Shown in pieces: positions 1-64,000 of a stretch of 64,000 nucleotides of DNA. The stretch covers positions 1 through 64,000 of the forward strand of contig WIUZ02000007.1 of NCBI GenBank assembly GCA_015956445.1, given 5' to 3'. The position numbers and the translations under genes were made by a program. Under the pieces are notes generated by a model. That model did not search any database. It was not told the origin of the DNA and was given only the letters and a program-made list of their open reading frames with translations. Source of the DNA: Thelephora terrestris (Eukaryota; Basidiomycota; Agaricomycetes; Thelephorales; Thelephoraceae). Each line of letters begins with the position of its first letter. The stretch's first letter is position 1.

Positions 1-292
1 GTTGTCCAACAGCTGCAGGAATGCAGCCACAACAACAGTGGCGAGTACACTTTCCGTGAAATCGGATTTCCAAAGAAATTGATGATCTGCTCCAAGTAAG
101 AAGGGCGGAGTGGTGACTCCGGCGTCGAGGGCGGCGAATGGTCGGTAATACAGATGATGAGCTAATAGACCAGAGGTTCTATTAAGCTGTAAACTCCTTA
201 TGAGTTTATACTCCCAGATGGAGCATCGGGCGTCTGGGATGACTGGGCGTGGGACAGGACTAGTAGAACGGAAGGGGTTAGGGGCACTGAAC
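1..292 (-). CDS. Family Y ORF-a, N-terminal part (runs off the window)
   Basis: The reading frame starts at an ATG at 292 and stays open to the window edge, giving about 97 residues. It aligns closely with the 207-residue ORF of Y2 at 12745-13368: both share the block SIWEYKLIRSLQ/SVWEYKLIRSLQ and FLLGADHQFLW. Substitutions between the two copies are mostly silent or conservative, which suggests selection on the protein. I do not recognise the family. A TATATAAG box on the same strand lies at 445-452, about 155 bases upstream. The first part of the same region also shows an ORF in another frame (198-434), which is not conserved in Y2 and is ignored. Confidence 0.6.
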
Positions 293-444
293 ATACACTG
301 GCAGGAATATTCCTGCTTTGAAATGAGTCAGATAAGAGCAAGATGTGAGGAGAATTCCTCAGCTTACTTTGTTTATTGAGTAGTTTGGTAGGAGAGTACA
401 GAAGAGATTGAGAATGGGGAAAAGAAAGGAGCAAACACTCTTCC

Positions 445-452
445 TTATATAC
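445..452 (-). promoter_or_regulatory. TATA box of Y1 ORF-a
   Basis: TATATAAG on the minus strand. The same motif in the same context (GGGTATATAAGGAAGAGTG) is present in Y2 at 13522-13529, so it is conserved between diverged copies. Confidence 0.6.
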
Positions 453-614
453 CCAATCCTCTACAGGCCTAGTAATGATACAAATGAGTCAAACAAGAAT
501 CAACATGGTCTGTGTGTAGTTTAGGGCAGGGTAGATGAGTCAGAGAAGTGGGACTTAGAACGATTAGTGATGAGTGCGAATAGGGGAGCAATAGTGGATG
601 AGTCATTAGGAGTA

Positions 615-735
615 TAATAGGGGATTTCTCGCGTTTTGTGGCAGCAATAGAAGAGTGATGAGGATTTCCCATGATCGTTGGGGATTTTTCACGATCGATA
701 GGGATTTCTCCGGATTTGATGGGATCACGATTGGG
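615..735. repeat. Short GGGGATTTCTC-type repeats between the divergent Y1 genes
   Basis: Three to four imperfect copies of a roughly 20-base unit with the core GGGATTTCTC and a GATCG/GATTG flank. An equivalent cluster lies at 13680-13800 in Y2. The position between two divergent genes suggests a shared upstream control region; that role is inferred. Confidence 0.5.
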
Positions 736-926
736 GTTGAGGGTTCGTTTATCCTTTTTAGGAAGACAATGAACAATGATGCATAGTCATTACTCGTTTG
801 GGTTGCCCATTGATCCGGACATATTTAGGCTGTGGGTTGCCTTCGTCTTTTCTCCTCATCGCCTCTTTTCCACTCTCACCAATCTACGACAACTTCCTCC
901 CCTCTTACAAACAACCTTCTGACACT

Positions 927-1073
927 ATGTCTCTCAACGCTGCTGCCACCCCCTTTGTTTCTGTCTCCTACAAGGACGACACTCCTGCTAATATTGCCCA
1001 GGACAACCAGGTCGCTGTCGACTTCTTGACAGCTCACCACGCTCCCCCCCAGTTCTGGGATCAGGCTGGGTAC
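927..1073 (+). pseudogene. Family Y ORF-b, 5' piece (split by X2)
   Basis: The ATG at 927 opens a frame that matches the Y2 gene at 13987: DTPANIAQDNQVAVDFLTAH against DTPANIAHDNQVAVDFLTAH. The frame reaches ...WDQAGY at 1073, where X2 begins. Its continuation, EDPNRT..., is found at 10598, directly after the far end of X2 and one copy of the duplicated GGTAC. The gene is therefore an insertional pseudogene. Compared with Y2, the N-terminus also lacks about 20 residues. Confidence 0.75.
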
Positions 1074-1525
1074 TGTCAGGAACATGGTATTTTTAAACTT
1101 TTTATAACATGCTCTTTCTTCGAACTCTTCTTACCAATTCTTGTGTTTGAATGCTTCCCACTCCTTATCCTTCACACCAATCATTCAAAACACACACACG
1201 CGCGTACTATTCCCAGCAAATCCACAACGAGCTATATACAGTGCTATCATCGTCCCATCAGAAATCGACTCTATCTACGGCAGGCCTAAAGGTCATCAAT
1301 CGTCCATCCCGGAGATCGTAGTGCTGGCCCCTCCTTGCAAGGACCTCCCCGAACATGGCGTCACCATCTTTGGCACTCAGCTGAACGACTAGTTCAAGCC
1401 GATAGGAAGAGATGCCTTCGAGCGGACCGATCAGCCTCCCAGATGTCACCGAACTGCGGAATACCTGGTCCCACATCACCATCACCGGGTGACTGCTCGA
1501 CAGCACTATTGATGTAGTCGGCAAG
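1074..1525 (-). pseudogene. X2 gene, 3' exon and 3' end
   Basis: This is the last part of the X2 gene, on the minus strand, ending at about 1258, with 185 bases of 3' sequence to the element end. The segment is nearly identical to 5277-5728 of X1. Its frame encodes a block with GRLIGPLEGISSYRLELVVQ, shared with X1 and weakly with exon 6 of X3. X3 inserted at 1525/1526 and cut this exon off from the rest of the gene at 4463. Confidence 0.65.
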
Positions 1526-1997
1526 TGTCAGGGCCACTCTTCGCCCTTCAGGTACCAGTGCTGTTGGTGAGTCGCAACTCCAACCAACAAGAAACAATGG
1601 GGCAAAGGGGGAACGACTTCCCTATATCCACCCAAAGTCTACGTGGTCCAAAACGCGATGGACGAGCGTTCTCCGGTAGGTTGTCCGAATTCACAGCAGG
1701 AGTGCCGAGCCTCTATCAGGTAAATCCCTATCGTCTTCTGAGGGCAGATACAAGAGCCCGAGGATGGCGCCTCAAACTGATGACTTGATCCAAAGAGCAG
1801 TGCGGAACTTGATGTCGTGTCCGAGCTCGCTTCAAACACCGGTTAAGGATCGAGACTGAGTGAGAGAGGAGAGCGAATGGTTCAAGGAGTTACTCGATAA
1901 GCTCTTCAGTGGCCTACAGCAATTACACCGATGCTGCAAGGAGAAGAGGACTTCCCGAGATATCAAAGATGGGGAATCCTCAGCTACTCTACTGGTA

Positions 1998-2005
1998 CCT
2001 ATATA
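1998..2005 (-). promoter_or_regulatory. TATA-like box of X3, antisense to its gene
   Basis: TATATAGG on the minus strand in the leader of X3. X1 (8121-8128) and X2 (10140-10147) carry TATAAGTA at a comparable place, also antisense to the element gene. The shared placement suggests an LTR-like promoter facing the element end. Confidence 0.4.
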
Positions 2006-2456
2006 GGAGAGTGGCCGGGACATAGATAACCCTATCTAATAATAACTCGGAGCAAGGAAGGGCCGGGAGTAAGCATGAACAGTAAGCGGCCCGGAGTATC
2101 GAATTGAAACGATAAAGGAATGACTAATGAGTCAGGGTTCGTGAGAGAATAAGAAAGGGGTCATGACGTCGTGTGGGAAAGGAATGACAAAGGATAATAT
2201 CACATGCAAGGACGAACCAATGAGAGGACGACGCCTCAGCTCGTCCGATCGGGACAGCAAAAGACCGAGTGGGGCGTGAATGTTGAAGGCGAATGTATGA
2301 GGAGTCTGGACCGGTGAAACGATGGACCGATCCAATGGCGAATAGGGCGCGAGCGCTGTCGATGGTCGAATAAAGCGTAGCGCGAACCGGCCGTTGGATC
2401 CATCAAACTCCCTTCTTCCCAAATCAACAATCCCACCAACCAACTACTCATCCACT

Positions 2457-4206
2457 ATGCCTGTGATCTCTGATCGTGTCTTCCGTGCTGAGAACAGCAC
2501 CGCCACCATCGAGTCTGCGGACCCGCGCTCCGTGCAGAACAAGAGTTACTTCCTTCCGAACGCCAACGTGGCGTACCCCAGTTATCGCGAGGTGCGACGT
2601 CACGTGTCGCCGTTTGCTGGCAACAACTGACATCGCATCGTAGATCTTCGCGGTTGCCGACAAGGTGGATGCTCGACAACTGGAGGCAACGATCGCCAGG
2701 CCTCCCCACTACTTGACCATAGATGACGAGTTGTGGTATCACAACTTGATTGACCACAAGTTACAGGAGTCTATGCGCGGGGTCACGTTCGACACCGAGT
2801 TGCGTATGCCATGGGAGACTCCGGTGGCGTCATCGTTGTGGGGTCTTCTGAAGATGGGAATCTACGATCTGGGAAACGGCGAAGGAAGGTGGCCGGGGGC
2901 GACTCGTTCACAACATTATACAGCAGCCGTTGGTCACCGCCTTTGGTTCCTTTTGAGGACAGAACAGAAAGCGGTGAGTCGGTCTGTGCATCCCGCTTGT
3001 GGGATAACACTGACAGGCTTGTAGAATGAGCGGCTGAAGCGTGAAGTGAAGGAAGCGAAGGATGATGCCCGTAGGATGTACTCGGAAGCGTTGGACATGA
3101 AGAAGACGCTGCTCTTGATGAACGATACGCTCCGCGTTACGTTTGAGAGCGAGATGCTGGCGATGTGCGAAGAACACAACCGGTTGGTCGAGTCCTTGAA
3201 GGAACGGGACGACACCATTCAGCGAGACCTGATCGAGGTCGACCGACGGCTCAACCGTCATCGAAGGGCCTTGAATGAGTTGGACACCAAGGTCGGTGTG
3301 TCTTCCCCTGGTCTTGATCCGAGGGAGCTCATACCACTTCTAGGTTGACACGTTGGACGACGCCTTGCCGTTGCTGGGCACTCGGGTCGAATCGATGAGT
3401 GAGCGGTTGTGTCACTGCCGCACTCGTTCGGTAGCTGCGGTTCGCGACGAGTCCGAGGACGAGTCGATACCGGATCGGATGGCTTCTCCCATAGGTGGGA
3501 TGTCGGCTGACATATTTGACTTGTCTACTGACATCCTTTTTAGCTTCTGATGGGTCGTATCGCACACCTGCGCACACTGATGGCGGGGAGGAGGTCGTCC
3601 GCGAGACGTCCGAGGAGACGGCCGTGAATCCGGTTAGCAGTTCTCCCGAGTTGGAGTACGCGGGGGAGAACGAGGTGGCCGTTCCGATTCCGCCTCCGTC
3701 GATCTCGCCGGTGCGTGGGCAACGTTCTATCCGTGCTCGTCGTTGGGTTCCTTATCGTGGGGCACTTCGTCCAGCGCACCGCATGCGTCCCAGCAATCCC
3801 AACGTTGTCCGCCAGGGTGGAGACATTGAGTCCACCGTCCTATTCTGATGCGACGATGCTACAGTGTCGCGTGGATCGCGGCGAGCTGATTCCGGTGGAG
3901 TCCGTCGACGTGAACGGCTTAACCGACCTTACGCTCTTGTCGGTCCAGCGTGCAGCGGAGGCCGTTCGCCTGGTAGCTCAACTGACTGAGAGAGTGGAGG
4001 GTTGGTCAGTCCAGAGGACTCTGGATCAGACTATGGTCGATTCAGCGAGGAACCGCCTTCGCGCCGAGGTTCAGTTAGCCGTCGCTCATTGTCTGGAGGA
4101 AGCTCGGGTCGTCGAGATGGTCGACGAGGAAGTCGACGAGAATGCCTCGGAGGGGACGGAGGAGGAGGTTGCCAGTGCTGAGGAGTACTGGCAGACTAGG
4201 TCTTGA
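2457..4206 (+). CDS. Family X protein, 494 residues, six exons, apparently intact
   Basis: Exons can be placed at 2457-2591, 2644-2973, 3025-3291, 3344-3494, 3544-3803 and 3865-4206. All introns are 49-61 bases with GT...AG ends, and the joined frame is open to the stop at 4206. The exon 1/2 and 2/3 and 3/4 junctions fall at the same places as in X1, though the proteins have diverged. Exon 2 holds a block with IDDELWYHNLIDHK (X1: WDDELWVRTIIVEK). Exon 3 is rich in charged heptads and probably forms a coiled coil; exon 4 has a CxC (CHC; X1 has CNC). Exon 5 is Pro/Ser/acid rich and ends near RRWVP...PAHRM. No known enzyme motif was seen. This is the best candidate for a functional member of the family. 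Confidence 0.75.
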
Positions 4207-4462
4207 CGACTGGGGTTTGTACGCCTTAGTCCTCGTTCATAGAGTCCGGGCGGATTCAATTCCGTCGGTTTGGTAGCCTTGTATCTTCGCTGCGCGCCTG
4301 TGTGTAATATCATCAGTGTCCTTGTCTGTGTTCCTTGATGACGTGTGAGTCGTGATAAGGGAAATGATAAGATAGGAAAGGGGTATAGGTAAGGAAAGTG
4401 GGCGAAAGTTGGGTGTAAAAATGGTTCAAAAAGGGAATAAAATTCAGCACGCTGACAGCAAG

Positions 4463-5276
4463 CGACCCTCCATCTCCCTCGTCGGACCCCTGGGTGGGAT
4501 CCTGTCTTGCGAGACGAAGCTGGTGTCGGAGTTGGATCTCGGACTCGACCTGTCGGTAAGGACGGTGGACCCGATATCGGAATCCTCGCTCCTCACCTCG
4601 ACCAGACTGGTCACCATCCGACTTAACTGGTCGAGGGTAAGGATTAGCCGACGCGGTCATACGATGGGCAGGACGGCGTCGAGAGCGTTTGCAGCGTTGC
4701 CCCTTAGTCACCGGACGTACCTCGGCGACCCTCGGAGCATCTTCGGCTCGGTCAACCTCCATGACCTCATCCTCGATCTTCACCAACTGATGGATCAGCT
4801 GCAAGGCGCAGCGCCCACAGTTCTCCTTATCGGACGCGGCCAAAGTGGAAGCCGGAGCTGGAGTCGGAACGGGAACCGCGTTCTCGATCGGAGGTGTCGC
4901 ATAGGACGATGGGTTAGGAGATGGGAGTACCACCTCGTCGGCGTACTCCAACTCGAACGGAACCTCGGCTGTCCCCTGACCAACCAATTTGGGACCCTCT
5001 TTACAGTTACAGGTCTTGTCCTGCAAGGACTCGACCTGCGCTGTCAACACAGCCACCACGTTCTCAAGTTCTTCCGTCTAGAAGAAGTCTCTCAGTCATT
5101 GCATAAACCTGCAAAGGCTGAAAGAACCTTTTCATCCCTCCTGGCCAACGCCCCCTTGATGTTGTTGTCCCGAACCTTCAACCCGGCGATCAACTCCTGA
5201 TGGTTGGCGACCATTGCCTCCAACGCCTCGTTCGTTCCCTGCTGAAAGGCGGCCAAGGTCTCCTTCATCTGAAGAC
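4463..5276 (-). pseudogene. X2 gene, middle exons
   Basis: The minus-strand frame at 5059-4463 encodes the block VAVLTAQVESLQDKTCNCKE and a Pro-rich linker, nearly the same as X1 at 6324-5729. Upstream, 5276-5106 carries the second half of exon 3. The exon is cut at 5276 by X1 and continues at 8579. At 4463 the gene is cut by X3 and continues at 1525. Confidence 0.7.
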
Positions 5277-5459
5277 TGTCAGGAACATGGTATTTTTAAA
5301 CTTTTTATAACACGCTCTTTCTTCGAACTCTTCTTACCATTTCTTATGTTTGAATGCTTCACACTCCTTATCCGTCGCACCAATCATTCGAAACACACAC
5401 ACGCGCGTACTATTCCCAGCAAATCCACAACAAGCTATACTAGTGCTATCAACGTCCCA

Positions 5460-7199
5460 TCAAAAGTCAACTCTATCTACGGCAGGCCTGAAGGTCATCA
5501 ACTGTCCATCCCGGAGATCGTAGTGCTGGCCCCTCCTCGCAAGGACCTCCCCGAACATGGCGTCACCATCTTCGGCACTCAGCTGAACGACTAGTTCAAG
5601 CCGATAAGAAGAGATACCTTCGAGCGGACCGATCAGCCTCCCAGATGTCACCGAACTTTGGAACACCTGGTTCCACATCTCCATCACTGGGTGATTGCTC
5701 GACAGCACTATCGACGTAGTCGGCAAGCGACCCTCCGTCTCCCTCGTCGGACCCCTGGGTGGGATCCTGTCCTGCGAGTCGAAGCTGGTGGTGAAGCTGG
5801 ATCTCCGACTCGACCTGTCGGTAGGGACGGTTGACCCGGCAGCGGAACTCTCGTCCCCCATCGTGACCAGGCTGGTCACCATCCGACTCAACTGGACGCG
5901 GGTACGGGTAAGCCGAAGGAGCCATGCGATGAGCAGGACGGCGTCGAGAGCGTTTACAACGTTGCCCCTTAGTCACCGGACGTACCTCGGTGACCCTCGG
6001 AGCATCTTCAGCTCGGTCAACCTCCATGACCTCATCCTCGATCTTCACCAGCTGACGGATCGGCTGCAAGACGCAGCGCCCACAGTTCTCCTTGTCGGAA
6101 GCGGCCAAAGTAGAAGCCGGACCTGGAGTTGGCACGGGAACCGCGTTCTCGATCGGAGGTGTCGCATAGGACGATGGGTTAGGAAATGGGAGTACCACCT
6201 CGTCGGCATACTCCAACTCAAACGGAACATCGGCTGTCCCCTGACCAACCAACTTGGGACCCTCTTTACAGTTACAGGTCTTGTCCTGCAAGGACTCGAC
6301 CTGCGCTGTCAACACAGCCACCACGTTCTCGAGTTCTTCGGTCTAGAGGAAGTCTCTCAGTCATTGCATAAACCTGCAAAGGCTGAAGGAACCTTTTCAT
6401 CCCTCCTGGCCAACGCCCCCTTAATGTTGTTGTCCCGAACCTTCAACCCGGCGATCAACTCCTGATGGTTGGCGACCATTGCCTCCAATGCCTCGTTCGT
6501 TCCCTGTTGGAAGGCTGCCAAGGTCTCCTTCATCTGAAGACCCGCCGCTGACAAACGAAGGACGTCTGCCTTCGCTTCCTTTACCTCCCGCTCCAATCGT
6601 TCAACCTAGGCAGTCTGATTAGTCGAGAGTCATACTCGAATATTCAGACAGAAAACCTACCCGGCTTTCTCCCTCCCGAACGAGCGACCACAAAAGGCTA
6701 GTGGAAGCGGTAGCATGGCGGACGGCCCGAGGAACAGTCGCTCTGTGCTCCAACAGGTCCTGATCGTAGATTCCCCTCTGCAGGGTGTACCAGAGCTCCT
6801 TCTTGATCGGATGCTCCAACTCTCCGAACCTACCCCTCATCTGGAAGGCCACCTTCTCCACAATTATCGTACGGACCCAGAGCTCGTCATCCCAGGTCAA
6901 CCCCACCAAATGAGGGATCGTCTCCCTGAAACGTTCGGCGTCCACTTCTGTGACGACCTCCAAGATCTAGAAGCCGTTAGCTGGACATCAACGCCCAAAA
7001 GAACGTAACCTCTACCTAGAGGAAGGCGTTAGTGCTAGCACACAAAAGCTCTAGGTCTCCCCCATACCTGGTCATCAGTGGTATAGGGAGTCCCCGCCAC
7101 ACAGGCGTAGGTCTTGCGAGCGGCGGCACGACGGTCGATACGGGAGATGGTGGAGATGCCATTGGCGACTTTGTAGGTATGGTTGTTGGGGAAGGACAT
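5460..7199 (-). CDS. Family X protein in X1
   Basis: Exon 1 is 7199-7068, exon 2 6966-6661, exon 3 6605-6393, and exon 4 starts at 6342; introns are 101, 55 and 50 bases. Exon 1 begins MSFPNNHTYKVANG. Exon 2 has LTWDDELWVRTII, matching the X3 exon 2 block. Exon 3 is a likely coiled coil, and exon 4 has the CNC motif and a Pro-rich linker. The frame from exon 4 stays open to 5596, while the conserved C-terminal block (GRLIGPLEGISSYRLELVVQ) lies in another frame ending at 5460. A last intron between about 5890 and 5720 would join them as in X3, but I could not fix its borders. No catalytic motif was recognised. Confidence 0.6.
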
Positions 7200-8120
7200 G
7201 TTGTGGTAGGATGATGGGGAAGTTGTTGGTGTTGCTGATCAAGGATGGCTCCAAGAAGACGTCCTTCTTATAGCCTAGATTGGTGATCCTTCACGTGACC
7301 TACCTCGACGAACCTCATTGGTCCGGGTCACATCAACTTCCGCCCCTGTACCATCATCGTTGGCTTACTACATCAAGCTGACACCTCAGCCCGCGGGATG
7401 GCCTTGGAAGAACTTCGTTCCGGAATGCCTAGAACGCGCGCGCACTAAAAATAGGTCTCAAGACCCTGATGACCCCTTTATGACATCACGAACCCCTTTT
7501 ACGACCCCTAATGACTTTACGATTACGATCAACCCTGGACCCTGATCACACACGTGGACAGTCACATCACAGTCTCCTAACCGGAGGAAGGGATCGCCGT
7601 TATTCAGAAGGAGTGCCTTAGACTCCTTTTGTTTAGCCCAGCGAATGTGGAGTAGCCGTTAGCGTGAAACGCCGGCGAATCTGTAATCCCTTATGTCCCA
7701 TGAGTCTAGGCCCGTGCTCCTCATGTTCGGACGCAAGATAAGGTTTCCACTAGTCCATGATGCTGTTACCGCCTACAGAGAACAAGGGATGCTGCATGGT
7801 CTCTATCTTTGGCCTCTCCAACAGAAGCATCCAAGAAGATTCTCACCTAGCCCTTGGGTGTGATCCCCAGGTACGAACTTTCATGACCCCATGCCCCTCT
7901 TTCTTTTAGGACTAGTGTTATCTTTACCCCTATGTTTCATGCGGACATTCCTTATCTTTTATGCAATCCTTCACACGCTAGTAAGGCCCTTTGTCCTTTA
8001 TTCTCCCATGCGTCACCTTTGTTCGCTTCCCTTACTTAGCATTCTCACACTCCTTATCTCCCTTTGTTCTGGACTTGATAAGGGTATATTAGGGTATTGA
8101 CGTCATGGCCACTCCTTTAG

Positions 8121-8128
8121 TATAAGTA
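8121..8128 (+). promoter_or_regulatory. TATA box of X1, antisense to its gene
   Basis: TATAAGTA lies 445 bases before the right end of X1, and is repeated in X2 at 10140-10147. The spacing from TATA box to the CA terminus resembles the R-U5 part of an LTR; this reading is inferred. Confidence 0.45.
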
Positions 8129-8578
8129 GCAACTGTGGCTGTATCGTAGTACCTTAGTTTTGTTACCTCAGGAAATCCTCTGCCCTTCTCAGCCCAGTTG
8201 CAGTTAAGGCCAAGTCAGAGTTTCTTGTTTGATCCAAGACATCCCTATCTGCTCTCCCTCCCGCTCTGCGCGTCAACTGCGCCTCGTAACTATAGACTCC
8301 CAGCAGTCATATTAGAACACCTCGAGCGTCCAGTCGATCAACTGGTGGAGTCATCAATCCTGCTGTAGGGATCAACCCTTGCTTGTTAAACCGAACGAAG
8401 TACGGTTTAGGTTGGGTTTCTCTTTAGGATTTCGACCTGACTTGCAGTGACCTCAGACAACCTACCGGAAGAATAGAGACGTGATCGTTCTCTCACAAGC
8501 TAGTTGGACTAGTGAGTACTCTGCGGAGTCGGCTCAGTGCACTGGTAGTAGTTGGGGTAGAGTGGCCCTGACAAAGAC

Positions 8579-9218
8579 CCTCCGCTGACAAATGAAGGAC
8601 GTCTGCCTTCGCCTCCTTCACCTCCCGCTCCAATTGTTCAACCTAGGCAGTTTGATTAGTCGAGAGTCATACTCGAATATTCAAACGGAAAACCTACTCG
8701 GCTTTCCCCTTCCCGAACGAGCGACCACAAAAGACTAGTGGAAGCGGTGGCATGGCGGACGGCCCAAGGAACAGTCGCTCCATGCTCCAATAGGTCCTGA
8801 TTGTAGATTCCCCTCTGCAGGGTGTACCAGAGCTCCTTTTTGATCGGATGCTCCAGCTCCCCGAACCTACCCCTCATCTGGAAGGCCACCTTCTCTGCAA
8901 TTATGGTACGGACCCAGAGCTCGTCGTCCCAAGTCAACCCCATCAAATGTGGGATCGTCTCCCTGAGACGTTCGGCGTCCACTTCCGTGACGACCTCCAA
9001 GATCTAGAAGCTGTTAGTTTGACATCAACGCCTAAAGAACCGACCTCTACCTAGCAAACACACGAAGCTCTAGGTCTCCCCCATACCTGGTCATCCGTGG
9101 TATAGGGAGTCCCCGCCACAGTAGCGTAGGTCTTGCGGGCAGCGGCACGACGGTCGATGCGGGAGATGGTGGAGATGCCGTTGGCGACTTTGTAGGTATG
9201 ATTGTTGGGGAAGGACAT
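8579..9218 (-). pseudogene. X2 gene, 5' exons
   Basis: Exon 1 is 9218-9087 and exon 2 9003-8698, both still open and nearly identical to X1. Exon 3 starts at 8642 and is cut at 8578 by X1; it continues at 5276. The exon sizes (132 and 306 bases) equal those in X1 exactly. Confidence 0.7.
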
Positions 9219-10597
9219 GTTTTGGTAAGATGATGGGGAAGTTGCTGGTGTTGCTGATCAAGGATGGCTCCAAGAAGACATCCTTCTTATAGCCTAGATT
9301 GGTGATCCTTCACGTGACCTACCTCGACGAACCTCATTGGTCCGGGTCACATCAACTTCCGCCCCTGTACCATCATCGTTGGCTTACTACATCAAGCTGA
9401 CACCTCAGCCCGCGGGATGGCCTTGGAAGAACTTCGTTCCGGAATGCCTAGAACGCGCGCGCACTAAAAATAGGTCTCAAGACCCTGATGACCCCTTTAT
9501 GACATCACGAACCCCTTTTACGACCCCTAATGACTTTACGATTACGATCAACCCTGGACCCTGATCACACACGTGGACAGTCACATCACAGTCTCCTAAC
9601 CGGAGGAAGGGATCGCCGTTATTCAGAAGGAGTGCCTTAGACTCCTTTTGTTTAGCCCAGCGAATGTGGAGTAGCTGTTAGCGTGAAACACCGGCGAATC
9701 TGTAATCCCTCATGTCCCATGAGTCTAGGCTCGACCTCCTCATGTTTGGACGCACGTTGAGGTTGCCACTAGTCTGTGATGCTGTTATCGTCTACAGACA
9801 ACAAGGGATGCTGCATGGTCTCTATCTTTGGCCTCTCCAACAGAAGCATCCAAGAAGATTCTCACCTAGCCCTTGGGTGTGATCCCCAGGTACGAACTTT
9901 CATGACCCCATGCCCCTCTTTCTTTTAGGACTAGTGTTATCTTTACCCCTATGTTTCATGCGGACATTCCTTATCTTTTATGCAATCCTTCACACGCTAG
10001 TAAGGCCCTTTGTCCTTTATTCTCCCATGCGTCACCTTTGTTCGCTTCCCTTACTTAGCATTCTCACACTCCTTATCTCCCTTTGTTCTGGACTTGATAA
10101 GGGTATATTAGGGTATTGACGTCATGGCCACTCCTTTAGTATAAGTAGCAACTGTGGCTGTATCGTAGTACCTTAGTTTTGTTACCTCAGGAAATCCTCT
10201 GCCCTTCTCAGCCCAGTTGCAGTTAAGGCCAAGTCAGAGTTTCTTGTTTGATCCAAGACATCCCCATCTGCTCTCCCTCCCGCTCTGCGCGTCAACTGCG
10301 CCTCGTAACTATAGAACCTTCGTGTTCATATTAGAACACCTCGAGCGTCCAGTCGATCAACTGGTGGAGTCATCAATCCTGTTGTAGGGATAAACCCTTA
10401 AGTGTTAAACCGAACGAAGTACGGTTTAGGTTGGGTTTCTCTTTAGGATTTCGACCTGACTTGCAGTGACCTCAGACAACCTACCGGAAGAATAGAGACG
10501 TGATCGTTCTCTCACAAGCTAGTTGGACTAGTGAGTACTCTGCGGAGTCGGCTCAGTGCACTGGTAGTTGTTGGGGTAGAGTGGCCCTGACAGGTAC

Positions 10598-11277
10598 GAA
10601 GACCCCAACCGTACCGTCATGCGTGCTCCTGGTGTCCCTCCCCTGTTGGATGCTATGGAGCGAGAGAGAGAGTCGTATCAGGAAACTGGAGAGTCGACTC
10701 GATGTGATGTATGTTGTTGTCAACAGTCTTAACGAAGACTTTTCTCACTTTGCCTTGGAACATTGGAAACCTTTCCAGGAGTCTCTCTTCCAGTACTTCG
10801 GCCATCAGTGCCATGGAGCATACTGTACCGATCCTGCTCCTCACTCCCCTGTTGTCCCTCCGACACCGCCAGGATCAAGGGGTTCCTCTTCCTCAATCCC
10901 CTCCTTGGAGTCCTGCTCCTCAGATGGTGGAGAGGACCTCAAAGAAGTCGTGCAAGAGTCCGATGACTCATTCTGGACAGCGGTGTCGCCCGTCGAGCAA
11001 GAGTCGCCAAGTTCGGATGCGGCTGAAGTTGGAAGTGGCCGATCTTCAGGAAAGGTATGGGTTCGATCTAGTTCGTGAAGGACTAGATTCAGTGAGGAGG
11101 GATATGTTCGATGGCTTGGAGCATGATGTTCTAGGATGCCAGGACTGCTGGGTAGATCCAGTTTCTCGGGATTACACTTATTGTCCTCAGTCAGTATATA
11201 ATCCTTTCCATTTCGCGCATCGTTGTCCAATAGATCAGGACTGCGTTTGTAAGGTTGATCCTTTCCTCCTTGTCTAG
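10598..11277 (+). pseudogene. Family Y ORF-b, 3' piece (after X2)
   Basis: The sequence resumes the frame broken at 1073 with EDPNRT, as in Y2. Around 10660-10670, in a run of GA repeats, two bases are missing relative to the Y2 reading, so the frame changes. From there the block MYVVVNSLNEDFSHFALEHW is shared with Y2 (16673). The conserved C-terminus (LGCQDCWVDPV...YCPQSVYNP) lies one frame further (+1) and ends at 11277; the same +1 step is present in Y2. The C-terminal pattern CxxC-x11-C-x11-HxC-x5-CxC looks metal-binding. The gene is broken by insertion and by the two-base loss. Confidence 0.65.
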
Positions 11278-11439
11278 TTCTTCCTCTAGTTTTCTTTGTA
11301 CTATTACTACAACTGCGAATAAGACCAATGTCTTGAATTGTTTGTGCGATCTTCCTCAATATGTCACGTGTTCGTGACAGGTGGTCTGTAAATAAAAGAA
11401 TCGTCGGAAGAACTGAAACTAGCGTCGGTTAATGAATTT

Positions 11440-11640
11440 GAATTTGAATGATCGGAACCAAATTTGAAATCGGAAAGATGAAATGAAACTGAGTTGGAAT
11501 CTAATGTGAGGTCGGAAAAACTGGAATTGGAGTTTGGAATGGAAACAGGATCAAAATCGGAATCGGAACTGGAGTGATAAACGGAATCGGAACTGGAATT
11601 ATGAACGGAATCGGAACTGGAATCTCACTGGGGGCAGGGG
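11440..11640. repeat. Degenerate minisatellite, GGAATCGGAACTGGA-like
   Basis: About ten imperfect units rich in GGAATCGGAA and GGAACTGGA. The clearest copies are at 11560-11625. No ORF. It lies just beyond the right end of Y1. Confidence 0.6.
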
Positions 11641-11647
11641 TTGGTTT

Positions 11648-11877
11648 ACTGAGTCAGTAAACTGTGAGTAAATCACAAGTAAATGGAAAAAGAACCTAGC
11701 AAAATACTTGCCTGGCAAGTGCAAAGCAAATTCACAATTTACTTACCTGCAATTTACTGGGTTCAGTATGTGCTCAGTATGTTTACAGTTTACTGGGTCA
11801 TGTGACCACAGTTTCTCCATTAGGTAAACCTTGGAAAAATTCACAATTTACTGGACAAATTTACCCACAATTTACTG
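11648..11877. repeat. AGTAAA-rich sequence, unpaired left extension of the palindrome
   Basis: The motifs TTTACTG and CAGTAAA recur here as in the palindrome, but no mirror copy is found to the right, where Y2 begins at 12725. The right-hand counterpart seems to be missing. Confidence 0.5.
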
Positions 11878-12725
11878 AGCCACCTACCCAATCAGTATGT
11901 TTTTAATTTGCTGGGTGATTTAATTGTGATTTACTGGACTCAGTAAACTGGAAAAAAACCAAACTGGTTTACTGACGACGTTTCTGATTGGTTAATTTTA
12001 AAAATAACCGAAAATTTACCTGGACGTGTCATTGTCAGTAAACTGCAAGTTTTCTTTCAGTAAATTGGAAATACATGTCAGGTAAACTGGGAAAACACGT
12101 GACAATTTGATTGTGGTTTACTGGACTCAGTAAATCAGAAAAAAAGCTAACCGGTTTACTGACGATGTACCTGATTGGCTAATTTGAAAAAAAACCCTGA
12201 AATTTTACCAGGACGTGTCTTTATCAGTAAACTGCAAGTTTTCTTTCAGTAAATCACAAGTACACGTAAAGTAAACCAGAAAACACGTGTACACTGTAAG
12301 TAAATTCAAAGTTTACATGTTTTCTGGTTTACTTTACATGTACTTGTGATTTACTGGAAGAAAACTTGCAGTTTACTGATAAAGACACGTCCTGGTAAAA
12401 TTTCGGGGTTTTTTTTCAAATTAGCCAATCAGGTACATCGTCAGTAAACCGGTTAGCTTTTTTTCTGATTTACTGAGTCCAGTAAACCACAATCAAATTG
12501 TCACGTGTTTTCCCAGTTTACCTGACATGTATTTCCAATTTACTGAAAGAAAACTTGCAGTTTACTGACAATGACACGTCCAGGTAAATTTTCGGTTATT
12601 TTTAAAATTAACCAATCAGAAACGTCGTCAGTAAACCAGTTTGGTTTTTTTCCAGTTTACTGAGTCCAGTAAATCACAATTAAATCACCCAGCAAACTAA
12701 AAACATACTGATTGGGTAGGTGGCT
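11878..12725. repeat. Near-perfect palindrome (about 409-base arms, 28-base loop)
   Basis: Left arm 11879-12287 pairs with right arm 12316-12724 without any visible gap; the first 90 bases from the outer ends show one mismatch. Each arm contains two related units of about 200 bases, each with GGTTTACTGAC, ATTGG, GACGTGTC and CAGTAAACTGCAAG. The arms would form a long hairpin. No ORF is present. The right arm stops exactly where Y2 begins. Confidence 0.85.
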
Positions 12726-12744
12726 GTCAGGGTTGTGGGCCTGC

Positions 12745-13368
12745 TTACTGTTTAGGGGATGCTAGAGGATTAGCGGATGGGTGAGGGGTGTCGGGTCGAG
12801 TTTTGAAGGGGGTTCCGGGTGTCGAGATAAGGGAAGGGGGGATATCAAGAGTGAGTGGGGCTTCGGATTGATAAGGGTGAAAGGGCGAATGATAGTCTTG
12901 ACAGAACTGGCTTAGTTGTTGAATGAAGGGATTGAAATCTTGATCACTAAGACATTCGAAGCTGACGAGATATTCTAGAACTGAATAAGGTAATTCAGTT
13001 GGAATGTCCCACCACAAGATGATGATAGCAGGGGAGTGGGTGTGAACGTTAGTGGTAAGGTGAATGCGAGGGTTGGGAAAGTAGAAGGCTGGACTTATAC
13101 TGAAGTAGACGGTCGCTAGGACGCTCTCAGTAGTGTCTGAGTTCCAAAGGAACTGATGATCGGCTCCTAACAAGAAAGGGGGAGTAGTGACTCCGGAGTC
13201 GAGCGCTGCAAAGGGGCGATAGTAAGGGTAATGAGTAAGTAAACCCGCGGTTCGGTTTACTTGAAGACTCCTGATGAGTTTATACTCCCAGACAGATCTT
13301 CTGACGTCGGGTATAATCGGACGTTGAATGGGGCTGGTAGAGGGGAAGGGATTCGGGGCTCTGAACAT
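12745..13368 (-). CDS. Family Y ORF-a, 207 residues
   Basis: This single open frame has an ATG at 13368 and a stop 20 bases from the element end. The protein is not recognised. It has aromatic/Pro-rich stretches (AIIILWWDIPTELPYSVLEY) and a Pro/Ser/Thr-rich C-terminus. The N-terminal 97 residues are well conserved in Y1 (1-292). A TATATAAG box lies at 13522-13529 on the same strand. It could be a gag-like structural protein of a retroelement, but no zinc knuckle or capsid motif was seen. Confidence 0.65.
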   Translation of the reverse strand: MFRAPNPFPSTSPIQRPIIPDVRRSVWEYKLIRSLQVNRTAGLLTHYPYYRPFAALDSGVTTPPFLLGADHQFLWNSDTTESVLATVYFSISPAFYFPNPRIHLTTNVHTHSPAIIILWWDIPTELPYSVLEYLVSFECLSDQDFNPFIQQLSQFCQDYHSPFHPYQSEAPLTLDIPPSLISTPGTPFKTRPDTPHPSANPLASPKQ

Positions 13369-13521
13369 ACACTTAGCAGGAGAATTCCTGCTTGATTGAG
13401 TCAGAAAAGAAATAAGACGTGAGGAGAATTCCTCAGCTTACTTTTGTTTATTGAGAGGTTTGTTTGGTAGAGGAGTACAGAAGAGATTGAGAATGGAGAA
13501 AAGAAGGAGCGAACACTCTTC

Positions 13522-13529
13522 CTTATATA
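13522..13529 (-). promoter_or_regulatory. TATA box of Y2 ORF-a
   Basis: TATATAAG on the minus strand, about 155 bases upstream of the ORF-a start, conserved with Y1 at 445-452. Confidence 0.6.
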
Positions 13530-13679
13530 CCCAATCTTCTACAGGAGTCATTATTCTACAACGAGCCAAACAGGAATCAACATGGTCTGTGCGTAGTTTA
13601 GGGCAGGGTAAATGAGTCAGGGGAGTGGGACTTTAGCACAACGAGTGATGAATATGAAATAGGGGAATGATAGCGAAGG

Positions 13680-13800
13680 AGTTATGGGGATTTCTCTTGT
13701 TTCATGGTGGTAATAGAAGACTGATGGGGATTTCCCAAGATCAATGGGGATTTCTCATGATCGATGGGGATTTCTCAGGATTGATGGGATTGTGATTGGG
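13680..13800. repeat. GGGGATTTCTC tandem repeats in the Y2 divergent promoter
   Basis: Four units resembling ATGGGGATTTCTCATGATCG follow one another. An equivalent cluster is in Y1 at 615-735. Confidence 0.6.
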
Positions 13801-13986
13801 GCTGAGGGTTCGTTTACCCGTATTGGGACATTAATGAGTGATGGTTCGTTGTTTTCCCTTTTCGGCCTCCCATTTACTTGATCTTTATATAACCTAGGGG
13901 AGTTATTGGTTCTTTTCTCCCATCGTCTCTTTTCCTTTCCTCACCAATACCACTATCCCCTCTTCTCTCAAACTACCTTTGTTACT

Positions 13987-14303
13987 ATGTCTGCCTACAC
14001 CGCTAACAGCGCTTTGCTCAACGCCGCCGCCACCCCTTTCGACCTCTCTCCGTCCTTCGAGACGGACACTCCTTTCGTCGTGGAGCAACATTTGTACGAC
14101 ACTCCCGCCAACATCGCTCATGACAATCAAGTGGCGGTAGACTTCTTGACCGCTCACAACGCTCCCGCCGAGTTCTGGGAACAAGCTGGGTATGAAGATC
14201 CCAACAGGACTCGAAGGTGGGCCCCTGGAGTTACTCCCATGCAGGACGCGATGGAGCAAGAGAGGGAGGATAGAATTTTGAAGTTGGAGAAGAGGATGGA
14301 CGT
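13987..14303 (+). pseudogene. Family Y ORF-b of Y2, 5' piece (split by Z1)
   Basis: The frame starts MSAYTANSALLNAAATPF and includes DTPANIAHDNQVAVDFLTAH, FWEQAGYEDPNRT and a heptad-like segment EREDRILKLEKRMDV. It is cut at 14303 by Z1. The continuation, MYVVVNSLNEDF, starts at 16673 after the second ACGT, and the codons join in frame (GAC GTC ATG). The Z1 bases add a short false tail that ends at 14361. Confidence 0.75.
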
Positions 14304-14354
14304 TGTCGGACATGAGAACAACCATGTCATTATTTATGATAATTCACCACAGCA

Positions 14355-14405
14355 AGATTAGATTAGATAAGATAACAGTCTTATCAGATAAGATTAGATT
14401 AGATA
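14355..14405. repeat. GATTAGATAAG repeats in Z1
   Basis: Repeats of AGATTAGATTAGATAAG occur twice, separated by a CAGTCTTATCAGATAAG stretch; part is an inverted pair. GATA-type sites are possible regulator targets, which is inferred. Confidence 0.45.
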
Positions 14406-15224
14406 AGGACAAGAAACTCATGGAAAGTTACAGAAAGTTCAGGAACATCCTGGAACTTGCCGGAATGTTCTAGAAGGTGATGGAACGTCACACCCCATGT
14501 GACACCGGTCACGCTTTTGTGACATTTTGTCACACTTGTGACGTCTGTCACTCCATTAATTACCATAGAATACAGTAGAAGGCCATAGAACGTTCTAGAA
14601 TAATCTCACATGAAAAAGTATATAAAGAACTCACCCCCAGTTCTAAGGAAAGGCAACTCACCCATAACCTTTTACCCCTCTCTCTCTCTACCCAACAGCT
14701 GTTGGCCACTGGCCAGTAGTTGTCCCCTCTATCCCCTCTTCTCTCTATAACTCACCCTCTTTTACTCTACCCCTTTTCACCAAGACCCCTACTTTGCCTC
14801 ACCTCCTTAGGCCTGAGTGGTTGAGTGATTTTCAGTAATCACATACCATTTTGAGCCCCACCTCTGTGTGAATAAGTTCTAAGTTTGGACTTCTGAATAA
14901 GCTTAGTACACTTGACTCTGTGACGTAGCAATATCCTTATCTCTGTTAGTGCTGAAGGCAGACCCTTCAGGCAGAGAGTATTCTACCTCAGACTAGTGAC
15001 TGACTAGGTGACAGACAGATTTAGTAATAGTACCACATTGGTATCCGACGTATCAGTATCTCAGACATATCAAGAAGTTTATCTTATCAAGACAGGTTCT
15101 CAAGTTTCAGCAGTATCAAGTTATCAGACGTATCTCAGCAGCATTTGGACGTACCTCAGCAGTATATTGACAGATCATCAAAACTACTCAGACATATCAG
15201 CACAGCCTCAGAAGTATTAGCACA

Positions 15225-15320
15225 GCCACCCCCTTAATACAGCCACAGCACAGCCACTTACACAGCCACAGTGCACAGCATTCTACACAGCCTTCTTCAC
15301 AGCCTCATATACAGCCTCGA
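15225..15320. repeat. ACAGCC repeat tract in Z1
   Basis: About nine copies of CACAGCC at irregular spacing. No reading frame is kept through the tract. Confidence 0.5.
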
Positions 15321-16108
15321 TTGTATCAGTTTCACACATCATTATCTCCATTTCCGATCATCAGCGTAGATCAGGAACTCCATTCTTATCAAGATCAGCA
15401 ACCCCCTTTACATTCTTACTAGGTGTTTGGACCAGGGAATATACGTGCAGTAGTGATAAAGGTTACTGAACCCCTCTGAACACATCTGAAGGACCTACAA
15501 CCTCCTTCAGCGAACTCATCAGGACAAGGAGCCGGTGTCGTGACCGTATTTCGGACACTATCCTGAATTGCGACCTTCTCTCGACTATCGACAACCGCTG
15601 TGCGAGGTCTGGATGACTTCCCTCAGCATTCTCAACTGTCCCGACGAGGATTCGCCTGTCCCTTCACTTCGCCACATGTCCCTCTCTCCCTATTCTCCCT
15701 CGCGACCTCCCGATGTTTTCCCTTTCGACCTGCGACTTAGACCTGCGACCTGCGCCCTTCGACCTTAGACCTGCGACCTGCGTTCCCCAGTAGATAGTTT
15801 CCCTCAGACTCTTCTTCCCTCACACCTTGTCCCGATTACGTCCCGACCATTTCCCAACTCTCCACCACATCTTGTTTCTTTAGTTTACATTTCCCTATCT
15901 CCATTCCCTGCGACCCGATCACGTCTCGATCGATTGCTCCGCTCTCGACTCTAGGCCTCCCTCTGGTTCACTTTCCAACCACATTCCCTTCCTTCGCTGT
16001 TTCCTTCGATCCCTCGCCTTCCCTATGTCATAGACGCGTCATTAGGTCTTTTGACATCATTTTGGTTCGTTCCCTTTGGTTCCTTCGTTCTCAGAGTCCC
16101 CAGTAGTG

Positions 16109-16117
16109 TATATAAAG
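16109..16117 (+). promoter_or_regulatory. TATA box of Z1
   Basis: TATATAAAG lies about 550 bases from the right end of Z1 and is followed by a CT-rich stretch, as expected for an LTR promoter. Confidence 0.45.
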
Positions 16118-16671
16118 ACTCCTGTACTCGATAGACCAATCAATCACTCAGCAGTGTTCCCTCTCTCTCTCTTCTGAGGCCTAGCAGCGTTGCTACGGTC
16201 CTCCCTTCGGTTCCCTCGTCGTCTTGCCCTCGTTCTTGTCGTCCTTCTGGTCTCTCGTGTCCCGCTTTTCAGCCTTGTTGTCCCGACGTTTCCCGACGTT
16301 TCCCTTAGTTAGCTATCAATAGTTTCGTTCTTTGGTTTCCCTGTTATCTTCCACTTCGTTCCCCCGATTTGCATCGCGACTTTCCCTCTCATCGTTTATT
16401 CCCTTCCCGCAGATCCCCTAGAGGCTCGCGCCTCTAAACCGAGGACCCGACCTTCTAACTGCCATCTCTGCCCTCTCGGACTCCGAAGGCTTTGTGGTCA
16501 GTTCACCGGAAAGTACGAAACCCCGCCCACCCTGTGGAGTTGATAGTCGGGATAACTGACTTCTCAACCAGCCTACTTAGTTGTTAACGCTTAGCTTCTG
16601 AGTAAACCAAGAAGGACTAGTAAGAGTTCTTATAGACCTCTTCACTACAACCCCAGCTAACTCGACAACGT

Positions 16672-17249
16672 CATGTATGTTGTTGTCAACAGTCTTAATG
16701 AAGACTTCTCTCACTTTGCTTTGGAACATTGGAAACCTTTTCAGGAATCTCTCCTCAGGTACTTCGGTCATCGATGCCATGGAGCGTACTGCACCGACGC
16801 AGCTCCTCACTCCCCCATCGTCCCTCCGCCGTCTCCAGGATCAGGGAGTTCCTCTTCCTCAATCCCCTCCTTGGAGTCCTGTTCTGAGTCGTCAGTTGGT
16901 GGAAAGGACCCAGAAGAAGAGTCGCAAGAGTCCGATGACTCGTACTGGACAACGTTGTCGTCCCTCCGACAAGTCACGTCAGGTTCGGATGAAATTAAAG
17001 GTGGAGGTAGCGGGTCTCCAGGACTGTTATGGGTTCGCATTAGTGAGTGCGGCGCTGACGGACGTGAAGCGGGAGATGCACGATAGTTTGTTCCATGATG
17101 TGTTGGGATGTAGGGAGTGTTGGCAGGATCCAGTAACTCGAGTGTACTCGTACTGCCCTCAGAGCGTGTACAACCCTCATCATTTTGCTCATTGTTGCCC
17201 TCTTTCTCAGGACTGTCCTTGTGATGTAGATCCCTTTGTTCTTGTTTAG
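16672..17249 (+). pseudogene. Family Y ORF-b of Y2, 3' piece
   Basis: The frame from MYVVVNSLNEDFSHFALEHW stays open to 17086 with a Ser/acid-rich linker (GSSSSSIPSLESC). The conserved C-terminus (RQVRMKLKVEVAGL, then LGCRECWQDPV...YCPQSVYNP) is in the +1 frame and ends at 17249. The same relation holds in Y1. No intron of the right length and with GT...AG ends is shared by both copies near the step. A +1 ribosomal shift, a very short intron or an old shared mutation are all possible. The C-terminal CxxC-x11-C-x11-HxC-x5-CxC pattern is kept in both. Confidence 0.6.
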
Positions 17250-17354
17250 GTTTCCGATACTTATTAGTTACCTTTGTACTTTTACTACTGCGAATAAGAC
17301 CAATGTCTTGAATTATTTGTGCGATTTTAACCACTATGTCATGTGTTCGTGACA

Positions 17355-17939
17355 GGTCTTGTCCTTTCGATCTCCCCTCTCAAGTCCTGAAATATTTCAA
17401 GCTACTCGAATATGCGGTCAGATTCGAGGGTGTTGGCCTGACTCGAATCCTCTTTGGTCCCTCTGGTATCCCCGCTCAAACAGAGTGGATGTTCTCACCG
17501 AATCAAAGAGGACATTAAGCCGTGTTCCGTTTGGTTGGTGAGAGACCCTCCTATCGGGTGGGTGGTCTCTTCGGTTAAGCCGCCCCTTAATACCAACGGC
17601 GCTACATTCCCCAAGCCAGCTGCCGACCCACCCCTGTGCCTGGACCCGAGGCACCAGAAAAGGAAAGGGCGGGGATAATAACAGTTGCGCCGATGGAGAC
17701 GGTCCCCTCCAAGGTGCGTGGAACGATCCTCATCCCTCCCGCCAGCAAAGACTGTTGTGCCGGCACCTGCTATTCGAAAACCAGGAATAAAGGCAAAAAA
17801 CTTCCTGAACCCCAATCGTATCTCCTTTCCTTCCAATTCCTCAACACACGTAAATCCTAACCCCTTAGCTGGGCTAGTGTCCTCAACTTCATTCAATTCA
17901 TGGGCACCGCCGAACCGTGACCTTTCACATTCCCGTGTT
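17355..17939. other. No supported gene between Y2 and the HNH gene
   Basis: ORFs on both strands overlap each other and resemble nothing I know. It may hold the 3' flank of the HNH gene. Confidence 0.5.
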
Positions 17940-19231
17940 CTATTGACTAGCAGACTGTACATGATGATCTAGGAGTCGGTCCGCAAGCGCAAGTTCGAAT
18001 AGCTCCTTCCCTTCCCCAGTTCCCCAAATATCGAGTTTGGACAGGTCGACGGAGCCGCCGTCAAAAGCATCCTCACAGTCTTCGTATGTCCATACCGGTT
18101 CGTCCAAGCCTTTTACATGTTTGAGAAGACCCTGCATAAAGTGGTCGATGAACAGCTCGCGGAGTGGCTGCTGAGTCAGATCTCAGATATGGTCTAGTTG
18201 GAGATGCAGGCCATTGAGATCTGTGTTGCCATTGGTAAACGCAACAATGCAGTAGTTTTTCTGCGCACAGATTCGGAAACTGAGGAATGGGGTACATCTT
18301 ACAATAGAACTCACATCGGGATCAACACCAAATTCATAATTATCCCATGCGTTGCGCAAATCGCTCCGCAAGGTGATGAGGTTCTGCAACGAATCAATCT
18401 TTGACGGGCCACCCAAGGCGCCGACGTCTGCTGTGTCGGTGATCTCGCCTGGGTAACCTTTACTTATCCACTGAGAGAGGGAGAGAGAAAGAGATAGCAT
18501 CAGTCGATGGGAATTTGGCCGAGACAAGTGACTCACTTCAGCATCGTGCGCCCTTGGAAATATATGCACGACTTTGAGACGGCTGTAGGTCTGTGTTTGC
18601 AAGCCTGTGATTAGGCATTTTCCATCACTGGCGTGTCCGCGAATGCCATAGTGGGACTCTGATGAGGGAAAAAGAGTAAGTCAAATCTCTATCCATCAAA
18701 GAGAATTTTAACATCGACTGACACTCGCGGGCGTGTTGGAATGGGTGGGATTGCGAGGACGTGGGCAATTAGACAACAAACCCACCCGAATGTGTTGCCC
18801 AGCTATTTTTATTCTTGAGATGTAGAGGGTAATAGAACTTGACCCGCTGCTCACCATCGGAGATCAATATATATTGTCCTGGTTGCACAATCTGAGGTCC
18901 CGAAAGGCATCGCCCACCGTGTTGACGTTGCGTCAAATCGAATTGGAAGATGGCCCAAGCGGTATCGGTAAGGACGAATGCGGTCAAGTATCTGTAAAAC
19001 TCGTCCCACTGGAGAGTACCATATTGCCAGAAGCCTACACGCTTTGTCGACCAAAACGAGAGGAAATGACTGACGAGTCATACCGGCAATAACATTACTA
19101 TTGGAATCGTATACTTCCACATTGCGCTTTGGCAGCCGAGGTATTACGGGGCCCATAATTCGAGGATTTATGCCAACTGGTTGCAGTATGGAACAGCTCA
19201 GTGCGGATTGGTTGTGACTCTCACGCGTCAC
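17940..19231 (-). pseudogene. Fungal HNH nuclease-type protein with one in-frame TGA
   Basis: The N-terminal exon (from ATG 19231) ends EVYDSNSNVIAG; after an intron it continues GFWQYGTLQWDEFYRYLTAF, typical of agaricomycete HNH-type proteins. The HNH part reads GHASDGKCLITGLQTQTYSR, then VVHIFPRAHDAE; an intron follows; then LQNLITLRSDLRNAWDNYEF. The C-terminus (SVDLSKLDIWGTGEGKELFE) lies in the same frame but after a TGA at 18183-18185. An arginine codon CGA would need a single C-to-T change to give this TGA. I could not place a clean exon join between about 18850 and 18650. The parent family is widespread in basidiomycetes, often without known role. Probably a recent pseudogene. Confidence 0.65.
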
Positions 19232-19735
19232 ATGGCGGAGCCAACTTCAAATCCTTGTGACTCAGTGGCGAAGGTACAGCTGTTTGCAAGTCTTTGCAAG
19301 AAATGAATACACACAAGATACGTGTGGGACCCGGCATCTCGACAAGAGTTCTGAACGAGTCGCCCGAGAGACAGAGTTCAAGCAACTTGGTGCGCTCAAG
19401 TGTTGGGAGAATGCGAGGCGTTATTCCGATCGTGATGAAGGATGCGGTCAAGCGTCAACACGCTTCCATCCCCCGATACTATCGGGATAATCGGCTTGTA
19501 ATTGACTATCTCAGCAGCTAATCCGTGATCGCGTTCACTTCAGGCAATCGATCCGGGCCCGCCAAGACTAGCCCCCGCATTTCGTCCGCTTCTCCCGGAT
19601 GCTGCGTAACTTGGCTTCACTAGCGGTATTCGCGATCGAAGTACAGGACATGGGGGGGATGTTCCGCTCACCGCTCATGAACCCTATCGGCACGACCTGA
19701 TGGCGCTAACGTGACATGGGCGGTGGTTGCAGTGG

Positions 19736-19743
19736 TATAAAAA
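19736..19743 (+). promoter_or_regulatory. TATA box of the ABC-type gene
   Basis: TATAAAAA lies about 45 bases upstream of the ATG at 19782. This is a canonical core-promoter motif in a plausible place. Confidence 0.5.
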
Positions 19744-19781
19744 GGCTGCCTGCACCCAGACTGAATGCCCATCCCGCAAAG

Positions 19782-22624
19782 ATGTCTACGCGCCTCCATC
19801 CTAAATCCGAAAAACGCGCTCTGGGTGACAACGATTCCACCAAAAGAAAGTCGGATCTCGCCAAAGAGTTCAAGCACATCAAAGCCGGTATCTGGGACGT
19901 GTATGAGCAGATACCGCACAGCAAGTTCAGCATCGACATCCCTTGGATATCGGGGCTGACCCACAACCTCGAGATCGTCGAAGACTTGCCGTTCTTTTGG
20001 AGGATGCTCAAGGATGTGACCAAGATCAAGTGGTTTTGGTATCACCTGTCCCTGTTCATATTGGTCAAGATCCTGAGTTCGTTGCTACCTGCGGTGGCAC
20101 TTTGGTGTGTGATCTTGCACGCTGTACATCTCTAAAAGAACCTAACGCCCAGCGCCCAGGTTCACCAGCCACTATCTCACTGTGGTCCGTATTTCTCCAG
20201 ATTTCATCTTCAGCCTCTAACAGAGCTCCAGATCCGGGTCGCGATGGATGAACGACGCCTTGACAAGGAACTGCTCATATTTGCCTCCACCGGTCGGATC
20301 TGCTGCACGGCTTTTGAAGCATTTCTGAAATACCTGGAAGAGCAACTTCAAGTCCCACTTGATCTCATCATGAAGGAGCACCTTGATAAAGTGGTGGTCA
20401 ACGTCAAGGCCAGCTTGGATGTTCCCACGTTCGACGACAGGGTTGTGAAAGGCAGACTAGAAAGCGCTACAGGCGGTGGGGGCGGCCCGGACTCTTCCTC
20501 TGCTTGGGGATCGATTTCGATCATGATAAGCTTATTCGCTTCCGCCGCTCGTCTCCTCACTGGTTTTGGTGTCCTGGCGAAAGTCATTGGCAGTCAACAA
20601 GACGGAGTCTACTTCGCGATCTTGCACCTTGGCCAAGAACTATCCAAGGTATTTCTGGAGCCGGGCTGGGGTTTCCCTCGTGCCTATGGTCAGTCCTCAA
20701 GCGCTTTCCTGTTGAGACGTTTTCTGATCGTATTCTCAGCGTGGGTCGCGATTACCGATAACAAACATTATGTCAAACTTTCCGGACTAGAGCAACTAGT
20801 TCGGAACTCAGAACACAAACAGGAGATTGTCGCCGGAAACCTTGCCGAGTCTATCAAGGGTGGTGCGTGAATATGTTCCCATAACCTCTGTCCAAGGTTT
20901 GACCCCTCCGTAGCACACAATCAAGCTTACAACCACGTGAGCGGGAAGTGTGCTCCGTGGTATACCATGTTGTCCAGTTCGCGAAGGAGCGCTCTCCAGT
21001 ACCTTGCATACACGCTCGCTCCAAAGTCGGTCGAGGAATGGGCCGAGGCACGTAGCTGTCTTCCCACCGCATTGGCTATCGATCACTTATGGGTAGATCT
21101 ACAGGTGGCGTATCTTCTGAAGTCTGCTGCCCACCCGGAAACCATCCCCACTTGTCTTGCGACAATTAGGCTCGTTCAGGAGACAAATCGGGGTTTTATC
21201 GGTGAACTGTGGACGATCTTTTACCAAGCAAGGTCTATACGTGAAAAGTTTCATCAGATTCGGGAGTTATACGAGATTCAGGAAATCCAGAACAAGGTTC
21301 CGGATGGGAAGATCTCGTTTCCCGAGGACAGTCACTCGTTGGCATCCGGAATCACGGTTGAATTCCGGTACGTGCCTCGTTCCACGAACTCCTTCGCTCT
21401 TCTCAGGTACTGAACCGAAAGCACACGTGGATTTGCACGCGTAGGAACGTTTCCTTCCGCTACCCTGGCAAGGCCGATTTTGCTCTCCGTGATGTTTCGT
21501 TTAAAATCGACAAGGGCCAACTTTGCGTTAGTCTGATGCGGTCGCACCCCTCCCTGGGATTTCCGGCATACGCCTGACTCTCGACCGTTAGGTTATCGTC
21601 GGCACCAACGGTTCTGGGAAAAGCACAATGCTCAAGCTGATTCTTCGGTTGTATGACCCTACTGAGGGCACGATATTTGTCAACGGCCATAATATCAAAA
21701 CCCTAAAACTCTTCGATCTTCGCGAGAGCATGGCAGTGCTATTTCAAGACTACACGCATTTCCCGTTGACAGTAAGATCCTTCAGTCCGAAACGTTGGTC
21801 CGTTGGCTGGTCGCTGAAAAAAACTCGGGTGTGCAACAGGTCAAGGACAACATTGCCCTTGGGGATCCTCAGAATGCACACGACGAAACCAGAGTCCGCG
21901 AGGCGGCCCGACTCGGTGGCGCCGAAGAATTTATCGACAAGATGAGCGAAGGCTTCGACACGTATTTGGAATGACCTGTCCAGGATTACTGGTGTATACC
22001 CAGCAACGCGAAGACAGAGTCTGGGATGCAGATCGATCGTGATTTGTTCCGAGAGGCTATCGGACGCGTTGGAAACGAGGATACGGTCAAGCTGAGCGGA
22101 GGTCAGCTGCAGAGATTGGCCGTGTGAGTACCTCAGCGTACCTCCCTTCGATTCTCGGACTGGTCTAAATCGGTTTTATCTTCAACAAGGTCTCGCATGT
22201 TTATGCGAGCGGTGCTTTCGGGAGAGGAAAGGGTGGGGTTATTGCTGTTCGACGAGCCGAGCGCGGCCCTAGATCCGACCGCCGAGCATGGTAGGTCCCG
22301 GTTTTCATTGGATTATCTGTTGAAACCGACGATGACCGGACCTGTGACTCAGACCTGTTCTCACGAATTCGGAAGCTGAGGGGAGAGAAAACGATGATCT
22401 TCTCGTCCCATCGGATCGGGCAGCTCACGAAACCCGCCGATCTTATTCTGTACGTGACATCCTACAACGTCGTATTTCTGGGACTTTGCTCAAGTCGCGT
22501 TCGTTGCCAAACTAGGTACATGGACGACTCGAAAGTCTTGGAAAGTGGAACCCATATCGAGTTGATGGCTGAAGGAGGGAAATACGCGGAGTTGTGGAAT
22601 CTACAGGCACAGGCGTTCTTGTGA
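19782..22624 (+). pseudogene. ABC transporter-like ATPase (fungal MsbA-like type) with one in-frame TGA
   Basis: Exon 1 is 19782-20104, exon 2 20160-20184, exon 3 20226-20688 and exon 4 starts at 20740; more follow. The N-terminal half has hydrophobic stretches that resemble a degenerate transmembrane domain (KWFWYHLSLFILVKILSSLL). The nucleotide-binding domain shows Walker A GTNGSGKST (about 21603-21629), signature LSGGQLQRLAV (about 22094-22126), Walker B LLLFDEPSAALD (about 22240-22275) and switch FSSHRIGQL. All needed splice sites are present, yet TGA at 21972-21974 interrupts TYLE-PVQDYW where related proteins usually have an arginine-like residue. The change fits CGA to TGA. The rest appears undamaged, so inactivation would be recent, or the strain could carry a null allele. 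Confidence 0.7.
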
Positions 22625-23275
22625 ATCATTTTTTGGTGTGCTTTAGGCCTTGAGGTGGAAGGGCGATTATGCGTTAGGCGTAGTTGGCTCTCTTATAATG
22701 AACGTATGTCTATTATCAAGCACCGCCGCAAACAGGTGAGATTCCCTTCTTACGCACAAGAGCGTACATCAGGAGACTACACCGGCAAATGATGGGGAAT
22801 TCGGGAGACACACTCTCCAAACGGAAGGAGAATTAGTCATGTGCTCGCTGAGGCGGTCTGAGCAGGGAGCTCGAGGAACCACAGACTTCGAGATACAAAT
22901 GCATCTCGAACTTGCGGAGAACTCACCGTTGTGTATCCCATTGACTCAGAAGGGTTGATGACCTGAGTAGCTGTCTGGGTGGTTAATAAGAATGCTAGTA
23001 TAGCATATGAACTGTCCCACTCGGTGACTTGATTCAAAGAAAGGTGCATTATGCTTTTATTGCGTATGTAAATGTACATGAGCGTGAAATTATTGTAACT
23101 ATCATCATTGCGGTTTTTTTTATGAGGAAGCGAAGAAAGCGTGAAAGGTTCGAAGAAGGTACGTGGCAAAAAAACCCGAAGGCGAAGGTGAGGAGGGGAC
23201 AAGCGAAGGAGAAAACGTCGAAGAAGAGAAAGAAAAACGACCGAAGTCTCACCGAATTCAGGATGCGAAAGAAAT
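22625..23275. other. Intergenic, no gene seen
   Basis: This gap separates the convergent ABC-type gene and MPE1. It is AT-rich in part and includes the 3' ends of both. ORFs here are shadows or too short to support. Confidence 0.5.
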
Positions 23276-25677
23276 CTATTCCCAATACCTTGCCACCTTG
23301 GGATCGTTCCCACCTCCGACCTCAAGGAAATCCGACGGTCGATCCCTCTTGAGGTTCTTCCTCCTGTTATTGACGGGTAACCTTTGATATGCCGAATCTT
23401 GACCCCCCTGCTGCTGCATGCCCTGATTCCACATCTGCTGCGGTTGGCCCATCCCTCCCATCTGGTTCAAGTTCCCACCCAAGCCCGGAATGTTCATCCC
23501 CATGCCGCCCATGCCAGGCATACCTCCCATGTTGCCCATGTTTCCCATACCTCCCATATTTCCCAGGTTACCCATATTCCCCATCGGTCCCATCCCCATA
23601 CCAGGAACGTTCATCCCCATATTCATCGCCGCCATCGGATTCATGTTCATGTTGTATCCACCCATGCCCATTCCGTTCGCCATCGCCATTGCCATTTGTT
23701 GCTGCTGCTGTGCCTGCGCCTGTTGTTGCTGTTGCTGTTGTATCTGCTGCTGCTGCTGCTGCTGAGCCTGTTGTTGCTGAGCCTGTTGTTGGAGTGTCGA
23801 AGCCGCGGCGGCAAAGGCGGTCACCGCCTGTGCCTGTGTTAACTGTCCTTGGAGCTGGTTGAGTTGGTACTCTGTCGGATGCCGAGCCTGTGGGGGTAAT
23901 GAAGGGTTCTGGAGCATCTTAGAGAGTTGAGCGATCTGCGCTTGTAGTTGAGGGATACCCTCGTTGAGAATCCGGGCGATGTCAATACTGTCGGCTTGAT
24001 ATTCGAGGTCACCATCATCTTCCTCAACTTTCGTCGAGGGTCCCTATCGCCGCGAGCGGTTCAGTCATGACGGAGAGATTAGATGTTGACACATCCTACC
24101 TGTTCAGCTTCGGGAGTTGAGGTACTTTGCGTCGGTGTTCCGGCAGAGCCCAATGCTTCAGCCTCCTTACGACTCTCTTCCATCGCCCTGTCGATGTAAT
24201 CTCCAACCCTGGTCCTCAACGGTTTGTTCACTATCAACTTATCCAGCGACGTAATCCTCTTCTGGCAGTTAGGACAAGAAAAGTCATTCTCTAGTAGGTG
24301 CGTCTGAATGCAGTCCTCGCAATACGCCTTCTCGCAACACGGAGTCTTGACGGCATCGCGGAATAATCGGTTGTCAATGGGGCAAGTCAGAGAGGGATCT
24401 GTGGGCTTTCGTTCCCGGATGTCGGCCTCTGTGAATCCCTTCGGCCGTGAGACCTGTTTCTGCCAAGCGGCACTAAGCGAACGATCGGATTCGGTAAACA
24501 GTGACTGAACATAAGAAAAGAAAACCTCTTACGAATCAGGCTGGGCGACCACAAAGCCTCCTTCAGGGGTCACCATCACGCCGCTCGATAGCTGCCCAGA
24601 GGGGGAGTCGACCGATTTGAGGAAACTGCGGGGAATACCTGTTGTTCGCTTGATTCTTGGCTTGTTGTCAAAATCTCTGTCGTTATTCGTCGGGCAGTCC
24701 TGAATCCAGTGCCCTGGCAGAAGTGAGAATCCATGTGGTTTCAAAGCCGCACGAAAGCCTCACCTTTTTGTCCACATCGATAACAGACATAGCTGGGTGG
24801 TAGGGGTTTCTCGGGCTGGTGACTGAACGGCTTCCCACCTCGAGAGTTGTAAGACCCTGCCCGCGGTTTGAAGTCGATGCGCGTGGCTCTAATGGGGAGG
24901 AAAGAGATAGACATTCGTTAGATAATCTGTGTACTACACGACAAGGAGCCCGCTCCTGCGGGAAACACAAACTGTGACATCTTTTCCTGGGTTTCCTCCC
25001 AGTTGGCGGACTGAGCCTGGAACATTGCAGCCATCGCGGCCGTTTCATCATCCGTTGCCACTAAAGTTTTCAAGGCCTTGCAAGGAAAAATAGTCCAGGA
25101 CATGAGAAGACCGACCCTAAGGTTCTGGAGGAAACAGCACGCACAGGCTTTTGATATTCGTCGCGTTCTCTCTCTTTCTCCCTGGCATCGAAGCGTTTAG
25201 ATAAGTGTCCGGACGAGTGGCCAGGTCTATGCCATGTGTTATTAGCTGGGGTTACGGTAGGTGTGTGTTTTTCGGAGCTGGCGCCTGAAGCGCCAGATAT
25301 GTACATGGCGGCTTTGCCCTTGCCAGGACGAACAGCCGGGCGACGCTTAACGATCACTGATGTGGAACGAGGAATAATCTGAGAGTCATCTTTGTACTCT
25401 GCGACAGCAAGGTCCGTGAGAGGTTGAGAGCAACAGATACAACAGATGCGAGAGGTGCAAGAGAGGTAAGAGAATCATCCTTGGATGTGGCACTGATCCC
25501 AGACGCACCCTGATTGGAGGAATCGTAAATGAAGAGGTCGAAATCGTTGGCTTTCCCGAGGTTATTCGCGAGGATGATTTCCCTCTTGAGGTCGAAAACG
25601 GATATCCCAGTACCGTCGAATGTGACCCGAGACTCTGCTCTCTGGGACGCGAACTTGTAGAAAACAGAGGACGACAT
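23276..25677 (-). CDS. MPE1: Mpe1/RBBP6-type cleavage and polyadenylation factor subunit
   Basis: The protein starts MSSSVFYKFASQRAESRVTF, a DWNN (ubiquitin-like) domain at the extreme N-terminus. Exon 1 ends at 25509 and exon 2 starts at 25398 (SSNQ|EYKDD). A CCHC zinc knuckle follows (the exon after it reads GHWIQDCPTNNDRD, about 24710). A RING/U-box-like part with CPNCQKRI lies near 24270. The C-terminal exon (23917-23276) is Gln- and Met/Gly/Asn-rich. Known Mpe1 proteins are essential nuclear subunits of the cleavage and polyadenylation factor. The domain order and the start fit the family. The Q-rich and GM-rich tail is long, and probably disordered. Confidence 0.9.
23490..23790. repeat. 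Low-complexity coding repeats in MPE1 (poly-Gln and GMGN-type)
   Basis: On the minus strand, CAG/CAA runs (about 23695-23790) encode long Gln blocks, and GGNMG/MGNMGG-type repeats (about 23490-23660) follow. Such tracts vary in length between strains by slippage. Confidence 0.8.
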
Positions 25678-26663
25678 AAATTGAGAAAAAAAGTATACAC
25701 AAACAAGTACAACTGGGGTGATGAGGAGCTATACTGTGAGAAGTGGCGGAGAGAAGGGGAAAGGGGGTCGTCGCAGTCGTCCGTTGCGCGTTTGAGTTAG
25801 GGTCGATGGAAGAGAAACAGTAACCGGGAGGCGGAGTGACGGCGGGTTCGGCGCGAGGAGCGCCGAGTCACGCGCATGCTCCGAACTTCCCACGCTTCCA
25901 CCTCCCGACCCGCCCGCTGGAGGTTCACTGAATGCCGATGGCGAAGGAGGCAACTAACAGGGCTACAACTCTACTGATGAGCTTCCAGAAAAATGATAGC
26001 GGACTTGCGAAAATAAGCGTGATGTTGAGGTTGTGATCGTGTCTGAGGTTCAGCTATCTGGCAATAGCCTGTGAAAGAAATCCGGACGAGGGTCATCGTT
26101 ACTTGAGGGATTGGGGGAGCGTTCTGGGAGCATCTCCTATGTCGTGGATCCCACTCGACAGCTATAGTCTTCTTATGCACAACGATACCTAGCTGTAGCC
26201 TGCCAATAGCTGGGATCGACCATCATGGAAATGATTCTTTCTCGTCGCCTATCTTACGTTCTCGCTGGTGAGATAACCACGAGTGCTCGAAAATTTAACC
26301 AGTCCGCAAACAACGTGGCGGAGACTTGGAAACCTGGGGACACAGTTGATCGACCTTCACAGTGAACGCAATCCCCACAATCGGTATCTCGCAGAACAGA
26401 GTTCAGAGGCGTCAACCCCCTAGGTATCGTCCCCTTCTAAATCGCGTCCTCCTCGCCTCTGAATTCGAGGCTGGATTCCAGCCTAGAACAGAGAGGATTC
26501 GAACAGTCAGTCACATTATACTTGTTTAAACTAGTAACAATAAACACAAGAGGAACCAGGAATCACTACAAAGCGTATTTTCTCTCTACTCGACAGGCCC
26601 ATCACTGGCAGTCCTACATTCGACCCACTCCGACAAAAAAAAACAAGATTGGGAGGTTCTTTC
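25678..26663. other. Intergenic between BYE1 3' end and MPE1 5' end
   Basis: Nearly 1 kb without a supported gene. It should hold the MPE1 promoter and the BYE1 3' untranslated region. Minus ORFs at 25729-25953 and 25971-26180 show no recognisable features. Confidence 0.5.
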
Positions 26664-29600
26664 TCATGTCCGAGAACGCTCACTCCACCCAGAACCACCA
26701 CCCCTTCCGCCCCTCTTCGGCCAACCGGCGTCCCTCGGTCTATCCCTATCCCTTCCTCTATCCCTTTCTCGACCACCGCCTCTTCCCCTCCAACCACCCG
26801 ATTCGGTTCTTCCTCGCCCACCTCGTGGTGGAGAACCATAACCACGTTCATACCGACCTCTTTCATACCCGGGTCCATCAAATTGATCAAATTGGTCATT
26901 GTTCTCGTAAGGGGCTCCAGGAACTCCGGGGTAAGGAGGCCGATGAGATGGTGGTGGCCCAGGTGGATGGTACGGGGATTGTTGGTGTGGGTGTAGCGGT
27001 GGGGGCGAAGGTCCTGGCACAGGCAGTTGATGTTGACCAACGACAGGTGGGTACGGTAAGTATGCTCCAGGAGGTCCAGGAGGCGGAGGTACATTCGCCC
27101 AAGGCGGCTGACCATGTCCATTGGATGGCGGAGGAATAGGAGGAGGCGATTGCTGAGGTATGGGCGGTAGGATCGGCGGTGGAATCGGCCCCGGTCCGAC
27201 CTGCGTAAGGGATTGAAGCATCCGTTGGACCTGATCTGGTGTCAAGGAGGCAACTTCTGCTGCTAGGGCCGCTGGGTTGATCTGTGATCCAGCTGCAGGT
27301 GGTGGAGCGATCGGGGGCACACCAGGGATCGAAGGCGGAGAAATTGATGGAGGTGGAGGGCCACCAAAGGTTGGGTTCGTAGTCGTTTGCTGGAGTTGAG
27401 AGATGATGGAAGCCAACCCGGTGGAGCTTGTTGATAGGGTCGGAAGCAAAGGCGGTGTGAGTGCTGGAGGCGCTACCAGTTTACCTTTGTTCAGGATCCA
27501 GACCCCGACGAGATAGTCTTCGGTCCGGGCTTTTGGGAGACGGAGGGAATCGAGAAGTTCCACATAATCAGGAAGCGGCTCAGATGATAACAGCGGGATA
27601 ATGTACAACTCGCGTCCTGGATGGTAGTCCTTCGGTTTTGTACCCCAAGGAAACACGAGTCCGTGTCGGCTGATGACGCAAAAACATTAAATTAGTGAAT
27701 AAGTACCGGTCGAACATACTACCGGGGAATTAACTTACTTCTTTCCTAGGAGGTATTCAATTAAGGATTTGAACGGCTCCTTTTGCTGTTCGCTTGGTGG
27801 GGAAAATGCGACAGCAATAAGCTCCTTCGATGAGTTCATCCGCATCTGCAGAAGAAACTGTGCCGATTTGTCTATCGGAACACGTCCGTCGATCCGAAGT
27901 TGCACAGATGGAAACAGTGTTTTCCACAATAGAGAATCGTGTTCCAGGGGCCGACCACCCATTTGACGCGCGAGAACAGGTATGTCCGTTGGCGTATTGG
28001 ACTCGAGAGGCATGTTTAACTGAATCAATCGAACGTGGTATGGCATCAGTAAACGTGTGGTTACGAGGCATTTAAGCACGGATGGAACCGCGTCTATCAC
28101 TTACCGATCCGAGCCAAACCTGTGGAAGCTCATCAAATGACGGCTCTTTGGCCGGTACACCCGGAGGAGGGTTAGCGCTGGCAGAACGCCTCCCTAGACT
28201 ATCCGCATCTGGGTCAGCCTCCAGGAACATGTCGAAGTCCGTATCGTCAGCCGCAGCCCCTCCAATGATTTCATCGTCCACAAATGGACCCTTCGGCTCT
28301 AGCCCCTTGTGCTGATCAGACGGAGACTCCGTGAGCTCTCCGTTTTCATTGGGACCTCGGATCACCTCCCCGTTGTCCTCCTGCTTTTTTGGGGATGATG
28401 GAGGTGCAGACCAGACGGAGTTGAGGTCGAAGGAGGGTCGGGTGGTGAGATCGGGCTGCGAGGTATTGACAGCGAATGGCGAAATTCCGGTGGGTCGAGC
28501 AGACTGAGGGATGACCGGGGACTGAGGCGCCCCGGTAGTCAAAGACTCTGGCCCGCCCTCTACGTGAACGCTAGTCCCAGCAGGCGTAGGAGGCATGTCG
28601 ATGGCCATGGGAGAGTCATGTACATCATCATCAATATTAATCAAATCTGCCAGATTCAACTCTCCTTCAACCTGACCACTACCCGGCGTAAGCAATTCCG
28701 ATTGAGCTTGTGCGAATGACGGCCTATCGGTCGCCAAAGGAGATATGGGGCCCTGCTGAAGGTGAAATGGTATGGGCGGAGGTCCACCCCACCCAACTGA
28801 CGATGGATGGTCTGGAATGATAGGAGACTCCGGGGGCACAGAACCCGAACCAGACGTGAGAGTCGCCGACCTCATCCTCATCCTCGCCGTTCTCTCCCTC
28901 ATTCGCCTTTCCTCCTCTTCCATTTCCTTATCCAGGTCAACATCGCGTGTAACCGGTCGCCCGTCAATGTTCTCGATATCTTGCAGACCCTTATGTGTGA
29001 CCTTTGCTCGGGGTGCGCTGACTTTTTGTAAAATGGAATGCTCTAAAGCCTCTTGCTCAGCCTGCTTGATCGATTCCCTTTCAGCTTCACTAGCAAGGTC
29101 TGTAGACGACATATGGGCAAGGGCCACTGGCGGAATGGCAGATGACACAATGCGCTTATGCAGCGCAGCTCTATCCGGTCTCTTGAGATTGAAATCCAGC
29201 ATCCTGAATCTCTCCCTGTCATCGCAATGGACCGTCAGCGGGGACGCCCGAATTTCAACTTTGGGCGCTTACTTGTATTTCCCGGAAGCAGACGGACTTC
29301 CAGCCTTATCGAACTCAGCATGAGCCTCGAACACGGCCGCTTCGACCTGAGTCGCATACGCGCCGGCTTTCTCCTCCAACCGAGCCTTCTCTTCCTCAGT
29401 CAGCTCCACTGTGGTTTTTGTGAACCCCGTATCAAAAGCCCGTCGCGTTGCGTTTGAATCTGAGCCATTGGCATCTCTGTCTTCGATCTTGATGGAGTCC
29501 TCAGGGGAAAAATAGGGAAAGGCAAGGAAGATGTTGGAAAACATCTCGTGCAGTTTTCCCAAACAATACTTCCTCGTCGGATCATCGCTCGGTCCTCCAG

Positions 29601-30969
29601 ATGGCTTGCTCTTCTTGGAAGGGGTGGTCCCTTCAGTGACGGACTGCTTCCGTTTCAGCCTCGACGACGTAGACTGGCCCGGCGCAGGCGATTCTGTATC
29701 GCGTGCCCTGGATGGATGCGAACCGCGCGACAACTTTGATCGTTTGGCTCTGGGCTGACTGCCCTCGTCGTCGTCGGAAACGTCTTCTTCTTCCGACGAT
29801 TCCATCCTTCTGATCCGTCGCTACCCAAGGACAAACCCTTGTCAGCACCAACGATCAGAGGGATATCAGCCCAGAACGGGACGTACCTTGGGTATAGCCC
29901 TCTTTGCACCGTCCTTTCCTTCCCCGAAGTATTCATCGCTGCTCGGATCGTTTTCTTCGGATTCCGATTCGGGTGGTGGGGGAGCCTGGACGGGTTTGGG
30001 CTCAGGTTCGTATGTCCTGGTAGACTTGAGCTCTTCCGCCCGTGTCTCAATGGTTTCTTCGTCTACCTCCTCCAGACCTTCTGGACCCTCCCAATCTCCT
30101 AGTAATCGGGGAGAACTGGTTAGTATGTTGTCAAACCGGTTTGAATCGTAAGGCGGGAAGTCGGATGTATGTACGCCTGTCTGTCCTCCGCAGCACCTAG
30201 GCCCTCCGCCTCTACTTGCTCTTCGCTCCTCAACTAATGCAAAGAAAGTCCGTCGAGTGCTTAAAACGAAGAGGACACGAACAAAAATAGCTCGGAGCAA
30301 AGGTACTATGCACGGACGGTCTACCACACAAGGCGCACAAAGGACAGAGGGTTTACTCCCCAGTATGCACACGGACACAGAGAGGCGGGACAGATGACAT
30401 GGCATTTTCTTCGGTGTTCATGTTCGGGGGAAAAGAGAGGCGAAACGACTACGCGAGTACAGATTAAAGAGAGTAGATACTCACTGGCTGTCCGTAATCC
30501 CGTTTCGAGTGAACATGACCCACAGATGTAGACCTCTAGAGGGGATAGGAGTCGGTGAGACAAGGGATGTAGTTGGGTGCGGAAGGAGCAACTGACCGAT
30601 ATCCTCCGCATCTTCCTGCTCAAGCCCAACGCAGCTGAAATGGTACCTAACGTAAACAAGGACATGTCAGTGAACCGCAATCGAGGCGTCGGTCCATGAG
30701 CATCATCGACGAGCCGCTCACCATTCTCGACAAGCGCCACAGCATATCATAGGAGTTCCATAGTCCTTCCCGCGACAAACACAGAAGACTTGCTCTTTCC
30801 CCTTCCCTTTGCCTTTCTTCTTCGTGGTGCCGTTCTTTTTTGCAGGAGCGCCTGCCCGCGGTTTAGTGGTCGTCGTCACCGTGACTTTACCAGAGGATGA
30901 GGCGGCGGCGGCTCCCCGCGTCGACCTCATCGGCCGACTCGTTGCGATGGAACTCGTATTCTCAGACAT
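26664..30969 (-). CDS. BYE1: Bye1-type transcription factor (PHD finger, TFIIS central domain, SPOC)
   Basis: The start ATG is at 30969 (MSENTSSIATSRPMRSTRGA). A PHD finger follows: FCVCRGKDYGTPMICCGACREW, then after introns YHFSCVGLEQEDAEDI and YICGSC. A long acidic linker (29900-30150) precedes a TFIIS central-domain-like part (RKYCLGKLHEMFSNI at about 29550, then RMLDFNLKRPDRAALHKRI at about 29200). A SPOC-like domain is at 28100-27500 (FPSVQLRIDGRVPIDKSAQF, and after the next intron GRELYIIPLLSS). The C-terminus is Pro-rich and ends in RGG-type repeats. In yeast and animals (PHF3/DIDO) this combination binds RNA polymerase II and histone H3K4me3. Splicing of the middle exons was not fixed base by base. 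Confidence 0.85.
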
Positions 30970-31739
30970 GCGCGAAAGATATGACAAAAGGGGATCGTCA
31001 ATGAAAGAGCAAAAAGTCAGCAGACCCCACTCCACAAGTAACCGCCCGATATGGGTAGGTCCACGAAACGGAGGGAAATGAAAGAGAAGATCTTGCCGTG
31101 AAGAGAGGCGTTAGGAAACGAGAAAAAAATCTGGTTCTCTTCGTGCGTTGCTGCGATCGTCTCCTCGACGGCGCAGCGGGAAAAGAAACTTGAGAGGGGG
31201 ATTTTCGGACAGGCGGTTGTGCGCGACAGTGGTCACGGTGTGTGACCAATGATGGCGTCAGCCTTCCATATTCGGAAGCTATTTTAGACTCCGCTAAGCG
31301 GGCCCGGGGTCATTCTTGCGCCGACCTCACAGCACGTGAGGTAGACGCGCTAAACGCAACCATTGAACCGGACGCGACTTGCCATTCTCACCACTTATCT
31401 AGACCACTGACATCTCGGACGCGCGACTTTCTTCCTGTTATCCCGACCTTTATCCGAGATGTGCGTGAAGGCATTTCTGGCCTTTCCCTGAAGAAGCCTG
31501 GAGCCTCGGTTAATTCCAAGTTTCCAGAGTCAAGCTGAGCCAAGTCTTCGGGATGAATGCCCTCCTGCTCGGCGCCCGGCATTTCCTCGCTCTGATGTTA
31601 GCACATTGGCGTGCCACGGTGCTTCTGCAAGTAGATGGGCCGGTGTGATGGGGCACACAAAGAAGTTATCATAGCAAAGATAGTATTACAGGAGACGCGC
31701 AAACATAGTGTTACAATGCGAGGCTAAACGGTACTTATC
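30970..31739. other. Intergenic upstream of BYE1
   Basis: It includes the BYE1 promoter and the 3' flank of the MYND gene. No ORF here has support. Confidence 0.5.
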
Positions 31740-33194
31740 CTACACCTTGTTCCTCTTCCTTGCTTCCTTTTTGACTTGATTGATCTGTTTCTTCCAGCGC
31801 GCTAGGTGTTGTTCCCAATCTTGCTCGGTAAAGTTGGTGTAATCGCGCTCCCCAGGATCGGTCTCGATACCCTGCGTGACCTCGCTCGGGAATTTTTTCC
31901 ACTCGCTCGACTCCACACTCTTCTTAATAGCGTCCATTGCAACGATGGTGTAGAGGTCGACCAATCGCCGCTGCTCGATCGTCGATTCTTTATCTCCTTG
32001 GCAGTTCTCCAGGAAATCCCAGATTTTGATCCGGTCATCGAACCACAGAGTATACGGGGTGTGCTGAATCGCCTCCTGAAGATTCTGATTTCTTAGGACC
32101 GAAAACCTCTCTCGTTCCTTACACGGCATTCCGGGAACTCCGTTCCTCATTTCCCGCCCGTAGAACAGAACAGGGACGACCGGGAAGAGATCGGATACTG
32201 CTGATGGGCAATACCCTTTGGTGGAGACGACGGTGCAGGCGTTGAAATGAAACATTCCGCAATCGAGGAAGATGTCTTCCCTGCGAACGGTAGTGAAATA
32301 AATCCAGCTGTGCTCACGGGGATCTTGATCGACAGTGACATTTCCGGTGGCAGCGTCGTAATAAGCTAGTCGATCTTGTGGCTGGGCGATTGCCTCTCCG
32401 ACAACAATGCCGAAATCTGCGATGGGGGATGACTTGTATGCCAACCTAATCCGAGGCTTGCTACCCTTGGACGAATCGGTAGTGTAGATCTCAGAAAGGA
32501 GGGCGACGCAGATGGCGATGTTTATCGGAAGGTTGTTACCGCCGCGAAGGATTCTTCGTTTCAGTTTGGACGCAACCTGTGGAGATGGAGCGCTCGGCCA
32601 CCATATCTTGTCCATGTTGGGAGACAGAGGGATTTCACCGCCGAGGATGACCGGCCTTGCCTGGAAACCACCGGGGAGAAGGACAGGGGGTGAATCTGGG
32701 GAGGGATGATTAAGAATTTGATGGTTGATCGCAAAATGGACCCCATCAGGAGGGTGAGTCTGGACATTCATTCTGCACTTTTCTGCAATGAGGGCCAGAA
32801 GCGGGTGATAGATGCCGAGGTCGATTCTATCAGTCTTTCCTGAACACGTTTTGAACACGAGGACGCCAGTAAGATTGATGAATGTTGGGGAAGCGCGGAA
32901 AGCTGACCACATGATTTTTTGTGAAATTTCCAGTCGACTGATTGGCATGCAGAAGAGCAATAGAGTCTCTAAGGAACCAAGGGGAAGATAAGGTGAATGA
33001 AGTGACCGGAACGCTGCCGATTAGTTCTCAATTCATACCTCCCCACAGGCCGAGCACAATTTGAGTTGTCCGTCTTTTGGCGTGGTCGAGCAGGCGTCGC
33101 AACGGGACACGCGCTCGATGGGCAGCTTGACTGTTCGAAGGCTCCCATCAGCTTCCAAGTGATGGTGGTGGGGCCTAGTGTCCCCGCTGGCCAT
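31740..33194 (-). CDS. MYND-type zinc-finger protein
   Basis: Three exons: 33194-33039, from 32968, and a last exon ending at 31740. Exons 1 and 2 together form a MYND finger: CDACSTTPKDGQLKLCSACG, then RLYCSSACQSVDWKFHKKSC. After the next intron the frame continues GKTDRIDLGIYHPLLALIAE and runs to a Lys/Arg-rich end (KKQINQVKKEARKRNKV). The C-terminal 330 residues are not a known enzyme domain to me. Such MYND proteins are numerous in agaricomycetes and their roles are mostly unknown; MYND fingers bind Pro-rich peptides. Confidence 0.8.
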
Positions 33195-34152
33195 TGAAAT
33201 GTTCAAGGGTTATTCAACGACAGACAGATAGGGACAGTGTGGGACGTGTTGACGACTCGGAGAGGGTGGCTGTCGAGAGAGAGTGGACAGGAGTCGTGTG
33301 TCTCGCTTGTGAACAGCCCCTACACAAGAGAGTCTAGTCCCGTTTGAAACCTCGATGACGTCCATAGCCAGGAACGGCGCTGTCGGGATCGTTTGGCGCG
33401 ATTGGAGCGGAAGTGATGAATTCGCTTTGTGGTCACTTGGCCATAGTCGACCGTATCTGGTCCCCGTTCTGCGGTTACGATCCACTGCCAGCTGACGCAA
33501 CGCAAAACCACAGTGACTCAAAAATGACCGGATGGGCTGTGCTTGTTCCCACCGTAGTTTACTTACCAGAGTGTGTTTGGCCAATTCCTAAACATTCAAA
33601 CTCGTCTTGTTGTCCTTTCCCACCCTCGGCTCGCAGGTAAGGAAAGCGTGAGATCATCGACCGGAGATCACGAAGCCAATTCTTTCCCCCTTCCTTCCCC
33701 CCTGTTCTTCATCCTCCACGCCCATTCACGACGACAACGACAGGATTTGATTCCGTGTACACCATTCATATGCACTCTCTTCTTTGTTGACCGATTATAC
33801 CCCTCCATATCCGTGTCGCAAACACGGCCCCCGCCTGGCCTTACACGTTCCAAGCAGCAACTCATATCACCATCATCCCCGCCCATTTTAGATCCATTTC
33901 CTCGCATTTTAAGTGGTCTTATATCCGTGGAGCAGCATAACGCAGCTTCCTCCTGTTTCGTAATTGTTGTGAGTCTCGTGTTCGGAATGCACCCAAGCTG
34001 CTGCTTTCGGCCTCATTTCGCACTTTGTACCCTGACCTCCTGTCCTTCTCTTCCTGTTCCCTAGATTCCGATCTTACTAGTCCCCCCGCCACGTTGGCTG
34101 TTGTAATTTCCCCCTCTCCTCACCCTCTCACCTTCGAGGGTGCCCAACATAC
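33195..34152. other. Divergent promoter region of MYND gene and kinase gene
   Basis: About 960 bases between divergent starts. The part before 34150 is CT-rich on the plus strand, as is common upstream of fungal starts. The 163-residue ORF at 33573-34064 has no recognisable content and is not called. Confidence 0.5.
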
Positions 34153-37100
34153 ATGACGTCCGCGGTCCTCCACCTTCGAACACAGCTGGGTATTTCCAGC
34201 CCGTTCAACATGGGCCGCGACATAGACACCAGAGAGAACCCCGTATCTTCCTCATCCAAACCCTCTGAACCCGTCGTTAACCCCGATGCCCAACCCAGAA
34301 CGTTCAAGCGCTTCCGATCATCCCTTGAACAGAGCATCCGTGCTGCAACGAGGACGAGATCGAACAAGCACTCTACGTCTTCGGTGTCCGCGGATGCTAA
34401 TGGGTTGAGCACGACCTCTACCACAGTCCCAAAAGAGAAGGGAAGCCTTCTCGTCAGAGCGGATTCCAAGGTCAAAACCAAGGTGCTTCCCAAGGTTTCG
34501 TTCAAGCTCATGACACGCGATGGCGCTGGTTCTTCTGTGACCGGGAAGGGTCATTCTCACAAGCGTTCAGAACCATTGCCGGCTCGGGAACCTGGGTCTG
34601 CCAGCTATCTGACCCCCTCTCTGCGACTGGCTTCCTTATCTTCACCAGCTTTCCACCTGTACTCTCAAGCTATCTCCGACGAGGCACATACTCCTCATAT
34701 TGTTTCTTCAACATCCAACGTTGACGCTCTGGTCTCACCGCAACGACGGCGGTCAAAATCGTCCAAGCCACCACAATCTCCGTCAATCAGCGGGCCTAGC
34801 GCACTAACACCCAGTCGATCATCCAAGGAGGCTGCCAGAGAGGCCAAGAACGTTACGAGACCACAATTGACGTTGACACGGACGCCCACTCCCACACGTC
34901 AGCGGGACCGTTTTGAAGTCCCAGAGTCGCCATCGCCGCCCTCCCGACGATTGGGAACTTCCCGAGGATCGGCTAGTACAAGCTACCTCCCACTCTCCCC
35001 TTCCCCCACACTCCCTTCTTCCCCTACCCGAGCGAGATCTCCGACATCAAGGCACCCTCCGACTACTCCTACCCCTGGCGAAAAAGTCAGACGTCCCTCC
35101 GTCGATTCACCAACCCATCGTCGCCCTTCAGTTGAAGGAACACGCTCCGCACTCTCTACATCCCGGCCCAGCCCCTCACCTACTCGAATTCGGTCCCGAG
35201 TTGTTACTCCAAACTCGCCAAGCAGGACTACTTCACCCGGTCCACTGGCTTGCGGCGATTATACGTATCCCAAAAATCTTAACCTTTCGGCGGCTTCCCT
35301 CTCTTCCTCCGTTCCGGCGAACCTAAGCACTACCGGGAGCTCCAATTTGAACATCAATCCGGAACACCGTGATTTATTGCGGCAAGCAACGTCGATCTTG
35401 TGTAAAGAACTCTTGAAACCCCCCGGTCACAATACGACTGGATTGGGGATGATTGAATTGGAGGAAATTGAGTTGAGGCTCAGGGCCCTGGCCAGGCTGG
35501 AAAGGATCTGGGGAAAGAGCGGTAGCGCCAATGCTAATGGGGTTTCCAACACTCCGGGGAGTGCAATTACTGGTTTTGGTGTCCTCGGTGTTGGTGGCGC
35601 CAGCTCCGTAGGAGAAGATCGAGAACGGAGGTTGTTTTCCGAAGCCTTGAAGGACGGTTATGTTCTGTGCCAGTGAGTACTTCTTTCTGTCCGCCCTCTC
35701 GCCTTCCCTTGCTGTCTCCTCTCCATTCTTCGATGTGAAGCCACCGCGTTTCACTCCTTGAATCTTTTTGCTCGCTTTCCCCCTGCCATCCTAAAATATT
35801 CGACGCGAAACATCAACGTTCCTGAACACCTCGCTAACATGAAAATGACCCGCAGGTTGATGAACAAGGTCCGCCCTGGCTCGATCGCCCGCATTGACAA
35901 GCGGGAGGATGGCGTGGTTCGGACTTCAAACGTCACCAAATTCCTCGCCTCGTGTTCCTCGACGTTGGGACTCTCCTCTGAGGACCTCTTCCTCCGTGAC
36001 GATCTTCTCGAGGGTTCTTTCGAATCGCTTGCACGCGTTTCGAGGACCATCCTCGCGCTTATAGAAACTTCGGAAAACCCCCCTCTCGATCAACCGAGAC
36101 TCCAAGGACGCGGGCCATACGGTCAGTCCTCTGGATTTTCAAGGGCGGCACAATCCACTCCCAACTTGGCTCGATCCGTTTCACCTCCTTCGCCTCTTCG
36201 AGATCAGGGACGCGTTCGGACCGAAGTGCCTGTTCCTGTGCCTACTCCGAGGAATGGATCCTCGCCGATTCCCATTGCGAGGAGGAGATGGAGTCCGACA
36301 TCTGGAGGTCTCCCTCCTGTCCACTCTTCCACTCCCTCGATTGACGACGACGAAGTGGATGTCGATGAAGATGGCATGGTGAAACTTTTGGGGAGAGGTA
36401 GGAGCATGAGGGATGAAGACGATACCTATGAGTACGAGAGCGGGAGCGGGGGTAGGGGCGGGGGACATCGAAGGAACAGATTTGACGAACGGAATCGGGG
36501 TGACGTGTCGCGGATTCTGACGCCCCCACCGAGGTCGCCACTTCGTCCCAAGCCCAGTTACGACCGGAACCGTCAGGCGCCTTCTTACTCCTCTGTGACA
36601 GTTTCATCGCAAGTGGATTTAAGCATGTCATCGACCCCTCCAAGAGACTTGCACAGGTCTTTGGCAAATGAAGCAAGGCAGAGCCTTGCGTCGAGTACAC
36701 TTAGCGATACGACCACCTTCTCTAGCCTACTAGATCCTCGGAGGAGCCTCGTCAGTAATCAAGGTGGTACGAACGGTGGAAAGTTTGGCACTACCAGGAC
36801 GGCTACCACCGTAGCGACATCGTATTTCGTCTCCGACACCCCTTCATTTGGCCGCACAGAGGTCAGCTCGATCATTCCCCCGCTTGGCGAAGAATACTCC
36901 AGGGGTAGGAAAAGGTCTGGTGGTGACAGGACTGCTGGGTTGTCGGATCGCAGAGTGAGCGAAAGCACTGGCGCCGATCTGACCCGAGTCGCCGAAGAGA
37001 CCGAGAGCGGTGGGTCTGGGATGGTTAGCAGGCTCAGACCCAGGGAACAGTCGTGCGGTGGAGAGGACGGTCGCAGTCGGTCTCGACATGCTATCAGGCT

Positions 37101-39974
37101 CGGGAAAGGGAAATGGCCTGACGACTTCTTCCCTCCTGGCTCTCTTCCTCCTGGTAGCGAGCTGTCGGAAAGTCCGAGGCCCATCGCACCGATTTCGACA
37201 ACCCCACCTAGGAAGTTGGCCGTCATTGGGAGGTCAAATGATAGCGTGGAATCCTTACCTCAACTTCCTCGCAGGCCTTCTCATCGCTCACGGCACTCTC
37301 TTGACACCACTTCCAGTCTGTTACCAAAAGATTCCGTGTTTGGAAGGGACTCCAGTCCGGACGACCGGGTGACGCCTCCCCCTTCCAAAGTCATCCTACC
37401 CCGTCGAGTTTCTCAAGGTCGTAGCCCCAGTCTTCTCGGACGAAGCAGCTTGGACAGCGAAGGTCGGCCTGCACTCGATGGTTCCATCCCTTTCCCTCGC
37501 ACAGTCTCTGCTTCCGGCGATCAATACAAAGTGAACAATGCCACCTCCGATGCAGCCGCGGCCTCCGAAACTAATAAATCCAAGGCCGCAGGGAGACCAA
37601 AGCCCGTTCGTGGAAGATTCCAGAGCGAGATCGACGGTTCGTGCTCGAGGAGGAAGCACCATCCAGCCTCTCAGGATGAGCCGGGCCAGAACGCTAGACG
37701 ATCGAGATTCGAGAGCATGGTCAACCTGGGTGTCGCGACGAATACTGCAAGCGCGAGCGACCTCCTCAACCGGAACGCCTTGGAGGACAATACGGTTCGG
37801 CCGAGGCTGATAGTGAGGGAGGAAGGGAAGCCAGCTACGCAGTTTGTGAGTATCTTTTGTGTTTAAATGCGCCACCTCGCGGTCTTTGTCGGCCCTCTGG
37901 CTATTTTTTCCACCCCGCTGACGCAATTTTCTTTTGCTTCAGCAACTTGGGAATTGTATTGGTCGAGGGCAGTTCGGAGCCGTATACCGGGCATTGAATC
38001 TGAATACGGGCCAGATGGTTGCTGTCAAGAGGATAAGTTTGACTGGGCTGAAGGAGGAAGAAATCTCGCAGTTGATGAAGGAGGTCGACCTTGTTAAGAG
38101 TCTCTCGCACCCGAGTATCGTCAAGTACGAGGGTATGGCAAGGGACGAGGATACTCTTAACATCGTGCTTGAGTAAGTCCCTTTTATCGTCGTCCCCCGC
38201 CCTTCCCCCGACCTCTGATCAACCTTCCCTGCCTCGCAGGTACGCCGAGAACGGTTCATTAGGTCAGACACTAAAAGCATTCGGAAAGTTGAATGAGCGG
38301 CTAGTGGCCAGTTACGTGGTAAAGATCCTTGAGGGGTTACATTACCTCCATCAGAGTGATGTTGTCCATTGTGACCTCAAAGCGGCCAACATTCTGACGA
38401 CAAAGACCGGCAACGTCAAGCTGTCAGATTTTGGTGTCTCCCTGAACTTGCGTGCGATGGAACGGGAGATGAAGGATGTTGCGGGGACTCCCAACTGGAT
38501 GGCGCCGGAGGTCATCGAGCTGAAAGGAGCCTCGCCCAAATCAGACATATGGTCCTTGGGGTGTACCGTGATCGAGCTGCTGACAGGGCGACCTCCGTAT
38601 GCTGACATAGCTAACGGCATGTCTGGTGAGGCTAAACTTCGACGAGCTGTACCGTGATGCAGATGCTGATCATCATGTGTGCACAGTCATGTTCCGTATC
38701 GTGGAAGACACCGAACCTCCTATCCCGGGAATATTTTCACCCCTCCTCGATGACTTCCTGAGGCAGTGCTTCCAAAAGGACCCCAAAGAGCGACCTGATG
38801 CCGAGATATTGTGTGAGCATGAGTGGTTGAAGAACTGGGGCTTCCCCAAGGTTCGTTTCCCCACGTACTCGTGAGAGAACATGTGCACTGATAGGGTTTG
38901 GTTCAGGAACTGCGCCCACAGGACAGTATCCCTTTCCTTCGTCGTGTTAGTGCGGATTATAACAAGACGGACATTCGATATCTCCTCTCTGCGAACAATG
39001 ATCCCACAGAACCCAAGACTCCCGTTGTTGACGAGATACCGCGTGCCGAAGAGCCTCTCCCTATCCAGTCCTCCCCTCCTATCCCTGCTCGTCCAGCAGC
39101 TCAAGATAACGACAACCCTGCGGTTCAGGAGCACTCGTTCGTCAAGACAACATTTGGCAAACGTAAGTGATAACACATGTTTACGAGAATGGACATTGGT
39201 TTACGAAATTCCTCAGCTGTCATCTGTCGGGTCTGTAATCTACCTGTCAAAAGAAGCGCCGTGCTCTGTGACCAGTGCAGCCTTATCGCCCATTCGAAGT
39301 GTGCTCACAACGCCCCTCCCACGTGCAACCTGAGAGCTCAGCTTCTCCTGTACGCTCAATATGCGGAGAAGAGTTCTACTCCTTTGGAACTGCTGGGTCC
39401 GATGACCCTCAGTCAGAGCAGCGAAGGGGTTTCGACGCCGAGGACGAGCTTCGACTTTGGCCAACCCTCGACTCAAAGTTCTTCACCCCCACCCATTCAC
39501 CCACCAACGGCCTTTAAGGTCATCACCGCGTTTAAGCGGTCGCGATCATCGTTGTCCCCAGAACCCGCTGCCCGGTCGACTTCATCGGTGAACTCTGTAC
39601 CCACCCCTCGTGAACGACGTCCTTCCCTCCTTTCACCAAACCCACTCAAGCGAAAGGACAAAGAAGTCACAAAGTCACTCTCCAGCAAAAGCGCCTCCCC
39701 AGGACCTTCGAGCCTTCGCAGTCAAGGTCAGGACAGCAGCACCAACAACACCCGCCGAAGTGCAGGCGCGAGAAGCGAGAGTATTGTTTCTGGGGAGAAT
39801 GAGGTAGATGTCACGAGGCTGTCTAGGATCACCGGATATTCTGTCATCTCAGTTGGATCGGACCCCGAGCAGGAGGAAGTCAGCCATACTGACATCCCCG
39901 GCGGACTATCTTCTTCGTCCACGACCTCGAAGAGGCGCACTTCAAAAAACAGCGACGGTTGCCTTGTTCAATGA
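34153..39974 (+). CDS. CH-domain, Cdc15/SepH-type protein kinase with C-terminal C1-like domain
   Basis: Seven exons fit: 34153-35672, 35856-37845, 37943-38172, 38240-38625, 38687-38850, 38907-39172 and 39217-39974. A Ser/Pro-rich N-terminus precedes a calponin-homology-like domain that spans the first intron ([27 protein letters not shown]). A long disordered part follows, then the kinase: glycine loop [16 protein letters not shown] lysine, HCDLKAAN catalytic loop (HCD in place of HRD), [14 protein letters not shown]1-like cysteine pattern ([20 protein letters not shown], then [12 protein letters not shown]) lies at 39225-39330. In fission yeast and Aspergillus, Cdc7/SepH kinases start the septation network. 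The assignment rests on the kinase sequence; a downstream start at 34210 ([10 protein letters not shown]) is possible. Confidence 0.85.
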
Positions 39975-42313
39975 TTTCACGCCCTCAATTTTCTGTTTCA
40001 CCAGGACACGGACACGAGCTTGTACTTGACGCCTTTCACGAAGTCACGGCGCATCGTTCCCTTGCTTCCCCTCCTTATCCCCCTGATTGTGTAACACCCT
40101 TGTACATGTAGAATTATCAACCAACCTCCATCCTCTCCACTTGCTTTCTCCACCCCATTCCCCACATCCTGAGAGCCTTTAATCCGCTCTCTTTCATCCC
40201 ACTTATGCGGACTTTTTCGATCCGGTACAACCCGCGTATATGCACAACGGTTGGGTCTCCGAAACAATTATGCAACAGTTCACCCTGGCTTCATCCACCT
40301 CCCTTTCTATACTTTTCCATCTGTCGATTAATTCTTTGCATTCAGCATCTTTTGGTCTCGCTACTCGCAAGTTTTTCAGTTACCTGCCCATCTCTCCTCG
40401 GTTGTTTCATCCCATTTTCCCCTCCTTTACCCTCCCCTTCACCGATATCTTACTTGAGGACCGAAAATATGTACCACTACCTCAACTCTCAAGTACTGTA
40501 CTTCATGGAATTCAATCTTAATGGTCCCCTCGCTTCTGGTGTTTTTTTGAGTCTGCGCTCTGATGATCGGTAAGACGATGCCCTTTATCAGCTCTACCCT
40601 GCCGCCATTACACCCAACACGCGTCAACCACCATAATAATTCACAAGAGGAATCTCATCGATTGGAGCAAAAAGTGCCTCGAGGTATTCATGGTATACAT
40701 CTGATCTGGGTCCTGTCATCAGCATGCGCCGCAGAACCAATATCATGAACCTCATCCCTGCAGCTGGAGACGAGCAAACACCAGAAAAGACGGCGATAAT
40801 CAACCAGCTGGGACACTCAAAAATTCCCGAAACGTCGTGCGCGTGCCTCCAGAAATCCTTGGTTGTATCTTCTGAATGACCGTCGAGCCCGTGCTTTGAC
40901 GGGATGGCGACTCTTGCTCTCTCTTGTTTCGCTAAAATACGCGACTTCCTCGTCTATCACCACAGGTACGAAGTCGCCTGTTGCACCCAGTGCCATGGAG
41001 ATCCTGGGGTGATGTTTGGAAGGCCGGAAGCGACGCTAGACCAAGCTTGTACTACGCTACGCTCGCCATGAATACTCCCCACGTCACGATCTCGTGCTGG
41101 CAGAGGAGGATCCATCTTGCTTCAATGCTTGCAAATTGGATGAATTACAAGAGTTCTTTCTTCACTTTGTGGGGCCGCTGATTCTCACGCGCGCTTCCAG
41201 CCAAATCGGTTACAGCCGTTTGCATGTCAATAGCTCGCTTTTGAAAAAAACGCACTCACTTTTTTTCGTTCACGGACGGAGCTTGGCGCTGCGAAAAGCA
41301 CAGCATCGGTACAAGTAGTTTGCACATAATTTCAATTTGAAAACCCAATCGGCCACGACCCTTTGTCACGGCTCTGCTCTAGCTAAGCCTGCACAGTTAC
41401 AAAGTAACTCCCCTGCTCATGAACTATACAAGCCGAGTCCCATGAGATTCTGTGTACAAGGTGGATGGGGATGAAGTCGTTGTAGATCTAAGATTTATTT
41501 GCACCCAGGGGGGGCGCGGCAACGCACCGAGCGACACGCGACTGTCACCCCGGTGGGTCTGAACTATACTTCCGGGGTCCTCGATCTGGGTGATTTCTCC
41601 CAAAACACTTAATCATCGACTCCTATGGGGCGGGCGCATTTTCTTGCAAACCACTCGCACACAAAGCTGTAGCCATTACTACATGGAACAAAATATCCCT
41701 CTGAGCCAACAGAAAATGAAGGACGGATCTTCCAATAAAGTTAGAATACGCATAACCTAAAATGGATGGGTAACCTCCCCCTGCCAACTTCAGTGATCGC
41801 GTATGGTCCCCGTTGCTCATTAGCCGAGCTCATATTACGTCTGTATTTGTGTTTGTTTGGCGTTTACTACCATATACGGGTGCGCTTAAGGGGGTTCACC
41901 CAAATTTGGGTAGTGAACGATACTTCCGGGGTCCTATCGGGGCTTTGATAGTTAGGTGTCCCTGGGTGCGCTGCCGCGCCCCCCCTGTTTGCACCCGCGC
42001 GCGCTACCTGCCACACACAGGCTGTGCTAAGCTCCTTCCGTGAACAAACAAAAGGGAGTGTGTTTTTCTCGAAAACGAGCTATCGACATGCAAACAGCTG
42101 TAAAGCCGAGATCAGTGGCCCGGCGGGCTATACTAGTTACCTCAAATCTACTCGGGATGTCAAAGGCCATCGCCTCCAGTCGCCCCTCACAGTATACCGC
42201 ACTGCGACTTCTTCATGCCCCCCCAACTTCAACAATCATGCTGGGAAATATACAACGAGTAGGTTCTTGTATCGTGCCCATCCAACCTGGAGTCAACTTG
42301 CTATCTCAGGGAA
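39975..42313. other. Gene-poor region with repeats
   Basis: After the kinase 3' end the sequence is low in coding signs. From about 40770 it matches 45735 onward, the start of a roughly 5 kb tandem duplication. An inverted-repeat structure lies at 41210-42115. ORFs here are short and unsupported. Confidence 0.5.
41210..42115. repeat. Inverted-repeat structure (two nested arm pairs)
   Basis: 41215-41310 is a diverged reverse copy of 42015-42115 (both contain TGCATGTC/GACATGCAAAC and the CACGGACGGAGCTTGG/CCAAGCTCCGTCC type block). A second pair, 41500-41530 and 41960-41995, shares CAGGGGGGGCGCGGCA and its reverse. TACTTCCGGGGTCCT occurs directly at 41567 and 41926. It may be a nested MITE in a decayed foldback element. 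Target duplications were not seen. Confidence 0.5.
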
Positions 42314-45300
42314 ATGTCCAAGCTTAATCACGGGCATGCCTTGTGGTCCGTCGCTCTGCATTCCCTCTTGAATCCCATCTAATTACCTACGACTAGGGAG
42401 CCTGCCCCGCTCTCTTCCTACAAACGTATTCAACCGGGAGACGTGGGCTACATCCGCAAAGGCTGTTTTCATCTTCTGTTTTCCGCTGGGTGCCCATTAG
42501 GCGAGAGGCAGCTGGGCGTCGATGTTCCCTTGACGTTCAAAGGGTTAGAAGTCGGACCAATTACCAACCACCAACCTCGGTTGCCCGGTCCGCTCTCCAC
42601 CACCCATGTTCGAGCAAGTCGAGTTCGCCTCATACATCGGACATCACCCTCATTACCTTCACCCGAGACTTCGTCTTTTCCGTACGTTCGTTTTGACGCA
42701 TTCGTTTCTCAGTGCCTCAGACCCACGCTCTAGGGCGTTGGAACCCGGTTCCACCATATCTTTCCAGCTCACAGGAGGTCCAGGAGCTGCCCTTGTGACC
42801 AAGTATAAGACTCTCAGGGAAGACGTCGAACGAGCGGGTACCTTTGAAGAATACACGAAAAAGCATCATGCCTCTTGGGTAGCCTTCGCCCGTGAGATTG
42901 GACACGGTGATGACATAAATCCAGTCCTTGTCACTGGTGTAGACAGGAGCAGGGATTTCGCGATGATGTCTTACCTAAGCGACGGCTACAACTTGACATC
43001 CGAGTTCACAGTTTCGGTTCCTGAAGTAGCTTCCACCTCTATCTGGGGCACATGGTACACCGCTGGACCCATTTTTACGAACTACGGTCCCGAACTGTCT
43101 GGGGACAATGATACGGAACCCGGTTCGGATTGGCTCAACCAATGTGTCTTTGTCCGGTATTACACCGTTCGTAAGAGACGAGGGATCCCGAAGGTCATAA
43201 AGGCTGGCGCGGGTCCGCATGATCTAGGTTCAGGGAGTCGCGAGGACGAAGAGTCACCTAAGGCAGAGGTTCTATCTCCTTCGGACTTTAGCTCAATTGG
43301 CGCACCCAGTTTGTATGACGACGACGACAGGAGTTCTGTAACCAGCGTTGAGTCTGGGTCCGACATGGCTATCCACAATATCGCTCCTGTGCGTTCCTTT
43401 TTATGTCTTCCTGTCCTGTTTTGACCGTTCTGACGTTTCGTAGGACGGGAAAGACGACTTCGATATAATTGCCGATTATATTTTCCGGGCAAGTTGGGAA
43501 CGAGAACGTCAGGTCACCGCGACACCTCTAATATTTCCATGCTAGAACTCCGATGCCGACTTCGTAATCCTTCACCACCGAAACATCGCAACGTTGCGTG
43601 AGGTACGTCGCATAACTACAGGAAATGCCGACCGCTCAACTTTCATGCAGCTGGAAAGCGACACAGACCTGTCGACACAATTACTCGAGAGGGGACCACC
43701 AATCACCGTAGACGAAAATGGAGGTTTGTCTCTAACAGTCACTGGCCACCCAGGAACTCATGGTCTACTTAGTGGGAATGATCATGGGCCATTCGGAGCT
43801 ATCCACCGAGCCCAACACAACCCGCGACATGGACACTGAAAACGATACTATCGCAACCGCTCTAACCTGGGACACAATATCCCACTGCCGGCAGGCAGCA
43901 AGCGGCCTAGGACCCAGTAGAATTTTGCCTCCGACCAACGCTGGGTCATCATTTGGGCTTCGGGACGACAATCCTTTCGTGCCTCGTCAAAATCGCACGA
44001 GCGGAGAGACCAGTTCCCCCCATCTTGGGACGGATCACTGCGGCTGCGAAGACCTTGAAGACTGCGTATGGCATGCATCATTCCGTCGAACACTATCGGA
44101 TTCTGTTACACGGGTTCGATTTTTCCACGGTCTTTGTTTTTCCTCGTGTCGTATTGATCATCTCCCACTAGATCCAGGATAACACCTTCGCTGCACACGC
44201 CACAGACGGATCACGTACTTCCGACCGCGAGCAACATCTTCCTCCTCGCAGAAGCGATCCTGCGCGAGACGTCTTCGGTTCATCGCCCACCCATCATGGT
44301 GCCGCCCACGTCCAGCAACACGATCACCAGTGGGAACCGTATGCGAGGAGCCTGTACTTAACTCACGCACCAGGAATTGTACAAAGGGACCCCTATCGTC
44401 GGCTTGTTTTATCTGCGCCACCCTTAGATAACACCATTCACTTCCCACCGGCGGCGGGCGCCTCGGTACCTACCGAATCACCCCCTCCGGCCAACACTGC
44501 GTTGATGTTTTGGCATCAGCCTTTCTCACATCCAAATCCCGCTGGCGAAGAGACGAGTTTCCCACGAGGCGATGGTCCTTTGATTGGACCGTCTTATTCC
44601 GTGGACCCGGTCACTTCAATCGACCAAAGGTACTCAGATCAAATCCAAATCCAATTGCCAAGTGGATCTCAAGGCCCGCCGCTGATCGCCAACGACAGAT
44701 ACGTGCGTTGTACATGTGAGATGTTACCCCGTGGCGGTACTGAACGCTTGACGTTTCTCAGAATTCAATAACACAGCATTCAACACCTGAAAACGGACAA
44801 GGGGGCCGCGGTTCCTCTATCCCTCCGAGAACGTGGATAAACATCGTCCCCCAGAGGCCAAACGCAAGGAAGGGATATCACGAGGGACAAGAGTCGATTA
44901 TTTTTAGAGTAAACGGACGGTTAGGTATCTCCATCCGAGATGCCATCGATAGGCTCTACCATGGATTGGAGGGAAGGGATGATCAGGTATTCGTTGACAA
45001 ATGCAGCGTCCTGATGTTGCGCCTCGAGGTCCGTTCCGTCGCAGATTGTGAGGTTTGTTTGTTTGATAGCCGTTAATCTTGCAGTGGCCTGGATACCCCT
45101 CTTGGTTTCGTAAAGTGAGAATGTTTCCCCACGCTATAGATTCCCGTTGATTCTTCTCGTTACTAGATTAGGCTCAACAACTGGAAGAAGAACCCGGAGA
45201 GGATCAAGTTGGAGAAGCTAGCTACTGAGGTGGCCAAATGCATAGAACGATTTATACAGGTAATTTACGTGTCGCTCCAGGATTGACCGCACACTGACTC

Positions 45301-45605
45301 GTGAGAAGGAGGTCCAAGATACCGGGCAAAATAATCAGGAGACCTCGAATTGGAGAGTCGGCGCTGGATTTATTGACACCAACCGTTTGGTCCTAGTTGC
45401 GCTGGACAAAATTTCGAGGGGATCTTGGCAGCCTCGTATCGGTGTCCTCTCCCAGCAAGAGATCGACTCCAGCTCCACTCCGTTTGCGACTTGGGCTGAT
45501 TTTCATTTGGCTTACAACCGTGATGTTTCTCAGACTCCGCACAAGATCGGATCCCGGAGGAATCCACCTCGTGCTTGTCACGTGCGGGGCCTTGCGGGAA
45601 ATTGA
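42314..45605 (+). pseudogene. Agaricomycete GHALW/GDVGYI-family protein, copy A
   Basis: The start MSKLNHGHALW is followed by TAA at 42380, and the same frame goes on to QPGDVGYIRKGCFHLLFSAG. Further recognisable blocks: NPVLVTGVDRSRDFAMMSYL, QCVFVRYYTVRKRRGIPKVI, then (after introns) DDFDIIADYIF and NSDADFVILHHRNIA. The C-terminal exons at 44850-45605 hold FRVNGRLGISIRDAIDRLYH, WPGYPSWFRK, IRLNNWKKNPERIKLEKL and RLVLVALDKISRGSWQPRIG. Families of this plan are frequent in agaricomycetes and have no known role to my knowledge. The shared TAA in both copies suggests an old break, an unseen intron, or a start further down. Middle exons (44000-44800) are uncertain. Confidence 0.55.
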
Positions 45606-47496
45606 AATTTTTTATATGGATGAGTCGCAATCAGGAATTTTTGTAACCCGACTATGAAACAGTCGTTGTATTTGCAACATATCTGGTGTGTGTTCTGTTA
45701 TCGGCATAAGCCGTGGACACTGCAGCTGTAGAGGGCGAACCCCAGGTAAGATGGCGGAAATCAACCGGCTGGAACACTCAAGATTTTCTGCAAAAGTCGT
45801 GCGTGTACTTCCAGAAATCCCTGGCTGACTCTTCTGAGTGACTGCCGTGCCCCGGGATGGCGATCTTCGCTTCGCCAGAACACAAATGGGCCCATACGGC
45901 TTCTTGAAAGCGACGTTTCCCTCGCCACAAAAACTCCCCGATTGATCTCGTAGTGGATAGAAAGGATGATCTAGCTGGAACATACGACAGAACCCTGGGA
46001 GACTCCCTCAAGCGCCAAGCCGGCCGTGATCTCGTGCGCAAAATTCGCCTCAGAGGCCTCGACGTGGACCTTTCATCCTCCATTGTCTCCACATTGACCC
46101 CCGGCAAAGGATACCTCACCCTACTCAGGTATTTAAATTTCACCGTACCGCTTGAAATCACGGACTGTGATCCTTGTCCACTCAGTGACACCGTAATATC
46201 ACACACAACCATCCCGGTTACTCTTACGATCGTTTTCGTCCTTGCCCTGAATCCCAACATTGATTCACTATGCTCTGCTTTTTGTCAGTCGAAGCGGTGA
46301 TGGAGCTCCGCCGCACCCATCGGCTGGAAATTTTGGCGGGATAGACCAAGTGAGCCTGTCCCTTTGAGCTTGCACACCGGACGAGAGATGAGTTCAACGC
46401 CACCGTCGGTTGTGTTCGACTCGAGATTGGCGTTGGGGGTGTCGGAGACAAATTGCAAGATTGGAGCTATCTACACACCAATTCTGCGATAACGCTGTCC
46501 TAGCACGGTTCTAGCAGAAGAATGTACGGTGGCGTCCTCGTGCTTCTTCCGTGTGAACTTGTTGTGTATCCCGAAACCAATCTCCTGGCAGGCACGATGG
46601 AGGGACTCCTTGCTGCCATGACAGATCTCTAAGCATCGAATCTTACTAATGCGGCGGTGCCCAACTGGTTCTCGTTGCAAAATGCAGATGGCCCAAATGC
46701 ACATCAGAAACTTCGCCCTTCTCCACGATAGCTGTGTTTGGGGTATCAAGTGGAGGCGAGCGACAACAATTGGGATCCCCTCGTCCGATACCTGACCCAT
46801 CGGACCTGTGGTGGCTAGCCCAGCATCCTGAATGCCAAGGCAAGGGGTTCACACATTTCCGGAGGTGTAGAAGCGGATGACAAAATTTGCTTGTATTTTA
46901 GCCTATGATTTTGTGCTCATGAAACCTTGTAATGCTCTCGGAATCTTAAAAGAGCCTCCAAATTATCCGTCGATTCCTTATGATGGCCTCGATAGTTTTC
47001 TCCGGTTAGCAAGCCTACCAGGGCATCTGAGTGGCTTTTCTTACCACGAATTTTGACTGAGACGACGGAGACAGACTCCATGATACTCTGTAGCATCACG
47101 TTGCGAGCGTAAGGGTCTGAGGAACTGTCCCGAAGACCTGCAGGAGTCCGTCCACACCCTTAGGCCTCGAGTCTTGTCGCAAGTGACGCAAATTACTAGA
47201 TGCGATCGCTCTGGCGAACATTCTCTTGCAAAGTACGAATCAAATGACCTCTTCACTATGCAGAACTCCCATGTGCGCTTCCAGCCAAATCGGCTAAACC
47301 CGAGACTGGTCGTGGCCGCCTTACCTCTGGCTTAGATGGGATGTCGAAGATCGTCGCCCTCAGTCGCCCCCTCACAGTAGTATACCACACTGCCACTTCT
47401 CCATGCCCTCTCAACAATCATGCTGGGAAATATACAACAAGTAAGCTCCCATATCGTCGCCATCCAAACCTGGAGTCAACCTGCTTTCTCAGTGAA
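45606..47496. other. Spacer between copies A and B, repeats only
   Basis: It contains the second copy of the 40770 repeat (45735-45960). A stretch at about 46740-46800 (TTGGGATCC...TACCTGACCCATC) recurs in diverged form at 51785-51830. ORFs are short and unsupported. Confidence 0.45.
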
Positions 47497-50400
47497 ATGT
47501 CCAAGCTTAATCACGGACATGCCTTGTGGTCCGTCGCTCTGCGTTCCCTCGCGAACGTGAACCCCATCTAACTGCCCACGACTACCAGGGAACCAGCCCC
47601 ACTCTCTTCCTACAAACGTGTTCAACCGGGAGACGTGGGCTACATCCGCACAGGCTGTTTCCATTTGCTGTTTTCCGCTGGGTGCCCATTAGGCGAGAGG
47701 CAGCTGGGCGTTGATGTTCCTTTGACATTCAAGCAGTTAGACGTTGGACCACTTACCAATCGCCAACCTCTGCCGCCCGGCTATCTGACCACGCACAACG
47801 TCCAAGTAGGTCGAGATTGCCTCAAGCTTTCGGCGCCTCCACCTTCAACACCTTCGCCCTCTACATCCCCTATGTTGTACGTTCGTTCAAATATTTCAAA
47901 TCTCTCCAGTACCTTAGGCATCAACTCTAGGGTATCCGAATCTGGTTCCGCTATATCGTTCCGACTCACAGGAGGACATGGTGCCGCCCTTGTGACTAAG
48001 TACGAGATTTTCAGGGAAGACATTGAACGAGTGGGTACCTTTGAAAGATACGCGAAGAAGTACCATGCCTCTTGGGTAGACTTCGCCCGTGAGGCCGGAC
48101 ACGGTGATGACATCAATCCAGTCCTTGTCACCGGTGTCGACAGGACCAAGGAATTTGCGATGATGTCTTACTCATCCGACGGGGATGACATGTCATCCGA
48201 GTTCACGCTTTCTGTTCCTCAGGTAGCCTCCACCTCTACATGGGGCACATGGCGAACCACAGGATTTGTTTTCACGAACCGGGGTCCCCGTCTGCGCTGG
48301 AGTCTCCCCTCTTCTGCACAAACTGAAGGCTCAATACTAGCTGGAGACAATAATACGGAAGCCGGTTCGGATTGGTACGATCAATGTGTCTTTGTTCGGT
48401 ACTACACTGTCCGTAAGAGGCTGGGAATCCCAAGGGTCATAAAAGCTGGTGCAGGTCCGCACAATCCGAGCAGAGGCAGTCGCGAGGATGGGGAGTCACC
48501 CGATGTGGAGGCTCAATCTACCTCGGATTCTGGCTCAGATGGTGTGTCTAGTTTATATGACAACGACGAGGACAGCGGCAGGAGTTCGGCAACCAGCGCT
48601 GAGTCCGAATCCGACACCGTCATCCACAATACCGCTCCTGTGCGTTGCCGTCTGTTTCTATCTGTCCCGTTTTATCCGATCTAACAAGTTTTTGTAGGAC
48701 GGGGAAGATGACTTTGATACAATTGCAGATTATGTTTTCTGGGCAAGTTGGGCACTTGAGCGTGATATTACCGCGACATTCATGATGCTCCCGCGTTAGA
48801 ACTCCGATGCCGATTTCGTACTCCTCCATCATCGAGACATCGCAAAGTTGCGTGGGGTGAGTTCCATGACTACGGGAAATGACAACCGCTCAATTTTCCA
48901 TGTAGTCGGAGGGCGACGCAGGCTTGTCGACACAACTACTTGAGAGGGGGCCGCCAATCACCGTGGATGACAATGGAGGTTTGTTTTGCAGTCGGCGGGT
49001 TCACCCAGGAACTCACGCTCTATCTAGTTGGAATGATCGGGGGACATGCAGTACTTAATACGAATCTCACGTCCCTCCGATCTGAAGCCTCTGCGTCCCT
49101 CGTTAACCCCGATACCCTACTCAAAGTGTTAGACGACCTCCAACTATCTGATGAACAGGGTCCCCATGCTACAACGAGGGCGAGGTTAAACGACTGCCCC
49201 ATCTCCCCTGTGTCCGCAGACGCTGATGGATTGAGTATGAAGCCCGCGAAGGCGTCAAAAATGAAGGAGAAAAGAAGTAGCATCGTCCCAAAAGAGCCTG
49301 GGAGTTTGGTCACTGGCCCTCTACCCCCCACAACTGGGGAGGGTCGTCGCCATAACGAGTCCTTCGGTATACCTTCTCACCCTGAGATGTCCTACGGCGA
49401 CGCTGGTGACTGTCGAAGCTCGCCTCGACTGGCGTCGGGGAGTCAACCATTGTTGCCTGAGCAACCCGTGAGCCTGATGTCCCGACCGATACCTTTGTTT
49501 GATCTCCTCACCAGTGACATACCCTAGATGCCCCTTGACATTATCAATGCCAGTCAGGGAGTAGCGCATGCTTACAATGTAGCTTATCCGTCCCCGGCCT
49601 CGAGCGAGAGGGACGTCAGTCACTACTTCATAAGACCGTCCATCCACTTTCCACACCCTGGGGGTTATCAGTACCAGCGAGCACAGAGCTATCACCAACG
49701 TGCCATACCCACCGGTTACCATTCCGCGCCAACTGTGAGTAAAAGCTGTCCCTTTAGTGTGATGGTTGTTCAACTTCAATATTGGTCCACATCTATGCTC
49801 CAGATCCAGCATGCATACCAACCAGGTAACAGTTTCGGCTGGAGCCAACAGATTTTGACATCTGTGAGTCTGGTGTCCTCCCAGATGTCTTGTTTGATGT
49901 CCTCATCCGTGACATATCCTAGGCGCCCCTTTTCATTTCCAATGTCAATCAAGGAAGAGAACATTCCTACAATGTAGCCTATCCTTCCCCGGCCTCGATT
50001 GATAGGGCCATCGATCACTACCCCACGGGAACATCCAATCCCGGTCACTATGCTGGGGCTTATCGGTATCAGAAAGGACACGGTCCGAGTCACCACGAAC
50101 ATACACAGGATGCCATATATACCCCTGACCCTCCTGGGCAAACCGTAAGTAGAAGTGGCCATTTTACCACGAAAGTCGTTCAACTTTTGGTCCATCAGGC
50201 GCGCAACATTTCTCACCAACCCGGAGTTCGTCCAGGATCGACCCAGGGACATCCTAATTCCCATAGCGCGGTCCGAGGGCAGGTCATGCTACCTCAGCGC
50301 CCATATATCCCGCACCACCGTCAGAATTACTTTGATCAATTTACCCCGGAGGGCGATATTACGTTCCTAAAAACCACTGGAGGGGATGGAATCGCATTGG

Positions 50401-50875
50401 TTGATGCTATGAATGAGAGTTTTCATAGTCTTATCGGAAGAGACGACCCCATGTTTGCAGCTTATGCGGGTCCGGCCATCTCCCTGCGTCTTGAGGTAAG
50501 CTTCGCCTCAATGCGCCATAAAAGTGCGGCTGATTCAGAATTTATGATCTTAGTGGCCTGGCTACAAATCCTGGACCAAACAGATCAAGACGAAAGATTG
50601 GAGGAGAGAGCCAAAGCCGATAACTAAAGCCAAGTTAGCGCTCGAGGTCGCGAAGAGAGTTCGAGATTTCATGCGAGTACGTCTATGACTGCTTCTAGGC
50701 TTTGTCATCCGACTGAATGCACGTGGTTTAGGATCACGTTGACGAGGCCATGACGCCTGGAACGGAGAGATGGAGAGTTGGGCCCGGTCTCATTGAAATA
50801 AAGGACCTCGTGCTTTCCCGTATGGTACATGTTTCGAAGGGTTCATGGCAGGCGGAGTTTCGGGTGTTCGAATAG
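47497..50875 (+). pseudogene. Agaricomycete GHALW/GDVGYI-family protein, copy B (chimeric middle)
   Basis: The start MSKLNHGHALW is followed by a TAA at 47569 in the same position as in copy A. The long frame then runs from GDVGYIRTGCFHLLFSAGCP to about 48640 (ITG, NPVLVTGVDRTKEFAMMSYS, QCVFVRYYTVRKRLGIPRVI). Exons DGEDDFDTIADYVFW and NSDADFVLLHHRDIAKLR follow with GT...AG introns. From 49056 to 49400 the frame resembles the kinase N-terminus (see findings). Two similar exons follow at 49540-49735 and 49925-50145. The C-terminus holds FLKTTGGDGIALVDAMNESF, WPGYKSWTKQ and a stop at 50873. Confidence 0.55.
49530..50145 (+). repeat. Duplicated exon in copy B
   Basis: 49540-49735 and 49925-50145 encode related segments: AYNVAYPSPASSERDVSHYF and SYNVAYPSPASIDRAIDHYP, with similar tails (YQYQRAQSYHQ, YRYQKGHGPSHH). 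Each ends near a GTGAGTA/GTAAGTA donor. This is an internal tandem duplication of about 390 bases. Confidence 0.65.
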
Positions 50876-52662
50876 TTTTTGAAATCCCGGACCTCTGAGC
50901 ACTGCTCTCCGAGACTTTCTACCAGTTACACTATACGCTATTTTCCACTTCTTTCGTTAAGAAGTCCCGGTCGGGTCGTTGGGTTGCTACTAGCGCAATA
51001 AGATACCCACAACCATGAAACAAGAAGGTGATGATCGCAGAAGGACCCGGGGGCAGGTGCCTTACTATGTGCTAAGTGGCAAATCGGTCCGAGCCTGATT
51101 CGAAGTATGCCAAAGCAAGGGGGGTGGAGATCCGACCAACGTCGCGTACAGCCCAAGTACAGCCCGTCGGAAAGCGCATACATGGCGCGGATTGTCATTC
51201 TGTCGCTCCTCCCTCACGTTGGGGCTTCGCTCGTGTCGTCATCAGTTGCGGCGGTCGTCCGAGTTAGAGGGTAGGTTTGGAGACCGCCGGTCATTAGGAA
51301 GCAATTGTATGGCTAAGACACCAGACTTGTAGATAGAACGGCGTAGCCTCGTGTTTTAGCTGAAGGCCACCTATGTGAGGCCTCCCTGATTAGTACTGAG
51401 ATAAAGCATAAGTTTTGTTGAGGATGGCGAGCGATTGAGGTGTTTCGCGGGATTTCCAGCGATGAAGACCTAAACAAAGAGGCTTGTCCATCCTCCAGCT
51501 AACCAACGAGACACCTTGGCATTAAAGCCCGACCGCTTGTTTGGAGGCACGAGTGACCGGAGGGTGGAGGCTACACGCAAACGGTATCTGGCGCGCCGCT
51601 AGCCCTACCACCGGACCCCCGACAAGGTTTCGAGAAAACAGCGGACTGTTCCTCGCCAATCTCAGGAACAGGCGGGAGGGTGCTAAGGCCGTGGCGCGAG
51701 AACGCAAGGAACGATTTCGGCGATAAACCCAAAGCACTACGATCGATGGCACCGTGCCGGACGTAGAGTATCAGGTGGGCGTGAACGTCGACATTTGGGA
51801 TCCTTTCGTCTTATACTTGACCCATCAAATCTAGATTGCTGCTTGTACAGCCGTTTGCAAAACGTGGGCTTGATCTTTGAAGAATGCACTAACGGTTTTC
51901 GTTCTCGCCGGAAGGAGCTTGGAACTGTCGGTATGTCTCGGCAAGAAACCTCACCACTTGTACCCCTTGACTTGGATCTGCAGCTACTGATGTCGCCAAC
52001 TCACCACAGAAGTTTCGAGTCAAGTCGGGATGAACGCAAGCTGCTTACAACAGAGGAACTGAGCTTACGGTCTATCGAAGGCTCTTGGCCCATGCACATC
52101 GAAAGTTATGAGCAATAGCCGCGTGTGACGGCTGCTGGTTAAACCTCACAGCTCAAAGTGCAAATTTCGTTTGAAACTCTTGAACATGTAGAGGGTGCCA
52201 AGCTCCGGCCGGAAGCAAAAGATCGTGGACGCCTTTTTCCGAAAATCGAGCCAACGTTTTGCAAACGGGTGCAATAACATCAGCTCATGCCGTGCTTCAA
52301 AAATCTGCGGCGGATAACAACGGGATGAAGCTACAGCCTGAAGAGAGTTGGAAGGTTGAAAAATCGGAGTTTTAAGGCTAAAAGTTGGCTGCAAGCTCGA
52401 TGGCGCCGTCAGAGCTCAATGCAAATCGAGAGTATCCGTTGAACGTTAGTCAGGGCGGACGTTAACTGACGTAGAGCGTTTGAGTCGTTGGCGTTAAAAA
52501 TGGGCGAGCAATTGAAAAAAAAAAATTGCGTCAGCCCCACAGAAGGTGAGCACGATGTATACAGACAAGTATTTGGAGCTGTTCCGGGTAAAGTAGGGGT
52601 GGAGACCGATACGCTTGTTGGTTCCTCGCCTGCGGTTATTGTCGGCTCCCAAAGGGTGTGAG
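50876..52662. other. Gene-free region with decayed repeats
   Basis: A block at 51785-51830 is a diverged copy of 46740-46800. CCGTTTGCAAAACGT at about 51851 recurs in reverse at about 52252, 400 bases away. No ORF is convincing. Confidence 0.45.
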
Positions 52663-53958
52663 AGGACCCCCGATAATTGGCGGGAGAGGTCCGACACAAA
52701 ATCACCTGATTTTTGAAAATTTTGGTCCGGACACGTTGTATGCTCGTCTGGTCCGGATTGAACATTGAGTCATAGCTGGACGGAAATTTGGTCCGGAATA
52801 ATGACATAGATATTTCAAAAAATTGATTTTTTTTTCGTTTTTGGTCTAAGTCTGTTTTACAGCCTCCTGATCGATGTCTGCAAGTTTTTTCGCTTTACGG
52901 CTGTTGATGAACTTGAGTGCGAGGCCGATCTGAGACACATTCGTCTTTAGAAGGCGAAAAACAACATCTTCCTCGCTGATTTCGATATCAGCCCCCAGCG
53001 GTGCACGCGGTGTTCTCTGAAGGACAGTAAGAAGCTAGCGTGCTGGGATAAGTTCATAGCACTTGGTCTGGAGGAGCGCATCGGCCTCGTGAACTGCACG
53101 GAGCATCCGGAGGTAGGCGTACCCGAAAAGCTGGACACCGACGCTCGACACGCTGTGGACTTTTGGAGTAGACAGGATCCACTCATGTCGCCCGTTCTTT
53201 CCGCCACCTTTCTGGGAAAAGACGAGGACTATTGCCAATGCTAAGCACAGTTTGCTCATTTGTGTGACAAGACATACCTCGAGCAACATGGATTTTGTCT
53301 CCAACGAATACAAACGCCCAACTCGACTCCTCAAAGGGCCTGAAAAGTTGGGCGACCTTGTTTGGGAAAATCGTTCCGCAAATACGCACACCAGCAGGAC
53401 CGTCATCATTGACCTCAGTTTGGATGAATTCGACCATCAAATCGAAGACCGTGCCATTGAGCCGAGCGTCTGCAAGTAGTTGAGGTAACGTCAACGTCGT
53501 TGCACGTTCTCGGCCAAACGTGATATCGGCACCCCACCCGGTTCGGGTGAAATGTTGCCTAGCAGTGGTGGACATTGCTGGGGCCAGAAATTGCGATGAT
53601 TTCTGAAGCCACGTCTGCGCTAGCGTCCATTTCTCCCTCGCAGAGTTCAGCTCTGCCAAACGTTCCCATAGGGTGAGGACCCAGAAGGGTAGAAAAGACC
53701 GGTCGTACAGAGGTTCTTTGATGCTCATTTGACGGTTGAGGATGGCTTGGCCGAATTCGCAAGCCGCCATGACTGAGGTTGGTCCGGATCACATACATGG
53801 CAGCCCGGGAAGGCTGGTGATTGGTCCGGACGTTAGAACATGCATTTTTTGCGCTCGGAAGGAGTTTGGTCCGGGAAAAAACAGACCTCAGTGGGTTTTG
53901 GCCTCGAATTTGGTCCGTACCCGGTGTCGGACCTCTCCCGCCAATTATCGGGGGTCCT
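52663..53958. mobile_element. TIR transposon with 8-bp target duplication (1.3 kb)
   Basis: A 35-base perfect terminal inverted repeat starting AGGACCCCCGATAATTGGCG lies at 52663-52697 and 53924-53958. GGTGTGAG flanks it on both sides (52655-52662 and 53959-53966), an 8-bp target duplication. Several subterminal TTGGTCCGG motifs lie within 200 bases of either end. An 8-bp duplication fits hAT or the KDZ (Kyakuja/Dileera/Zisupton) group. The interior carries a protein fragment but no transposase, so it is likely non-autonomous. Confidence 0.9.
52947..53770 (-). pseudogene. Passenger ORF of the TIR transposon
   Basis: The minus frame from 53770 reads MAACEFGQAILNRQ, LTLWERLAELNSAREKWTLA and TRTGWGADI. 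An intron of about 60 bases near 53280-53220 (GTATGT...CCCAG) leads to a second exon (RHEWILSTPKVHSVSSVGVQ). The first part recalls the N-terminal region of agaricomycete proteins that carry a Ulp1-type protease and are linked with KDZ transposons; no protease triad is present here. Confidence in that link is low. Probably a truncated passenger gene. Confidence 0.4.
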
Positions 53959-53966
53959 GGTGTGAG

Positions 53967-54998
53967 TTGCGATATTCTTGTCAAGGGAAATCGATCAGGT
54001 GGGAAACTAGTAGCGCTTCCGGCGGCGCGCCAGCTGGCGTTTCTGGGGGACCTTTGGGGTGGTTCTTCGAATTCAAAACTCCATCACGGGCGGAGCTGTT
54101 GACTTAGATTGACCCTGACTGCAACTGCAGCCGTCGCTTCGCGTCAGGGAAGGCCTTAAAACGGGGTGAGTACTGCATCTCTGGACCTACAACGGCCCAA
54201 CCGGTTGCTGGGTGGTACGTACTTATCCTCAGGTTTCGGATCATCGTTACATCACCCGAGAGCTCACATGCACGAGAGCTTCCGTCCATGCTGACCGACT
54301 CGCGGCAGCAGGTGCGGTTTCCTTGGTCTTGCAATGGTATGTACATCCTCGCGACAATTGCGACCATCGGAGCACTTGGTCTGCAAGGCGCATGCTACCC
54401 CCGTCTCCGGTCCGCGTAGTAAACCGGCTAACTCGGTGGTAATCCGGTGGTGCCCACAAAACGTCAAGCTTCAAGTCCAGACTGAAACTCCGTCCGGTAC
54501 GGACAAAGATTATCGGATTCATCAGGCGCTGTCACCCACTATAGCGCTATAGGGCAGGACCTAGGTACGTGATTGATACGAGGGCGTCGACGGCGATCAA
54601 TCTTCCTTCGGTGAGACCGCCTTGGCCAGATCAAGACCTCTGGCAGCTAAACGTAGTAAGGGTTCCACGGTTTTCAATGTCTCCGTTTGACTGACATCCA
54701 GGCCCTGTCTCCCCCCCGCTGCCACCACCAAAACCGCAAAGGCATGTGTGCCTCAACGCGACCCCCGACGCTCAATACTGAGCAGGAGAAACAAAAGCGA
54801 AAGCTCCGGCCTGTACCTAAGTACCCGAGCAGAAAATTTAAGGTTCCATCAGACAATGCCTAATTACTCAACAGGCTGGAAGCGCGACTTGACAGACTTC
54901 GCCGCCAATGTGTGCGAGCCATCGTCTTAATTTTATAATCCGCTTTAAAAGAGGGTGCGACGAGCCCCGTTCCACCTCTCGTCCCCCTCGTCTGGATT
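53967..54998. other. Gap without a supported gene
   Basis: ORFs on both strands (54104-54560) look like shadows. A decayed gene cannot be excluded. The sequence before 54990 should include the promoter of the DUF6533-type gene. Confidence 0.45.
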
Positions 54999-56688
54999 AT
55001 GTCAATTGAAGACATTGCGCACGATGTGTAAGTCCGTCTCTCGTATTTTCACCGCCCGCGTAGCTGATTCCGAGCGGCGATCAAGAACGCAGTTCAGGGT
55101 GAGTTGTGGTTTTTGTCCTTACGGATGGTGTTTCACACCTTGTGCAGTTTTGCACCGTCGCCCTCGCCACGCTCCAGTTCTACGATTATTCCCTGACCCT
55201 TCCAGATGAGGTGAGTTTCGGTTGGAGTTTCTCTGAAGGCCGTATACCGACGGAACGTACAGGTCCAATGCGCCTGGGAGGGTCGCGGCTGGGGTGTGTG
55301 CCGTCAAAATCCCCTCTCCGTGTGCCAATGCTAATTACAGTCACAGTCTTTTTTCTGTTCCTTTTCGTACGTTGACTCGCACGTAATTGATTCCATGGAG
55401 CCTAATCTCCACTCAGAACAGATATGTCCCGATAATTTATCAACTTTGGTCATTATTCGGTGAGTTCGATTTACCATCGCATGCTCTCGGACGCTGACGT
55501 TCTCTCGCCAAAGCAACATTCTGGGTCGGTTATACCCAAGAGGTAAGAAGTCGCTCACCTGTCTTGTTGAAACAGTTCTAAGTGTCTCTCCAGATGTATG
55601 ATCTCGCCTCGGGGCTATGAATCACGCCTAGAAGCGTATTGATTTCATTTCACAGGTGTAACCATTCGGCATTTATTCATATGCTCGTCTGTGTGGTATT
55701 CACACTCGTAATCCAGGCCGTGTTAACCATCAGGTCCGTAGTATCCCAACCTGCGGAGCTCTTCAGAAGCTAATTGGACTTTGACGGCTGTTACCCTAGA
55801 ATCTATGCGATTACACTGAAACACAGGCTCGTCACCGGGATTTTCGTCATTGCTGCAACACTTCAGTTCGGCCTTGGCATGTTCATGACGTATTCGGCAG
55901 CCAGATTTCCAGGTGCATATCGTTCATTTCGGGCTCACGTCGGATCAGTCTTGATTTAGGGTCGATTTTATTTTACAGCACACCCTGTGCTGGAAGTTGA
56001 TTTGCCTGATGCACATCTATGCATATACGAGGCGAATAGGACAGAGGAGATAGCTTACACGGGCCTCTCTCTACTCTTCGGTAAGGCACTCACTCCACTC
56101 TTCCCTACGCTCGATTGACATCCATGGCAGATGTGGGGATATTTATTATCGTCATATTCCGTTTGCTCTGGCGCCGCCCTTCATCCGTCAAGAGGCCGTT
56201 CATTGTGCGGACGATCATCAAGGACGCGACCCTTTATGTCCTCCTTCTGTGCACCTCTCGCGTCACCTTTGTGCTCACGTCGGTTTTAACCGCGGTATGT
56301 TCAGAACCAGCTTTACGCAATAACGTTGAATGCTGAAGCTAACATGTTCTACAGAATCTGGGTCACGTCACCAGATTTCCGTACGTTCGTTTCCCCTCCT
56401 CGGGCTGCATTCCGTCCCCTGATTTTCTTCCGCAGCGGATACACAGTGTTCGTGACTATCATGACCACGCGAATGCTGCTTTCCCTCAAAAGAACATCCC
56501 CGGAGGACATCAGTGACGGCTGGATCCTCGACGTGACCACTGAGAGCGCCCTGGAGCCTCCGAGCACCCCCCAGATAGTTCACGGCGTGAACCGCTTCTC
56601 GAATGCCCTATCCCGGGCTGAGGTTGGGAAAGCTGTCCCGATTCCTCTGGAGGTTATCCATATCAGAGACGAACGGCCTGATGTGTGA
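54999..56688 (+). CDS. DUF6533-type multi-pass membrane protein
   Basis: The likely start is MSIEDIAHDV at 54999. Many small exons follow: FCTVALATLQFYDYSLTLPDE (55147-55209; the typical YDYLLTLPDE box of DUF6533), NRYVPIIYQLWSLF (about 55418), CNHSAFIHMLVCVVFTLVIQ (about 55657), YAITLKHRLVTGIFVIAATL (55803), then a loop with HLCIYEANRTEEIAYTGLSL (about 56014), DVGIFIIVIFRLLWRRPSSV (about 56130), TRVTF-like helix SRVTFVLTSVL (56260), and a hydrophilic tail to 56688. The plan fits seven transmembrane helices. Members of this family are abundant in agaricomycetes and their function is unknown. Exon borders near the start are uncertain. Confidence 0.7.
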
Positions 56689-57138
56689 TTGCAGAGTCGT
56701 CGCGGTCCTTGATGTACGCCCTAAATAAAGTCGAGCAGATGTACAACTTCATTCACAATTTATAAGTCACATTCTTTGGTTCATGTAACTTACGTGGATA
56801 TCTCTGGCAATGAAACATAAGTGTGTGTACAATAAAATTCCTAGTGATCTGCCACGTTCCGAGGTCTGCCAATTCCTGCGATGTGCCTGGATGTTATGTT
56901 TTTTTTCGTCCTGAGATTTTCGTCTTGGGACCTGGGGGTTCGAGGTTGCTCTCTCAGGGCTCACAGAACTAGTGCATGTAACTTAATATGAGCCAGGACC
57001 CGACTGCGGAAGGACTTCAAGGAGCAACAGGTACCGTCATGCCGTGGCGCGCGGGAAGGGATTGCCTGTTCCGTCCAAGCCTCCACATCAGCTTGCGCGG
57101 CACTCCACTCGGCAAACCCGATCCCACCTCCACCCACC
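56689..57138. other. Intergenic, promoter of the DCR2-type gene
   Basis: About 450 bases; no ORF supported. Confidence 0.5.
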
Positions 57139-59594
57139 ATGGGCTTCTCAGCTCATCGACTGACAAAGGTCGCCCGGACGACCTGTGCGCCCTTCACAGC
57201 CGTCTTCGGCTTCTCGGTCCTCCTCACTATCATTTTCGTCCTCTACCAGCCAAATCGTGGCCCGGGCGATTTGCAAAAGCTCGGATGGCAGTCTTGGGCG
57301 TCGATCTCTCCAAAGCCTGTTACAGGCGACAAAGTTACCATAGACAACACGACGACGCAAACGGACGGAAGTGGTGTCCCGCCAGGCACTGATTGGTGGG
57401 ACGTTGAGACTCCTGAGCCAGAGATCGAGAGCTCTAGTTTGCCGTTAGATGGTTGGGACCCTCTTATGCCTCACGACACTGGCTGTGCGCGCACTTTTTA
57501 TATGCCGCTCGAAATCTACTGATCTTGCTTAGTGACTGAGATTGCGATTGAAAAGTGCTACATAGACCCTCAGTTTGTGACCGGGATGTGCGAGCCAGAC
57601 AGCACGACCGAAGATGACGCTATCAAAGGCAAGTGGGTTCGCGTCGGGCCGGATTTGAATGCGGGGACCTCGATGTCATACCTCGTGAGTTCATCGACCC
57701 AAGGCGCCAGGATCCCACTCATTAATACCGTCTATCAGCACCTCTATTACCGTCGCACTAGACGACTAGATGTACCACTTATCACAGAACTGAGGCTCTT
57801 GCCAGAGGGTGAAGAACCACAATCCATGTCCACCATCTGGCGCAAGGTCCCAAGGTCTACGAGAACCGGTACTATGGGTTTGCCTCCCCAGTTCCTCTGG
57901 TATAAAGCCGAGAAGACTGCGCTGGAAATGTCCGAGGACGAGAGGAAGAATGAGTTGATCACGGAGCTCGACGCTACGTTTGGAGAAGATGTTCCTTGGT
58001 TTGGGTTCGAGAAATTGACCCCTCCGACTACACCACATGTCCAGAACAAGTGGACAAGCGCGTATATAACCTTCCGCCGTGGTGTCAAACGTACGTCTCT
58101 AGGTGCTGTATTACGAAGTCGTGTCTTGACGGTCTGCTAGGTCCCCCTCGGGCACCTCCCCTCCATTTCTCCCAAGATGGGAAATTCCGTATCCTCCAGG
58201 TTGCAGACTTGCACTTCTCCGTCAATCAAGGGGCCTGCCGCGATACCATCCTTTCCCCTTGCGAGGCCTCGGATAACCTCACCTCCACCCTCCTTGCGAA
58301 GGTTCTCGATGCTGAGAAACCTGATCTCGTCGTCTTCACTGGCGACCAGCTAAATGGTCAAGGCACCTCTTGGGACGCGAAAACAGTCTTGGCCAAGTTT
58401 GCCAAGGTTGTGACCCAGAGGCAAATTCCTTGGGCTGCGGTGTTCGGAAACCACGACGACGAAGACGGAGACTTCAAAATGGACCAACTCCGCTATATGC
58501 GGGGATTGCCCTACAGCCTCGTGCAAGCTGGCCCTCCGGATATTGACGGTGTAGGGAACTATGTCCTCAAAGTCAAAAGTGCAGACCCGTAAGCCCCCGC
58601 CGCTGTCCCCTCCTGTATTGGGTGATTAAAAGGGGTCGTGTTGCAGGTCCAAGACCCATCTCCTTACTCTCTATTTCCTAGATTCCGGCTCGTACTCGGA
58701 TGGTACATTTGACTTGTTTGGGTGGTTCCATGGTTCCGACTACGACTGGATCCGCCAAAGCCAGATCAATTGGTTCCTCCAGGAATCCGGTATGCAGCCT
58801 GGCCTTTCACGTTTACGCACGGTTGATAACCTGTCGGTTAGGATCGATCGACCCTATCGAACGACCCTTTACGCCAGACGGGTCAAAGGATCTCGCTTCC
58901 GTCTGGAAAAGACAGGGAGTAGACCAGGTCACTCCGGACACCAAACGACTCGCCAAACCCAACGCTCTCATGTTCTTCCACATACCACTGTACGTGCTGC
59001 CCTCCCATCTTGGCCATATGTATCACTCTGACATCATGCGCATGTTTCTTTAGCCAGGAAAGCTATCTCAATGCCGATGTCGATTCTTCGACGGGAAAGC
59101 CGCTTGACGTAGGCATAAGCGATTTAGAGGGCAAGGGGTCCGCGAAAGGAAACGCCGGATTCTTTGAGAAAGGTTTGATGACCGCTCTAGAGAGCAACCA
59201 CCGGTCGGGGGGTGTCAATCGAGAAGTGAAGGTCGTTGCCAACGGTCATTGCCATAGTGCGTTGCTCATACACTTCGCAACTTACGTCGACTCAACCACA
59301 TCCATGTTACAGTCACCGAGAACTGCCGACGCGTCAAAGGCACATGGATGTGCTTTGGCGGTGGAGGGTACGCATGGTGTAATATCGCCCAAATTATTAA
59401 AGCGTTGACGTGTTCATCATGCTAGGTCTTATGCCGGTTATGGGAAGCTCGGCTTCGATCGCAGGTTCAGAATCTTCGATATTTCGGATTATGGCGAGAA
59501 CATTCGAACTTACAAACGAACGGAAAACGACGAGATCATTGACCAGATGAACTTGGTCGGCGACGGAGCTCCCGAGCCGTGGGAGGGGGTTTGA
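57139..59594 (+). CDS. DCR2: Dcr2-type calcineurin-like phosphoesterase
   Basis: Exon 1 is 57139-57484, exon 2 57533-58090, exon 3 58141-58588, exon 4 58647-58789, with two or three more to the stop at 59592. The N-terminus has one hydrophobic segment (FTAVFGFSVLLTIIFVLYQ, residues about 17-35), so a signal anchor is likely. Metallophosphoesterase motifs are in order: DLHFS (VADLHFS, about 58205), VVFTGDQLNGQG, AVFGNHDDE, FFHIP, VANGHCH (about 59236-59256), and a C-terminal FRIFDISDYGENIRTYKRTE. In yeast, Dcr2 is a phosphatase that dephosphorylates Sic1 and acts on Ire1. The motif set and length (over 600 residues) fit. Confidence 0.85.
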
Positions 59595-61280
59595 CCCCAT
59601 TTAGGGTTGTGGGTAGGTCCGTATGATGTATCGTTATATTATGCTGTGTATTCTGGATGGATGATATGCTATCCACTGGACCGATGTTATATATTATATT
59701 GGCTGAATCGGCGCTGTAAAACCTTTGGTGTCTCACAAACCATTTCCAGCGAGACATTGCCGTGCACCGCGGGGTTTGCCTCGAGAGTACGGGGTGCCTT
59801 TGCCTTGGGAACCTGACATTCCACTCTCGTTCATTCCAAGATGTCTCCCAAGTGATGTGGTGCATAGCTGGAGGAGGGCAAAAGCATTCGAGGAGTATGA
59901 ACAGAAATGGCCCTGCAGCTAGTTATAAGCGATTCGCGATAAAGAAATAACGTGCCGCCACGGGCGGGCCCGTTTGCCCCTTCGTCCATCTTCCCCGTGA
60001 TGGTTCACGTTCACGTTTTCTCTACCGCCGGACGATGAGGATATTACTGTGCGTTGGCGCGAGATCGACTGACATGGGATTATTATGTGCATGAAAGGAA
60101 TCCAAGAGAGGAATGTTCGACGAGTGGATGCTGAACGCAGCAGTCGCTGAGGATTCTTCATTGTCGGTGCGACGGTTCAGCCTCGTGAATTATGACTTCG
60201 GTGCTTCGGCGTCGGTACCCTTATTCCTCCACACCCCCTTTAAAGAACTTACAGCGAGGCTAATTGCATGCTGCCACAAGCTGAGGGAGGCCAGCGCGCA
60301 TCATACCTGAATAAACGAGGTGCCAATTCCAGAGGTTCAATCCACCCTCACACACAGTACATACAAGAACTGTGACGCACCATCCTTCCATTACAGTGAT
60401 CACTTATCCTCAAACAATGGTGTTATACGGTCACATCCTGGCTCCTTTGGCCATGTTGAATGGAGAAAGCTGCGTCCTACAGTTCCATAGGATGCGAATG
60501 GGGGCGTCACGAAGATCGGAAACGTCGCGCGTTCCCGTTTCGGTTGTGGAAGGCAAAACGTCTCAAACCATCTCGTTGCGTGTGGGAGTGATGTGAACGA
60601 CGGTAGACGCGATTGGCGAACCTAGACAAAGTCGCATACCTGGTTTGACCGAAAGAGGCACGAATACGGGAACGCGCGCCTGTTCCAGACACAGACGACT
60701 CATCATCTACGTCTGAGCAGTGAGCATTTCACGAGTTCGCACATGGATGTGAGTGGTCGTGAAAACCCCTGGGTTCCTCGAACGATCACTGCCATCGTTG
60801 CATGTGACAGCATCATGATTTGATCGACGGCCAGGCTGCCAGAGCAGAGCAATCTCGCACCTCCCTCCGTCACCTTCAGCGGGCATGCATCACGTCTTCG
60901 AGGTGGACGAGATCCTTCGTATGATAACATCCACCTTTGGCTACGGGGACTCCAATGATGCTATTTCATTGGCATGCTGTTGTAAATTCTTCTCCGCTCC
61001 CGGGCTGACCGGACCATCTCAATGACGAGAACATGCCCCAGCTATATGATTGCCAGGTTCCCCACAAATCGTTCACGGGTGTGGTGTAATGAACAAGATA
61101 GAGAAACAGTGTTGCCTCCGGGGATGCCTGAGCGACAATCAATCACGTTGAGATACCTCTCGTCAAACGATGTGCAGAATGTTATCACCTGCAAGGCTTC
61201 GAGTCAGTATACATACTTGATGTTCAATCATTTCCGGGTCCACAACATAGGCTACACAGGTTGCTGTTGTTTTTGCAATA
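59595..61280. other. Gene-free stretch of about 1.7 kb
   Basis: No ORF over 110 residues, no known motif, and no clear repeat. The function of the region is unknown. Confidence 0.5.
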
Positions 61281-62717
61281 TCAGGAGCGTTTTTGTGTCC
61301 GCGGGAATTGTAAGTATAATATCCCCTCCGGCTTCAACGAATTCTCCAACCGGGAAACTTTACCGTAATCATATATCTCCCCCTTCGATTCGAATGTGTG
61401 GATAGTGATGTTCTTGATCGGGTGTCCGGATGTCTTCCTACTTTCGATTGCTTTCTCGAGCTGCGACAAGGTTTCTCCCACAAATTCAACCCCATGGAAC
61501 TCCAACTTGGTAATTCTCTGGAGACTGTGACCCGTGACCCCTGGTTCTGCGAGTGCGGCGAGAAAATTCTGCGCGTTTGGGCAGCTGTAGATCATCGTTT
61601 CGACCTCCGGGGCGTTCCCAACCAATTCCCGCCAATAGGCAGCCGGAAACCACGTCCCCTCCTGGAGAAACACCTCTAGCTTTGTAAACTGGCGACCTTC
61701 CACCGCGCGCTGTAGGATCTGCTGGGTACGCTGGCACCACTCCCCATTACTGCGGCTCGGATTTGCCCCCGGTTTGATTTCGATGGTGAAGTTCCCGAGA
61801 GTGATCACAGCCTTGTCCCGGCTCGCCAAGAATTGTAACCCTTGGGCCGGAATGTAGGCATTGTGGATGAAACTACCTTCCGGTAGGGTGTCCTTGAGGA
61901 TATCGGGGGCGCGAATTGTAATGTCGTTGTCCTGCGTGCAGAATGTGATTTTTGTATCTTTGGGAATACTGGCCAGTCCAGAGAATAGTGCCCCGGCCAA
62001 CGGTCTCTCGGACGTTAAGCGCAACTTTTTGAGGCTTTGGGGGAGCGAAACTTTGGGGGGAGGACCAGCATATCTTTCTTTCATCGGCTCCCCATAGACG
62101 GTCAACTGACAGTCCTCCAGTGAGGGATGGGTTTTCAGAAGCGTCAGCAAATGAGTGACAGAGACCCGAAGGTCTTTGTGTTGCGGATCCCGGAAATCAC
62201 AGTTCAAGTCAAGGCGCAAAGCTATTTCATGCGCCACGGTGAAAGGAGCAACATTGACGTTGCAGAGGAGGCGACTGGACCCTGGCCCCGAGAATCCAAA
62301 GTCACACACGAAAGCCCCAATCGACTTTTCGTGATCGAGGATGAACTTGTAAGCTTTTTGCAACACGACGACGCATTGATCATATTTGGTCTCAAAGGCG
62401 ACCCAGCGGACTGTTGTGCCAATAGGGGGGTGAAGCAGGCGAAGGGCCATCGGAAGTTTCCGAGTCCGTGACGGGAGCGGGACCAAAGTCGGTGTGCGAA
62501 GGAAGGGCTATCCTACGTATGAGCTTAGGTACAACCACAACGACGGGAGAGAATACTGACCTCTGTGCGGAGAAAGGGCAAATGCTAAGTACGTGTAAAA
62601 TCCCAAAGCGTGTCTTATATCCTGACGAAAACAAGGGATGAGATGTTCGAGATGGAAAGGAAAGCTCCAGAGGCAACAAGCAGCCAAGGCAAAACAAAAG
62701 TCATTGTGTTTCGACAC
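61281..62717 (-). CDS. Hypothetical protein, possibly F-box/LRR-like
   Basis: The main exon (62486-61281, probably starting at about 62500 after an acceptor) has many LxxLxL patterns: QLTVYGEPMKERYAGPPPKV, LPQSLKKLRLTSE, RITKLEFHGVEFVGETLSQL. Upstream, the frame LPWLLVASGAFLSISNISSL (about 62695-62637), a 24-base micro-exon (HLPFLRTE, about 62584-62561) and the main exon join in frame with GT...AG introns. The first block resembles the start of agaricomycete F-box proteins (CRAFLSISNPLLFR-like), which would make this an F-box/leucine-rich-repeat protein. The true start is not certain and may be as far upstream as 63136. Confidence 0.5.
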
Positions 62718-63355
62718 GACGACATAACTGGAAACAAGCCGTTCAACTCAGACCACACGCTGATCACAAAACATGACTGACCACGGGATTGGACTAACAC
62801 AGTCAACTCAGAACGCTGTGGTGTACTTCTCTTCCTGGCGGGCACACGCCACAAGCCGCGAACCCACCGCGGAAGATGGTTATTTGTGGGGGTTGGCGGA
62901 ATGGCTGGTCCACTGCACCACTCGTCGAGAACATCGATCAGGACCTCGACGTGATACTTACTCGGATCGGGTTCCAGAGCTACCGTCGAAATCCCCTCGA
63001 AGAGTATGGTCAAAAAGACTGCAACGCCCAGCCGCTGAGCCAGATTGTCAAGTAGTGGCGTTGACCACGACGCGATGCCGGAATACTGGACTCGAGTCTT
63101 CAAGCGGACGGAACTGCAAATGTGACCTGCTTGCACCCTAGTGGGAGCTGAAACTTGAGAAACAAATCAATGAATGTTCACGTGAATCCCTTACAGTGGT
63201 GGCGGTGTTAAAGGGCTAGCCCTCCTTGAATAACGAGGAACCATGCGTCAGCGATCAAAGGTAAAGTTGTGGAAAAAAATCACTCACGCACTGCAGTTGT
63301 GGCGCTTCCACCTCGATCAGTCGTCACGTGTCGCTTTGCGGGCTTTTCCACAATC

Positions 63356-64000
63356 ATGGCACCCTCCCGAGGTCCACAACCCCTCGCAAGGACGCTACAC
63401 CAAACCCTGAAAGCCCATAAAGGCACCGTGAATGTTGCTACTTATGCAAAGGGTACGGCGAAGTACCTCTTGTCCGGAGGACAAGATCGAACCATTCGCC
63501 TTTGGAACCCCAACGTTGGAACGGTGATAAAGGCCTACTCTGGCCACGGCTACGATGTGTTGTCGATTACAGTGTAGGTCTAAAACTTTATCATCGTGAC
63601 CACAGCGGCGACTGACACGCGTCACTGACGGCTTGTCGCAGTTCTCACGATAACAGTAAGTTCGCGTCTTCGGGAGGAGACCGGGCAATCTTCCTGTGGG
63701 ACGTGACCACCGGGAACACGATCCGTCGTATCAGTGGTCACCTCGGCAAGATCAACGTGGTGGACTTCAGTCAAGAAGCCACAGTGCTAGCGAGCGGTGC
63801 GAAGAAAAAAATTTGAACCCTGAGGCGATGGAAACCAACGCCTTTCCTAGGGTCGTACGACGCCACAGTCAAACTTTGGGACCTGAGGTAGATCTTTCCC
63901 CTCCGCTTCCGTGACGATTTCTCAAGCCACCAAGAGCGCAGAGCCGTCAGGCCATTCAGTCTCTGGATGAGGCCAAGGACTCAATTCAGACCATCCATGT
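63356..64000 (+). CDS. MORG1/WDR83-type WD40 protein, 5' part (runs off the window)
   Basis: Exon 1 is 63356-63573, exon 2 63642-63796, exon 3 63851-63887 and a fourth exon begins at about 63934. The protein begins MAPSRGPQPLARTLHQTLKA and shows WD repeats: GTVNVATYAKGTAKYLLSGG, DRTIRLWNPN, then FASSGGDRAIFLWDVTTGNT and SYDATVKLWDLR, ending at the window edge in AIQSLDEAKDSIQTIHV. MORG1 (WDR83) scaffolds MAP-kinase modules in animals and is found with the spliceosome. It is transcribed away from the hypothetical gene on the left. Confidence 0.85.

Follow-up and report, generated by a model that had tools for sequence, protein, structure and literature searches.

Giant solo LTRs in Thelephora terrestris, very probably derived from two sister Ty3/Gypsy chromoviruses with a predicted antisense gene in U3

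In the basidiomycete Thelephora terrestris (GCA_015956445.1), we investigated the first 64,000 nucleotides of contig WIUZ02000007.1 (the window), where three nested insertions, X1, X2 and X3, are very probably solo LTRs of giant size (2.9-3.3 kb) from two sister Ty3/Gypsy chromoviruses, with a predicted antisense gene in U3 and probable self-priming. This reading is directly supported by the ends and target duplications of the insertions, by complete elements found in the genome and by the near-identical LTR pairs of these elements, while the origin of the solo copies by recombination is inferred. Two chromoviruses, whose LTRs of 3.3 and 2.9 kb are unusually long, would have integrated with 5-bp target duplication, and LTR-LTR recombination would have removed gag-pol, leaving a single LTR between the duplications.

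The outermost insertion, X2 (1074-10592, + strand, the sense in which gag-pol would read), has TGTCAGG...CCTGACA ends and lies between exact copies of GGTAC (1069-1073 and 10593-10597). It is split by X3 (1526-4457, - strand, 2932 bp), inserted in opposite orientation between exact copies of GCAAG (1521-1525 and 4458-4462), and by X1 (5277-8573, + strand, 3297 bp), between exact copies of AAGAC (5272-5276 and 8574-8578). The first-pass annotation had described a nested stack with TGTCAG...CTGACA ends and exact 5-bp duplications; on re-reading the sequence, every border and 5-mer proved exact and all three insertions have these ends. In the alignment it had proposed, X1 matches all three pieces of X2 at 92-95% identity (93.1% for 1074-1525, 92.4% for 4458-5276 and 95.1% for 8574-10592), and the rebuilt X2 (452+814+2014 = 3280 bp, or about 3.28 kb) agrees in length with X1. 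Each of the inner 5-mers occurs once in X1, which is thus the empty site for both inner insertions. Together with the exact duplications, this supports at least three separate insertions and their nesting order, as previously claimed. The order of events would have been a resident unit, here called Y, then X2 into a Y gene, with X3 and X1 each entering X2 independently afterwards.

The grouping of all three insertions in a single family was right for X1 and X2, which form one DNA family, but not for X3, which represents a sister family in opposite orientation. X3 shares with X1 the termini, a few short DNA stretches and an antisense protein; its inclusion in the same DNA family was rejected since blastn gives only short and weak stretches.

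X2 does interrupt a gene, as had been stated, but this gene is part of the multi-copy unit Y rather than a single-copy host gene. An uninterrupted paralogue (13136-14268) aligns to both flanks of X2, with the junction at 14189-14192. The left copy of Y (1-11379, + strand) is split by X2 at 1073/10593 and, on its left side, runs off the start of the contig. The right copy (12725-17354, + strand), which corresponds to the empty site for X2, has TGTCAGGG...GTGACA ends and is interrupted near 14298-16670. Among the matches listed (self excluded), 35 of 40 copies begin at 12722-12728, and the only complete copy of Y, in locus L008, has an exact 5-bp duplication. Y encodes two divergent genes: gene A (12745-13368, - strand, 207 aa), whose differences to the L008 copy are concentrated on third positions, and gene B (5' part at 13987-14310, + strand), which is paralogous to the gene that X2 disrupts and has at least 150 genome matches (best 150 of 329 candidates). 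The termini of Y resemble those of X.

The duplication of the flanking 5-mers at other copies, on which the first-pass annotation had made its reading depend, is found genome-wide. From 66 genome matches we derived 36 X1-type rows, some of them merging two matches and with shorter fragments excluded, and the 5-bp duplication is exact in 28 of these. Two of the remaining 8 rows are the LTR pair of a single complete element, and the outer flanks of this element match. Among single X1-type copies, therefore, 28 of 34 (the X1 of the window included) have the exact duplication and 6 have no match. Exact X1-type LTR 5' ends occur 401 times in the genome and exact LTR 3' ends of both types together 578 times, with none in the reversed controls in either case. 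For X3, at least 34 further full-span relatives (2917-2941 bp) are present among the matches listed.

Internal gag-pol regions bounded by X copies as direct LTRs were found in the genome with both types (8 X1-type and 3 X3-type). The 11 same-orientation LTR pairs, two of which have the middle LTR of a tandem in common, start with TG, end with CA and show 0-2 substitutions each; the exact 5-bp duplication is present at all 10 element loci. In the element C12, Pfam recovered a CCHC Gag and the pol domains RVP_2, RVT_1, RNaseH, H2C2, rve, SH3_Tf2-1 and Chromo, with the gene order PR-RT-RNaseH-IN-chromodomain of Ty3/Gypsy chromoviruses. The pol search gave 8 X1-type matches of 99-100% and 3 X3-type matches of 62% amino acid identity. 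The elements have a PBS, recognized by self-complementarity, and a PPT, since the purine-rich tract AGGAAGAGGATAA precedes the X1-type 3' LTR. Some are damaged: C4 (X1-type) lacks part of the internal region, the gag of C5 (X3-type) has a frame-shifting insertion, and 2 of 11 pol genes contain a stop codon. X1, X2 and X3 are each a lone LTR of the kind found in complete elements, with no internal sequence and with one duplication. The earlier description as mobile elements of a family X thus holds for the insertions, but their class is that of LTRs of gag-pol retrotransposons standing alone, so that each scar most likely reflects an insertion followed by LTR-LTR recombination and not the insertion of a 3.3-kb transposon. 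The claim of recent activity is supported as well, since the LTR pairs of complete elements differ at only 0-2 sites.

It could be that the X units are mobile themselves, as non-autonomous LTR units or a TIR-type DNA transposon, using the gag-pol integrase in trans with the help of the antisense gene, a possibility that we consider improbable. The copy ratio is extreme (the 401 exact X1-type LTR starts against 8 internal regions), the inverted ends are perfect, though short, and Y combines similar ends, the 5-bp duplication of its single complete copy and two divergent genes with no gag-pol tied to it. On the other hand, X copies make ordinary LTR pairs with PBS and PPT. Recombination between LTRs that are long and identical should occur readily, and every complete element is very young, as expected if elements are soon reduced to solo LTRs. 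The inverted ends match for no more than 7 bp, and blastn at an E value of 1e-4 gave no longer inverted match. A TIR DNA transposon with 5-bp duplication was rejected given these 7-bp ends, the LTR pairs formed by X copies and the fact that no transposase was found.

The PBS lies 2 nt past the LTR and can pair with a stretch of the LTR located some 420-445 nt from its end, over 12 nt in the X1 type and 11 nt in the X3 type; the sequences differ between the types and the places correspond. In X1, the 12-mer at 8155-8166 (+ strand) is the putative self-primer and would mark the 5' end of R; it is exact in 48 of 49 X1-type copies and is found in X2 at 10174-10185 (+ strand). The X3 11-mer is located at the corresponding LTR position (1960-1970, - strand). 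This complementarity, covarying between two families, suggests Tf1-like self-priming, which is probably how reverse transcription starts in these elements, and an RNA beginning at the complementary segment would give a U3 of 2.5-2.9 kb.

Within U3, the third-position substitution bias and a frame model over 49 LTR copies predict an intron-containing antisense gene of about 470 aa in X1 (5460-7199, - strand), with exons at 7199-7068, 7015-7010, 6966-6661, 6605-6393, 6342-5893, 5847-5716 and 5666-5460, the last two introns and the gene end being tentative. The homologous gene predicted in X3 (2457-3848, + strand) has exons at 2457-2591, 2644-2973, 3025-3291, 3344-3494 and 3544-3848, with a provisional 3' end, as the three LTRs of complete elements that were compared lack the final stop. 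Most changes in the main exons fall on third positions, and the reading phase moves at GT-AG introns. The two predicted proteins share 35-40% amino acid identity (35-39% in two exons), the flanking LTR DNA being mostly unalignable. The antisense orientation would keep the introns from being spliced out of the genomic RNA, and the location within the LTR gives two gene copies per complete element and leaves one, at first intact, in each solo LTR. The Pfam search with the X proteins returned nothing above the cut-off, and the PDB search with the antisense protein no more than weak matches to coiled coils (E values of 0.16 or worse). Three pattern matches to an antisense exon in IMG/VR were not confirmed as relatives, Rfam gave no match in the window, a tRNA search found none, and a promoter/terminator scan of X1 with a bacterial-type model, unsuited to a eukaryote, gave nothing useful. 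The predicted protein has a conserved region and a probable coiled coil, with no known domain.

Each of the 15 LTRs of complete elements has an open antisense frame, as do 23 of 34 single copies. The dN/dS of this frame varies from 0.033 to 0.082 in the X1 type (21 pairs of 7 young elements) and from 0.033 to 0.055 in the X3 type (6 pairs of young elements); in the same three X3-type pairs, values of 0.040-0.045 compare with 0.048-0.091 for gag. Six comparisons revealed 5-11 amino acid changes against 37-57 expected if random. Judged from these substitutions, the gene appears to have been under strong purifying selection during the divergence of the element lineages, and the protein consequently most likely serves the element itself; our best guess is a nuclear or regulatory accessory protein. 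Synonymous sites of the gene differ by 12-46% in X1-type and X3-type pairs; the divergence of noncoding LTR DNA is 1.2-3.5% in 11 of the 21 X1-type pairs and 1.8-4.6% in the 6 X3-type pairs. Noncoding LTR DNA is thus often far more conserved than synonymous sites, which fits no simple clock.

Alternatively, the antisense gene could belong to a host family, spread via LTRs and now retained for the host rather than the element. Using a 102-aa exon, 148 and 134 of the best 150 copies (from 602 and 569 candidates in the two families) are free of stops. However, this explanation is very improbable because copies with a broken frame occur only among single LTRs (11 of 34, against none of the 15 LTRs of complete elements), and (cp1+cp2)/cp3 is 0.43 on the terminal branches of single LTRs vs 0.25 on internal branches, indicating relaxed constraint. 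The single LTRs also show an excess of C>T and G>A changes enriched at CpG. Both observations point to decay of the single-LTR copies, and the idea of selection on solo copies as host genes was not kept, given the relaxed terminal branches. That the antisense gene does not code for protein, its codon-like periodicity having another cause, is barely credible: although it is known from DNA alone, with no Pfam family above the cut-off and no convincing PDB relative, the third-position pattern with its phase shifts at introns is found, the two types agree, and their amino acid alignment spans families poorly alignable in DNA.

LTRs are usually regarded as regulatory DNA devoid of genes. Here, an LTR appears to carry a gene with introns that is selected about as strongly as gag, and this gene stays once the other parts of the element are lost, a route by which an element gene could persist in hundreds of copies. 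We tentatively suggest that this lineage may have relocated an essential antisense gene to its LTR, so that recombination would leave working cassettes and hundreds of solo LTRs could act in trans, by protein or antisense RNA, helping or limiting further copies; Y could be a third such unit. If true, the genome would hold a whole class of gene-bearing LTRs, Y with its two divergent genes among them. Gene sets of related genomes may list such solo LTRs as host gene families, and a recently active family with complete elements and near-identical LTR pairs makes the function of antisense retrotransposon genes testable.

Among known systems, Tf1 has a chromodomain pol, a PBS that pairs with the presumed 5' end of the RNA, a 5-bp duplication and an LTR of about 0.35 kb; it is not known to have an antisense gene. 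The X elements share the chromodomain pol and the 5-bp duplication with Tf1/Tf2, besides the SH3_Tf2-1 match, and their PBS would likewise pair with a putative RNA 5' end, but they differ in their LTRs of 2.9-3.3 kb and in the antisense gene. HBZ of HTLV-1 is a spliced antisense gene with its coding part largely outside the LTR; the X gene resembles it as a putative antisense accessory gene of a retroelement, read from the LTR side and predicted to be spliced, but its coding part is inside the LTR. The HTLV 3' LTR is described as having an antisense promoter (passages in PMC7264820). We found no antisense gene inside an LTR in the open-access literature searched (titles, abstracts and some passages). 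According to passages in PMC7264820 and PMC8365987, Boty-like elements of Botrytis cinerea carry an antisense gene, brtn, which the former cites among antisense aORFs between pol and the 3' LTR. By this description, Boty is likewise a fungal gypsy element with an antisense gene, but the location in the LTR sets the X gene apart. In plant Ty3/Gypsy elements (Grande gene23, RIRE2, Retand and PvRetro13), antisense aORF-3R genes lie between pol and the 3' LTR, most with no clear database similarity, and a regulatory or nuclear action has been proposed (passages in PMC7264820). Like these, the X elements belong to the gypsy group and carry an additional conserved gene in antisense to gag-pol. Unlike the plant genes, this gene is in the U3 of the LTR and hence duplicated, appears to contain introns, and remains present in solo LTRs.

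The coordinates that the first-pass annotation gave for three nested TGTCAG...CTGACA units proved exact: X2 (1074-10592) contains X3 (1526-4457) and X1 (5277-8573), with identical 5-mers flanking each. X1 (3297 bp) aligns with the three pieces of X2 at 92-95%, and these pieces total 3280 bp, in agreement with the proposed reconstruction. Since each inner 5-mer is present once in X1, this copy shows the empty sites at which X3 and X1 entered X2, while the empty site of X2 itself is found in the paralogous stretch 13136-14268. Placing all three units in one family was not sustained, as X3 shares with X1 only seven short stretches of DNA (the longest of 86 bp at 66%), is not alignable in full length and belongs to a different family in the opposite direction. 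X2 had also been placed inside a gene; it does interrupt a reading frame (QAGY/EDPNRT), but this frame is part of a repeat family, unit Y.

In the genome (40.6 Mb in 60 contigs, with the window as C58:1-64000), at least 66 matches to X1 were found, 27 of those listed being full-length (40 of 638 candidates scored). Two of these matches (C12:3230124-3233424 and C12:3239442-3242742) share one orientation and are separated by 6.0 kb. The intervening 6017 bp contain a gag-like frame of 628 aa and a pol frame of 1272 aa, with Pfam matches to zinc knuckle, protease, reverse transcriptase, RNase H, integrase, SH3_Tf2-1 and chromodomain. We identify this element as a Ty3/Gypsy chromovirus whose LTR is X. 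The X1-type internal region occurs 8 times in 7 loci, one of which consists of three LTRs and two internal regions in tandem, and another, on C4, is short of about 0.9 kb of internal sequence. In 3 further elements the LTR is X3, their pol having 62% aa identity. LTR pairs differ at 0, 1 or 2 positions in 11 of 11 cases (two pairs use the middle LTR of the tandem in common) and the outer 5-mers match at all 10 element loci (GTGCA, CCATC, TAATC, CATCA, ATCCT, CTGCC, ATCAC, AACTG, AAAAC and ATGTC), therefore these elements are young. An in-frame stop is present in 2 of 11 pol genes and a frame-shifting insertion in one X3-type gag.

An exact 20-mer from the X1-type LTR start has 401 occurrences in the genome, and an exact 15-mer common to the 3' ends of both families has 578, with 0 in reversed controls for both. 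Because 401 LTR starts stand against 8 internal regions, the majority of X1-type LTRs must be either solo or truncated. An exact 5-bp duplication surrounds a single LTR in 28 of the 36 X1-type rows examined; the 8 misses include both LTRs of the C12 element, so that the target duplication claimed in the window extends to 28 of 34 single copies. We read X1, X2 and X3 as solo LTRs, which LTR-LTR recombination would have left behind.

For the family of the frame interrupted by X2, the best 150 matches of 329 candidates were listed. The right copy of Y in the window (12725-17354) starts with TGTCAGGG and ends with GTGACA at 17354, and among 40 other copies listed, 35 begin within 3 bp of 12725. 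Its flanks do not match; the only other copy with both flanks comparable, a complete one in sequence L008 (239-5779), has GGGGA on both sides, a 5-bp duplication, and is interrupted by an X1-type LTR. With its two divergent genes, of which gene A has a third-position bias, Y resembles the X units, with no gag-pol tied to it. Among 41 insertion sites of the X1 type (34 from single-copy rows, 7 from element loci), 11 have X1-type or Y sequence in the 250-bp flank of one or both sides, a count that would be compatible with chromodomain elements nesting in repeats. X elements have repeatedly inserted in Y. A ~1.4-kb element in Y gene B (14298-15535 and 16506-16670, split by 15536-16505) has at least 39 further copies at 92-97%, with inverted ends around GACGTTGTCG. 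A foldback occupies 11878-12725 (411-nt arms, 99% complementary, 26 nt apart), and a related sequence at 11626-11877 has at least 41 further matches, which frequently form inverted pairs ~1 kb apart. The stretches 42154-43783 and 47338-49038 form a diverged direct duplication of ~1.6 kb (77-80% identity) that carries a related frame.

The LTR appears to hold a gene antisense to gag-pol, modelled in X1 as a chain of exons separated by short GT-AG introns (43-55 nt). In a tree built from 49 X1-type LTRs, main-exon substitutions are mostly at third positions, and the phase shifts at introns. The first model (468 codons including stop) is open in 36 of 49 copies and the best refined one (482 codons including stop) in 38, comprising every one of the 15 LTRs from complete elements and 23 of the 34 single copies. 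Some X1-type copies have a non-GT start of one intron. The last exons are provisional; the X3 stop used in the window is missing from the three complete X3-type elements. By position, the gene copy of X2 is disrupted by both inner insertions. X1-type dN/dS under the first model is 0.033-0.082 with dS of 0.12-0.28 (21 pairs, 7 elements); X3-type dN/dS is 0.033-0.055 with dS of 0.19-0.46 (4 LTRs, 6 pairs). Six comparisons gave 5-11 changed residues against means of 37-57 for an equal number of random changes. In the three complete X3-type elements the dN/dS of the antisense gene (0.040-0.045) is similar to that of gag (0.048-0.091, dS 0.09-0.15), so it is constrained about as much as gag. The X1 and X3 proteins share 35-39% identity in two exons and 39-40% over a 102-aa exon; no Pfam family was matched above cut-off, with only weak coiled-coil matches.

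Use of the solo genes by the host is not supported. The ratio of first plus second to third-position changes is 0.43 on single-copy terminal branches, which include pre-insertion history too, versus 0.25 on internal branches, the expectation under no selection being ~2. C>T and G>A account for 1464 of 2906 terminal changes, and 728 of these lie at CpG. Both patterns fit decay after insertion, preceded by selection within element lineages. Stop-free antisense-exon matches were 148/150 and 134/150, counts biased to good copies because these were the best-scoring 150 of 602 and of 569 candidates.

In 11 of 21 X1-type pairs (first 1300 nt in gene orientation; 1.2-3.5% versus 12-28%) and in 6 X3-type pairs (1.8-4.6% versus 19-46%), noncoding LTR DNA has diverged some five to twenty times less than the synonymous sites of the antisense gene. 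Strong control-region constraint, sequence exchange among copies and a force acting on synonymous sites could each contribute to this gap. The remaining 10 X1-type pairs, C12b or C23 elements versus the rest, have noncoding divergence of 11-12%, and in the one such pair scanned (C12a/C12b) the differences are concentrated at ~600-1050. This promoter-side segment (gene orientation), noted for the C12b and C23 elements, occurs in two versions that are strongly different between elements otherwise alike, which suggests that LTR modules have been exchanged.

The internal region that follows the LTR opens with GAGTAACAAAACTACCAGCC in the X1 type and TTATATCAAAGATACCAGCC in the X3 type. From 2 nt into it, a stretch of 12 nt (X1 type) or 11 nt (X3 type) has its complement in an LTR segment, at position 2883 of 3301 or 2488 of 2932, respectively, ~420-445 nt from the LTR end and followed by CTCRGGAAR in both. 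The X1-type 12-mer is exact in 48 of 49 copies, and complementarity is kept between families although the sequence differs, as expected under self-priming of the Tf1 kind. Replication probably starts by this mechanism, which would put the RNA start at the complementary segment, with a U3 of ~2.9 kb (X1 type) or ~2.5 kb (X3 type).

Antisense extra genes of plant gypsy elements lie between pol and the 3' LTR according to passages of a review that also names Boty in this connection (PMC7264820), whereas the antisense gene of X lies inside the LTR. Judged by titles, abstracts and passages, none of the literature searched describes an antisense gene in that position.
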